A stretch of DNA of 64,000 nucleotides, taken from positions 25,514,646-25,578,645 of the forward strand of contig NC_088311.1 of NCBI RefSeq assembly GCF_910592395.1, written 5' to 3'. Positions 1-64,000 of the stretch are shown here, one piece after another (position 1 is the first letter of the stretch; every line of letters starts with the position of its first letter). This DNA comes from Lineus longissimus. Lineage: Eukaryota; Nemertea; Pilidiophora; Heteronemertea; Lineidae. The notes below the pieces were generated by a model. The model saw nothing but the letters and a program-made list of their open reading frames with translations, was not told the origin of the DNA and made no database searches. Both the position numbers and the translations under genes were made by a program.

Positions 1-81
1 TGCATAAGAGGCAACTGCCGAGGGTACGTAGACACACTATCAGTTGTGGTTCATGGTTTGAGGGAAATATGTGTTGCTGCT

Positions 82-748
82 TGTCTCATTCATTGCTGAC
101 AACCTCACAGAGTGTCTGTCGTTACGCGGGTCCTGTCTCTCATTGCTGACAACCTCACAGAGTGTCTGTCATTACACGGGTCCTGTCTCATTCATTGCTG
201 ACAACCTCACAGAGTGTCTGTCGTTACGCAGGTCCTGTCTCATTCATTGCTGACAACCTCACAGAGTGTCTGTCGTTACGCGGGTCCTGTCTCATTCATT
301 GCTGACAACCTCACAGAGTGTCTGTCGTTACACGGGTCCTGTCTCATTCATTGCTGACAACCTCACAGAGTGTCTGTCGTTACGCGGGTCCTGTCTCATT
401 CATTGCTGACAACCTCACAGAGTGTCTGTCGTTACGCGGGTCCTGTCTCATTCATTGCTGACAACCTCACAGAGTGTCTGTCGTTACGCGGGTCCTGTCT
501 CTCATTGCTGACAACCTCACAGAGTGTCTGTCGTTACGCAGGTCCTGTCTCTCATTGCTGACAACCTCACAGAGTGTCTGTCGTTACGCAGGTCCTGTCT
601 CTCATTGCTGACAACCTCACAGAGTGTCTGTCGTTACGCAGGTCCTGTCTCTCATTGCTGACAACCTCACAGAGTGTCTGTCGTTACGCAGGTCCTGTCT
701 CTCATTGCTGACAACCTCACAGAGTGTCTGTCGTTACGCAGGTCCTGA
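82..748. repeat. Minisatellite, 48-52 bp unit, about 13 copies
   Basis: Each unit holds TGCTGACAACCTCACAGAGT and a GTCCTGTCTC segment. Length variants differ by presence or absence of an extra ATTC after the CTC. The array lies upstream of the R3H exon at 852, probably in its intron. Short open frames through it only reflect the periodicity. Confidence 0.95.
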
Positions 749-851
749 ATGCTGTTCGGGTGGTGGTGGTTCTGGTGTAGTTGATAGGTTGTTCTCATCA
801 GGTTAACTTCCCCACTGACTCAACCTTACTCAAGGTGTTGTCTTCTTTCAG

Positions 852-1307
852 GGTGTCATCTGCCAACTTGAAGAGCAGATCATTATGTTCTTCAAGGAAT
901 GGCCGACATCTGTGTACGTCTCTAAAGTGCCAAGCAGTTTTGAGCGGCTGCTGCTTCATGCTGTCTGTCAGTACCTTGATCTCAAATCACACAGTAAGTA
1001 TCAGTAAACATGGTATTCAAAAGCAATCTTGCCCTATTCACTTTATGTATTAGGAAGTCTAATTAAAATAATGTTAACTTGGATCAAAGGTCACAGAAAT
1101 CTCCATCTTGCCGATTATCTCTCATTTGTTAGGTCACAGAGATCTCCATCTTGCCGATTATCTCTCATTTGTTTAACTATTTCCTTCCTTGTAGGTTTTT
1201 GCTGTCAAGGAGAAAGACAAACAGAAGTTGAAAACAAGCACCAAACATTTCTCCCACCTGACACTGCGCTCAGCACATATCTGGAATCAAAATTGGTGCT
1301 TCATTGA
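852..1307 (+). CDS. R3H-domain protein, last two coding exons (5' part outside window)
   Basis: Two exons are visible, at 852-993 and 1195-1307. The first follows a TTTCAG acceptor, ends at a GTAAGT donor in phase 1, and joins in frame to the second, which ends in TGA at 1305-1307. The joined product has an R3H core: a helix with two Glu, a W-P-T-S-V-Y-V strand, then F-E-R-L-L-L-H, giving the diagnostic Arg-x3-His, followed by A-V-C-Q-Y. A conserved-looking tail, E-V-E-N-K-H-Q-T-F-L-P-P, ends about 17 residues before the stop. R3H domains bind single-stranded nucleic acid. The architecture, with R3H at the extreme C-terminus, resembles R3HDM4, but this is a recollection of family layout and I leave the symbol empty. 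The upstream part of the gene is either behind the 82-748 minisatellite or outside the window. Confidence 0.75.
1088..1173. repeat. Direct duplication, 43 bp x 2, next to a 3' splice site
   Basis: Two adjacent copies starting AGGTCACAGA differ by one base. The second copy ends about 20 bp before the acceptor of the last R3H exon, so part of the region normally holding the branch point is duplicated. Confidence 0.9.
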
Positions 1308-1473
1308 CCAATGGAAGTTGGCTTGTACATGTGTCTATTGACCAATGGAAGTTGGCTTGTACATGTGTCTATTGACCAATGGAAGTTGGCTTGTACATGT
1401 GTCTATTGACCAATGGAAGTTGGCTTGTACATGTGTCTATTGACCAATGGAAGTTGGCTTGTACATGTGTCTA
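1303..1473. repeat. Minisatellite, 34 bp x 5, starting on a stop codon
   Basis: The unit begins ATTGACCAATGGAAG. The first copy contains the TGA stop of the R3H protein, so the array extends the 3' UTR directly from the stop codon. Copies look identical by eye. Confidence 0.95.
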
Positions 1474-2950
1474 AACATTGTTAATGTTCCCATGCAGCAT
1501 TGACATGAGTCATGAAAAATCAAGTTAGTCATTATTAATGTTGTTGTGAGCTTTGCCATTTTGAAATAGCTGGCAATAGTTGACAACAAAGGTATCATGT
1601 CTGATGAATCCAATATAAATCATGGTATGAGTGTGAGTGGTTTCCACCAATCGTTTAGAACATGTACATGAATTTGATCTGTAATCATGTAAGAACTGAA
1701 AATGACACTTGTCAACAAAACCAGAAAATATTTTGAAATCTTCACCTGCTGGCAATTTCTTTTGGAAGTTATTGGCATTCTTTCAAAGACGTTTAAACCA
1801 ATCTAACTTCAATCCTTACATGATCCAGAGTTATTTATTGCTTTAATCAAAGTGCTGTTATTGTGTAATTATGATGGTTTGCCCGTCCTGTTCATCCCAG
1901 CATGTCACTAAATGTTATTGACCTGATATTAGACGCTCCCTTACTAATCAGGATACGGCAGGTTGGGTATATCATTCAGGAATATTGGGTTGATATATTA
2001 CAAGTTACTCATTACTATAGAGAGGTGTGTTTAGTCAATTGACCCTGGCGATGTGAATCAAGACTAGCAAATACTTTCAATGTTATACAGAAAGGCCTTG
2101 TGTAAATGTCCATGCAGTTTTAGACAAAAGCATTTGCTAGCCTTTATTTATATCACCCATTGTCTCGTGTTTGGCCATATTCAGGTATTGGGATTGTCAA
2201 AGAAAAAGCATTTATGCCATGTATTGCATAGTTGATTGATAATAGTGTGTTAATGTAATTAAGTTGGCTTAGTGGTGCCTGTACAAAGGGCCTATTTTAC
2301 TTGTGATGCTTAGGTGTATAACAAGACAAGGCTGAGTAGGCTTGATTGCTCTAACACAACATACATGACATTAGTATTTGTGGATGTATGTTGCAACATC
2401 TCTCACCAACTGTCTAGAATTTGACTTTGTAAGGAAAGTCCAAATTGTCAAATAATGCCCTTTATACATTGGCATTGTGTATACATGTATATGTAGTGGA
2501 AACTGTAATGATATACAAGTGTATACCTGTATTTTACCTCTTCAAGTGTTTATTTTGTGAATGGTTTTTTCGATTTTATGCAGACAGCAGGTTGATGAGG
2601 TGCACACATGCCATCTTATTCATAGGGTATCGCAAGGATCTGTGGACAAGTGGACAAGTCCCCACACCATGAATGCACTTTTCCTACACAGAACCCTCAA
2701 AGATTTGGAATAAGGTTTACCCTAACCTTCGTTTTATTTGTTGTTTAAGAGTTTAAAAATGCAGTCGCTGGTACATTTTCCTATCTCAACCAACTCAATT
2801 CGTTGTTGTATAATGATCTTTCTCCTGTGACACTACTCACTGTTAAGTTTCTTCCCTTTCTAAATAAGTAAACATTCCTTTGAAATAGCAAGTTCAGGGT
2901 TGTTGTCCAAACTTTTAATGGTAAATAAATGTATCAATGGTAAATAAATG
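1474..2950 (+). other. Probable 3' UTR and polyadenylation region of the R3H gene
   Basis: AT-rich sequence without a convincing exon. Two AATAAA hexamers occur at 2924-2929 and 2943-2948, inside a short duplication of GGTAAATAAATGTATCAATG. These are the best candidates for the gene's 3' end. A 75-codon open frame at 2445-2672 has no supporting features. Confidence 0.5.
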
Positions 2951-3655
2951 TATCAATGGAATATTTGACTTGCTTTTAGTTTATTTTCCTGTATAAGAAT
3001 CAAGTAGTTCATTGTAAACTCTGACAAAAAGACACTTATTCACAACAAGCTGTACAAGCACAAATAAGGCATGTGATGTGACAGATTTCCAGTTGGTTTT
3101 GTCCTTTTGGAAGGATGGCTTGTATGGGCCGAGTGAAGAATGGCCAAGCAAGTGTTGTGTACATTTGTTATGGTTGGCAATAACAAAGTAGTGTCTTCAT
3201 AACTGATTTCCTGATTGAGAGCAGTTGTTGGGAGGTATCGATGCATAGATGAGGAGACAAGGCAGTACATGTCCAACTGGACAATGAGAGCTTGTGAGGT
3301 GTGCATGTATTGATTGATGCCTGAATAATGGGGATGACATGGGTTGCTTATTCATGTTATCATGATTGATGTCGCCCTCCATGCCTAATCTCACTGGTGA
3401 CACAATGATTTGACTGGCTTTGTTGACCATCATGCCGTCGACCGGCTGTGCAGTTCCCTCAGATTGGCTGAACGCAGCAGTTTGTAATTCTCTTATCTAC
3501 CCAACTTGCTGTTTCATTTTGACATAGGAAAGTTTCAGTCGGTGACTTTTCTATCAGTCTTCGTATTTGGACATTTGGAACCAGGAAAGTTTGATTATCT
3601 TATTTCTTCAAATCTGCCTCCAGTTTTACACAACAAAGTATAAACTGTCACAACC
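2951..3655. other. Intergenic region and presumed promoter of the secreted ShK gene
   Basis: I see no gene here. The last 150 bp must include the promoter and 5' UTR of the gene that starts at 3656, but I cannot identify a convincing TATA box or initiator. Confidence 0.4.
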
Positions 3656-5455
3656 ATGTTACGTCTTGTGATTTTTGTGTCATTATTTGGAATATTCTCG
3701 GTTGCCGCGTCAAGTGTTTACGAACGTGGTGAGTCTGTGTCATTTGTCAACTACACATATTCTTCAAACGTAATTCAAGTTTGAAGCATTGGCTCAACTT
3801 GCTCAACTTAACCACAACACACCATTTCCCTCCCCCATGGCGAATGGAGTCGTAACCATTGCAAACAACTGGCATGCTGGTTCCCAAGTACCTATGTAGC
3901 CATTTTGTTTTTATTGTTTAGGATTACAAGTAGAAGCTGGTTATTTCTCTCTCAATTGTTCCATTGATACAATGCCTGCCTGCAAACCCATCACTGATGA
4001 CTGCTCCAGGATAGGTTGCTTCAAGACAGGCCTCATCAAGAGGAAGAAAGGATGCTGCCAGTTGGTCTGTATCTGTAAACGTACGTTTCCAGCTGCACAA
4101 GGTGACTGGTATTCGGGTCTTCAACAGGCCAAGAGAAAATCAGATAAATTGAGTGTGCTGTGAAAATGTACCACCTCTGATCCTTCAAAAATAGGCCTAG
4201 ATGAGCCCAGCAAAAATGATGAAAACACATGATAAAATGTGATAATTGGAAGGCCAGGTGTGGATGTCTTTCTTCTCGCGTCTTATGAGCACAACATCAC
4301 AACCAGAAGGCCAGGTGAGGATTGTGTCTTCCTCCTCTGGTATTATGAGGACAAAGTCACAACCAGAAGGCCAAGATAGGATTATGTCCCTCTTCTCTGG
4401 TCTAAAGATTTATCCTCGGGGCATTTAGGTATGTAGGAGGCCAAAGATAAATGATGCAATTCTCTATGTGATTTGCAGCTGAGGTCCCCAAGTGCCCAGC
4501 ATCCAGTCATTTCTGTGAGGAATGTGCTAGTAACTGTCACAGGTATGGCAAGGCCTGGTGGTTCGAGGAAAAGGCTTGCTGTGTCCAACCATGCAACTGC
4601 CCACGCAAGTATTCAGTCTTTCATTTTGTTTATGCATCTTTCTTCAAGGGAAGAAGTAAGGCCTCCTTCCGTAAGAAAATTGCTTGAGGAGAATAGAGTT
4701 CAATGATGGCTCTGCCATGGAGGTCCGACTGAATGCAACCCACACATGGGAAATGTGAGGCAATCAATCTCCGACAAGCCCTCATATTCAACAGGAAAAT
4801 AATTGAAGGTAAATCAGGCAGGTGCTACATACTTTCACGGCATGGATAGTGAAATGACTGTAACTTCTCATTTCTCTCAGTCAACAAGTGCAAGAATGAG
4901 TTGGCTGACGACTGGTGTGATGATTACGCTCGAGCAGGACATTGCGAGTCCAACCCGACCTATATGAAGGTCTACTGCACCAAGTCATGCAGGAGCTGCA
5001 ACATCTGGAAGGAAGGTCAGTCTTGAGATCTCAGCCAGATTGAATCTATTGTGGGGATATGTTTGATTCTACCCGGTCATGAAGTCACCTTTTTGACCTG
5101 ATATCAACATCACAAAAGGTCACAGCAAACTCGCAGGTCATTTCAATGGCGCAGATGAGGCTGGGGTGCATTATCAGGTCGGTGTGCGCAAATCACAAAA
5201 ACATTGTAAATATGGGCTTTTTCGCTCAGCACTTTGATTGGAACTATGCTTCTGAACTTAGCCAAGAAGAGCCGAGTGCTCAAACAAGTCAGGATTTTTA
5301 AAGTAAACAGTCAATCTGATTTTTCAGGCAACTGTGAGAACAAGCTCAATGACAACCTGCTGTGCAGACGCTACTTTTTGGCTGGAAACTGCAAAGTGAG
5401 TTCCTGGACAAGGGAAAACTGTGCGAGGGCGTGTAACTCATGTGGTCAAGCTTAG
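3656..5455 (+). CDS. Secreted cysteine-rich protein with two ShK domains
   Basis: Five exons: 3656-3728, 3922-4080, 4479-4604, 4881-5015 and 5328-5455 (TAG stop at 5453-5455), giving 206 residues. Residues 1-18 are a signal peptide with a hydrophobic core and an S-V-A-A end. Exons 2 and 3 (about residues 25-77 and 78-119) each encode an eight-cysteine module sharing the ending C-C-x3-C-x-C. Exons 4 and 5 (about 120-164 and 165-206) each encode a six-cysteine ShK-type module with a C-x3-C-x2-C ending; the first also has the N-P-x-Y-M signature. All internal introns are phase 1, so each module is a symmetric exon, the pattern expected from exon shuffling. Intron 3 has a GC donor (C|GCAAGT) instead of GT. 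ShK modules occur in secreted enzymes, matrix proteins and channel-blocking peptides; nothing here shows toxicity and the role is unknown. Confidence 0.9.
4243..4410. repeat. Degenerate tandem repeat, about 64 bp x 2.6, in an intron
   Basis: Copies begin with AGAAGGCCAGGTG-like sequence and contain a CTTCTC...TATGAG segment. They are diverged. They lie in intron 2 of the ShK gene and do not touch its splice sites. Confidence 0.7.
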
Positions 5456-5562
5456 ACTGGCAACATATGCAGGTCACTCACGGACAGGTCTGTAATCACT
5501 GTCACACTTCAAAGATGATCCTTCCAAATCATGGTTATTGTCATCTTAGAATCATTTCTTGA

Positions 5563-5568
5563 ATTAAA
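5563..5568 (+). terminator. Polyadenylation signal ATTAAA of the ShK gene
   Basis: ATTAAA lies 108 bp after the stop codon at 5455 and is the first canonical or near-canonical hexamer downstream of it. Confidence 0.6.
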
Positions 5569-5883
5569 GCAATTCATTTCAAGAAACGTTGTTCTGCTTC
5601 GACTCCATTATATGATGTCCACTGCACTAAAATACATTTACCACAGATCAAGTGAGCAGCAGCAGTCTGATGAGGTCGAGAAGTAAGAAACTCCGGGATA
5701 AAGTGAACATCTCCTCAATTCTGAGAAACATACAAAACACATTTTCCTCAAAATGGCATCACCATGTCCAATTTCTGGTAGATGATAGCACCGCAAATCA
5801 AAGCTCTAGATGCGAATTCCCCTTCACTTTAAACGGCCTGCAGGGCCTCCAGAAAATAACAAACCAGACAATGATTCTCGCTG

Positions 5884-6155
5884 CTGCCATCTCCCCGAAA
5901 TCAGACTTGGTGATGCCATCTCCCCGAAATCAGACTTGGTGATGCCATCTCCCCGAAATCACACTTGGTGATGCCATCTCCCCGAAATCAGACTTGGTGA
6001 TGCCATCTCCCCGAAATCAGACTTGGTGATGCCATCTCCCCGAAATCAGACTTGGTGATGCCATCTCCCCGAAATCAGACTTGGTGATGCCATCTCCCCG
6101 AAATCAGACTTGGTGATGCCATCTCCCCGAAATCAGACTTGGTGATGCCATCTGG
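5884..6155. repeat. Minisatellite, 29 bp x about 9
   Basis: The unit is GATGCCATCTCCCCGAAATC plus AGACTTGGT. It lies in the narrow gap between the convergent 3' ends of the ShK gene and NUP155. The last copy is interrupted at CATCTGG. Confidence 0.95.
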
Positions 6156-6290
6156 AGAAAATGGTGAAAACTTTGTCAATGTTCCCATTATGCCTATATC
6201 TTAAATTAACCGACAGACGAATTTGTAACAAGACCCTTTGAAGCTGATTGGATAGACAAAAAACTTAACAACCTGTTTTCATTATATAAT

Positions 6291-6296
6291 TTTATT
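6291..6296 (-). terminator. Polyadenylation signal AATAAA of NUP155
   Basis: The minus-strand AATAAA is about 600 bp beyond the NUP155 stop codon (6899-6901). The resulting 3' UTR contains a 28-bp direct duplication at about 6697-6753. Confidence 0.65.
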
Positions 6297-6696
6297 GTGA
6301 TTACAAAAAAATACGTTTACAAAATTTAAGCATAAAATATTTGTAAATTCATTATTTTTGGTATGAAACCAGTAACGTTTTGAAGCATTGCAAGTTACCA
6401 CCAAAACTGTCTACAATTACATGTTACCAGGACTATCGTTACTGAGACTGAAGCCTACAGGCATTTGGGCCACATCCATCAAGACTGATGTGGTTGTGCA
6501 CCGCAGTGCATCTCTCCACTAAATCAGCTCATTCGGCGCAGGTTATCTGTAGAAGTTTTGGACTACTGCTTACAATAACATCCTTCTAACAACACAAAGC
6601 TGGTTGAACATTAGGGCAAGTATCATTGTCAAGTTAATAGTCAGTAATTACAACATTTCAGAAAGGCATTGATACTTAATCCCATGACAGAAGACT

Positions 6697-6753
6697 TTCT
6701 GAGAACAACAGTGGACAATGCAGGTTCTGAGAACAACAGTGGACAATGCAGGT
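6697..6753. repeat. Direct duplication, 28 bp x 2, in the NUP155 3' UTR
   Basis: Two adjacent copies contain TCTGAGAACAACAGTGGACA. No function is evident. Confidence 0.85.
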
Positions 6754-6898
6754 AAGGCAGTGAAGAGGGTCACAACATTTCCCAAGTTACACCCCAGTGC
6801 ATGATAAATCAACTCAAACCAGTTGAAAAGAACTTGAAAAGGCTGCATGAGACTTGTGTAAGTCGCCAACGTAAACAGAATACCAAACACACCGACTA

Positions 6899-9800
6899 TT
6901 ATGATAGAAGTCGTTCAAGCTTCGCCTGGAGTTGCTTGAAGTTTGCTACCAGACTGGTGACGGCCGGATCGGTGCTACTCATTGCCTGCAGCTCAACCAG
7001 GTATCCAGCTAAAGCATCGAGACACACGGTCGTCAACTGTCTCCTGAAAGTACAAGAAAGGCACCGTCACACAGAGACTCAAAGGCAGCTTTGAAGACTT
7101 ACAAAATCAACTTCAAGCCTTAGCAACAGAGACCACACACATGACATGATGGAGCAAAACAGGACAAGTCTACACAGATTAGACACAGTTCTTCCAGCTG
7201 CGAGTCATACCTCTTGAACAAAATGCTTCCCTGGCTCAGAAACTTAACTTACATTAAGAATTGAAAAGATAGTTAAAGTAGTTATTATCTGCAATGTTTG
7301 AAGCCAGTTTGACCATTTGCCACAACTAATGCCTTGTCAAACATTCAACCCCTCAATCAAGGGGTGCTGGAGTGGAGACTTACCGCTCATAGTTGGGAAC
7401 TCGTGTTGGATTCTCGGTGAATGATGACAAGAGCTGGCAGACGACATGAAGGAGGTGAAGAGGCTTCTTGCTTGCCTCCCAGAACGGATCCTACAATGAA
7501 AACAATGTTAACCTCAAGAGGCTCTCATGTACCATACAAGAACGTTAACCTCAAGAAGCTCTCATGTACCATACAAGAACGTTAACCTCAAGAAGCTCTC
7601 ATGTACCATACAAGAACGTTAACCTCAAGAAGCTCTCATGTACCATACAAAACAAGTTAGGAATTACAAATGTAGAATATTTCTCTACATCCAGTCATAA
7701 AACAGGAGGAACTTTTTCAAACATGGCATGTTGCTGTTTCCATCGTTATTCATTTCCATTTGGGCTATCAAGTTGTGCTGTGGGTTATGAATAACCTGTA
7801 CTAGAGCCAGTGTTTAATAATGTTTGAATCTGACAGTGAGAATCCCCAATAGTGACCTCCCCTCACAAAACCCGCGCTGAGCCGATGTATCTACCTTTGA
7901 TTTGAAGAGCCTGTCATAAACCTCCTGGAGAGTGGCCAGTTTCACTCCAACCTTCTGCAGAATGGTGAACACCCATTTGATGTCAAAATTCTGCTGGCAG
8001 CTACGCTTCTCAAGATATTTCACAAGATAAGCTGAAAGAAAATGGAAAATGTTCTTACTCTACCATCAGTTGTCAATACTGCAATCACACTGACAGTCAC
8101 GTGTCAACGTTCCAAAGTTTCAATATGAAGACTGCCATTGGGATAAACTGCCATCATCTCTGTCCCACACAATGCATCAATGGAAGTAAAGTGACCTGCC
8201 TTTGATTACAAGCAAACAGATGAGTGGAGTGCAGTTATTCAATCAACTTGTGATTATACAACCTCTCTACACAGCAACCATTAAAAACCTACCTATTGGG
8301 AAATATCTCTCCGTTGATACGTAAAGTTGAGCCAAAGCGACGATCTTGTTACTCAGCGTGTTCATGCGTGACTGGGGAGGTAGTGCAGCAGTGGCCGTCA
8401 ACTCTACAATAAAGACACCATGCATCATTAGAGTCATTGAGATGGAAGCAGAGGATTTCTACACACACCATGCATCATTAGAGTCATTGAGAAGGAAGCA
8501 GAGGATTTCTACACAACAACAATTGAAGGGAATAATGAAGAATCAACTCCCTGCTGGTAAACTAAAGCTGGTCACACATGAAGCGCCAGGTGGTCGATGA
8601 GGAGGAGATGCAGCCTACCTTTCTCAATGATATCAGTCCAGATGGATTCAACTAGAGTCTGGTCGTAATGGCTAGCACAATGAACGATAGCCAACTTGCA
8701 TTCAGCCAGGGAGAACGGATTAGCAAAATCAACAAAGAGCTGAAAGGAAAAGACACTTCTGTTTCACTATCAAGCTTGCTATGGTGAATAATCCGGAAGC
8801 AATCTGCAAGCTTTCAAATCAATGGCCAATGGTGGAAATGATTCACGCTTGTACGAGGGATGTATTCAGTGCTTAGACTGACATGACCAAGTGCCCTTAC
8901 TGTGTATACTAATCACTTGAAGATGGCCTCTCTCCTCCTGCCTAAAGTCCCCCTTAAAGATGGCCTCTCTCCTCCTGCCTAAAGTCCCCCTTAAAGATGG
9001 CCTCTCTCCTCCTGCCTAAAGTCCCCCTTAAAGATGGCCTCTCTCCTCCTGCCTAAAGTCCCCCTTAAAGATGGCCTCTCTCCTCCTGCCTAAAGTCCCC
9101 CTTAAAGATGGCCTCTCTCCTCCTGCCTAAAGTCCCCCTTAAAGATGGCCTCTCTCCTCCTGCCTAAAGTCCCCCTTAAAGATGGCCTCTCTCCTCCTGC
9201 CTAAAGTCCCCCTTAAAGATGGCCTCTCTCCTCCTGCCTAAAGTCCCCCTTAAAGATGGCCTCTCTCCTCCTGCCTAAAGTCCCCCTTAAAGATGATTCA
9301 CATCAAATTTTTCCATCAAAAACTTACAGTGGTAATATCCAATAGCTCAGTATTGAGTCGACTCAGCGCTTCTTTTACTCTTGGAAGATCAGACGTCCAT
9401 CGTTGTAGCGTTTCCATCACCTGGAGCTGGAGACGAGCAACCTCCATCTTCTCTTCAAGTTCATGCAGGAATTCTCCCTCGCTTGCTGAGCCGGAATGCA
9501 TGGCGGAACTCTTAGCACACATGATAGCTCTCGACAGGTATTCAATTCTTGTACGGAGAGGAATGTCAGTGCTGGAAAGAGGCAAGTAATAAATGCCCAT
9601 ACTCCAGTCACCTGGCAGTTCAACATACCATCTCTCTCACACTGTTCATATGCATTCATTACACACAGTCATCATCTGCACAGTGAACATGATTGTTCGT
9701 GATTCCTTGCAATATGCCCCAAAAAAGGTTGATATAAAACGGTGTTGGGATAATTTCACTGACTTACAACTGGGCACATGTATAGACTTCTTCAAATACA

Positions 9801-12800
9801 AACTCTCTCAAAAATATCAACAGCTACTTCAGTCTGCCAGAATTCAATCAGAAACTGGTGTAATTTGACTTACCACACTCGGTCAGCAAGTTTGGCCTGA
9901 ATCTTTGCAGCAGCAGAATAATTCTTTGACTTCTCGTAATGCTTCCAGAGGAGATCAAGAATGTTGAGATCATCCGGACTGAACATGGCCTCCCTCTTCA
10001 GATATGCTTCCAAGAATGGTGACTGGATCTGCCAAACAGATGATAGACTTTTAAAAATCTACCTGACCTCCCAGCGAGACTCAGCGACACCAAGATTGGT
10101 GCTGATATCATACTGATGGATCTGCACACAAAGACAAGACACAAATGACGCTGTTATCTTTCTTTCTTAGAATGAAACACACTCAGGTCCCCCACCAAGC
10201 AGACTTAAGTCAAAGGCTCACCAGTCTGAAGCCCAAACATATACCCTCAGTCTTACCTCAAGTAACTTCTCTGTCAGCTGGTACTTTATCAACCAACTGT
10301 ACAACTCGACATGGAAGAGTTCATCAGTGGACTTGAGTCCAAGCTGTAACACTTGTTCACTCTGCAAATGAAACATCCAATTAGTACTGTATGTGGAGAG
10401 AATACAAGCATCCTGACTCACGGCCAACTTTACAATTCCTACTGTACTTAAGTATTGGAGGTTTCTTGATCATTCCTTCTCCTGTGTTGCTATCATGAGT
10501 GTTTGTTGTGTGTTATAGGCCTAGATGCTGCTTCTCAGCCAGGGCGGTAGAGTCCATCTAAGGCTGTGACATGCTAACCATGTCATAGGCACTAGGTACA
10601 AGGAGAATTGGGTTTACACCTTGATAACTCAAGTAAAGAAACAGGCAAGGTGATCTGCTGTGTGAACTATCACGTGGCTGAAACCACGAGACATCTTCTC
10701 TTGGACTGCCAAATAAACTCACATATTGTTCTGCCTCGGCATTGGACATCTGGTTTGGATCTGGAGCTGGTGGAGGTCCAGGCATCTGGGGGACGCTCGG
10801 AGCCTGGGGATGTTTACAACTGATGGTCATGAGGTTCTCCAATGTCTTAGTGATGCGCTTGTAAGCATCAGATCTGCAATAGGACAAACACCACATGATA
10901 TTAGAACCTGTTCACTTAGGTTGTACAGTAGCATAGATAAGGTAAGGTAAACCCTCACCAAAGTGTTTCATGACCAACAAAAGCTGACATTCCTCTGTAA
11001 AAGTGCAGCACTGAATGTAAAAAACACAAGATTTGTCCTCAACACAAATAATTATACAAGCTATAAACTGACTATCTTGTATGATTTCCTGAGAAACTTT
11101 CAAACGCTCAGCCGGCCATTAGGAATTTCTACCTGGCAATATAAGCATTGCGCCCCTCCAGGTCATCTCCTCTTGCTCCATTGTTATAGAAGTGCATGGC
11201 GAGCTGCTGCGGGTCTCGCTTCTCTGCCGCGGCCAGACACAGGTCAACTATCCCCTCAAAGTAGCGCACGCCGGCAAACTGTGAACACACCATTGCAAGA
11301 TCCAGCTGGGATGTCACGTTCTTGTACAGCTGTAAGGGAAGTGCAATCAAGTTTAGATGAGTCTGATTCACTACTTAGAATTCTTCTGTTCACTGAAGCT
11401 GAATCCAAGTTCCCAGTAAGAAGAAAGGGAAATGCATTAAGAATTCTTTTGGCCAGCTGATTTTCTACATTTTGAGCACAAGAACAAAAGCAACTGGAAT
11501 TGGATGGGGTCTTTTGGTGGGCCTAGCATAGACGCATGGTACAAGGAATCTTGGCTTTAAGTTCAAAGTAAAGCTATTTGCTCTTGGTTGCCAACCAGTG
11601 TAGCAGTGCCAGGAGTTGAAGACCTTGAGGCTAAGTCTAACACAGGACCATGCAGGGTCTCGTTCGTAAGTATGAAACAGACCATGAGTGCCTCCCTCAG
11701 CATCTTTTCCTTCTCTTGTTTATTCTGCACGACTTTGGCAGCTTTCAGGATCTCGTTGGCTTTGGAGCAGGTAGCATCTTCACAGCTGTACAATGACGGA
11801 CAGATCTCCCTGAGTCGATTACTGATGGCGTCAACTGTGGCATTATCGTTCAGGTAACAGTTGATGAGGCAGGTGATCAAGGCACAACACATCTGAAAGT
11901 ATCATCAATTAGGTTGGATGATTCATGCAAATGGTCCTTGCTCAATGTAACGAGATATGCTTCCATGAGATGAGAGCCTGAGAATGAAAGGGCAAATCAG
12001 CCTGAGAGAACTCACCTCTTTCCCATTCACCACCAGATTCCTAAACGTCATACTCTTCAACTGGTTCAGCTGGTCCTTGCTGAGAGCGGCCGCCACGATA
12101 TGGAACTGATGATCCGTAATGATCTTCCACAGTCCCAGGACCTCATTTGTTCTCTGTACCAACTGCTGCACATACTGCAGAGAGGCGTTTTCCTGTGCCT
12201 GAGCCTCCAGCTGGAACTTGCGGCGTTGTTGTTCGTCGTGTTGACTATCCGGGTAATGTCCAACGAGACGACTCTGCTGGATATTGGTGTAACCACCCAA
12301 ACTGGAAGAGAATCAAGACAAAACTCTCATCCTGGCATCTTCTCACCTACTTTTCCCTTATTTCTACTCTAGTTAACTTGTTTATCAGGATATTGGCAGG
12401 TCTGAACGCTCCATAATATGGATGATTAAGTGATTCCTACCTGTCTACTGCCATAGGTGACACAAACTGTCCATGAAATCTTTAAGTCCATCCAGCTGAC
12501 ACAGATGCCAGCTCAGTTCCTTCTATTCTTACCTGTCTACTGCTATAGGTGACACGAACTGTGAGTTCACGTCCATGAAATCTTTAAGTCCATCCAGCTG
12601 ACACAGATGCCAGCTCAGTTCCTTCTATTCTTACCTGTCTACTGCTATAGGTGACACAAACTGTGAGTTCACGTCCATGAAATCTTTAAGTCCATCCAGC
12701 TGACACAGATGCCAGCTCAGTTCCTTCTATTCTTACCTGTCTACTGCTATAGGTGACACGAACTGTGAGTTCACGTCCATGAAATCTTTAAGTCCATCCA

Positions 12801-15800
12801 GCTGACACAGATGCCAGCTCAGTTCCTTCCCTTCACAACGACTCGCCAGCTGGAAACAAACATAATATCATCAATGAAACTAAGATAAAGAAGAAAGAGA
12901 ATTAGTCAAACGAGAGGACTAGATATAGATACAACAGATATTGAGATGACTCTGCCATCTGAAATGGATGTCACTTGAATAACTCTACATATCATACATG
13001 CAAGGCTATTAACTGGTGGTCAGACTGAACCTCTGAGTCAGAGTGTTTGGTGGGGGAAGCGACTTTTTGTGGATCAACCAACCTTGCCACACATAGCATG
13101 AACAAAAGTATGTGCAAAAAGCAAACTTACAAACTGACTTTTCCCAGCAGGAGTTTGATAAGGAATATCCGAGACGATCTTGTTGTCCCACAGTGGACGA
13201 ATAATCCTGCTGAAATAGATACAGATGCCGTTGTGCTTTCCTGAGAATGTGACGTCAGCGATTGGTGCAGGTCCAGTACCACTGGATGATACCATTGGAT
13301 AAGGTGTCATAGGGTGTTGTCCGTACATGTAGTGGTCGCCGTAGTTGGGGTTCGGGGTGGACATGTGTTGTGGCTGGATACCATGTCCCGGTGTGAAGGC
13401 AAACGACTGTCCCCCTGTCTGGCTGTACATTGTCACGTTAGGAGGGTAGGCACTCGACTGCAAACCTGGAAAATCGAGTGATGATTGATGCAGTAAAGTT
13501 TGTGGGACTACAGGGGAATATTGGCTTGCACTTGCTAAGTCATTTGATGAATCTGTGCGACAAGATACCCAAAAGGCAACAGGCAGATTCTCGTGGCATC
13601 TCAATTTCTCCCCTCTTCCCAAACTCACCTTGTTGAGTTTGGTACCCAGTCGGTCCAACGTTACTAACAGCAGGGGATGATATCTGTGAACCAGAGAACG
13701 ATGGCTTCGGTTCCCCTCCGTAGAGGAAGAACGCCCGCGTTGCCCTCTCAGAAACTGACTGTTTGGCTTCTCCGTTGTGACAAGCTAATATCAGACAGGT
13801 GGCACAGGCTTGGTCCTCCTGTAAGAGATTTAGAAATACTTATCAATTTGACTATGTTCGGCTTCTCTTACAATGGATAGATCCTTACTCAAAGCACTTA
13901 GGCAACCCAGGGTCCCAGGGAAGTTAATGGATTTGCTCTGATACAGAGCATAGAGGATACTTGGGGATCATGACTTGTTGATCATAATGATGGAGATGTT
14001 CACCAAGAACTTAATCATGGTCAGGTTTTTCAGGTAGAAATGCAAGGAAAAAGGCTTCCACGGTGAGGACGCATGTACATCTTTTACTTTCTAATGCAAA
14101 GGCTAAGCACAACTCACCCCGTGAAGTTTAAAGAATGCCTGGACCTGCTCATTGTCTGATCCATTGTTACTCGCCAGTAACTGCTGAAGTTGGTTAACTG
14201 GATGGTACTTGTCCATGAGATGACTACCCTGAAACATAACATCATCAAATAGAGGTATGGTTCAACACTTCTTGTGTGACCACAAGAGGTGGATAGTAAC
14301 TGCTGAAGTTGGTTAACTGGATGGTACTTGTCCATGAGATGACTACCCTGAAACATAACATCATCAAATAGAGGCATGGTTCAACACTTCTTGCGTGACC
14401 ACAAGAGGTGGATAGTAATTGTTGAAGTTGGTTAACTGGATGGTACTTGTCCATGAGATGACTACCCTGAAACATAACATCATCAAATAGAGGCATGGTT
14501 CAACACTTCTTGCGTGACCACAAGAGGTGGATAGTAACTGCTGAAGTTGGTTAACTGGATGGTACTTGTCCATGAGATGACTACCCTGAAACATAACATC
14601 ATCAAATAGAGGCATGGTTCAACACTTCTTGCGTGACCACAAGAGGTGGATAGTAACTGCTGAAGTTGGTTAACTGGATGGTACTTGTCCATGAGATGAC
14701 TACCCTGAAACATAACATCATCAAATAGAGGCATGGTTCAACACTTCTTGCGTGACCACAAGAGGTGGATAGTAACTGCTGAAGTTGGTTAACTGGATGG
14801 TACTTGTCCATGAGATGACTACCCTGAAACATAACATCATCAAATAGAGGCATGGTTCAACACTTCTTGCGTGACCACAAGAGGTGGATAGTAACTGCTG
14901 AAGTTGGTTAACTGGATGGTACTTGTCCATGAGATGACTACCCTGAAACATAACATCATCAAATAGAGGCATGGTTCAACACTTCTTGCGTGACCACAAG
15001 AGGTGGATAGTAACTGTTGAAGTTGGTTAACTGGATGGTACTTGTCCATGAGATGACTACCCTGAAACATAACATCATCAAATAGAGGCATGGTTCAACA
15101 CTTCTTGCGTGACCACAAGAGGTGGATAGTAACTGCTGAAGTTGGTTAACTGGATGGTACTTGTCCATGAGATGACTACCCTGAAACATAACATCATCAA
15201 ATAGAGGCATGGTTCAACACTTCTTGCGTGACCACAAGAGGTGGATAGTAACTGCTGAAGTTGGTTAACTGGATGGTACTTGTCCATGAGATGACTACCC
15301 TGAAACATAACATCATCAAATAGAGGCATGGTTCAACACTTCTTGCGTGACCACAAGAGGTGGATAGTAACTGTTGAAGTTGGTTAACTGGATGGTACTT
15401 GTCCATGAGATGACTACCCTGAAACATAACATCATCAAATAGAGGCATGGTTCAACACTTCTTGCGTGACCACAAGAGGTGGATAGTAATTGTTGAAGTT
15501 GGTTAACTGGATGGTACTTGTCCATGAGATGACTACCCTGAAACATAACATCATCAAATAGAGGCATGGTTCAACACTTCTTGCGTGACCACAAGAGGTG
15601 GATAGTAACTGCTGAAGTTGGTTAACTGGATGGTACTTGTCCATGAGATGACTACCCTGAAACATAACATCATCAAATAGAGGCATGGTTCAACACTTCT
15701 TGCGTGACCACAAGAGGTGGATAGTAACTGCTGAAGTTGGTTAACTGGATGGTACTTGTCCATGAGATGACTACCCTGAAACATAACATCATCAAATAGA

Positions 15801-18800
15801 GGCATGGTTCAACACTTCTTGCGTGACCACAAGAGGTGGATAGTAACTGTTGAAGTTGGTTAACTGGATGGTACTTGTCCATGAGATGACTACCCTGAAA
15901 CATAACATCATCAAATAGAGGCATGGTTCAACACTTCTTGCGTGACCACAAGAGGTGGATAGTAACTGTTGAAGTTGGTTAACTGGATGGTACTTGTCCA
16001 TGAGATGACTACCCTGAAACATAACATCATCAAATAGAGGCATGGTTCAACACTTCTTGCGTGACCACAAGAGGTGGATAGTAACTGTTGAAGTTGGTTA
16101 ACTGGATGGTACTTGTCCATGAGATGACTACCCTGAAACATAACATCATCAAATAGAGGCATGGTTCAACACTTCTTGCGTGACCACAAGAGGTGGATAG
16201 TAACTGCTGAAGTTGGTTAACTGGATGGTACTTGTCCATGAGATGACTACCCTGAAACATAACATCATCAAATAGAGGTATGGTTCAACACTTCTTGCGT
16301 GACCACAAGAGGTGGATAGTAACTGTTGAAGTTGGTTAACTGGATGGTACTTGTCCATGAGATGACTACCCTGAAACATAACATCATCAAATAGAGGCAT
16401 GGTTCAACACTTCTTGCGTGACCACAAGAGGTGGATAGTAACTGCTGAAGTTGGTTAACTGGATGGTACTTGTCCATGAGATGACTACCCTGAAACATAA
16501 CATCATCAAATAGAGGTATGGTTCAACACTTCTTGCGTGACCACAAGAGGTGGATAGTAACTGCTGAAGTTGGTTAACTGGATGGTACTTGTCCATGAGA
16601 TGACTACCCTGAAACATAACATCATCAAATAGAGGCATGGTTCAACACTTCTTGCGTGACCACAAGAGGTGGATAGTAACTGCTGAAGTTGGTTAACTGG
16701 ATGGTACTTGTCCATGAGATGACTACCCTGAAACATAACATCATCAAATAGAGGCATGGTTCAACACTTCTTGCGTGACCACAAGAGGTGGATAGTAACT
16801 GCTGAAGTTGGTTAACTGGATGGTACTTGTCCATGAGATGACTACCCTGAAACATAACATCATCAAATAGAGGCATGGTTCAACACTTCTTGCGTGACCA
16901 CAAGAGGTGGATAGTAACTGCTGAAGTTGGTTAACTGGATGGTACTTGTCCATGAGATGACTACCCTGAAACATAACATCATCAAATAGAGGCATGGTTC
17001 AACACTTCTTGCGTGACCACAAGAGGTGGATAGTAACTGCTGAAGTTGGTTAACTGGATGGTACTTGTCCATGAGATGACTACCCTGAAACATAACATCA
17101 TCAAATAGAGGCATGGTTCAACACTTCTTGCGTGACCACAAGAGGTGGATAGTAACTGCTGAAGTTGGTTAACTGGATGGTACTTGTCCATGAGATGACT
17201 ACCCTGAAACATAACATCATCAAATAGAGGTATGGTTCAACACTTCTTGCGTGACCACAAGAGGTGGATAGTAACTGCTGAAGTTGGTTAACTGGATGGT
17301 ACTTGTCCATGAGATGACTACCCTGAAACATAACATCATCAGATAGAGGTATGGTTCAACACTTCTTGCGTGACCACAAGAGGTGGATAGTTCACAGGCC
17401 CTATAACTTACATGAGAACTGAGCAGTACATATGACCTAATCGGCTCCACATGTTGCATGACCACAAGAGGTTGATAGTTCCAAGGCCCGGTAACTTACA
17501 TGAGAACTGAGCAGTACATATGACCTAATCGGCTTGACATGTTGCATGACCACAAGAGGTGGATAGTTCACAGGCCCTATAACTTACATGAGAACTGAGC
17601 AGTACATATGACCTAATCGGCTTGACATGTTGCATGACCACAAGAGGTGGATAGTTCACAGGCCCTATAACTTACATGAGAACTGAGCAGTACATATGAC
17701 CTAATCGGCTTGACATGTTGCATGACCACAAGAGGTGGATAGTTCCAAGGCCTGGTAACTTACATGAGAACTGAGCAGTACATATGACCTAATCGGCTCC
17801 ACATGTTGTGTGACCACAAGAGGTGGATAGTTCACAGGCCCTATAACTTACATGAGAACTGAGCAGTACATATGACCTAATCGGCTTGACATGTTGCATG
17901 ACCACAAGAGGTGGATAGTTCACAGGCCCTATAACTTACATGAGAACTGAGCAGTACATATGACCTAATCGGCTTGACATGTTGCATGACCACAAGAGGT
18001 GGATAGTTCACAGGCCCTATAACTTACATGAGAACTGAGCAGTACATATGACCTAATCGGCTTGACATGTTGCATGACCACAAGAGGTGGATAGTTCCAA
18101 GGCCCGGTAACTTACATGAGAACTGAGCAGTACATATGACCTAATCGGCTCCACATGTTGTGTGACCACAAGAGGTGGATAGTTCACAGGCCCTATACAC
18201 TTACATGAGAACTGAGCAGTACATATGACCTAATCGGCTCCACATGTTGTGTGACCACAAGAGGTGGATAGTTCACAGGCCCTATACACTTACATGAGAA
18301 CTGAGCAGTACATATGACCTAATCGGCTTGACATGTTGCATGACCACAAGAGGTGGATAGTTCCAAGGCCCGGTAACTTACATGAGAACTGAGCAGTACA
18401 TATGACCTAATCGGCTTGACATGTTGCATGACCACAAGAGGTGGATAGTTCCAAGGCCCGGTAACTTACATGAGAACTGAGCAGTACATATGACCTAATC
18501 GGCTTGACATGTTGCATGACCACAAGAGGTGGATAGTTCCAAGGCCCGGTAACTTACATGAGAACTGAGCAGTACATATGACCTAATCGGCTTGACATGT
18601 TGCATGACCACAAGAGGTGGATAGTTCCAAGGCCCGGTAACTTACATGAGAACTGAGCAGTACATATGACCTAATCGGCTCCACATGTTGTGTGACCACA
18701 AGAGGAGGGTCAGACTTTTCAAGGATCTTTCCATTTTGTGGATATTCAAGAACGTTGTATGGGGTCCCTTCGCTCGTCACTTCCGACATTGCCCACGTTC

Positions 18801-21800
18801 GGCCATCAACCGGAGACGTTCCCTGCAAAAACCAGATATTTTGTTAGTATATTCGAAGTTGAAATGAAAGCGGTCAATTACATTTAGGTTTATAGCCAGT
18901 TATCTAACAAGTTGGAGGAGTAGCTGCATTAGACAGTGCTCCCAGTGAGCTGTTTTGCCTTTGATTACTCTGTCACTAGACGGACCAGGTTCTCCAAATC
19001 GATGGAGAAACACTGATAAGGAGGTTTGCATGTCCAACTAAATAAAGTGGATTTGATATGGGAAACTTTGTCAATTTGCACTTTGCCAATGGTGTCATGG
19101 TACGACTGAACCGACAGCATGACTAATGTCTTTGAACCATCCACCGGTGAAGTGGAACAGGATAGTATCTAGATGTATCTGAAGTGCCACTAATGACATC
19201 GCCACATTGCCCAGAGGCCAAGGTTTATGTTGAAGATGACGATAGTCTGATATTCAAAATGACAAAAATGTATAGCATTGCATCACAGCAGTGATCTTGT
19301 TTAAACAGCTTACGAAAGTTTCCATGAGCTGTGAATGGAAAGGGAACGTATCGCCACCAATCGTCCACAGAAGATCGCTTTCCTCTGTTTGACTTGACGC
19401 CACAACGAGGGTGCCGCGATTATAGTGCGCCATGTGGATGTGACTTGGTCGCTGGGTTGCAGCACTGGCAGTGAATCCCGGAGGAAGACGCACGTGAACC
19501 AGAGACAGCATGGAGGGCCTCTTGTCTCGTGTATGGAACGGTGAAGTCGTGAAATATAACCTAACACCTGGAAAAAAATAATTTTAAGAGTCAATCTAAC
19601 GTTTTGAACCTAAATTCACTCAAAATCTTGCCTTCAATGCAACCAATATCCAACTGCATTCTCGCCCAGGAGTAGATGGTAACGACTGCTACTAACTTCA
19701 AATGGGGCAACACCCATCGCTAGTTTATACTGTTGGATCAAGCATTCCCACAGGAGTTGTATCAAGGCTTAGGAAAGGTCCTTACCAGTACTTGTTATGG
19801 CTACTAGGTGAATATTGATAGACTCTGATTTCGGAATTGCTGCAATGTGGACTATTGTCTTGAAGTTGGATCGGTCTATCGTTCTAAAATAAGATGAAGA
19901 AATGTGTAAGATATAAAAAAAGTATATAACTCGGTCATCCAACAAAGATGATGCAGGCCTGGAAATCCAAGCTGTGAGGACAGTCGTTGAATAAACTTGC
20001 CTCGACTGCACGAGTTTGACACGGCAAGAAGTGAGAATGAGATGAGTAAGAAGAAGGTGAACCCACTTGGCAATATGCGCTGCATTCTGCATGGTCGTCT
20101 GCTGTGATACCGCGGCAACACGACTCATCCCAGTTCTATCCTCACCAAGATCATAAACCTGGAAGGCAAGTAGAGAAATTACACATCAACAATACAGACC
20201 CCTTGACATTTTTCAAGACCAGTATTTCTATGTTGGTCAGGCTGGGTTTGGCCAGAAGACATGGTGCCAATAGCCTAACTCTTTGGGAGGAAGAGCAAAC
20301 TCAAGTTGTCAGGCTGGGTTTGGCCAGAAGACATGGTGCCAATAGCCTAACTCTTTGGGAGGAAGAGCAAGCTCAAGTTGTCAGGCTGGGCTAAGTATCT
20401 AAGCTCCTATTCAACCCAAAGACCAGTATTTCTATGTTGGTCAGCTGGGTTTGGCCAGAAGACATGGTGCCAATAGCCTAACTCTTTGGGAGGAAGAGCA
20501 AACTCAAGTTGTCAGGCTGGGTTTGGCCAGAAGACATGGTGCCAATAGCCTAACTCTTTGGGAGGAAGAGCAAGCTCAAGTTGTCAGGCTGGGCTAAGTA
20601 TCTAAGCTCCTATTCAACCCAAGACATGGTGCCAATAGCCTAACTCTTTGGGAGGAAGAGCAAGCTCAAGTTGTCAGGCTGGGTTTGGCCAGAAGACATG
20701 GTGCCAATAGCCTAACTCTTTGGGAGGAAGAGCAAGTTGTCAGGCTGGGTTTGGCCAGAAGACATGGTGCCAATAGCCTAACTCTTTGGGAGGAAGAGCA
20801 AGCTCAAGTTGTCAGGCTGGGTTTGGCCAGAAGACATGGTGCCAATAGCCTAACTCTTTGGGAGGAAGAGCAAGCTCAAGTTGTCAGGCTGGGCTAAGTA
20901 TCTAAGCTCCTATTCAACCCAAGACATGGTGCCAATAGCCTAACTCTTTGGGAGGAAGAGCAAGCTCAAGTTGTCAGGCTGGGTTTGGCCAGAAGACATG
21001 GTGCCAATAGCCTAACTCTTTGGGAGGAAGAGCAAGCTCAAGTTGTCAGGCTGGGCTAAGTATCTAAGCTCCTATTCAACCCAAGACATGGTGCCAATAG
21101 CCTAACTCTTTGGGAGGAAGAGCAAGCTCAAGTTGTCAGGCTGGGCTAAGTATCTAAGCTCCTATTCAACCCAAGACATGGTGCCAATAGCCTAACTCTT
21201 TGGGAGGAAGAGCAAGCTCAAGTTGTCAGGCTGGGTTTGGCCAGAAGACATGGTGCCAATAGCCTAACTCTTTGGGAGGAAGAGCAAGCTCAAGTTGTCA
21301 GGCTGGGCTAAGTATCTAAGCTCCTATTCAACCCAAGACATGGTGCCAATAGCCTAACTCTTTGGGAGGAAGAGCAAGCTCAAGTTGTCAGGCTGGGCTA
21401 AGTATCTAAGCTCCTATTCAACCCAAGACATGGTGCCAATAGCCTAACTCTTTGGGAGGAAGAGCAAGCTCAAGTTGTCAGGCTGGGTTTGGCCAGAAGA
21501 CATGGTGCCAATAGCCTAACTCTTTGGGAGGAAGAGCAAGCTCAAGTTGTCAGGCTGGGCTAAGTATCTAAGCTCCTATTCAACCCAAGACATGGTGCCA
21601 ATAGCCTAACTCTTTGGGAGGAAGAGCAAGCTCAAGTTGTCAGGCTGGGCTAAGTATCTAAGCTCCTATTCAACCCAAAGACAACCAATTCAGCTAAATT
21701 CACAACCATGATTTCCCCCCAGCCATGGCTCAACGACCCATGGGCAAGTTCTCATATATCGGTATATTGGAAGATTTATCAATATAGGGTTATTTATGAC

Positions 21801-24800
21801 AAACATTTTTGATACAAGTAGTCAAAATTCTGTTGGCAATCATTCAAAGTCATTATGAAAACTGGAAGAAAAATGTTGCGACAAAGTTGAGGCGATTTTT
21901 GTGGCTACTCGTGGACTCTGTGATGTTTGAGCCATACCTGAATCGTGCCCTTCTCCGACCTGGTATAAATGATATGTCGACTCTCATCAATGGTCACCTG
22001 GCTAAGAGAATCTGCAAGACAAAACTTTGTTTGAAAGTAACGGAGAACAACCAAGTTGACTCAAACACATCAACTCGTTTCTCTTCAGGTTCGGTGGTCG
22101 ATTCCAAAACATGACCAAATAAGCATATCCATAAAAGGTTTCATCTATTCATTCACCTTATTGATTTATTAACTTTTCATCTATCTAATTCAACTGGCCA
22201 CGGCTGCCATGAGGTTTCCCAGCAACAACCTTAGCAACCACAAGCAACAATGAAAAGCAGGCTGAAGTTCATTCAAATCATAGCAATATGCGAAGGAAAA
22301 TGGAATAAAAGTGTCCCAATAGAAATATTAAAAGAGGGGATATAAGCAAGACTCGTGGACCCATGATGGCCACTGCCGTGGGAGCGAGAGTTGAGAGAGT
22401 TACAATGACATGTCATTCTTTCTTTAAAGTCTGAAAACTGACATGATTCAAAAACACACCCACATTCACCCACTTACCATCATCAGCAAAAGAGAAGTTG
22501 AGAAAGGAAGGCACCAGGAAAGACAAGGAACTAGTCGAGTGGTTGATTTTACGACACTTTCTGCTAAACCACCCATCTTCTGCCTGAAGTAGGATATCAA
22601 TACATTTACAGGAAATACAACCACTGAGTCAGTTTCAGGAATCAATGTCATCAGATAATGTCCCACTTTTCTCTGACAGATGGAAATGATGGGCCTGATT
22701 GCACTTTCCAAGAACCTCACGAGGTTTGTACCAGATATAGCACTCACTAGGACATGCAGGACAATGGGCTTTCATTCAAACACCCACAGGTTCTCAAATT
22801 CGTACAATATTAAAATGAAAGTGAAAGAACCCAGGTTTTGTTGGACCAGTAAATATCTTGTGAAGAAATCAATAAATGACACTCTGGTGACACATGTAGT
22901 TCCATTGATAATGGCCTCAATGAGACGGCTTATCATATCAATATATTATTTCACAGGTAAAAAACAACCCTTCAACAAAAGTAAGCAGTAGAATGTTGTG
23001 GCCATTCATGATTATGGAATTCAAATTGGCCGTGCTTTGAGGAACGACCACAACATGTTCACATGACTGTCACATGTTTTCTGGTTTGTTCAGATGCCGC
23101 TGAATGACTCCACAAATTAAAAGGCAAATGAGCAACAAACGAATTGGTGAGTACATTTATATCATAATCCCACTTCCTGTTCATCAGTTTAATCTTGGAC
23201 TATCTTGTCAGTTAGAAGGGGTTTTTAAACATGGGCTCTTGTCAAATTCAGTTTCCATGTGATGTGTGGCTAACATGTGAGTGATGTACATCATTTGTAC
23301 ATGAGACATGTACATGAGCTGTGCAGAGACAATTGTACCAGATTGTAGTTCTGTTTCTTGTGACCGGAGAATCTCAATGTTGATTTATACTGTTCTCACC
23401 TGATAAACTAATTCATAGAGACAACCATCTTTGCCTGCCATGAATATCCTGCCATTGTCTGTGCCAGCTATCGTAGTGATGTACGTGCCATCAGTCGATA
23501 GTGAAAACAGCGGATCAGGCAGGAGGTGCATGTCTTCGTCTTCATAATCTGCATCTTTTGGACCTGAAGAAAAGATTAAAATGCTTGTTTTGTTTAACAC
23601 ATCTCATTGATACAACTGAAGAGATTGACTGACAAGGACTTAGACAGGAAAACATGACACTTCTCGTGGATCTGTTCCATACCTACCTTCATACGGCTGA
23701 GAAAAACTAACTCCAAGGAGTACGATCTCGACAGGAGTGGCCAGACACAAGAGATACTGTATATGTGGCTGGAATATACCTACAACAAGGAAGGAGGCCT
23801 ATATTAGCACACACAACAAAAAACCATAACAAGTAAAAACTAAATATTGTTGGCAAGTGCAGTGACCTACTTATTGAATGAATGTGCAGATCAAAAAGAC
23901 CAAAAATTGATTCAATTCACAAGGATTGGAGGTTCATATTCACAGGCTGACTAATTTCAGTGAAGATCAGAAAAATTACTTTGAAAGAGAGGAAGTGCAA
24001 TTACATGTACTTACCCGGTTTGGGACTGATCAAGCCAGCACTCAGGATCGTCTCACTGAGGCCATCAAAGTAGGCCACATCTCTCCTGAAGGAACATGTG
24101 TGAACAATGGTTAATTTCAAAGGATTACAATGTGTCAAGCCCTGTGACAATGAAAGTAGAGAAATGATACTCAATCTTGTTTTCTGAAATCTCACTAGCT
24201 CCAGGACCAATGCTATTCTCTCTTTATTTCCAACATAGAATCACAATATGATGCTTGCATGTTGCTGGCATGGTATCCTTGTCCCTTTGGCATCCACCAT
24301 TACACACAGCTTTTTCACACTGTGTGATCTGAACTCAACACAACAAAACTAAGTACTTACCCGTTTTCATATTTCCAAACAAATATATCACTATCGATAC
24401 AAATGTAAGCACGTTTAATGGCTGGGAAAAGTCCCATCAGGCAGTTGCATTGCATATCTGAGGGCTGTGAAGGAAATATCAAATAATGTTGAACAGAAGG
24501 AGATCCACTTGACAAATGACCTGATACATGCCCGATACATGCCACAGCACATTCACATGATCAGCCATGATCATGTAGACTATGGAGAGAAAGTGATAGG
24601 TTTCAAAAGGATACGCCCGAACTGTTCAATGATGTCATGAGGTAACGGGTGTTTTCTGACAGCACTCACTTCACTAACTGATTCCAGGCCAATCTTTGAA
24701 TCGGCCAAACTTGGATAGTCATTGTCATGAAGTCCACTCACGCTAGGCTGGGCTGGAACAAAAGGCAATACATGTTTTTTCAAATTATAATGAAAAAGTA

Positions 24801-25556
24801 GCTCAGGTTCCTCTCTTATTCATAAACCACAAAATCTTTTCTGTGCTTTACTGTTGTGCCAGCTATAAAATCATTTGAAAGAGAAAGCCATAAATTAAAG
24901 AAGGCCACTGTTGTGGATGAATGTGAAAGTAAAAGCCTCTACAGTAACAATAACTCAATGTATTTTAACAGACATCACAATGAAATGGAGACTTCACTAA
25001 TACAAACTCTTGTTCCATCATGCCCGAATGAACAACAGCAGCAAATAATATGATAAAACTTGCAGAAATCAATAAAAAAACTTCTTATTTGAGTGATAAA
25101 TCATGAAGTAATAATGATAATGGACAAGCAAGCAAAAGCCGATTGTTCACGATAGACGCCGATCTTGTCAATATATCATTACCGGTACCGGTAGGCCTAT
25201 ATAATAATATATCAGCAAAAATCAAAACACAACATACTAATATATAATTAGAATTCTACCAGTAATTTTGTGGGCGGTGTTAAGCTTATTCTTTATCCTA
25301 GGCTCACCTAAGCAGAACAGTTTAACATGTTTTCGTAGATTTGAATATATCGTGCAGTAGAGTAGGTACAATCATAGCAGCAATAAACGGCAGTCTAACA
25401 AAACATACTGTGAGAAGTGACCTTGAGCAGATCAGAAAGGTCGCTGTAACTGCCATCAGCTTGGAGATGCTTGTCCACAAGGCGACTTGAATGTTCCAGG
25501 ACATCTTGAGAGGTCATCAGCATTCTGGCCCCGGACATGGACATGTAAGACGTCAT
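6899..25556 (-). CDS. NUP155: Nucleoporin NUP155, complete, 28 coding exons
   Basis: Large scaffold nucleoporin of the inner ring of the nuclear pore complex. Exons in transcript order: 25556-25409, 24752-24615, 24457-24361, 24085-24015, 23779-23687, 23563-23400, 22583-22478, 22011-21938, 20158-20067, 19883-19786, 19567-19314, 18822-18646, 14228-14118, 13818-13629, 13465-13131, 12849-12737, 12301-12016, 11892-11683, 11329-11133, 10873-10723, 10361-10257, 10028-9874, 9571-9328, 8739-8619, 8403-8293, 8031-7895, 7490-7384, 7043-6899. All phases join; the total is 4230 nt, 1409 residues plus stop, against about 1391 in human. Family hallmarks: D-N-G-R-I-F[10 protein letters not shown] in the N-terminal beta-propeller (exon 6), [14 protein letters not shown] (exon 15), [15 protein letters not shown] in the C-terminal alpha-solenoid (exon 23). 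The start is the first ATG after a probable 5'-UTR acceptor at 25605-25606. Exon 18 has a weak GTCTGT donor. Exons 12, 13 and 16 overlap minisatellites that copy their splice sites. Confidence 0.97.
7508..7648. repeat. Minisatellite, 37 bp x about 3.5, near the NUP155 exon 27 acceptor
   Basis: The unit contains GTTAACCTCAAGAAGCTCTC and ATGTACCATACAA. It begins about 15 bp upstream (in transcript sense) of the exon 27 acceptor and so occupies the branch-point and polypyrimidine region. Confidence 0.9.
8412..8517. repeat. Direct duplication, about 55 bp x 2, near the NUP155 exon 25 acceptor
   Basis: Copies share CACCATGCATCATTAGAGTC and GAAGCAGAGGATTTCTACAC. They start about 10 bp from the exon 25 acceptor. 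Confidence 0.85.
8928..9296. repeat. Minisatellite, 37 bp x about 10, just after NUP155 exon 23
   Basis: The unit is AAGATGGCCTCTCTCCTCCT plus GCCTAAAGTCCCCCTTA. Copies are nearly identical. The array ends 32 bp from the exon 23 donor. Confidence 0.97.
12430..12838 (-). repeat. Minisatellite carrying the NUP155 exon 16 5' splice site, 102 bp x 4
   Basis: Each full unit is about 83 nt of exon 16 coding sequence plus about 19 nt of intron, joined at the G|GTAAGA donor. The authentic donor (12731-12736) is in the copy contiguous with the rest of exon 16. Two further GTAAGA donors are at 12629-12634 and 12527-12532. The fourth copy, near 12436, is shorter and its donor has changed to GTAGGA. Although 102 is a multiple of three, extension past the authentic donor meets TAA at once. 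Confidence 0.93.
14177..17392 (-). repeat. NUP155: Minisatellite carrying the NUP155 exon 13 3' splice site, 119 bp x about 27
   Basis: Each unit, in transcript sense, has the end of the intron with an ATGTTATGTTTCAG acceptor, the first 52 or so nt of exon 13 (encoding [17 protein letters not shown]), then a 21-nt linker containing CCACCTCTTGTGG. Only the copy at 14228 continues into the rest of exon 13. Copies are nearly identical, with a few recurrent substitutions. The series of 83-codon minus-strand frames every 119 bp is an artefact of this periodicity. Confidence 0.97.
17390..18710 (-). repeat. NUP155: Minisatellite carrying the NUP155 exon 12 5' splice site, 88 bp x about 15
   Basis: Each unit is about 60 nt from the 3' end of exon 12 (encoding [20 protein letters not shown]), a CAT|GTAAGT donor, and about 28 nt of intron. 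The authentic donor is the first one in transcript order, at 18640-18645. Fourteen more follow, down to about 17408. Two intronic variants (CAAGGCCCGG and CACAGGCCCTAT types) are interspersed along the array. Confidence 0.97.
20212..21682. repeat. Composite minisatellite of 72-bp and 90-bp units, NUP155 intron 8
   Basis: Both unit types share a 62-63 bp core containing AAGACATGGTGCCAATAGCC and CTCTTTGGGAGGAAGAG. Type A ends TTTGGCCAG (72 bp); type B ends CTAAGTATCTAAGCTCCTAT plus TCAACCC (90 bp). In the second half of the array A and B follow a partly regular order. The array begins about 55 bp from the exon 9 acceptor. Confidence 0.95.
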
Positions 25557-26750
25557 ATTTGTTCAGTGTCAGTGTCAACTACCTAACATGTCGCAGTGAA
25601 ACACCTGGAAAGGAAATATTTAGCACTTTCTGATTGAACCTAGGATCGAGTAAAATGTGTTTGACAGAGTCTACTTGAGTCGATGGCAGAATCCCTGGCA
25701 AATGGCAGATGCTTCAAAGACGAGCTCAAGACGGACAAGAGGTTAGCCGTAGATAAGCACCTTTTGGTAGTACCGGGTAATGACCTTCTTTTTTTTGAAT
25801 TTGTCAGGGATTCAGCCACATGGATACTTTACAATGGTCATTTACAAAATGATCATTTTGTATGATTGCAGTTTGATATAATACAGGGGCCTATCATCCA
25901 ATCATCATGGTACTGGTAGGCGGCATGGCTATAGTTAGTATATAGCCACTAGTATAGTATAGTCTCTCTGAATTTGGTTACTTATTCCTTATTCTTCATT
26001 CCCCATTCTACTTATTCCCAATCCTAGGACATTTTATTGCCAAAAATAACTGCATTAAGGCCTTACTAATGAATTAGTGCCTTCGCCCTCACATTGGGAA
26101 CGGCGAATAAGGAATACGGCGAGTATTGAGAATGAAATTGCGTCGTGGTGGTGTGCAGAAAACGGTTTCGGTGCCAGATTTCTCTGATCACAAACACCGC
26201 GTGAATCTATTTGATGAAGATGAAGTAGTGAACGCACGAACAAAGATTATTGCACTACTTCTTTACCATTTATTAAGTCTTTTATCAAGCATTTGATAAC
26301 AAAACCGATCTCATGAGCTACTATTTAACAAGCAATCCTATAATTTATAGACGGCGGCGCAACTCTATTTCCGTATCCGGTAGTGCAAAATTGCGCGCAT
26401 CGACGCACCGTGTTCAAAACAATGCGCAATTTACATATGCATTGTTATCTTTGCTGTGATCAGAACATATTCTATTTGAAAGATTCTAATGTGATGATGC
26501 TTATAATTCTCGCAACTTTAGTCACATTACACCAGCCAGACGCGGATCCAAGGGGGGGGGCGCACCCGGCGCACGCCCCCCCCCCAAGATCGTTTTCTGG
26601 TGATAATTATTCAAAAACTAGGTGTGCAAACTCCACCAAACTTCTAAATCTTGTTTATTGAAAGTGTTTTAGGAGCTTGAAAACATTTTTAACCATATAC
26701 ACCCTATTATTTCGCGTTGGACGCCACTGGTCGCCACTGGACATAAATAG
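25557..26750 (-). promoter_or_regulatory. NUP155 upstream region and probable 5' UTR intron
   Basis: In transcript sense a CTTTCCAG acceptor at about 25605 precedes 48 nt of leader and the ATG at 25556, so a non-coding first exon probably lies further upstream. The stretch 26080-26410 is richer in CpG than its surroundings and is a plausible promoter, but I cannot fix the start site. No protein-coding exon is evident. Confidence 0.4.
26551..26585. repeat. G/C-tract hairpin
   Basis: GGGGGGGGGCG (26552-26562) and CGCCCCCCCCC (26574-26584) are perfectly complementary and enclose an 11-nt loop. Either strand could form a very stable hairpin or a G-rich structure. Confidence 0.85.
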
Positions 26751-26763
26751 GATGACCCGTCTC

Positions 26764-27015
26764 GAGCGCCACCCAACGTCTGTTTTTTTTATACGACCGC
26801 GTTCGCTGACGTCCTCTTTCACAAAAACATGTGAGGGAAGTTTGCGCGAGCGCCACCCAACGTCTGTTTTGATATACGACCGCGTTCTCCGACGTCCTCT
26901 TTCACAAAAACATGTGAGGGAAGTTTGCGCGAGCGCCACCCAACGTCTGTTTTAATATACGACCGCGTTCTCCGACGTCCTCTTTCACAAAAACATGCAA
27001 GACAAGTTTGCGCGA
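26764..27015. repeat. Tandem repeat, about 84 bp x 3
   Basis: Each copy has GCGCCACCCAACGTCTGTTT, TACGACCGCGTTC and TCACAAAAACATG. The copies are about 95 percent identical by eye, except that the last is cut short. The array lies upstream of the NUP155 promoter region. Confidence 0.9.
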
Positions 27016-27065
27016 GCGACGACCGCTCACAAAAACATGTACAGATTTTTTTGCGGTTTTCACGG

Positions 27066-28372
27066 CCCATAGGCTGTGCCTGTCTCATCTCTCTTACCAT
27101 ATTGCAAGCATGGTGGAGCATCCAAGACTGATTCAGCCTGGCTGTGCCTGTCTCATCTCTCTCATCATATTGCAAGCATGGTGGAGCATCCAAGACTGAT
27201 TCAGCCTGGCTGTGCCTGTCTCATCTCTCTCATCATATTGCAAGCATGGTGGAGCAGCCAGGACTGATTCGGCCTGGCTGTGCCTGTCTCATCTCTCTTA
27301 CCATATTGCAAGCATGGTGGAGCAGCCAAGACTGATTCAGCCTGGCTGTGCCTGTCTCATCTCTCTTACCATGTTGACAACTTGGCAGAGCAGCCAAGAC
27401 TGATTTGGCCTGGCTGTGACTGTCTCATCTCTCTTACCATGTAGACAACTTGGCAGAGCAGCCAAGACTGATGTGGCCTGGCTGTGACCGTCTCATCTCT
27501 CTCATCATGTTGTCAACACGGTGGAGCAGCCAAGACTGATTTGGCCTGGCTGTGACTGTCTCATCTCTCTCACCATATTAACAACTAGGCAGTGCAGCGA
27601 AGACTGATGCGGCCTGGCTTTGACTGTCTCATCACTCTCATCATGTTGTCAACACGGTGGAGCAGCCAGGACTGATTCGGCCTGGCTGTGACTTCCTTAT
27701 CTCTCTCATCATGTTGTCAACACGGTGGAGCAGCCAGAACTGATTCGGCCTGGCTGTGACTGCCTCATCTCTCTCACCATGTAGACAACTTGGCAGAGCA
27801 GCCAGGACTGATTCGGCCTGGCTGTGACTGTCTCATCTCTCTCACCATATTAACAACTAGGAAGTGCAGCGAAGACTGATGCAGCCTGGCTGTGACTGTC
27901 TCATCACGCTCATCATGTTGTCAACACGGTGGAGCAGCCAGGATTGATTCCTGGCTGTGACTGCCTCATCTCTCTCACCATGTAGACAACTTTGCAGAGC
28001 AGTCAGGATTGATTCGGCCCGGCTGCGACTTCCTCACCTCTCTCATCATGTTGACAACTTGGCAGAGCAGCCAAGACTGATTTATTGGCCTGGCTGTGAC
28101 TGTCTCATCTCTCTCACCATAATCATTGTCAACACAGTAGAGCTGCCAGACCTGATTAGGCCTGGCTGTGACTGCCTCATCTCTCATCTCTCTCACCATG
28201 TAGACAACTTGGCAGAGCAGCTGAGACTGATTTGGTCTGGCTGTGACTGTCTCATCTCTCTCACCATGTTGACAACTTGGCAGAGCAGCCAATACTGATT
28301 TGGCCTGTCTGTGACTGTTTCATCTCTCTCATCATGTTGTCAGCACGGTGGAGCAGCCAGGACTGTCAAACA
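27066..28372. repeat. Minisatellite, about 68 bp x 19, diverged
   Basis: The unit contains GGCTGTGACTGTCTCATCTC, TCACCATGTTGACAAC and GCAGAGCAGCCAAGACTGAT. The leftmost copies are the most uniform (GCAAGCATGGTGGAGC form), while the right-hand copies differ at many positions and carry small indels. No splice signals or exon are associated. Confidence 0.95.
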
Positions 28373-28462
28373 GTTGTGTGAGCTCACCAGTTGTGTGAGC
28401 TCACTAGAGCTTGCACTTATAATAGTATAAAACTAAAATAAATATATAATATATATATATAA

Positions 28463-28700
28463 CCGTCATCGGATGCGCATCCGATATGCCACGAGATCTT
28501 TTACCGTCAATTTCTTTACCGTCATCGGATGCGCATCCGATATGCCACGAGATCCTTCACCGTCAAATCCTTTACGTCATTGGATCGATGCCACCAGATT
28601 TTTTGTAACTTCACCATCAATTCCTCATTGGATAGATACCACCAATGTAACTTCACCGTCAATTCCTATACCGTCATCGATGCCACCAGATTTTTTGTCT
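28463..28700. repeat. Degenerate tandem repeat with an 18-bp perfect palindrome
   Basis: Two nearly identical 56-bp units are followed by 3 more diverged ones sharing ACCGTCA and GATGCCACCAGATTTTTTG. The first two units contain the perfect palindrome ATCGGATGCGCATCCGAT (28468-28485 and 28524-28541). An (AT)n tract precedes the array. Confidence 0.8.
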
Positions 28701-29214
28701 TTGTAAAGGTTTCGGGGATACGACCAATGCATGCGAGCACCGTCGGCGGAACCCCAAACCGCCCTCTCGATCTATCCGTAGGCCGCGCCACTAGACTGTC
28801 AGCGCTCACGGACTCCGGACCTCCAGACTTTAGAGACCGAGCTTTTCTTTACCTTACAAATACTATATACTCGGCGCCTCACTTATATGTGTTGTTTTTT
28901 TCACATACATTGTTCTCGTGGTTTACGGAAAAGTAGGCCTAAAATGTTATAGTGTCTAAAAACAATATTCAGTTAATGGAATTACACTTTTTTCCATTAC
29001 TGCTTGCTTGATATTGCCCTATCAACTTTTTCATGAATCAATTTTGAGCATTATGTTTACAACGTAGTTATTATAGCACGAAATATGAGTCTAAAATGCC
29101 AAATACTTGCAAAATCATGAAGGCCATCGCACTATTTCCTCCGTCTTCTGTCATGGTACAGGCAACTGCAATTAAGATTGTTGAAATCCCAATATCTTTC
29201 TGTCTGTGGGATGT
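28701..29214. other. Non-coding stretch, nothing recognised
   Basis: The first 150 bp are GC- and CpG-rich, the rest AT-rich. I find no exon, RNA gene or repeat copy. Confidence 0.4.
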
Positions 29215-29610
29215 CGAAACAATCAACCTCTGCCAGCTGCTTATCTATTCAGATTGTAAAGGCCTTGACACAACCTTAAAACTCTGAAACAACTACCCTC
29301 TGCCAGCTGGTTATCTGGTCAGTTTGGGAAGAACTTGACACAACCTAGAAATTACACCAAGGTTACCACTAATAAACTTTCGAGACGACAGGACAGCCTA
29401 CGTGACAACCAAAATCTTCCAGCTGGTTATCTGTCTCAGGTTGGGAAGACATTGACACAACCTTCAAAGGGTCTTAGCTGCAGAAGACAACATTACATTT
29501 GCGTTCTACATGGGTGATACAAGACAACTGATTTGGTTGTACCATGGTAATCATCTCACAAGGACGGACAATGGAACAAACAACCTCTGCCAGCTGGTTA
29601 TCTGATCTCA
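29215..29610. repeat. Old, diverged repeat, about 60-70 bp, four copies
   Basis: Copies begin near 29221, 29292, 29412 and 29578 and share CTCTGCCAGCTGGTTATCTG. Three continue to TTGACACAACCT. Spacing is irregular, consistent with an ancient tandem array broken by indels. Confidence 0.65.
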
Positions 29611-30400
29611 CGAGACTGGTAGTACACAATATCTACCTGACAACTCTTTAAGTACAACTTGAGTACTACTTGGGACCACAGTCATCTTAAACGTGCCACC
29701 AAAAAGACGTCAATATCTACATAAAAATACTTTACTTGATCAATTTTTCTACTGTGTAATTTTGGAAAGAAGCCCTCAAATTCGTTGTCAGTCCTCGTTT
29801 GATTTTTTAGCCGTAGCAGCCAATAGCTGGTCTCAAATCATCCACAACAATCAACAGAACATTGGGTTTCTGGGAATGTGCGCGATCTGAAACAAATGCC
29901 AACACAACCGAGATGAAAGTGGATACAGAATTGTGACAAAGATACTGATGATAACATCACACATGCCAATGGAGTATTTAATTGTGCTGGCTCCTCAATT
30001 AGAAATTACTCGAAGAGAAATTTGTCCAAGAGACATCTCCAATAATCATATGGACAGTCTCATCAGTCAGTCGGTCCTAAGGGCATTGCTAATAAACATG
30101 GGGACAATCTCTTCCGAGTGGTAATCTGTCCAATTGACCACGACCAATTATCTGATTTATAGTAGGGGCCTATATGTAGACTAGGCCTGTGGTCTGCTGG
30201 TATGACCCATATTTGGGGTATTGTAAAAATGTTATGACAAATATATTAAAAAAACTCTTACATTAGAATATTAATTAGTGTAAGAGGTATCTATCGATAA
30301 AATCAAGATCAGACGAACGCCTGCTGACCTAGGGTCAGCTGGACCTAGGAGCTGAACGCAATGACGAGGCATCAGAATGTGCTTGTCTTCATTTGTAAGA
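29611..30400. other. Non-coding stretch, nothing recognised
   Basis: AT-rich sequence with only short chance open frames and no repeat copy that I can identify. Confidence 0.4.
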
Positions 30401-30401
30401 C

Positions 30402-31205
30402 AGTGCATGGTCGTCATCCAAGCCATACGACGGACAGAGGCAGTGCATGGTCTTCATCCAAGCCATACGACGGACAGAGGCAGTGCATGGTCTTCATCCA
30501 AGCCATACGACGGACAGAAACAGTGTATGGTCGTCATCCAAGCCATACGACGGACAGAGGCAGTGCATGGGTTGCATCGAAGCCATACGACGGAGAGAGG
30601 CAGTGCATGGTCGTCATCCAAGCCATATGACGGACAGAAACAGTGCATGGTCTTCATCCAAGCCATACGACGGACAGAAACAGTGCATGGTCTTCATCCA
30701 AGCCATACGACGGACAGAGGCAGTGCATGGTCTTCATCCAAGCCATACGACGGACAGAAACAGTGCATGGTCTTCATCGAACCCATACGACGGACAGAAA
30801 CAGTGCATGGTCTTCATCCAAGCCATACGACGGACAGAGGCAGTGCATGGTCTTCATCCAAGCCATACGACGGACAGAGGCAGTGCATGGTCTTCATCCA
30901 AGCCATACGACGGACAGAGGCAGTGCATGGTCTTCATCGAAGCCATACGACGGACAGAAACAGTGCATGGTCTTCATCGAAGACATGCGACGGACAGAGG
31001 CAGTGCATGGTCTTCATCGAAGCCATACGACGGACAGAAACAGTGCATGGTCTGCATCGAGCCATGCGTCGGACTGAGGCAGTGCATGGTCTGCATCCAA
31101 GCCATACGACGGACAGAAACAGTGCATGGGTTGCATCGAAGCCATGCGACGGACAGAAACAGTGCATGGGTTGCATCCAAGCCATACGACCGACAGAGGC
31201 AGTGC
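30402..31205. repeat. Minisatellite, 40 bp x about 20
   Basis: The unit is CAGTGCATGGTCTTCATCCA plus AGCCATACGACGGACAGAGG, with AGG or AAA alternating at its end and TCTTC, TCGTC or GTTGC variants in the middle. All three forward frames are open because 40 bp rotates the frame with each unit. The 302-codon frame at 30377-31285 is therefore not evidence of a protein. Confidence 0.97.
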
Positions 31206-32518
31206 ACCTAATCCTTCACAGTAGCGTCCGGATAGTGTGCCATGGTTTCGAATGTGGTTATGTCAATGTCTCGTATAGCCTATAAAAATCGCCGAACCTA
31301 CATCAAGAAAAGAAATACGAGACGTCGTTGTGAAATTATATATTTAATGATGAAGGCATGGTATCACATCACAAAATAAAGTAGTTAAGTTTCTTCACAA
31401 TGAATTTACATGATTTCCATTTTCAACAAATCCACGGTATTCAGGTATGATGTTATACAACACGATGAGCCATTTCATAGAGGAACAGCGGAGAGATTAT
31501 TTGGCGTCAGATCAAAATGCTACAATATGATGCAAGAGATCCCGGTGTAATATATGTGAGTGTTTCCCGTGTGTGAGTGTTTCCCCTCATTGTTTGGGAA
31601 CGCTCAAAAATAGATTGACAAGTTTTTCTGTGTATCCCCCTATTGAAAAGTCGTGGTCTCTCTAGCTGCCTATTGTTTGGAAACACTGACACATGGGGAA
31701 CAACCACAGATGTTACACCGGCACAACTAATATCCTCCGAAAATTATTGTTTACTAACAGACAGCATGGCAGCTGGCCATACGGCCGGGTCAACAAAGTG
31801 AAGTTACTGACATACGGGACACGCCGGCAAACAGTGGTCTCATCGTCCCACTGCTGGCAGAAGTGTCCCATCCGATATTTCATTCTGACGGTAAATGCTC
31901 GGATGCAGTGCTATACATCCTTGTCAAAGGGCAACAATGAAGCGAAAGCTTTTTTTACTTTTTTTACTTACTGCCAATCTCTTACCTCAAAACACTGTCT
32001 CTAACCTGGATACCAAAATTGGATTGATCAAAAACCAAACTTATTTGAAAAAATCGGCCGAGTAGCTTTTGAACAGCGGCCAAATAAGGGAAGCCACATT
32101 TACTTTGCCGAAGGTGAGGGGACTCGCTTAATCACGGGCTACATCCGCTGCTCGGCCATCCTCGCAGTGTAGGGTAAAACAAGCGATAAAGGTCGAAAAG
32201 GCCTCAAATTAGATGTTATGATATGTCAGGCCTCTTTGCATTCTGCTAGGGTCATTATATACGCTGTGACTCAAGGGGAAATGTTGAAATAATAAACTAC
32301 GCTAAAATCATCACAAAACACAAGTATTATAATTATACACATTCTGTGGCTGATTTACACTTTAGCGCCATGTGATGATTCGGGCGGAGTTGTGGGCAGG
32401 CTCCCGGGCCGCAGGCACCTCTGCAATGGGTGCATATCTATGTTGAGAGATGTTTTGACAGCTTCCAAATTTTGTACTTTGCTCGAGGTTTTGTTTGCCT
32501 CTCCAAAGCAATGGAATA
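31206..32518. other. Non-coding stretch, nothing recognised
   Basis: No exon, RNA gene or convincing element. A short direct duplication (GAGTGTTTCCC) lies near 31560. Confidence 0.4.
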
Positions 32519-33611
32519 TACAGGGTGTTCCCATTATTTAGGCCCGCGGCGTTACTTTGGATAATCAGTTCTAACTTGTTTTATTGATTCGAGCCAGTCA
32601 CCCTTACAAACGGATAGTTTTAGATTACGATTCCCAGAATTATAGGCCAACAAATTTCAATCGATTTGATTCAGATGTGAAATCATAGCGGCCAAACTGG
32701 GTAGGTTTCACCATGGCAATCTGGTGGAAACGCAGCCAAGATATGCGGGATTATGTACACAACCATATAATGGTCAGGCAATAGAACAATGAACAGTTTG
32801 GTGAAGCTGGCAAGAGTTCATTTGGAAAACACCATGTCAGGAGAAAATAAAGACACTTTGTGACAACACAATACAAATTATATTACATGTGCATAAGATG
32901 AAGTTGTTATTGGTGAGTTGCAGACTGATTAGAGCACTTTGGTTGACTAAACTACACATGTATTACCACAGGAAATAAGACTGGTCTTCAATTCATTTAT
33001 ATCATCATATGCAGCTAAGATCACCAACATCCCAGAAAGCAAAATTTATGGGCCCCATATGGCTAATGTATGGGCAAGTGTGGGCAGCCATACGAGTACC
33101 CATGTGGGCAATTAATGTGGGTCCCAAGTGGGTGTAAGGGGTAAAAATATGGTGTGAACCTTGATGTCTTCATTGGCAAACCACCACTAGCACCTTGTGA
33201 AAAGATTTAGGATCTGATGTTTCTGTGATGTTTTATGCCCATGGTTTTGCATTCTGAAACACCTAAATTCATTTTGAGTCTAGTAACCATGCAGAATCAG
33301 TCAATTAACTAACACTTCTTTCGAACCTTTTTGGTTAGTATTATCCTAATCTTTATTTTCATTAATTGATTTTGAGCATAATAATTACAACGTAATTAAT
33401 ATAACATATAGTTGACCTGAACAATCACTGAATCAGCCAAGGTTGCCCATGTGATATCACATGTGGGCCCCATCTGCCCACATCAGCCCACTTCGTCCCC
33501 ATATGAAACCCACATGCAAAATGTGCCTGTATTTGCCGTGCATTGGCTGATTTTATGCGTCGGAACCGTCAATTGTCAATGTGCTTACTTAGGAACACCC
33601 CCCCCCCTGTA
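32519..33611. mobile_element. Mariner/Tc1-like non-autonomous element
   Basis: CAGGGTGTTCC at 32521-32531 and its inverse, GGAACACCCCCCCCCCTG, at 33592-33609 are each bounded by TA, the target-site duplication used by the Tc1/mariner superfamily. The right end has an expanded C tract. The 1089-bp interior has no transposase frame, so this would be a deletion derivative or MITE. The terminal repeats are short, so the call rests on ends plus TA. A nested pair of inverted ATGGGCCCC-rich segments lies at about 33030-33530. Confidence 0.6.
33030..33530. repeat. Inverted pair of TGGGCCCCAT-rich segments
   Basis: The left block (33040-33130) has GGGCCCCATATGG and repeated CCCATGTGGGC-like words. 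The right block (33450-33530) has their inverse, including a GATATCACATGTGGGCCCC segment. The imperfect symmetry suggests a second small element inside the mariner-like one. Confidence 0.4.
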
Positions 33612-34530
33612 TTTAGATGAACGTTGAATTGCAACAGGTCTTATGGAATGGTTAGTTCGTCCGTTTACAAGGAGATTATATCTGTGGAGCCTTTGGGTTC
33701 ATCCGCCAAGAGTTGAGCTTACATTGTTAGGATTGTGATGGACGGTCCCTTGGAAGCGAGAGCTCTGCTCCGCCCCGGTGTGATAGGAATCTCAGATCCC
33801 TGGAGAGAAAGTCAGGAGAACAAACCATTTGTGCTGTTTTCAAGCAAGGTCTTCGGTCGAGAGCAATGCAGACCGAACTCTCCAGGCTGCCAGGGGTCTA
33901 CATTTTCCTCCCACATATTCGACTTGAACTACAAAATATTCGAATATCGGGCATTCTGTCGGGTCCTGATTCCATAGTTTTAGAGACATCCTACATGTCA
34001 AACCTACTTCCCAGGCCAGCTGGAAACTACTGCTATACTCACTCATTCATGATAGACAACATCTTTACTGTACAATCTGTTAGGTGCCGTCCCTGCCTAT
34101 ACACAAGGTGGACACCTACGTCTCATTTAAAGGGCGCATTCAGAACGATATGACTTTCCTATTACTTCCCGAGTAAGCATGTCTTTGACCCTCCACCTCC
34201 GCTCGATATGGAAAGAGTTACTCATGACATATCAGTCGTCTGAACAGTTGCCATGGTAACTAGTGCTGTTGGGCATGCGCAGATTCGACTGATACATTAA
34301 TGGATTGGATTGTTGTGTGAAGGAAAGCAAGAGGGGAGACGACAGGCCTAAACCGTATCGAATTTGTCATCAATTACCACGTGCATATCATGTTTGATTT
34401 GGATTATCGGTTTATAAATGAAAATGGCATTATTATTCCTCCTGCCCTATAGCCTAAATTGTCGTTGTAAAATGTCGTTTGCTGTTCGATTTCAAATTTG
34501 ACAGTCACTGTACCCAAAAATATACTCTTC
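33612..34530. other. Non-coding stretch, nothing recognised
   Basis: Only short open frames without splice context or recognisable protein similarity. Confidence 0.4.
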
Positions 34531-34534
34531 TGGT

Positions 34535-35427
34535 GTGAAAAGGGGCTGAGTGCTTAAGGATCCATCCCTTGGATTGTGATTGTAGCAAAAACTACCAAGG
34601 CAATTTTTCTGAAACTCGCATGGATGCCACCATTGCCCAAAAGATTAATTATGGTGAAACAATTAATTGATATTGACCTAATTTCTTTTGTCTTGCTTCA
34701 AACCCAAAAACGAAGGGTAAATAGTAGACTGACATTCCAGAAGAATCGCCATGACAAACTCCTCAAGATGGTGAAATAAATATTTATTTCGATTCGGAAA
34801 GAGCCCAAAATGTCCTGAAACCATAATTGATTTGGCAGCTTTGCCTCAAAATTCTGTCCTCCTGGATTTATTCAGCCAAGTCAATCATGACATAAGCCAA
34901 TTGTCAGTAATTGTTAATCCCTTATTATGAGTGCTATTGACAAGTTTACCTTGTTCATGACCTCAACCACTTCTTCTGAGGGGTGCAAGCAGTGAAGCAA
35001 GTGATGCTCAATCTGTTTCACAATGACCACCTGTTCCCCTTGACTGTCCCAAAGTGGTACAGTCAAATACCTTTACAATGAAATAGATCCCTAAACATTG
35101 CTAATCAGCAGATCAATTGTCGCAGCAGAGTGATTTTACTCAATAACGTCAGAATTGCAGAATATGAAGTTTTAATAATGCTTTTCGCAATCTTGGGGGG
35201 TTTGTGACGGCGATTCTTGTGGAATGTCAGTCTAAATAAAGCTTCTACTATTTACCCTTCGTTTTTGGGTTTGAAGCAAGACAAAGGAAATTAATTAGGT
35301 CAATTCCAATTAATGTTTTGGGCCAAGGTGTCACCCATGCGAGTTTCAGAAAAAACGCCCGGGTAGTTTTTGCTACAATCACAATTCAAGGGTTGGATCC
35401 TTAGCACTCAGCTCCTTTTGAAATACA
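34535..35427. mobile_element. Inverted-repeat element with arms of about 215 bp
   Basis: The left arm (about 34535-34770) and right arm (about 35207-35427) are inverted copies at roughly 85 percent identity. They share outer GCTGAGTGCT and AAGGATCC, inner GTAGCAAAAACTACC, TTTGTCTTGCTTCAAACCCA and ACGAAGGGTAAATAGTAG. The spacer of about 440 bp has no coding potential. This looks like a foldback or MITE-type DNA element. I cannot see a convincing target-site duplication, so two independent insertions in opposite orientation remain possible. Confidence 0.7.
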
Positions 35428-35512
35428 AATAATAGATAAATAGTTTGTAGAAACGAGAGGACTTTCTGGTGCAGCCGAGTCCAAAATGTATCGCCCATTA
35501 AACTACATTATG

Positions 35513-35630
35513 TGATTCAGGTTTTTGATACTCCTACCTCCTATACAATAATAATATATGAAATATCGAGAGGCGGAGTACATTGAAAACCACTGGCATG
35601 ACTGATGCCAGGATGATTAAACTAAAGGCC
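35513..35630 (+). repeat. Dispersed repeat, copy 1
   Basis: It shares TATCGAGAGGCGGAG, then ATTGAAAACCACTGG and a GATG(A/G)TTAAA block, with 48371-48456 in the same order and orientation. Family unknown. Confidence 0.65.
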
Positions 35631-36108
35631 AACTAAAATTTCACGCCAGAGCACGCGTCTTCACAAGGGTACTCGGACCAGAAAGTTCCCTGTAACTATA
35701 GCTACCACATATAGAAATATGTTGCCTTTTTATAGCGCAATTTCAAAAATGTATAACAGTTCTATACATATGTAATATCACATTCACTTGGTCAATGATG
35801 GAAATGATGGTTAAAATCTATACACGCTCAAGAACTAAACGATATCAGAACACAACATTAACTACCCGGGCCAAGTTGATTTCCACCTCAGCTTGACCAG
35901 AGAAGACTGTACATCTGTGAGTATGGGGGTATGAAATGTACAGTGATGCAGATCAACTGATAGGAAATCAACTCAGTCCAGGTTTTGACCCGCTTTAGTT
36001 TTCTCTAAGATCTGTGCAGACCTTAGCCGTTGATTGTACCACCAATTTGAACAATAGCCAAATACTGAAAAACCATCGGTTGTCCATCATGCTGTGTACC
36101 GAGGTTTA

Positions 36109-39100
36109 TCATACCTCAGTCGTCGCGAGTTCCTCTTCCGGCAATTGAATTATGGGAATTTTGCGAATGGTACTTGGTGAGCGTTCTCTGAAGCTTGCAG
36201 CGGGCTCCAGCACCGGTTCACTGCGCAAGACAGGGTTGACATCCCCGTGTGGAGAGTCCCAATCCTTCACAAGGCTGATATATTCCTCCTCGATGCTATC
36301 CTGAGGCGACAGGCGCCGCGAGCTAGCAACACTGCTGTCACTGCCCAAACTCGCGCTGCGCATCTCAGGCACAAGTTTGTTTCTACGATATTCATATAGC
36401 TCCATTGGTTCTGTGTGTTTGCGCTGCAGCCGGGGCCTGAGCCGCGGGGAGCGGGCTCGCACAGCTAAAGTATGTTTTTGGCCGATACTTGCGTCCGGTC
36501 GAAGAAATTCGTTGAATATTGCATCTGTCTTCTCATCGATACTGAAATCCCTCGATAGCTGGCGCTGTCTCTCTCGACTCTGTGATTTGAAAAAACGACT
36601 GAAGACGGACATCTTACTTGGCGCAGAGTTCTCATCGAAGCTATCCCCCGAAGGTAGTTCTGACCTGTCACTCTCCGGTTCATTGATGCTCTCATAGATT
36701 TGAACAATCTGCCTCTCCCGGCTGTATTCCCGCCGTTTCTTTGAAGCCGTCCGGCCAGTTCTCCCGTTTTTGAACCTTTTGGCGGGAGAGTCGATCCCCA
36801 TAGCAATAACAGAACAACCCTCCATTGGAGATTTATCCGTGGAGTGGCCATCCTCGTCCTCGTTCTCAACACTCTCCTGGTCATCCAATGCAAAGTGGAT
36901 TTGTTTCTTTGAAAGTTTAGGTGCTTGGCCGGCGGTTGACTCGAGAGACTTGTAGCCGCTATCTGCCTTCATCTGCTGCAGCTTGTGGGTTTGACTATCA
37001 CCAGTGCTGTCTGTGTTGTCAGTGGTCGACTCGAATGACGTGGTTGTGTCTACAGGCCGACTGGTGTCCGAGACATCACCGTCCGTGTCCATCGTCTCGA
37101 CACTGTCGAAGCTGTTTTCAGCACTTGCCTTACACGTCACATCGATCTTCTTCAAACGTTTAGACAATATACTCTTATAAGTCTGTCGTCTGTTTTCATA
37201 ATTGGGATGCAAAAGATGCTCTATCTTACTTCCGATTTGTTCACCAACCAGCAATAACTCATTGTCCATGTACACCACTGGTTCAGTATTCGATTCGAAT
37301 GACGTAGTATGTGACGTCATGCCCTGTTCGTGGTCAGGTGACTGGTCAGGTGATGTGGCATCGTCCATGCGAATGGTATCACTGAACTCCTCAGATTCTT
37401 CCTCCTCGAAAGTCGCCCTGAGATTCCAAAGATCACGATATTTCTGTGCGCCATTCAGTGTTTCCGTGTCATCGGTGGTGCCGTCTATACTCGTCATACT
37501 GGTGAGAGAGTCCACTATAATCTCATCCAACATCTCCGCGGCTGCGTCAGAATTGATTTCCTCCAAACTTCCCGTGTCATTATACCGAACCTTGGAGCGA
37601 AAGTTTGGAGAGCCACCACCCTCAGATACCACATCGTAATCTGCATTGTAAAATGGTCCTTTGTGAAATTGTTGGAAGTTTAATGAGTCGTAGTCATTGC
37701 CGTGAAGGTCGCCTTCATAACTCTTCACCCGCCTTGATATCACGTCCTTGTCTAAGGGACTCACAGTCTCCATGCTGTGGGAGTGTCTATTGACGTTGAC
37801 AGGGCGCACATCCAAGTGAGTAGGAGGACTCGGCTTGCGTTGCCGCTCGTCCATAGAAGACCGTGATCTGCTCTTACTGATTTTACTAACTTTACTAGCT
37901 CTACTGTCTATACTGCTGTTGCTATTCGACGTGTAATGTATCTCTGCGCGAACTTCTGTCTTTGTCGATTTCAGCACCGGTGAAGGAGTCTCCTGCAAGT
38001 CCTTATCTATAGGTAGCATAGGCGTCGTCTGGTCCACGTGGACATCATAGTATCCATCATGCAAGGAGGGGTCATCAGTTAAGGCCCGGGTGTAGACACG
38101 GTCTCCTCGGTCGATTGGCAGGGTACCGGGCATGCCCACCGAAAGCTGCCTGATGAGCTGGGCGCCGCCAGGGGGTCGCTCGATCTTTAACTTCTTTAGA
38201 TGATGGTAATCTCCCTCGGCGTAACGACTGAAAGAGACATTGCAACATTTAGAAGAGAAAAGGTTGTTTCGTGACAACTGCAGCTGCAAGACACAATCAC
38301 CATGGATACGAGGAACTGGCGCGTACTAGTCAAATGTCGATCTTAAACCATTATCAAGTGAAAGCTTCGATGCCTTCAGATTAGTGACTAATCATGTCCT
38401 CATCAGCCCTCTGTATTATAGGTAGGCATGATGTTTTCCTCATCTCAACAGATTTATCTTCAATAATCAGTAATTTTTGGGGGGCATTTTTACCAGAATT
38501 CCAATTTCTATATTTCAATTTCTCATTACAAATAACCCATTATTGTTCATTCTGGCAGTCACAGGTGAGATATAAGAACAGACTATGAGAACAGAACAAC
38601 AGATTAACTCTCTCTCATGTGCCATTTTGATCAGTCCTCGGGGACCCCACACAACATAAGATCTGCTGTCTATAAATCAGACTCCAGTCTCTTCCGTTAT
38701 TTCTCCTCACCACCTGCTTGCCCCTGGTGGTGATTACCAGATCTCATCAACTATCGAGGAAAAGGCAATACATGAATCAACGTCCCAATGCAATGAGGAC
38801 ATGTGACAGCCATTATATCTCAACATAGATGTTCTATGTTGGCTCCCGAGTGACTTTTTATTTTGAACTGATCAGCCTCCGAGGAGTGCCCCCCCCCCCC
38901 CGCCCCAATCATATGTACTCCAGATTTGTGATGATCATCATAATTTAAGTAAACTTGGGCTGACTTTCTGGATGATCTACAGTTACCGTAACGGGAAGGA
39001 AAGCCGTCTATTAGGTATTTCTTTATAGGATATTTCTTTCATATCTTTCTTTCATTGATAGGTCGCTATCATTTGGATTCTCTGGACCATCGACATCATA

Positions 39101-42100
39101 GGAATTGAAAAAAGACTTTCAAAGTCTCCAAAGTGATTGTGGACACATGGCCTTGACCCATTGACCTTGGCTCTTTCGACCTTGACCTTCACTTACATGG
39201 AACTTTTCCGTCGTGTCGATCTTTTCCTCGGGTCTGCCGCATCAAAGCTGTGTAGACATTGATACTATTAATACAATTATCAGTACCAGAATGCAGGTTT
39301 TGAGAGCTACATGAACGGTCTTTAAGATGGCCTTATTGAGAGGGCACTTTCGCTCTCTTAATCGTTGCGCCAGGTTGCTGGTTCATTAGCAACACTTCAG
39401 AGTACGTGTTCATCAGTTGGCCATTCACGCTGGCCTTCCATACTATATATTCCATACGGTACATGCAGTTGGGCTATAGTCTGCTTACCCTTGGTTGTTT
39501 ATCACAAGCCGAGAGATTTCACCACTTGCGCATTTCACCACTTGCGTGTTCTCAGCACCAGTGGTGAAAGGACCGAGATTATTATTCAACTGAACATTGG
39601 GACTAAGTCTCTTGAAAACCAAGCAGACAGATCACAGCGCCCATGCGCAGCAACGACATGTAATATTTCATTGGCATGCTCAAATAACTGTTGTGCACGA
39701 CATGATGACAGCAACATGCTATGGCAACCACAGCGTATAAATCCACAGGAATTAGGTGAATGATATCTTCGAAAGAGTTGGGCAAGAATTGGTCGGTAAA
39801 TGATTAGTTGTTTCACACACCTCATTCACATACTTCATTTTTTTCCTTTAGCATAAATTCTCAAAATCAAAAATATATACAATGTACTCGTCTTTCAAAA
39901 CACTATGACACAGATTTCTACTCATTAGGGCACTTTATCTGTCAGATGCCTAACGGGAGCGGCAAAGAAATTAACACCAATTAGACTATACGAAAAATCT
40001 GATCTATACCATTCGCTGCTAATGACTTTTTTTGGTCTCACTTAATCCATCACACTGAGCCGAGACATTGGTAACAAGTCAGAAACCGTCTTGGGTGGAA
40101 ATGACAAGCCGTTTAATTTGATTAATGGATTCTACTTCTTCCCACAGCAGATGAGATATTGTGATCACATCAGGCCATCTTATCTTATGATTCAGAACAA
40201 GATCTGCTCTCGACCACTCGTGTATCTTGTGCCGTGAGACAGATGGAGTAAAGGTGTGGGCGATGATGTTTTGATCAGATTGCTGCCCCAATAAGACCAA
40301 ACCGACATTTCATCACGGTACCCTTTCAAACTACATGTATTTCCTTTGTTACGGCCTGAATATTGTAAAGGAAAATACGATGGCTGAAAGATTCATCAGA
40401 AAGGTTGTCTAAAACGTGCTCTGCTGACGCCAGAAATTAATGTGCCTCACAAACAGTGTGTTGAGAGTGTCAACAAAATAAACAGTTTAAACACATGATA
40501 GACTACAACAAGAAGAAGAAAAGGAAGGGCAACACTCCAAACTGCTACCGCACTGCACACTTGCCAACAACAATAACAAGAGAACGCACAGGGTCATCAT
40601 ACCACAAGATCACATAAGGGGGGATAGACGCAGGGATCGGTCGTTAAATACATTAACAGGATTCATATTTGGCACTTGGATCAGTTATCAAGTATGATGG
40701 AAACATATCATCGCCTTGGAAGAAAACATCAAATTGAATCAAATAAATCCGTTCAGCAAATCCGATTGTGTTTTTTGCTAAAATGACTTGATGTCTTTAA
40801 TCTTGTCATTTTGAACAACCAGTGCCAGCACTCTGCTTGTTCGCCACTGAAGTCACTGGGCAGCCAATACAACATGAAATCATAAAGATGCTTGGAGGTA
40901 GAAGTTAATATTAACGGGTTTATTCCACAAATATGATACGCTTCAGCAGGAAGTATTTGGTTCAAGTCGTTGCAGATGTCTACCACGCGGTATTGGTTAT
41001 GCATAACTGATTGCTTGGAGAATCTAATTTCCAATTACACTAATCTCAAATATCAGTTCTTGGCTCCAATGATTCCAATTTCTCAAGTTAGTTAAAGTAT
41101 ACTGACGGCTAATAGCAGTTTGAACGCACCTCTTTCCTTTCTTGAAGTAGACCGAGAAGTGGTCTCCGGGCAGATCGAGCAAGGGTCTCTCGGTCTCCAC
41201 GTGGAAGGATACTCGCCTTCCTTGACTTGAGCGCTCACTGGGGCATGCTGGCTCCGCCTCGGGTTCCCCCTGCTGCTGGTAGCTACACAAAGATGGCACA
41301 TCAATGGAAGGTTCGCCTGAAAGAGACCATCAAATAGTTAGGGAACGGAATAATGAAATGTTTCGTCTTTGCCACTTTGAGGGTTAAGCAGTCGGAGTAC
41401 TTTCATGTTTCACCGACCCATGAAAGACCCGAAACAAAGATGATTCTCTACGCCAATTTTTTCAACAGTCAGTCAGTTCAAAATTTTGAAAAATTTTCAA
41501 AGTCAAAAAAGTTTTTGGACTGATGATATTGGTGATGTTGGTTCATTTTGAGCGAAAATTTTTTTGTAATAGGAGTGAGTTGAGTGGCTGGGATCGTGCT
41601 GGGTGCCTAACTGTAGGTCCTCCAGCCTGTTACGTCCATCAAATACTTCCGTTTAAATGGGAGCCGACACGACTCTCCCACTCCATGTGGTGTCACCTTT
41701 GTGGTGATGCACGATACAAACTGGCTCAAGTGAAGGTCAGGTATTCATGCAATCTCTGACATAATTTACGTCACACCGACCAACAACATGGTAAAAAAAG
41801 GATGGTTTTTTTTAGTTTACTTAACTTGGCGGAGCTTCATCTACTTACTCGAGACAGAAATAGAAAGTAGATGGTAGTTTCTTTACGACTCGAAGGGTTT
41901 TATCTTATCTTTTATCATAACTTGATATAATCGGTTTTATCCAAATTTGAGATCACATGTACGTCATCAGTACGTGTATGATGCACGTTGATAACAGACG
42001 TTAAGCGTGGAACGCAGATTGGACAACCTAGCATTTCTGTTCGAGTTCTTCATGGGCTAAGAGGAACATTTACCAATATCTTGCGCATTTTCTTTCTGTC

Positions 42101-45100
42101 ACTACTGACATAGATATCCCGTAAGGTACTAATGGATTCTCGATATATGATGCACAAAGTACACTAGAAACAGTACATTAGTAAAGCCACTTTCCAAATG
42201 GACATCTTATAATCAAACCTGGTCAAGGGTCACGCTCAGGGCACCTTTTCAGACACACCTTTGATATATGGAGCGAATCTTTTTGCTCCTGAAACTGTGA
42301 TAATTAAGTATTGTATGTAACGTGGATCATACCATGTCTCCATTATGTAGCATGAATCATGCACCGTGGGCGACAAGACTGTGATGTAAACAGGATAGCA
42401 TTTAAATCATGCATTACTTTTGTCATGCATCTTAGATTACGCTTTCTGCCTCCAGACCCTGGCTTAGCCAACAGTTCTATCATAGAAAAAGCTGCTTGTA
42501 GTGAAAAAGTTGAGTAAATTTTGAATTATTTCTAGCAAGCAGATTTGCTAAAGTTGAAATGCTCACACGTGTGAAGCCCCCGTGAAATCTGTAGATAGTC
42601 CTTAAAAACATTCAATAAATTACCCAAACAACTTTTTCAAGGAGGAGTTGTTTGTGAATATAAATCATAGGTAGTTTTACAGCTGCTCGTTTTGTTTCTA
42701 CCGGGGAATCTGCAATCCCGCCTCCGTGGCATTTCTCCAATCGCACACGGACTTGGGACGAGGTTGGTATTTTCATTAGCATGACTGCAGACGACGGTCC
42801 ATCATTCCCCCATCTCCCCCACCAAAGCTTTGACATGGCCAGGCCCTCGGGGTTTAGCAAGACATTGAGAGTCTGTCGGGACCTCGAATCCATACTCATT
42901 GGTTGAACCATTCACATCATCTCACCTTTAAGTGACTCCTGATAGCGTTTAACGTGCAAGTCGATGTTGTCTTCTTCTTCATGATCACATCTGTCGCTGG
43001 CTCTGAAAAGGGACACTGAACCAATAAGGTATACACCGACCTAGTAGAACAGGAAACATGGCAGCATGCGGGAAAGCAGTCTCTATGCAGCCACTTCATC
43101 TCCGGCCTAATGACAGTGTAATCAATGCATGTCTTGAAGGACGAATGATGTCACAAATGTCAGGTGATTACGGTGGATTCATTCTCTAAAAATCACGAGA
43201 GAAGGAGCGGAACGTATATGGATGAGTAGGAATCCATGTCAAACTTTCATAAAATCACAAAGATTTATTTGATGAAAAACTAACCCTTGCAAATGTGTAC
43301 AAGGCTATTATAGGCCGAAACTATCATGTTCTTCATTTTTGTGCTGTGGATTGTTCGCAAATTGATTCCAAACATGCTCGAAATCTTCGCAGTTTAGAAA
43401 AAAACCTTACCACTTACTTTTGGGCCATCAGAAGACCTCTCCTCATTTGAGAACAGGTTCTGCACCTCAGACCCCGAGTCAATGCTTTCACACTCTAACA
43501 CTTACTCCTGATCACTAGACGACCTCTCCTCATTTGAGAACAGGTTCTGCACCTCAGACCCCGAGTCAATGCTTTCACACTCTAACACTTACTCCTGATC
43601 ACTAGACGACCTCTCCTCATTTGAGAACAGGTTATGCAACTCAGACACCGAGTCAGTGCTTTCAAACTCTAACACTTACTCCTGATCACTAGACGACCTC
43701 TCCTCATTTGAGGACAGACTCTACATCTCAGACACCGAGTCAATGCTTACATACTTTAGCACTTACTCCTGATCACTTGACGACCTCTCCTCAGTTGAGA
43801 ACAGGTTCTGTACCTCAGACACCGAGTCAGTGCTTTCAAACTCTAACACTTACTCCTGACCACTGGACGACCTCTCCTCATTTGAGGACAGACTCTACAC
43901 CTCAGACACCGAGTCAATGCTTACATACTTTAGCACTTACTCCTGACCACTGGACGACCTCTCCTCAGTTGAGAACAGACTCTACACCTCAGACACCAAC
44001 TCAATGCTTTTCAATTTTAACACTTACTCCTGATCACTAGACGACCTCTCCTCATTTGAGAACAGGTTCTGCACCTCAGACACCGAGTCAATGCTTTCAT
44101 ATTTCTTAATTGGTCTGTAAGCTCTGTCTGGAGACGACCGTGTGCACACAACCGGTTGTCTGAAAAGAGAACAGGCATTTTCATAGAGAGACAATAAAAT
44201 GCACCATTGAAATAGCCAGCATTTCATCTTGTAATCGATGGATGACACCTCTGATAAAAGCATGTCAGCTCATAATTAATCCACGTGGTGGTGGGGGGGG
44301 GGGGGGGATGTACGCCATATTCAGAACTGGCTGAAAGGCGGTGTGTCGATAGATAGATGATATACATATGTGTCTATTTATGTGTCACCTCCTCATGTGA
44401 ACCAGCCTATGTGAGACACCATACATAAATACATTTTAGAACTTGTATATTAGGCCATGTCGCCCTGGTTGGGATATGGTTCACCTCAATCCTAAAATTA
44501 TTGTACAGGGACACACTCATATTGGAGACGGGAGTAGGCCGATTACAGTCACAACCGTTATATTGTTGATGTTTCAATCGGGAGTAGCCCTACATATAAA
44601 GCCACAGCCATTGACAAGACTCGACGTCCCAGATGGCCAATAGAATTAGCTGGTAGTGGTCTTAATCTCTGCTTGAGAAAAAAAATAGGTGTTTTGTGAC
44701 ATGGCTCGTTCGACCTTGGTTCTGGTCTGAATGCCCCAGCTGATGAAATGTCACAATATTTGCCATGGCCATCAAGACTAACTTGATGTTGACGGAGAAA
44801 TGTTGCCCAGTTGATGGTGACAACGATCTGTAGGTGTTCCAGGTTTTATGACCGTATTTTGCTGGTGCAATGTGCCGGCATTTGTATCTGTAATAGAGAA
44901 TACTTCGCAGACCTACACTCCGAGCTGTAGGCTTACCAATGACCACCACCAACATCAAAGTAATTTTTATATAGCTGAGTTTGTCTGAAAGTGGAATGCA
45001 GCACTGCTATTTAGTAGCATCGAGAGAGACAAGAAACCTGATTCGTCTTGTGTGAGGACATGCTATTTGTAGACATGCTTTCTGTTGATACCCTCGACCT

Positions 45101-48100
45101 CAATAGACATTTCTGCGCGGATACATCCAATGGAAAACTTACCACATTCAGTGAATCCGCACCACAAAATGTCATGCTTGCCACAGGTGTCTATTTCATT
45201 TTCACTTTGTATAAGGCATGTACACGAGCATTGTACACAGCTGCACCCTGCTTCCAGGTTCGATTTCCAAAAGCGCGAAAACACATATTTGTGGACAATG
45301 AAGTTCAATAAATTCTGATTCAACGAGACACAAGTAGACATCACCACAAACGCAATGGTACCTCTTGTACGAATATTGGTTATGCCATCGCCGAGAAATC
45401 GGCTCTACAAAAAATAGCCTGCACAGATTTAACAGATCACTTACCCACGTGAGTCAATAAATTTATGCTTAATGACTCAGCACCATATCGAAATACTAGG
45501 CCTAGTCGCCACACATATCTCCGAACAATCACCAGTTCTATCTTTAGCGGGCCTGTGGTGACAGCATTACTCATACCAGGCCTTTATCCTTACCTAGCAA
45601 CAGCTATTTCTGTCGATCCATTTATTTCTATCTCTTAACAATCACTGTACTTCTGCCTTAGAGGGTATATGATGGCAGCATCACTGATTTGATGAGTCAT
45701 GACGTTAAACAGGAAAACATTTTTACGAATAAAAGTAAGTTTTCAATTAAAATTTTCTTTCACTTCCGCCGGTATCCACCCTAAACGGGCATTGTTTAAT
45801 GGGTATGTTGCTACATTCATTGTCTGAATTCGGTTGAATGACGCGTGTCAATATCCACTAAAAAGTGATGAGAAAATTGTCCATAACGATAGTTGAAAAG
45901 GCTAGCCACGTTTGTTTATATAACAGAAGCTAAGGGAACAAGATCTGGATGTTTCTTCACTTTACCAAACTCAAATTCACAATTACATGAACCCTTTTGC
46001 ACTTTCTTGAGGTTTCGCAATTGCTATACCTTGACTGACGACTATATCTCGACCCCAGTTGCTTCCACATACTCCTTTCGTTCCCCAAAGATACAGAAAC
46101 CGGACACAGAAACGAGGGTGATCTGTTATCTGATTATGCATGGCATTCAGCAGCTTAAGGCAGTCATAGTTTGACGTCAGATGCTGCGAGCTTGCCTTGT
46201 ACTGGTTTATATTTAGATGACCATCTCCGCTGACGCACACGATCCCGGGAATCTGTAGTGTTGTGGCATTAAGAGATGAGACTTGTTATATCATGTTGAC
46301 TAATACCTCCTTTTCTGCTTAGGTGACTGTCATATTGAGACCAAGATCAAGAATAACAAGAACAATAATAAACAATGTAAACAAAGCCTTCAAAAGACTT
46401 AAAGTCTCCAAAGTGAACCAAATATATACTGCGGTGCGAGGCTTTTTTCGTAAAAAAAACCCTATCAGCTTTATGAGGGAAGACTCCACTTGATCAACAC
46501 CATTAGGGAATACCTCAACGAGGGACAGCAAATGCTTTTCTATCACACTGGTCATTATCATAGTGCGTTGACATGTTATGAAATGCGATTGCATACGATC
46601 TGCCAGCGCTGGCGTCAGATGTTGTTTTGGTGAACAATGACTTATGACAGCTACTGGTCGCACCTCTTAAAGAATCACCTTGGGGCGGGTCGCTACAGCA
46701 TCAATCCTAGGCAAGGTGATTTCAAACTTAGTCGCGCCACTGGTATAATCAATAGGCCTACCCATGACCCGCTACCAACAGTGTATACATACGGGCGAGC
46801 CTACCCACGACCCGCCATCATCGCCACCAACAGCGAAATACGGGCGAGCATACCCATGACCCGCCATCATCGCCACCAACAGTGTAGACATACGGGCGAG
46901 CCTACTCATGACCCGCCATCATCGCCACCAACAGTGTAGACATACGGGCGAGCCTACTCATGACCCGCCATCATCGCCACCAACAGTGTAGACATACGGG
47001 CGAGCCTACTCATGACCCGCCATCATCGCCACCAACAGTGTAGACATACGGGCGAGCCTACTCATGACCCGCCATCATCGCCACCAACAGTGTAGACATA
47101 CGGGCGAGCCTACCCACGACCCGCCATCATCGCCACCAACAGTGTAGACATACGGGCGAGCCTACTCACGACCCGCCATCATCGCCACCAACAGTGTAGA
47201 CATACGGGCGAGCCTACTCATGACCCGCCATCATCGCCACCAACAGTGTAGACATACGGGCGAGCCTACTCATGACCCGCCATCATCGCCACCAACAGTG
47301 TAGACATACGGGCGAGCCTACTCATGACCCGCCATCATCGCCACCAACAGTGTAGACATACGGGCGAGCCTACTCATGACCCGCCATCATCGCCACCAAC
47401 AGTGTAGACATACGGGCGAGCCTACCCACGACCCGCCATCATCGCCACCAACAGCGAAATACGGGCGAGCCTACTCATGACCCGCCATCATCGCCACCAA
47501 CAGTGTAGACATACGGGCGAGCCTACCCCGCCATAATGCTGACATCATCGGCGCCTTTTTGCCCCTATGTTTTCACATCAAATAAAGAAACTAGATGCAT
47601 TTGGCTATCTGCCGGTGGTAATGGCACCTCAGTGCAACCTCAACGTGCTCATGATGTGACGATAGCAAATCTCACGGGTGCGTCGGAAATCCGAAATATT
47701 GCCGACATCATCGGCGCCAACAACTATTTCTTTTGGCCCTGCCGGAGTCTTTCAAAACAATTGACTGATTGACTCTGACCCTGCTGACCTCGATTTTTAA
47801 AAACTTTGAAAAAGATGCCATTTAAACGTTAAATCAACTGCAAAGATAATCTTTTATATCGCCGAGGTATATAAATACGATATGTTGAGAAAAATCTGTA
47901 CAACTATCGAAATATACGATTACTTGGAACTATTTCGGACAATCACTTTGCCACATGCGCGACGTTGTCACAATTGCTGCGCGCTCGTTTGCATACCGCA
48001 TATAAAGAGGCGAATAAAATCTCCATGAAGCATGAAAGCCTTGACGGTTGAGCGCTAAGAGTGTCTGACAGTGGATCGGCTGGTCACGGGTTCGACTCCC

Positions 48101-51100
48101 GGTGAATCTGTCAGAGTTTTCTCTTTTTTTCTCCTTCCTTATCTTGTTATCTAATCATCGATGTACAGATGTGGAAATTTTCATTATTATCATTATCATA
48201 CCCGGCACCCAAACTTTTCAAACTGCAGCACATACTGATTCCGGGCGTTCGAGTGCTACCGAGGATGGTTCGAATTGGTAGCTGGTATTTTCAAGGATAC
48301 TTTGAGGCAAAAAAGTATTAGTGTCGGACCGTGACTTTTCCAATCAGAATTAGTCAAAGGGTATCCTGAGCTTCAGGCTTTTTATACTCTTCGTCATATC
48401 GAGAGGCGGAGGATATTGAAAACCACTGGTGCCTGGATGGTTAAAGGGGAGCAAATCGGCAGCATATACTGATTCCGGGCGTTCGAGTCTCTATTTTCCT
48501 GAGATTCAGAATGAGGAGGCAAGATCGATGATTATCAGAACAGCCCCTTCTGCCCTGCTTGACAACCATAGTTCATCTTTATTAACAAAATCGAGCATGG
48601 TAAAACGCTGTCCGATCCTGGACGCCCTCGATAAACAGAGTTCACCTGGCTTATTGAGTATGAGGGCAATGCAAGAAGGCTCGACTTACTCGAAGAAGCT
48701 TGTGTACTCAGGATATTGGGTATAGACCAGAAACATTCAATGATAGAAAAACTTTTCTAGATCAGAATAGTATTATACGGGATATTTTGGAGTTCATATC
48801 AACTATATCAAGTTCGGGGGTGGTTGAATCAATGCAAGTGCACTCTCAATATTGGTCGGTCTTGAGAATAATGTCGGTTTGGCTCAGACTTAAAATCCAT
48901 CTACCAATCCACAATGCCCAAATCGATAACTCATCCAGCTAACAAATCATTAGAGTTCAAAGTGGAACCTCCGTTAATCTATGGATTAAGCGAGACATTT
49001 ACACTTTTCAATTCCCTCATGTGAAGAAGATGTATCACTAACGTTCAAGATAAGGCCAGATAAACTGTGGAGAAATCGGGACTCATATTTAAACTTGGGG
49101 GGGGGGGGGTTAGGGTAGAGCTGAATGAGAAGATCTATATCGAACACTGAATAATGTAAATAGAAGCACAAAGGATCTAAATTATTTTAACAAGCTTGGC
49201 GTTGTATCATCAAGAGGTGGCTGAGGCAACTGACTCTGTCGATAGGGTTTACTTGCTCGGTCAACATAGAGAAGGCTCATATCCAAAGTGTTGTTTCCGA
49301 TAGTGTTCGACTTACCTTTTAAGCACCTTTTTTCTCTTGAAGCAATATTTACAAAACAGTATCACAGATATGACGAGAACGAGTCCACCCACTACACCGG
49401 CGATGAGGACGACGATAGTGATCAGCGGTTGGAGGTGGGCTGGGGGTTGGTCATCAGGGCGCTGAAATGAGACAACAGAAAGAAGTAATAAGCATTTTAT
49501 TCACAAAATACACATTTACTCAGTGCTTTCTCGCTTCAAAAAGAAAGGTACCGACACCGTAGAATCCATTCTGAGAAGTTGTTGCCAGGAAATCTGAGAG
49601 ATAACCTCAGTTTGAGTACCAAATGCTTGGATTCAAGCAGGGAGGATGGCGTCTTTACCGTTGACTAAAACTAAGCAAACATTGTCTTGGAGACGCCTAT
49701 TTCCTGGTCGGTCAGTGCTGTTATCCCCCTATATGCATGAAATAAGTCGATGGTATCAAAGCGATCAAGTCGAAGCTTGATCTCGCTAAGAAAAAGGTAC
49801 GCGCCCTGCGCCACGTGGAGATATTGCTCAGTGGCGACAAATTCCATTCTTTAATGTGTGGCGTATTCGGGGATGAATTAAGAGGTCCAATCCATAGACG
49901 AGAGACTGTGAGAGACGGTGCTCGTCTAAACAAATCACCGTCAGTGGTTTTGACGTGTATGACCTTTTCCGATGTTATTGCTTGCTTGAATCAATTCTAT
50001 GGGCACACTATGATTGAATAGTCGTTGCAGTGTCGCTGACTGATCCCAGTAATTCTGAATTGGATGGAGTTGAGGAATAAACAGATTCGTAGGCGTACTT
50101 CGATTAAGTCATGGGGAAATACAGGTGGCAGTCAAAAACTAGAAAAATGACTGTCTAAAAGACAATATCTAATCTCATATCTTCATTTGGCAGATCATCG
50201 TCAATTTAACGGATGGACCAACTAGACTGTAATCGCTTTATCAGGTTGGCAAAAGGTTTGGCGACAATCCATTTCTTTAAAGGCAGGGATTCGCTGCCGG
50301 GTGGACACATATGACCCATCCAGAGAGCCTAGGCCTACTAGGTGCATGATAACATAATACACAGTTAATGCACTATGAGAACGTGCACCTTTATGGTTAA
50401 GATTGAGAGCATCTTGTTGGGAACACTCGACAATAAAAGACTCAAGGATTCACAGAGAAGGACATTAGCTGGTAATATTTATCAGAGTCTTTGATGTCAA
50501 CCAGGGTTTTTCTTTGCGTGTCACTGGGACTAGGCACTCGCACACCTTTCTTCTATCATCTGCAATTGAGTTGACCACAGCCAGTCCAATACGTCGATCA
50601 CACGGGTTGGAGACGACCATCAACATGACCACACACACGCTTACCATGAACTTTTCTATCCATTGGACATTTTCGATATATTCCTTTTCTCGAGCGTCTA
50701 GCATTTCCTTACTATCCATATCCTTTGTTTATATCACAAACATCAAAGAGTCTATCCACTTGAAATCAACAGAGATCGCGTGGCGTGTACTCGGACAGGC
50801 TAGCAGTGAACGGTCGACTGTTTTAAGCGGACTGGGTGAGCTGATACCCAGACTCGGTTGTTTACCTCCTGCCAGGATTGCCCCAGACTCTCACCATCTG
50901 ACGTCTCACATAAGTAAGTCATTATATAATCCATAGATAATAAGACACTGAGCGATATGGTGACAATAAAAAACTGACGTAACCTGAGTGGGAGGGGGCG
51001 TACGCGTATCGTACCATTCAAGACCGCAAATCGCCCAGTCCTTGTTGACGAAACACGTTCTGGATCAGATCACTTGAAAACGGGCCTGTTGCCGACATCG

Positions 51101-54100
51101 CTGCCATAATCTGAATGAATGAGAGATGGTGCAAAGGTAACCAGGCAGCGTACTGTTCCCCTCCCGATGTCATGGTTTGTTGTACCTCCGATCTGATCTA
51201 TCTCTGTCGTTGCTAATGCCGCTGCTATTGGATTCCTACGAAACAGGCTGTGTGGCCGCCCCGTTTTGTTAGCGTGTATGCGCGAGCCAAGTCAGAGAGT
51301 GAGCTACACCGTGCTGTCATATCGGTTGCTCTCGTCCAGCCCCGCACTGGTGTTGTTCACTGAAATCATCATTGGCGCTCACAATGAGCATGAACCTTTT
51401 AGTTGAAACCACAATGCTTTGAATTGGATACCAAAAAGAAAGCTATCCATGGCGGAGATCCATTTACTGAGTGCGCTGATGGAAAATGCAGCGGTGATGT
51501 TGCGGGACCTCGTCATTCTGATGTGGGCAGCACAATACCTGCCTCAGATGATGTAATAGCATCAAACACTTCACTTCAATCATACCAGTAAGTGATCTAA
51601 AAGTCACGACTAAGCCCATTGATTAAAGACAATTAGTGAATTCGTGATAACTTATACAAAGCCACATTGAAAAATCCCCACTGAGGTTGTGTGGCTTATA
51701 GATCCTTTTCGGGAAGACGAATTATTTTAGAGAGGCGCGTTGTCGCTTGCACTTTAACAATGAGAAGGAAAGGACGTACACCAGTTCCCTCTGCAGTCAT
51801 TCAACATGGCAGTAAACTTGCCAGTATCGACTTGGAAATCTCGCGCGGCAGCAGCGAGGACGTTGTTTAAATCACCGATTCAAGCAATCACAACCTCCGC
51901 CTCTGCAAGTCAAATCGCGAGTCAAATGGGCAATTAGGCTCTGCCCACGCCATCTTAGATGATTGTGCCGTTAATGGCCAGATTCTACCTCGCCTGGATA
52001 CTGGAAAAGGTGAAGGTGTTCTGTCCCACCGGGATAAGAGCTTCTGCTCGGGCCCCTAACTAAATATCAACTCGCAACAGTATGTTATTACACAATGTAT
52101 TGAAACGTGGGAGCCATATTGTCAAGTGGACCACCAACAACCAGCAGAGATAATGACTCACGTTCTATAATCACTAAGAAAAACATGCGCAAGTTTCAAT
52201 TCGAGGCAAAAATCAAAATACACGTGTACTGATTGCAATGTGAAAAAGGCAATACGTCCAATGGAGACCAGGTTGAAATGAGCGATAATAGTTTGCCTCT
52301 GATCGACGGGACGTAGCTGTAATAAGCAGGCTGTCATTTCTAGTGCCAATAATACGTGGCTGAATAGTGGCAGTTTTGAATTGCGTCTATCGCACAACTG
52401 CATGGTTGTCTCACATCACAGGGCAATTAGAAACCTTGGTCTCACGGAGCAATTAGCAACTGAGGTGTCACAGGGCAATTAGCAATCTTGGTCTCAACCG
52501 AATTCTGAAAAAGCGTCATTGTCGGACCCTGCAATTTAAACCTTTAGGTTTTGAGCTATTTTTCTCATCATTCCGTCTATTCATTTCGTGGGCAGGCGAT
52601 CTGTATCCATTAGGTCAACTCAGTTTAGTAATTGAACGAATGACAATACAATATACTTTAGCAGCAATAAAGTATTGTAACATCCAGAATATGGAGACCA
52701 TTACAGTCAGCAAATGAATTGGTAAAAAGAGTTTGCCTGCAGCTTTATCTTAGGTAGAAGCTGTAAGTTTACAATCCTGTTGCCACTGAAATTGATTCTG
52801 GAAGCAAGCTTATTAAATTAGAGGAGATTGGTACCTGTCTTATGAACATCATGGAAGAATTATTCCCTCCACCATTTTCCTTCCATCCATGGTACTCAAT
52901 AGGTTAACATCCTCCACAAAACTTCCTCGTCGCTCGTTCACCTCTGAATCCTTGATCGTTTGCAACACGCAACCTAATCAAATAAGGACGATGAATAAAT
53001 GGTGCCAAATGGTCGCCTGCATGAAGCAATCACGTGATCGACCGAACCGCCGGAAGGTGGTTCAGGCACTCCCACCGCCGGAGCGGTCAGATGAATGAAA
53101 TCAGTATACAGTACTGCAAAATCAAAAAATGTTCTGATGCGGTTCAAAAACACCGTTGATTTTTAGGAAGCGCCTGAAAACGCTGGAAATTGCATAAGTC
53201 TTGGCATTTTGAATGTTGACACCAATTAAGCCAATTCGGAAGCCTTACCGCTTCGACAGGGAAGCGCCTACCACCGTACGTCTCAGCCGATAAACGCATG
53301 TGGGCATCGGCAGAAAACATTTGTCCTCGGACCAAGATTTCTGACCAGGTCGGGTGACGAACTTGTCTTCAATGCCAGCAACCGTTAGGGCCGGGACATT
53401 GAGTAAGTCATTGAAGGGGTATCTGAGACCCAATGCCAGGGCCGGGACATTGATTGAATGATTGAAGGAGGTCTCTGAGACCCAAACAGCTCGGTCTTGG
53501 TAGGATTCGCCTTCAGATTTATTCACCATCAGCCAGTCTTGGACTAAGGTCGTCCTTGATGTAGAACCCGTAGCATAGCTGAACTTATTAGAATGGCAAC
53601 ATGTAACTGGTTGTCGTTAGCATGCCAATTATGATGCGGACTGAGTAGCGCCTTAGGTTATCAGATGACCAACGGAATAATGTATCTAACAAACTCTGAA
53701 TGAAGATTGCTCTGACCTCGGGCATAGAATAATATCTGAAGAATCTCTTTGCCCCCCCCCCCCCCGCCAGGATTCGTAAATTACACGGGGTTGCGCATCA
53801 AAGTCGTCCAATTTGTATTTGTACTCGCCTTTGTCGGCAACCAGTATTAAAAGGAACATTCTGATACAAGACTTGGGTGGAGTGCCCGTTAAGTCTTCCA
53901 AAGTGGATGGCATGGCTAACATCAGGACCTACTGCGCATCGTTACGTATTGTGTTGAAGGAGGGAGCACTGATGTAATTCTAGTAATTACTACTATAGCA
54001 TGAAATCTGAGTTCTTCCACAACCACAATGCTTCTTACTCTCCAATGATATGCCCCCTATCTACTCCTCACACACAGCCAGGCTATACGATAGTTTTATT

Positions 54101-54892
54101 ACTGACACACACCATGAATGAAGGCACATCATAGCAAATTTGGTAGGATATAAATCATGGTTTAGTCCCAATCTGAGGTATTCACTTTCCAATATGTTGT
54201 GTGGCCGGTGTCGACCATGCATAAGGCACTGAGACGTTACATAGACGTTCACTTTTCACTCCTCACGCCTCATTATTCGCCGGTCATTGGTGAACCCAAG
54301 AATTAATAATTTTCAAAGCCAAAATTTTTTGGGGGCTAATGATGCTTTTGATTTTGAGGGGTTAGGGTTAGGGTTTTTTTGGGACTGATGATGTTTCTTC
54401 ATATTGAGGAGAAAAAAGTGAATTTCCTGGCCGTGCGGACAATGAGTAACGACGGTGGCCAATTTGTCTTCTCTTTCGTGTAATACATCAAGTGTACGAC
54501 TGTCCACAGCGTTGCCATACTCATATAAACAATGTGACAAAATGAGCCCGACCAGTTAAAAAATGATGAATAAAACCGTAAGAGCTGACAGCACAGCCTT
54601 GTTTACGCGTTCGCAAGGCCCATCTCGTGTGAGGCAGACTCCATCAATGTGGTATCGGGCTGACCATGATTGGCAATCAAAATACATGTATACTAAAATG
54701 CTATAAGATTGGCATGGCTGCAGGCATATAACTCACAGTGCTCAGTAGATCAAGCGAAGAAGGAATGGTGTGCCCCGTGCATAGCGTGAGTAAAATAATG
54801 AAATACACTATTTTGTGCTGTACTTACAAATCTATTTGTTTCTGGTATGGAGCTGTCAGTGGGGCTCTCCATAAGTGCCCGCTCCCTCAATT
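36109..54892 (-). CDS. Single-pass membrane protein with long cytoplasmic tail and PDZ ligand (5' part not resolved)
   Basis: Exons in transcript order: 54892-54828, 49461-49316, 44159-44028, 43002-42926, 41316-41130, 39247-39197, 38227-36109 (stop 36111-36109). All phases join, giving 924 visible residues. The second exon has a proline-rich juxtamembrane stretch, a 24-residue hydrophobic segment (L-I-T-I-V-V-L-I-A-G-V-V to V-I-L-F) and a basic stop-transfer C-K-Y-C-F-K-R-K-K, so the C-terminus should be cytoplasmic. The remaining 855 or so residues are Ser/Thr/Glu-rich and probably disordered, with basic phosphosite-like clusters (R-K-R-S-T-R-R-K-S-S), a twice-used T-T-S-F-E-S motif, and a T-T-E-V terminus that fits a class I PDZ ligand. 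The last exon alone encodes 705 residues. I do not recognise the family. The extracellular region lies upstream; 56760-56717 may be its next exon. A splice-site minisatellite overlaps the third exon. Confidence 0.85.
38228..39196 (-). other. Intron of the membrane-protein gene
   Basis: It separates the 51-nt exon from the large last exon. It contains a C-tract at about 38889-38901 and no other recognised feature. Confidence 0.6.
39248..41129 (-). other. Intron of the membrane-protein gene
   Basis: I see no additional exon, repeat array or element in this 1.9-kb intron. A short palindromic AAAGACTTTCAAAGTCTCCA at 39111-39130 has a near match at about 46393. Confidence 0.6.
41317..42925 (-). 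other. Intron of the membrane-protein gene
   Basis: Nothing coding is seen. The region around 41495-41565 (TTTTTGGACTGATGAT...TTGAG) resembles 54335-54410 and may be a diverged dispersed repeat. Confidence 0.55.
43428..44095 (-). repeat. Minisatellite carrying a 5' splice site of the membrane-protein gene, about 86 bp x 7
   Basis: Each unit carries about 60 nt of the juxtamembrane cytoplasmic exon (encoding roughly S-I-D-S-V-S-E-V-Q-N-L-F-S-N-E-E-R-S-S-S), its GA|GTAAGT donor and about 20 nt of intron. The authentic donor is at 44022-44027. Six more GTAAGT donors follow, near 43935, 43849, 43761, 43672, 43587 and 43499. Copies carry several substitutions, so this array is older than the NUP155 ones. 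Confidence 0.93.
44160..46750 (-). other. Intron of the membrane-protein gene, left part
   Basis: A run of 16 G lies at about 44290. A 114-codon minus-strand frame at 46319-46663 has no splice context or recognisable domain. Nothing else is seen. Confidence 0.5.
46755..47530. repeat. Minisatellite, 52 bp x about 15, intronic
   Basis: The unit is CATACGGGCGAGCCTACTCA plus TGACCCGCCATCATCGCCAC and CAACAGTGTAGA. Copies are nearly identical; a shortened variant (CAGCGAAATACGGG) occurs at both ends of the array. Confidence 0.97.
47531..49315. other. Intron stretch with repeat debris
   Basis: It holds a tRNA-like GGTTCGACTCCCGG B-box at about 48088 (possible SINE remnant), two copies of TACTGATTCCGGGCGTTCGA near 48235 and 48468, and dispersed repeat copy 2 at 48371-48456. 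A 10-base G run lies at about 49098. Confidence 0.5.
48371..48456 (+). repeat. Dispersed repeat, copy 2
   Basis: It matches 35513-35630 through TATCGAGAGGCGGAG and ATTGAAAACCACTGG, then CTGGATGGTTAAA. Confidence 0.65.
49462..54827. other. Large intron upstream of the transmembrane exon
   Basis: No exon is supported on the minus strand. Two plus-strand stretches look weakly coding: 49748-50021, and 51403-51588 between a TTTTAG and a GTAAGT. A short interstitial telomere-like run lies at 54357-54375, and a C-tract at about 53751-53764. Confidence 0.5.
54357..54375 (+). repeat. Short interstitial telomere-like repeat
   Basis: GGGGTTAGGGTTAGGGTTTT contains two to three TTAGGG units inside an intron. 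It is too short to say more than that it matches the animal telomere motif. Confidence 0.6.
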
Positions 54893-55489
54893 CTGTAAGA
54901 TAAAAGGCGAAAACCAACTTAATCACGTGAAATATGTTAGCTGTCTACAGCCATTTTCACGACAAAATGCAACTCTTTTGGAATTTGCATTCCCTTCTTT
55001 CGTGCATAACTCCAAAATCTAGAAGAGTAAAAAAATACTGACATTTTCATAAGCGTCAACGCATCACCGAGAATGAGTCTACTGGGAGGAGCGAGCAGCC
55101 GCATGTTGGCTTCAATAACCATGTGCAGTGCATATTTCTACAAGGGCGGGGGTGCATGCATGATTGCATTGTGCGACATCTGGCCTCATACGCTTACATT
55201 ATAATGTTTCGTTAAACAAGCTCTGCGAGATCCTGTCTCTAGGCAACCTATTGGTAATCTATGGTGGCTGACAGCATGGCCCGTTCCATATTGACGATTG
55301 TCTAGTTGCCTTTTCCCATTCATAAATTACGCCTACAGGAGTATCATGTTACCGATATAGATGAAACTGTTCGATGAAGATTCATGTAAAATAGCGTGGA
55401 TTCCTCTTTGCTTACCATTACTATGGCATGGCCTATCGCTAAGCCATGATGACAACAGACTTTCATCTGTAGCCTTTCATGGCGGGGTC

Positions 55490-56520
55490 ATAGCGTGCCA
55501 TGCCAGTCTTGTACCATGTTACACAACCACTGTACCTAAACATGATGACTTTTTGCCACGCCAGTCTTGTACCATGTTAGACAACCACTGTACCTAAACA
55601 TGATGACTTTTTGCCACGCCAGTCTTGTACCATGTTACACAACCACTGTACCTAAACATGATGACTTTTTGCCACGCCAGTCTTGTACCATGTTAGACAA
55701 CCACTGTACCTAAACATGATGACTTTTTGCCACGCCAGTCTTGTACCATGTTAGACAACCACTGTACCTAAACATGATGACTTTTTGCCACGCCAGTCTT
55801 GTACCATGTTACACAACCACTGTACCTAAACATGATGACTTTTTGCCACGCCAGTCTTGTACCATGTTAGACAACCACTGTACCTAAACATGATGACTTT
55901 TTGCCACGCCAGTCTTGTACCATGTTAGACAACCACTGTACCTAAACATGATGACTTTTTGCCATGCCAGTCTTGTACCATGTTACACAACCACTGTACC
56001 TAAACATGATGACTTTTTGCCACGCCAGTCTTGTACCATGTTAGACAACCACTGTACCTAAACATGATGACTTTTTGCCACGCCAGTCTTGTACCATGTT
56101 ACACAACCACTGTACCTAAACATGATGACTTTTTGCCACGCCAGTCTTGTACCATGTTAGACAACCACTGTACCTAAACATGATGACTTTTTGCCATGCC
56201 AGTCTTGTACCATGTTACACAACCACTGTACCTAAACATGATGACTTTTTGCCACGCCAGTCTTGTACCATGTTAGACAACCACTGTACCTAAACATGAT
56301 GACTTTTTGCCACGCCAGTCTTGTACCATGTTACACAACCACTGTACCTAAACATGATGACTTTTTGCCACGCCAGTCTTGTACCATGTTAGACAACCAC
56401 TGTACCTAAACATGATGACTTTTTGCCATGCCAGTCTTGTACCATGTTACACAACCACTGTACCTAAACATGATGACTTTTTGCCACGCCAGTCTTGTAC
56501 TATGAAGGACGGCAACTGTA
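55490..56520. repeat. Minisatellite, 58 bp x about 18, with higher-order structure
   Basis: The unit contains CCAGTCTTGTACCATGTTA, then ACAACCACTGTACC and AAACATGATGACTTTTTGCC. Diagnostic variants (CATGCC or CACGCC; TTACAC or TTAGAC) recur with a four-unit period of 232 bp over much of the array. Confidence 0.97.
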
Positions 56521-56716
56521 CCTAAACATGAAGACAACAGCCTTTCAACACGATCTCGCATGGGAACATCCGAAGTATAGGAATATGACTAGAAGAGAAT
56601 TGAAAACTCGATAGACAGTTACCATGGAAACAAGGATTTGCTATGACGTCAAGCAATTGAAGAGTGTAAAGTCGTTAGAAGGTGCACACAAGCAGGATCT
56701 GCAGGTGTGAGCTTAC

Positions 56717-56760
56717 CGTGCCGAGGAAGCTGCTGACTTGCACCAACTATTCGTACCATA
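56717..56760 (-). CDS. Tentative extra exon of the membrane-protein gene
   Basis: A 44-nt segment between an AACAACAG and a CACG|GTAAGC is open in the one frame that joins correctly to the exon at 54892, encoding M-V-R-I-V-G-A-S-Q-Q-L-P-R-H. The acceptor lacks a good polypyrimidine tract, so support is weak. The segment around its donor resembles 56860-56900, which has a GTGAGC, suggesting a local duplication. Confidence 0.3.
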
Positions 56761-58129
56761 CTGTTGTTTCGAGCATGGCCCGGTATTATTTCATAAATCA
56801 GACATTCTCGGTTATTGCAGCGTTAAGGAATAGGGGGTGGAGGTGTGAACCATGTTGACATGTATGAGCTCACTGTGCTGAGGAAACAGCTGAAACTCAT
56901 TGAGGTCAATGGAAACAACAAGCTGTCGTTTGAGATTGGTATCTTGTAATAGATCATTAGAACCTGCTAACTGTTTTACATTCATACCGTCGAGCATGGA
57001 CGAGAGAAGGACCAACAAGCCTAGAGCACGAATGTTCGGAATAACATGCTTTTCTACCAAAATCTCGACCCATGATGCGATAAGCTGAGTGCTTTGATTC
57101 TGAAGTTGTTCTCCCCACCACGTGGATCAAGAAATGTTTACTCACTCTCGGAAACGATGCTTAACTAGCTTGAAGTGATCATTCCATTTCAGTCATAAAG
57201 GCTTCCAACACTGGCGAACTAACAAAATGTTGACAGACAAATTTCAAAATGAACAGGTCGCAGCACTGGATGAAGAAGAAGAAAAAAATTGTTAGTTTGG
57301 ACACAAATCAATAACCTTCCCCAGCGTGTTGGCTCTGGAAGCCTAATAAGACAAATTTATTAATTGTATCAAAATCAGTAGACTTCCCCAGCTTGTTGGC
57401 TGGGGACGCCTTATAACGATAATGAAGAATTTTCATGGTTGATTAAAATCAAAAGGCTTTACCAACTTGTTGGCCGGGAATCTTAATTTCAAGACGTTGA
57501 ATACCACCATAGGCTACTGTAGTAGTATCAATGAAGACAAGAGACCTGATACGCATTGAGCGAGGATAGAATTCAGTGTTGCTTGCTCATATCTGGTCCT
57601 CGGCACCATCTGAGCTAAGGTTGGAGGCAAACTATAAATTATATTCTCATTTGAGGACACCTCTTCTGTCCGTATCCTGCAGACCAACAAGTCAGTCCAA
57701 TAAAGATATGAAATGCGTCATTTATATGATATGTGTTTCTTTAATGTAGAACATCGAAGTAGAACAGAGCGTAACCAGACTTGTGTTACCATCCTGCGAG
57801 GAGACAGATATGACCGATACACGAGTCATTATTCTAAAATACCTGGGTTTAGAATGAACCGCACATTACAGTGTAAATGCACTATGAGCCAATGAAGCCT
57901 CGTTTTGAATTCGGCGGTTATGGTTAGGCAACCATAATCGCCTGGGTTGGTGCAAAAGGGTGGAACCATTTCAAAAGCATTTAAAACCACATTTTTCGTT
58001 ATTTAATTTGAGATCTTCTAGAATAGAAATTGATACCTCACTGTCGGTATTGATTGTCTCACCAGAGCTAAAATATTGGCCAAAACCTCGGCTACGCAGT
58101 GGGATGAATGGCTGGTTACTCTGAGATGA
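56761..58129. other. Non-coding stretch
   Basis: Three loose copies of CTTCCCCAGC(G/T)TGTTGGCT lie near 57317, 57382 and 57455, spaced about 70 bp, an old diverged tandem repeat. No other feature is supported. Confidence 0.45.
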
Positions 58130-59135
58130 AAGTAACTCGAGTGCACCTCAAGATTGTATATCATCTGGAGATACAAAAGTCCCTCTCCTATAAGATATTG
58201 TACCAAACCCGGAGATTGTGTGATCATATCATGTATTTTGTATAGAGTGTGGGATCATATTGTATGGAAGCAACTCGAGTGCACCTCAAGATTGTATATC
58301 ATCTGGAGATACAAAAGTCCCTCTCCAATAAGATATTGTACCAAAAACGGAGATTGTGTGATCATATCATGTATTTTGTATAGAGTGTGGGATCATATTG
58401 TATGGAAGCAACTCGAGTGCACCTCAAGATTGTATATCATCTGGAGATACAAAAGTCCCTCTCCTATAAGATATCGTACCAAACCCGGAGATTGTGTGAT
58501 CATATCATGTATTTTGTATAGAGTGTGGGATCACATTGTATGAAAGCAACTCGAGTGCACCTCAAGATTGTATATCATCTGGAGATACAAAAGTCCCTCT
58601 CCTATAAGATATTGTACCAAACCCGGAGATTGTGTGATCATATCATGTATTTTGTATAGAGTGTGGGATCACATTGTATCAAAGCAACTCGAGTGCACCT
58701 CAAGATTGTATATCATCTGGAGATACAAAAGTCCCTCTCCTATAAGATATTGTACCAAACCCGGAGATTGTGTGATCATATCATGTATTTTGTATAGAGT
58801 GTGGGATCACATTGTATCAAAGTAACTCGAGTGCACCTCAAGATTGTATATCATCTGGAGATACAAAAGTCCCTCTCCTATAAGATATCGTACCAAACCC
58901 GGAGATTGTGTGATCATATCATGTATTTTGTATAGAGTGTGGGATCACATTGTATGAAAGCAACTCGAGTGCACCTCAAGATTGTATATCATCTGGAGAT
59001 ACAAAAGTCCCTCTCCAATAAGATATTGTACCAAACCCGGAGATTGTGTGATCATATCATGTATTTTGTATAGAGTGTGGGATCACATTGTATGAAAGCA
59101 ACTCGAGTGCACCTCAAGATTGTATATCATCTGGA
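58130..59135. repeat. Minisatellite, 138 bp x about 7.3
   Basis: The unit contains AACTCGAGTGCACCTCAAGA, AGATACAAAAGTCCCTCTCC and TGTGTGATCATATCATGTAT. Because 138 is divisible by three, a 46-residue repeating frame stays open over some copies, but TGA interrupts others. Confidence 0.97.
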
Positions 59136-60735
59136 GTCTCCTGTAAGATATTTGCACATTAGATAAATTACATCGACACAACACTCGCACTGTGTCTTGC
59201 AATGCTAAACCCTCTTCTATAAGATGAACGGGTGCATATCATTTAACTAATTATAGTCTTCGGTTTGGTATAAGTAATCACCAATCTTTTGTTTTGAAAG
59301 AGTTATTCAAGGAATGTTCATTGACGCGCCATGTCGTCTGTAGATGGAACAATGATCATTGTCATTGCTAATGAATGAGTACGTGCCAGCATATTCGATT
59401 CTGCGGCTTACAAATCAATAAGGGAGGCGGGTTTTTCACTTATGTGTGGTGAAGATGTGAATGAGGGATCATTTTCTCTCTTTTGAGTCGGTCACAGAAA
59501 GGCATTGGTATTGCCTATTGATTGACATGCTGTCCTCACTTTTCGTATCGATGAAGGAGACAGAGGCATATTCAGCTAAAACTGGAATCGCTTGGATATT
59601 TGGTGGTTTTCAGGTGTAGGACGATGATTCTAGTGAAGTTTTTGTTGATGAAGTTTTATGGATGTATAAGAACTCCTACTCGTGAATTGAGGAACTAATG
59701 ATCCGAAAGAGTTGTCTCCCTCTTGATTCTTTGATTCGGCTGGTCATCGTTTCAATTGTGGCTCATGCGAACTAGTGGAGGGAAGGCAACTCCTTCATGC
59801 ACTGAAAGGAATATATTAACATGGTCCAAATACAACGTCCCGAGTCCAAAATAGGCATGAACTTCAAGCACATGCTAACACGAACGGCCTCATAAGGTTG
59901 ATAAGGGAATGTCAATATTAGCGCATCATTCCACCTCGCCCTTACCCAAACTCGGGTCGGATTCATGGGCTGCAAGTACTATTAACTGTTAAGTGGCATA
60001 TGGGGGAAATATGACAAAATGCTTAAAAAGCACTGTCATGCCTTAGTTAGTTACATGTACATGTATTTGGTTTGCAAACACCATTTTGGACTTTTTTTAT
60101 TTTGAATAATATTAACTAACGGATTTCAGGTCGATTTTGAAATAGGAACTCCTTTTCTTGATTTCCTGGGGTGGAATGACCATGGTCTTACAGACAGTAA
60201 ACATGGCCGCATATATTTCACATTCTGACATGTTTCAGAAAAATGGCAATAAAACAAGTGAGAATCATTGGAATTTTTTAAAACTTATGCATAGAGCTAT
60301 CAATATATAAGAGTATGCTTATGGAAAGTTTTAAAAAAGTCCACCACTGATTTTTTTAAATCAGGAAAATGTATGTTTACAGAATGTACAGGGAATGTAC
60401 GTGAAATTTAATTGTGTACAGGGCCCACACATGGGGACAGCTGAGTATCAACGGGACCGATATCGGAAGACACATGCGACACAGGTTCAGGATATGCTTC
60501 TGGTCATTGTGGAAAGCTCTCTCACATTTTTATTGACGTTTGAATAATTATCCTTGTTGGAAGGTACTTTTCCTTGCCTGCCACACTGCTTCAGACGGTT
60601 TCAATCACTTCATATATTCGGCAGGCACCCACGCCGACTCTAACGAATTACCGGTACTGGGAACTTTGATATTTGAAATTGATTAAATCTAGATCAGATT
60701 CAACCAAGGAACTCGACGAAATACTTGTCTAGGCT
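59136..60735. other. Non-coding stretch, nothing recognised
   Basis: AT-rich sequence. I find no exon, RNA gene or repeat copy in 1.6 kb. Confidence 0.4.
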
Positions 60736-60739
60736 AACC

Positions 60740-62450
60740 TGCCACACGACCCAACTCAGACTGATTTGCTGTCAGACCGACTGGTTCAGAGTTGGGGTCC
60801 GATAAGCCGCGAGGCAGAGCGCTGCTTCAGAAATACGGGGCTGATGAGGCTGATCTGCTGTCAGACCCGACTGGTTCAGAGTTGGGGTCCGATAAGCCGC
60901 GGGGCAGAGCGCTGCTTCAGAAATACGGGACTGATGAGGCTGATCTGCTGTCAGACCCGACTGGTTCAGAGTTAGGGTCCGATAAGCCGCGAGGCAGTGC
61001 GCTGCTTCAGAAATACGGGACTGATGAGGCTGATCTGCTGTCAGACCCGACTGGTTCAGAGTTGGGGTCCGATAAGCCGCGAGGCAGAGCGCTGCTTCAG
61101 AAATACGGGACTGATGAGACTGATCTGCTGTCAGACCCGACTGGTTCAGAGTTGGGGTCCGATAAGCCGCGAGGCAGTGCGCTGCTTCAGAAATACGGGA
61201 CTGATGAGGCTGATCTGCTGTCAGACCCGACTGGTTCAGAGTTGGGTCCGATAAGCCGCGAGGCAGAGCGCTGCTTCAGAAATACGGGACTGATGAGACT
61301 GATCTGCTGTCAGACCCGACTGGTTCAGAGTTAGGGTCCGATAAGCCGCGAGGCAGTGCGCTGCTTCAGAAATACGGGACTGATGAGGCTGATCTGCTGT
61401 CAGACCCGACTGGTTCAGAGTTGGGGTCCGATAAGCCGCGAGGCAGAGCGCTGCTTCAGAAATACGGGACTGATGAGGCTGATCTGCTGTCAGACCCGAC
61501 TGGTTCAGAGTTAGGGTCCGATAAGCCGCGAGGCAGTGCGCTGCTTCAGAAATACGGGACTGATGAGGCTGATCTGCTGTCAGACCCGACTGGTTCAGAG
61601 TTGGGGTCCGATAAGCCGCGAGGCAGAGCGCTGCTTCAGAAATACGGGACTGATGAGACTGATCTGCTGTCAGACCCGACTGGTTCAGAGTTGGGGTCCG
61701 ATAAGCCGCGAGGCAGAGCGCTGCTTCAGAAATACGGGACTGATGAGGCTGATCTGCTGTCAGACCCGACTGGTTCAGAGTTGGGGTCCGATAAGCCGCG
61801 AGGCAGAGCGCTGCTTCAGAAATACGGGACTGATGAGACTGATCTGCTGTCAGACCCGACTGGTTCAGAGTTAGGGTCCGATAAGCCGCGAGGCAGTGCG
61901 CTGCTTCAGAAATACGGGGCTGATGAGGCTGATCTGCTGTCAGACCCAGACTGGTTCAGAGTTGGGGTCCGATAAGCCGCGAGGCAGTGCGCTGCTTCAG
62001 AAATACGGGGCTGATGAGGCTGATCTGCTGTCAGACCCAGACTGGTTCAGAGTTAGGGTCCGATAAGCTGCGAGGCAGAGCGCTGCTTCAGAAATACGGG
62101 ACTGATGAGGCTGATCTGCTGTCAGACCCAGACTGGTTCAGAGTTAGGGTCCGATAAGCCGCGAGGCAGTGCGCTGCTTCAGAAATACGGGGCTGATGAG
62201 GCTGATCTGCTGTCAGACCCAGACTGGTTCAGAGTTGGGGTCCGATAAGCCGCGAGGCAGTGCGCTGCTTCAGAAATACGGGGCGAGGCTGATCTGCTGT
62301 CAGACCCGACTGGTTCAGAGTTAGGGTCCGATAAGCCGCGAGGCAGTGCGCTGTTTCAGAAATACGGGGCGAGGCTGATCTGCCGTTAGACTCGATTGGT
62401 TCAGAGTTGGAGTTCGACAATCTCCGAAGCAATGCGCTGCTTCTAAAATA
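60740..62450. repeat. Minisatellite, 93 bp x about 18
   Basis: The unit contains GATCTGCTGTCAGACCCGAC, GGGTCCGATAAGCCGCGAGG and GCTGCTTCAGAAATACGG. It is GC-rich relative to its surroundings. The unit is 31 codons, so one plus-strand frame is open across several copies, but 1-bp indels near GTTGGGGTCC shift the frame. The right-hand copies are more diverged. Confidence 0.97.
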
Positions 62451-62479
62451 CAAGAGGAGGCTAATCAGCCGTCACACCC

Positions 62480-62815
62480 GCTGGCTGTACTCCTCAGGCC
62501 CTGTAGAGTGAGACAGTGACCCTCTCCAGTACATTATCTCAGGCCGTAGAATGAGACAGTAGCCCTCTCAGGTACATCATCTCAGGCCCTGTAGAGTGAG
62601 ACAGTAGCCCTCTCCAGTACATTATCTCAGGCCGTATAATGAGACAGTAGCCCTCTTAGGTACATCATCTCAGGCCCTGTAGAGTGAGACAATGATCCTC
62701 TCCAGTGCATTAGTTCAGGCCGTATAATGAGACAGTAGCCCTCTCAGGTACATCATCTCAGGCCCTGTAGAGTGAGACAGTGACCCTCTCCAGTGCATTT
62801 GTTCAGGCCTTGTAC
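62480..62815. repeat. Tandem repeat, about 88 bp (two 44-bp half-units) x 3.7
   Basis: Half-units alternate between CAGGCCCTGTAGAGTGAGAC and CAGGCCGTATAATGAGACAG, each followed by a CCCTCTC(C)AG block. Confidence 0.9.
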
Positions 62816-63630
62816 AGTTTTGCGTAGATTTTGCTTAGTGAAGTTACTAAATACAAACAGCATCTTTTGATACAAATGGACAGAATGGTTCATATTTGTA
62901 TGTGCATTTTTGCTCTAAAATAGACGACTTATAACCATGCGCCTGTTCATAAATGTGACTGTCAAATATGAGATATATGTTGTACACATTTGAAGTTATC
63001 CATTGCTATAACAGGCGTTATTTAAGAGAATGGCGAACCAAAAGACTGACATGCTTTCCTACCCTGTAGACTACCTGCCAAATGAATGAGAAATATATAA
63101 ACATACGACATCCAACGTCTTCCTGACTTGACACTGCCAGGTCTGACTAGAACTGCTCGATCTCTGCTTCCATGTCTTCACTCGAAACACAGGCCATGAC
63201 ATATTATGATATATCGATTATGACTTGCTGAGGAAATGCTAATATTTGTACCGAACCCAACACGCCTGGAAAGGCCTATGATTAGTGGATCTAATGTGGT
63301 GACAAAACTGCTCATGTCAGTCAACGATAACATAGCAGGACGACACTTGATAGAAACTACACCAACCAGGCCAGCTTGGCAAGCCTGACCAGTGACCATG
63401 GTGACATTGACTACGTAAATGACCTTACCTTAGTAGCTTATCCGGTTATCAATCCTCAACGTGAATATCATTCTTTTATTATCCACGCTGAGATATGAAA
63501 GCTATTATCCTTCCACATATCATTTAATATCCACAGTTGTCAAGGGTTACGTGCTGTATCATATGATAATGGCAGACTGGTGTGGGCTTGCGTTGACTTG
63601 ATTGGAAATCAGTGGCAGGCCGCTACAGAA
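62816..63630. other. Non-coding stretch, nothing recognised
   Basis: No supported exon or repeat. Confidence 0.4.
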
Positions 63631-63633
63631 ACA

Positions 63634-63715
63634 GGTGATACATCTCGATGCAGGCAGAGTTCGCCAAGGGCAGATGCAGGTATTACATCTGGATGCAGGC
63701 AGAATTCACTAAGAA
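63634..63715. repeat. Imperfect direct duplication, about 46 bp x 2
   Basis: Copies share GATGCAGGCAGA(G/A)TTC and TACATCT(C/G)GATG. Confidence 0.75.
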
Positions 63716-63717
63716 CA

Positions 63718-64000
63718 GATACGTAAACAAACGACCCCACATATCACAAGGGATGAACCAAAGTATGGTCCATTCAACACTTACCAAGACGTAAACAAAC
63801 GGCCCCACATGTCACAAGGGATGAACTAAAGCATGGTCCATTCAACACTTACCAAGACGTAAACAAACGGCCCCACATGTCACAAGGGATGAACTAAAGC
63901 ATGGTCAATTCCATACTTACCAAAACATAAACAAACGGCCTCACGTATCACAAAAGATGAACTAAAGTATGGTCAATTCAACACTTACCAAGACGTAAAC
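63718..64000. repeat. Minisatellite, 68 bp x 4 or more, cut by the window edge
   Basis: The unit contains ACGTAAACAAACGGCCCCAC, TCACAAGGGATGAACTAAAG and TTCAACACTTACCAAG. On the minus strand every unit carries CTTG|GTAAGTGTTG, a strong 5' splice-site match, so the array may copy the donor of an exon beyond position 64000. Confidence 0.9.

What the first reader, a model, noticed from the sequence alone, without database searches (positions are those of the whole stretch)
14229..18645. A 4.4-kb NUP155 intron made entirely of copied splice sites
The intron between exons 12 and 13 has no unique sequence. In transcript order it is 14 extra copies of the exon 12 end with its GTAAGT donor, then 26 extra copies of the TTTCAG acceptor with the start of exon 13. 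That gives about 15 x 27 possible donor-acceptor pairs. Because all donors precede all acceptors, no internal cassette exon can form, but nested removal of introns inside introns is possible. Only the outermost pair restores the reading frame. A downstream donor runs into a TAG about 24 codons on. The next acceptor upstream shifts the frame (119 nt), leading to a stop early in exon 14, and earlier acceptors hit stops inside the array. A conserved nucleoporin must therefore be spliced through hundreds of exact decoys. This may be a solved problem (exon definition, stepwise splicing) or a source of regulated nonsense-mediated decay.
Basis: partly seen in the sequence, partly recalled or inferred. 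Interest (0 to 1): 0.88.

Follow-up and report, generated by a model that had tools for sequence, protein, structure and literature searches.

The report
Intron built from copied splice sites
In the bootlace worm, one intron of a conserved nuclear-pore gene consists almost entirely of tandem copies of its own two ends, so the cell must find the one useful pair of splice sites among 405 look-alike pairs; such boundary repeats are known from amphioxus, and this looks like a large two-ended case that makes a rule of splice-site choice testable.

Summary
The window lies near a telomere of Lineus longissimus (Nemertea). NUP155 reads intact (28 exons, 1438 aa). Intron 12 (14229-18645, minus strand) splits without remainder into 14 donor units (1234 nt), an 89-nt core and 26 acceptor units of 119 nt; all 15 donors read GTAAGT, all 27 acceptors TTTCAG. 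Of 405 pairs only the outermost encodes NUP155; 404 give early stops. By anatomy it is a two-ended "mirage", a minisatellite over exon-intron boundaries, a class described in amphioxus. A sequence relic indicates that the donor duplication came first. NUP155 intron 16 and the neighbouring gene LOC135486846 carry further donor arrays. Samples near contig ends average 20% tandem repeats against 4% in interiors, and the number of boundary-spanning arrays in NUP155 fits random duplication. Most likely it is a neutral minisatellite, tolerated because exon definition picks the outermost pair: nearby sequence cannot tell real from decoy sites, and strict innermost-first removal fails because 15 is not 27. 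No transcript data were available, and nothing points to regulated NMD. New variant of a known kind.

The parts
14229..18645 (-). NUP155 intron 12, 4417 nt
   Evidence: Outer junction aligns to NUP155 without a gap; gene model
18646..18822 (-). NUP155 exon 12, 177 nt (authentic)
14118..14228 (-). NUP155 exon 13, 111 nt (authentic)
17412..18645 (-). 14 donor units of 88-89 nt: authentic donor at 18645, then decoy copies; each unit holds the exon 12 end and the intron start with GTAAGT (15 donors with the one at 17411)
17323..17411 (-). 89-nt core between the innermost donor and the innermost acceptor; what is left if every extra copy is removed, so probably the size of the former intron
14229..17322 (-). 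26 acceptor units of 119 nt; each holds the intron end with TTTCAG and a copy of the first 53 nt of exon 13
12469..12829 (-). Second boundary array in NUP155: 102-bp unit spanning the exon 16 donor; 4 donors (12736 authentic; 12634, 12532, 12440 extra), the 3 extra ones all give early stops
43430..44099 (-). Boundary array in the neighbouring gene LOC135486846: 87-bp unit spanning an exon donor; GTAAGT at 44027 (authentic), 43940, 43853, 43766, 43679, 43592, 43505 and, in other context, just past the TRF end at 43417
43506..43571 (-). 66-nt exon inside that array implied by the deposited L. longissimus protein (kind of support unknown)
6899..25556 (-). NUP155 coding region, 28 exons, 1438 aa

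Best explanation
It is a two-ended 'mirage': two minisatellites, one over the donor boundary and one over the acceptor boundary of what was probably an 89-nt intron, in a minisatellite-rich subtelomere of Lineus longissimus. An 88-bp tandem duplication over the exon 12 donor came first and a 119-bp duplication over the exon 13 acceptor later; both then expanded by ordinary repeat turnover (inferred from a relic and from divergence). The array is tolerated because splicing normally takes the outermost pair: exon definition pairs each splice site with the far end of its own exon, so the shortest exons (177 and 111 nt) win over decoy-extended ones (265, 230 nt and longer). Mis-spliced products carry early stops and are probably removed by nonsense-mediated decay. 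Shown: anatomy, coding outcome of each pair, copy identity, genomic setting. Inferred: order of events, which sites are used, NMD, neutrality.
For: Anatomy and exact decomposition. Intact gene with a gapless outer junction. 404 of 405 pairs unproductive, with stops at least 2524 nt before the last junction. Nearby sequence cannot discriminate: each of 14 decoy donors matches the authentic one over at least 35 nt exon side and 6 nt intron side, one over 60 + 96 nt; each of 26 decoy acceptors over at least 19 nt intron side and 44 nt exon side. Only 1 donor and 2 acceptors keep the exon at or under 250 nt. In five human-cell minigenes with two identical donors and 365-nt flanking introns the upstream donor was used exclusively (PMC9225289, passages); introns 11 and 13 here are 491 and 299 nt. 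Amphioxus Adh3 data and globin RT-PCR suggest that mirages do not disturb regular splicing (PMC3087553, passages). Order: the authentic acceptor flank holds an 18-nt exact word of exon 12 (0 of 20000 shuffles reach 18, longest 14), read as a relic of the donor array inside the acceptor unit; mean pairwise identity is 94.7% for donor units and 99.1% for acceptor units. Setting: the contig end is TTAGGG repeat and the intron lies about 61-66 kb from it; tandem repeats average 20.0% in 12 samples near contig ends against 3.6% in 57 interior bins, one-sided Mann-Whitney p 0.006. Neutrality: random duplication predicts 2.58 of 7 NUP155 arrays over one boundary, 3 observed.
Against: No transcript was available. 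The innermost pair is only 89 nt apart, a distance at which intron definition would favour it. In the human data the exon-centric effect is weaker at acceptors: the upstream acceptor is preferred overall, and long flanking introns significantly reduce this preference (PMC9225289 section 9), so the acceptor side may leak. The human rules are carried over to a nemertean. The neighbouring gene has 1 boundary array where 0.17 of 5 were expected, and its deposited protein implies use of an inner donor and an array-derived exon, so inner copies may sometimes be used. Two protein searches listed no near-identical NUP155 (best listed identity 55% and 56%; candidate lengths 656-2088 and 514-1634 aa; 120 rows listed each) though another Lineus protein is held, so the public annotation may be broken here. 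The near-end samples are very uneven (0 to 99.9%), and only one contig end was read.
Confidence: 0.74

Rival explanations
1. Nested removal: inner introns are spliced first (starting with the 89-nt core), later steps use outer pairs, and the outermost junction forms last.
For: A pair of two inner sites leaves the outermost sites in the RNA (geometry). The core is 89 nt. Nested splicing and intrasplicing are described in vertebrate genes (PMC8234774 passages), and nested introns in human nascent RNA (PMC13105047 passages).
Against: 15 donors against 27 acceptors: strict innermost-first removal ends with the true donor joined to the 13th acceptor from the outside; choosing pairs at random at each step succeeds in 19%. 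Use of one outermost site with a decoy partner is a dead end.
Confidence: 0.1
2. Poison intron: decoy use is regulated and sets the NUP155 level through nonsense-mediated decay.
For: 404 of 405 pairs give early stops far upstream of the last junction; the three extra donors of intron 16 do too.
Against: All inner-donor products share one stop in the first extension, so these are not independent signals. No data on regulation or conservation were available. The same kind of array occurs in an unrelated neighbouring gene.
Confidence: 0.05
3. Costly allele: the expanded array substantially lowers correct NUP155 splicing, and shorter alleles segregate in the population.
For: Acceptor units are nearly identical (99.1%), which fits recent expansion or homogenisation. 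Length instability is reported for amphioxus mirages (PMC3087553 passages).
Against: The coding sequence is intact over 28 exons. Only one haplotype was seen.
Confidence: 0.08
4. Assembly artefact.
For: Tandem arrays can be mis-assembled in general; one round of short-read polishing was applied (PMC8593623 passages).
Against: 79-fold PacBio long reads, HiFi libraries, hifiasm (PMC8593623 passages). Units differ by point changes, and the edge acceptor copy shares with exon 12 a base that the inner 26 lack.
Confidence: 0.03

Closest known systems
Amphioxus 'mirages' (Adh3; globins BflGb6 and BflGb9; PGBD5; others)
   Same: Minisatellite-like tandem units that span an exon-intron boundary and repeat splice signals; either the 5' or the 3' boundary can be affected; reported not to disturb regular splicing (PMC3087553 passages; PMC3902484 passages).
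   Different: Here one intron has both ends amplified, with 14 + 26 extra copies and no unique sequence left. In the passages read, BflGb6 has 6 or 3 units (acceptor side), BflGb9 one extra copy (exon 3' boundary) and PGBD5 2 or 7 and 3 or 6 repeats, depending on the assembly. The host is a nemertean. The Adh paper cited for the term is not held, so its copy numbers were not seen.
Exon-centric against intron-centric splice-site proximity rule
   Same: Competing splice sites of equal strength, where position decides (PMC9225289 abstract, passages and section 9).
   Different: There, minigenes with two donors and human transcript data; here, 15 donors and 27 acceptors in a natural gene, with the two rules predicting opposite winners.
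Nested introns, intrasplicing, recursive splicing, stwintrons
   Same: Introns within introns could form from inner pairs.
   Different: Here the inner sites are tandem copies of the outer ones and the numbers on the two sides differ. The unit acceptor is followed by GGTAGTC, not by a GTRAGT ratchet donor. Stwintrons (abstract start) need a splice signal interrupted by another intron; none is seen here.
Intron gain by tandem genomic duplication or from internal tandem repeats
   Same: Tandem duplication over splice-like sequence can turn exon copies into intron (PMC4974935, title and abstract start; PMC2812944 passages; model in PMC3087553).
   Different: Here an existing intron was enlarged; no new intron is shown in NUP155. 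LOC135486846 may show a gained exon, but an automated amphioxus PGBD5 model also made an exon from such repeats and its authors excluded it for lack of transcript support (PMC3902484).

Membership tests
Mirage (boundary minisatellite) | Tandem unit spans an exon-intron boundary | tested here: met
   Both arrays, by coordinates and protein homology
Mirage (boundary minisatellite) | Units repeat the splice signals | tested here: met
   15 of 15 GTAAGT, 27 of 27 TTTCAG
Mirage (boundary minisatellite) | Normal mRNA is made despite the copies | not testable with these tools
   Only indirect: the outermost pair alone gives NUP155 and the gene is intact
Mirage (boundary minisatellite) | Copy number varies between alleles or cells | not testable with these tools
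   One haplotype only; near-identical units would fit it
Recursive (ratchet) splicing | Acceptor directly followed by a donor, AG/GTRAGT | tested here: not met
   Acceptor units read TTTCAG/GGTAGTC
Nested intron removal | Strict inner-to-outer removal ends at the productive pair | tested here: not met
   15 donors against 27 acceptors
Nested intron removal | Inner junctions or lariats in nascent RNA | not testable with these tools
   No RNA data
Regulated poison intron | Decoy use changes with condition and NMD | not testable with these tools
   No RNA data

The most novel reading that the evidence does not exclude
The copy numbers on the two sides are a heritable, perhaps somatically variable, dial. 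Exon-centred and intron-centred pairing compete for the same identical sites, the 89-nt core being removed as a by-product, and the balance set by array length adjusts how much NUP155 mRNA escapes decay. Many Lineus subtelomeric genes would carry such dials, and array copies would occasionally be recruited as new exons, as the LOC135486846 protein suggests.
Probability: 0.1. Interest if true: 0.8.

Novelty: new variant of a known kind. Interest (0 to 1): 0.6.

Why it matters
Look-alike splice sites in 405 pairings, one productive, are a natural experiment on how the spliceosome pairs sites: the exon-centric rule predicts the outermost pair and the intron-centric rule the innermost 89-nt one, so one long-read cDNA data set could decide between them in this gene. 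Within the papers found here the case also extends boundary minisatellites beyond amphioxus, places them near a telomere, and shows how an intron can grow about 50-fold without new sequence. It warns annotators that gene models can fail at such loci.

Tried and rejected
Amphioxus as source: first suspected because of the mirage literature; rejected because NUP155 is only 50% identical to Branchiostoma belcheri, groups with the nemertean Tubulanus at support 100/99 (31 rows), and the ORF at 36112-38325 is 100% identical to a Lineus longissimus protein over 96% of the ORF.

Dispersed element: not seen for the acceptor unit. A whole-genome search with 501 bases of it listed 10 matches, all within 14176-17831 of the window, that is, inside this locus's arrays; that search scores only its best candidates, so copies elsewhere are not excluded. 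The same search with the donor unit did not complete.

Strong splice sites concentrated in arrays: a scan of 34 array units against equal-length non-array segments with a donor score cut-off of 8.0 found 0 of 34 (expected 0.13). The cut-off was too strict, 26 of the 27 NUP155 donors being below it, so this says nothing.

Mirage rate elsewhere: 58 matches of the chaperonin family PF00118 were listed in the genome. I fetched five of the gene places and tested 68 match edges: 0 had tandem copies, although these genes carry 5 arrays (7.6% of 20,505 bases). In NUP155 3 of 54 boundaries do. Edges of family matches are not exact exon ends, so this is only a rough control; the other listed gene places were not tested.

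Annotation of the gene in public sets: two protein searches listed no near-identical NUP155. Not decisive.

Selection for stop codons in the units: not argued, because the stops of inner-donor products are one shared event.

Splice-model numbers: assumed decay lengths of 20 to 400 nt give the outermost pair 98.5% to 5.3% of choices. These are illustrations, not measurements.

The first gene-model script failed; the sequence at the problem exon was read and the script rerun with looser thresholds. The random-duplication model counts the composite intron 8 array once and uses approximate exon ends for LOC135486846.
Full report
WHERE IT IS. The window maps to contig 4 of a 391,118,348-base, 30-contig genome, positions 25,514,646-25,578,645. 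The source is the bootlace worm Lineus longissimus. The ORF at 36112-38325 (minus) is 100% identical over 96% of its length to an L. longissimus protein, LOC135486846. NUP155 groups with the nemertean Tubulanus polymorphus at support 100/99 in a 31-row tree, and the published assembly of this species is 391 Mb (PMC8593623, abstract start). The last 646 bases of the contig are TTAGGG repeat. By these coordinates the intron lies about 61-66 kb from a chromosome end.

THE OBSERVATION. On the minus strand NUP155 runs from 25556 to 6899 in 28 exons and encodes 1438 aa without an internal stop. Intron 12 is 14229-18645. It holds 15 donors 88 or 89 nt apart and 27 acceptors 119 nt apart; all 15 donors read GTAAGT and all 27 acceptors TTTCAG. 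The intron is 14 donor units (1234 nt) + 89 nt + 26 acceptor units (3094 nt) = 4417 nt, with nothing left over. The outermost junction is right by homology: a 217-residue query joined from exons 11-14 aligns with a solved NUP155 chain (7fik_W; Xenopus by recall) at E 6.3e-67, without a gap at the 12/13 junction.

WHAT EACH PAIRING MAKES. All 405 pairs were built and translated. One, the outermost, gives the full protein. 378 use an inner donor and stop inside the exon 12 extension; with the first inner donor the stop lies 20 codons past exon 12. 25 join the true donor to an acceptor two or more units inward and stop inside the array. One, the next acceptor, stops 25 nt into exon 14. Length alone would leave 135 of 405 in frame. 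Every early stop lies at least 2524 nt before the last exon junction, so the products are expected NMD targets (50-55 nt rule, recalled). The stops are not evidence of selection: inner-donor products share one stop.

HOW IT AROSE. Removing all extra copies leaves an 89-nt intron, within the size range of the other introns of the gene (76-1779 nt). The flank of the authentic acceptor contains an 18-nt exact copy of exon 12 sequence; in 20000 shuffles of the flank the longest shared word was 14. I read that word as the truncated end of the donor array, caught inside the acceptor unit, so the donor duplication came before the acceptor duplication. The two unit types share a 21-nt word across this joint. 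Divergence agrees: mean pairwise identity is 94.7% for 15 donor units and 99.1% for 27 acceptor units. The order is an inference, and so is the expansion mechanism (slippage or unequal exchange).

SETTING AND NULL MODEL. Tandem repeats cover 27% of the window and 4.1% of nineteen 10-kb interior samples. In 3-kb pieces, 12 samples about 45-50 kb from contig ends average 20.0% and 57 interior bins 3.6% (one-sided Mann-Whitney p 0.006). The near-end samples vary from 0 to 99.9%, and only contig 4's right end was checked for telomere repeat. Further samples inward from that end gave 11.8% (8 kb), 19.6% (93 kb), 12.5% (143 kb), 54.8% (193 kb) and 0% (293 and 493 kb). If arrays in NUP155 started as random duplications and only those inside introns or over one boundary survived, 2.58 of 7 would span one boundary; 3 do. 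For LOC135486846 0.17 of 5 is expected and 1 is seen. In NUP155 boundary arrays therefore need no special attraction to splice sites; the neighbouring gene shows a small excess. In five chaperonin genes elsewhere in the genome 0 of 68 tested edges had tandem copies, a rough control.

OTHER CASES IN THE WINDOW. NUP155 intron 16 has a 102-bp donor array with 4 donors; the 3 extra ones all give early stops. LOC135486846 has an 87-bp donor array with 7 copies of the exon-end donor, the authentic one included, and an eighth GTAAGT in other context. Placed on the DNA, the deposited protein of that gene uses the outermost donor, then a 66-nt exon from inside the array through a cryptic acceptor, then an inner donor. 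By eye the Tubulanus homologue lacks the insert (sequences). Whether RNA supports this is unknown to me. If it does, it is exon gain from such an array, close to the model proposed for amphioxus globins (PMC3087553, passages). A caution: in amphioxus PGBD5 an automated model also made an exon from such repeats, and the authors excluded it (PMC3902484, passages).

HOW IT PROBABLY WORKS. Real and decoy sites cannot be told apart nearby. Decoy donors match the true one over at least 35 nt of exon and 6 nt of intron, one over 60 + 96 nt; decoy acceptors match over at least 19 nt of intron and 44 nt of exon. What differs is the distance to the other end of the exon. With an exon limit of 250 nt, 1 donor and 2 acceptors qualify; with 300 nt, 2 and 2. 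In human cells, two identical donors in an exon between 365-nt introns led to exclusive use of the upstream one in five minigenes, and the switch from intron to exon definition is put at flanking introns above 200-250 nt (PMC9225289, passages). Introns 11 and 13 are 491 and 299 nt. So exon definition predicts the productive pair. Against it, the innermost pair is 89 nt apart, and at acceptors the human data show a general preference for the upstream site that long flanking introns only reduce (PMC9225289 section 9). Some leakage on the acceptor side is therefore plausible.

NESTED REMOVAL. A pair of two inner sites leaves the outer sites intact, so some mistakes could be repaired by later steps. 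But with 15 donors and 27 acceptors a strict inner-to-outer order ends with the true donor on the 13th acceptor from the outside, and random repeated choice succeeds in 19%. Nested steps may occur but cannot be the rule that makes NUP155. An unequal copy number is itself a useful diagnostic.

WHAT IS KNOWN. Tandem repeats over exon-intron boundaries are called mirages in amphioxus: Adh3, globins BflGb6 (6 and 3 units in two haplotypes) and BflGb9, PGBD5 (2 or 7 and 3 or 6 repeats, by assembly). They are reported not to disturb regular splicing (PMC3087553 and PMC3902484, passages). The original Adh paper is not held. The listings of the library searches made here (several capped) showed no nemertean case and no intron with both ends amplified; that is a statement about these listings only. 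I file this case as a mirage by anatomy: two features tested and met, two (normal mRNA, allelic variability) not testable here. It is a new variant by scale, two-endedness and host.

LIMITS. No RNA data, one haplotype, no related genome. Two protein searches listed no near-identical NUP155 within their length ranges (best listed identity 55% and 56%), which may reflect a broken annotation or an incomplete database. Gene boundaries other than exon 12/13 rest on homology and simple splice scores; the donor of intron 2 (GGC/GTATCC) is poor.

Noticed in passing
window 43430-44099, minus strand: LOC135486846 has a 7-copy donor array (plus an eighth GTAAGT), and the deposited protein includes an exon taken from inside it: a possible recent exon gain from a repeat, or a model error.
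   Followed up: partly
window 12469-12829, minus strand: A second boundary array in the same gene, at the exon 16 donor of NUP155.
   Followed up: yes
window 1-64000; contig 4 right end: Subtelomeric region with 27% tandem repeats; samples near contig ends are richer in tandem repeats than interiors, but very unevenly.
   Followed up: partly
window 20215-21683, minus strand: NUP155 intron 8 (1779 nt) holds a composite array with nested periods (72, 90, 138, 162, 203, 252).
   Followed up: no
window 24614, minus strand: Donor of NUP155 intron 2 reads GGC/GTATCC, a very poor match to consensus, though the protein alignment supports it.
   Followed up: no
window 4853-5023, plus strand: ORF with an ShK-like domain (Pfam PF01549, E 2.8e-6).
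   Followed up: no
window 60761-62451: 18.9-copy array of a 90-bp unit; by eye the minus-strand unit looks open in one frame. Coding or not was not tested.
   Followed up: no
public protein sets: No near-identical Lineus NUP155 protein listed in two searches although another Lineus protein is present; the array may have broken the gene model.
   Followed up: partly
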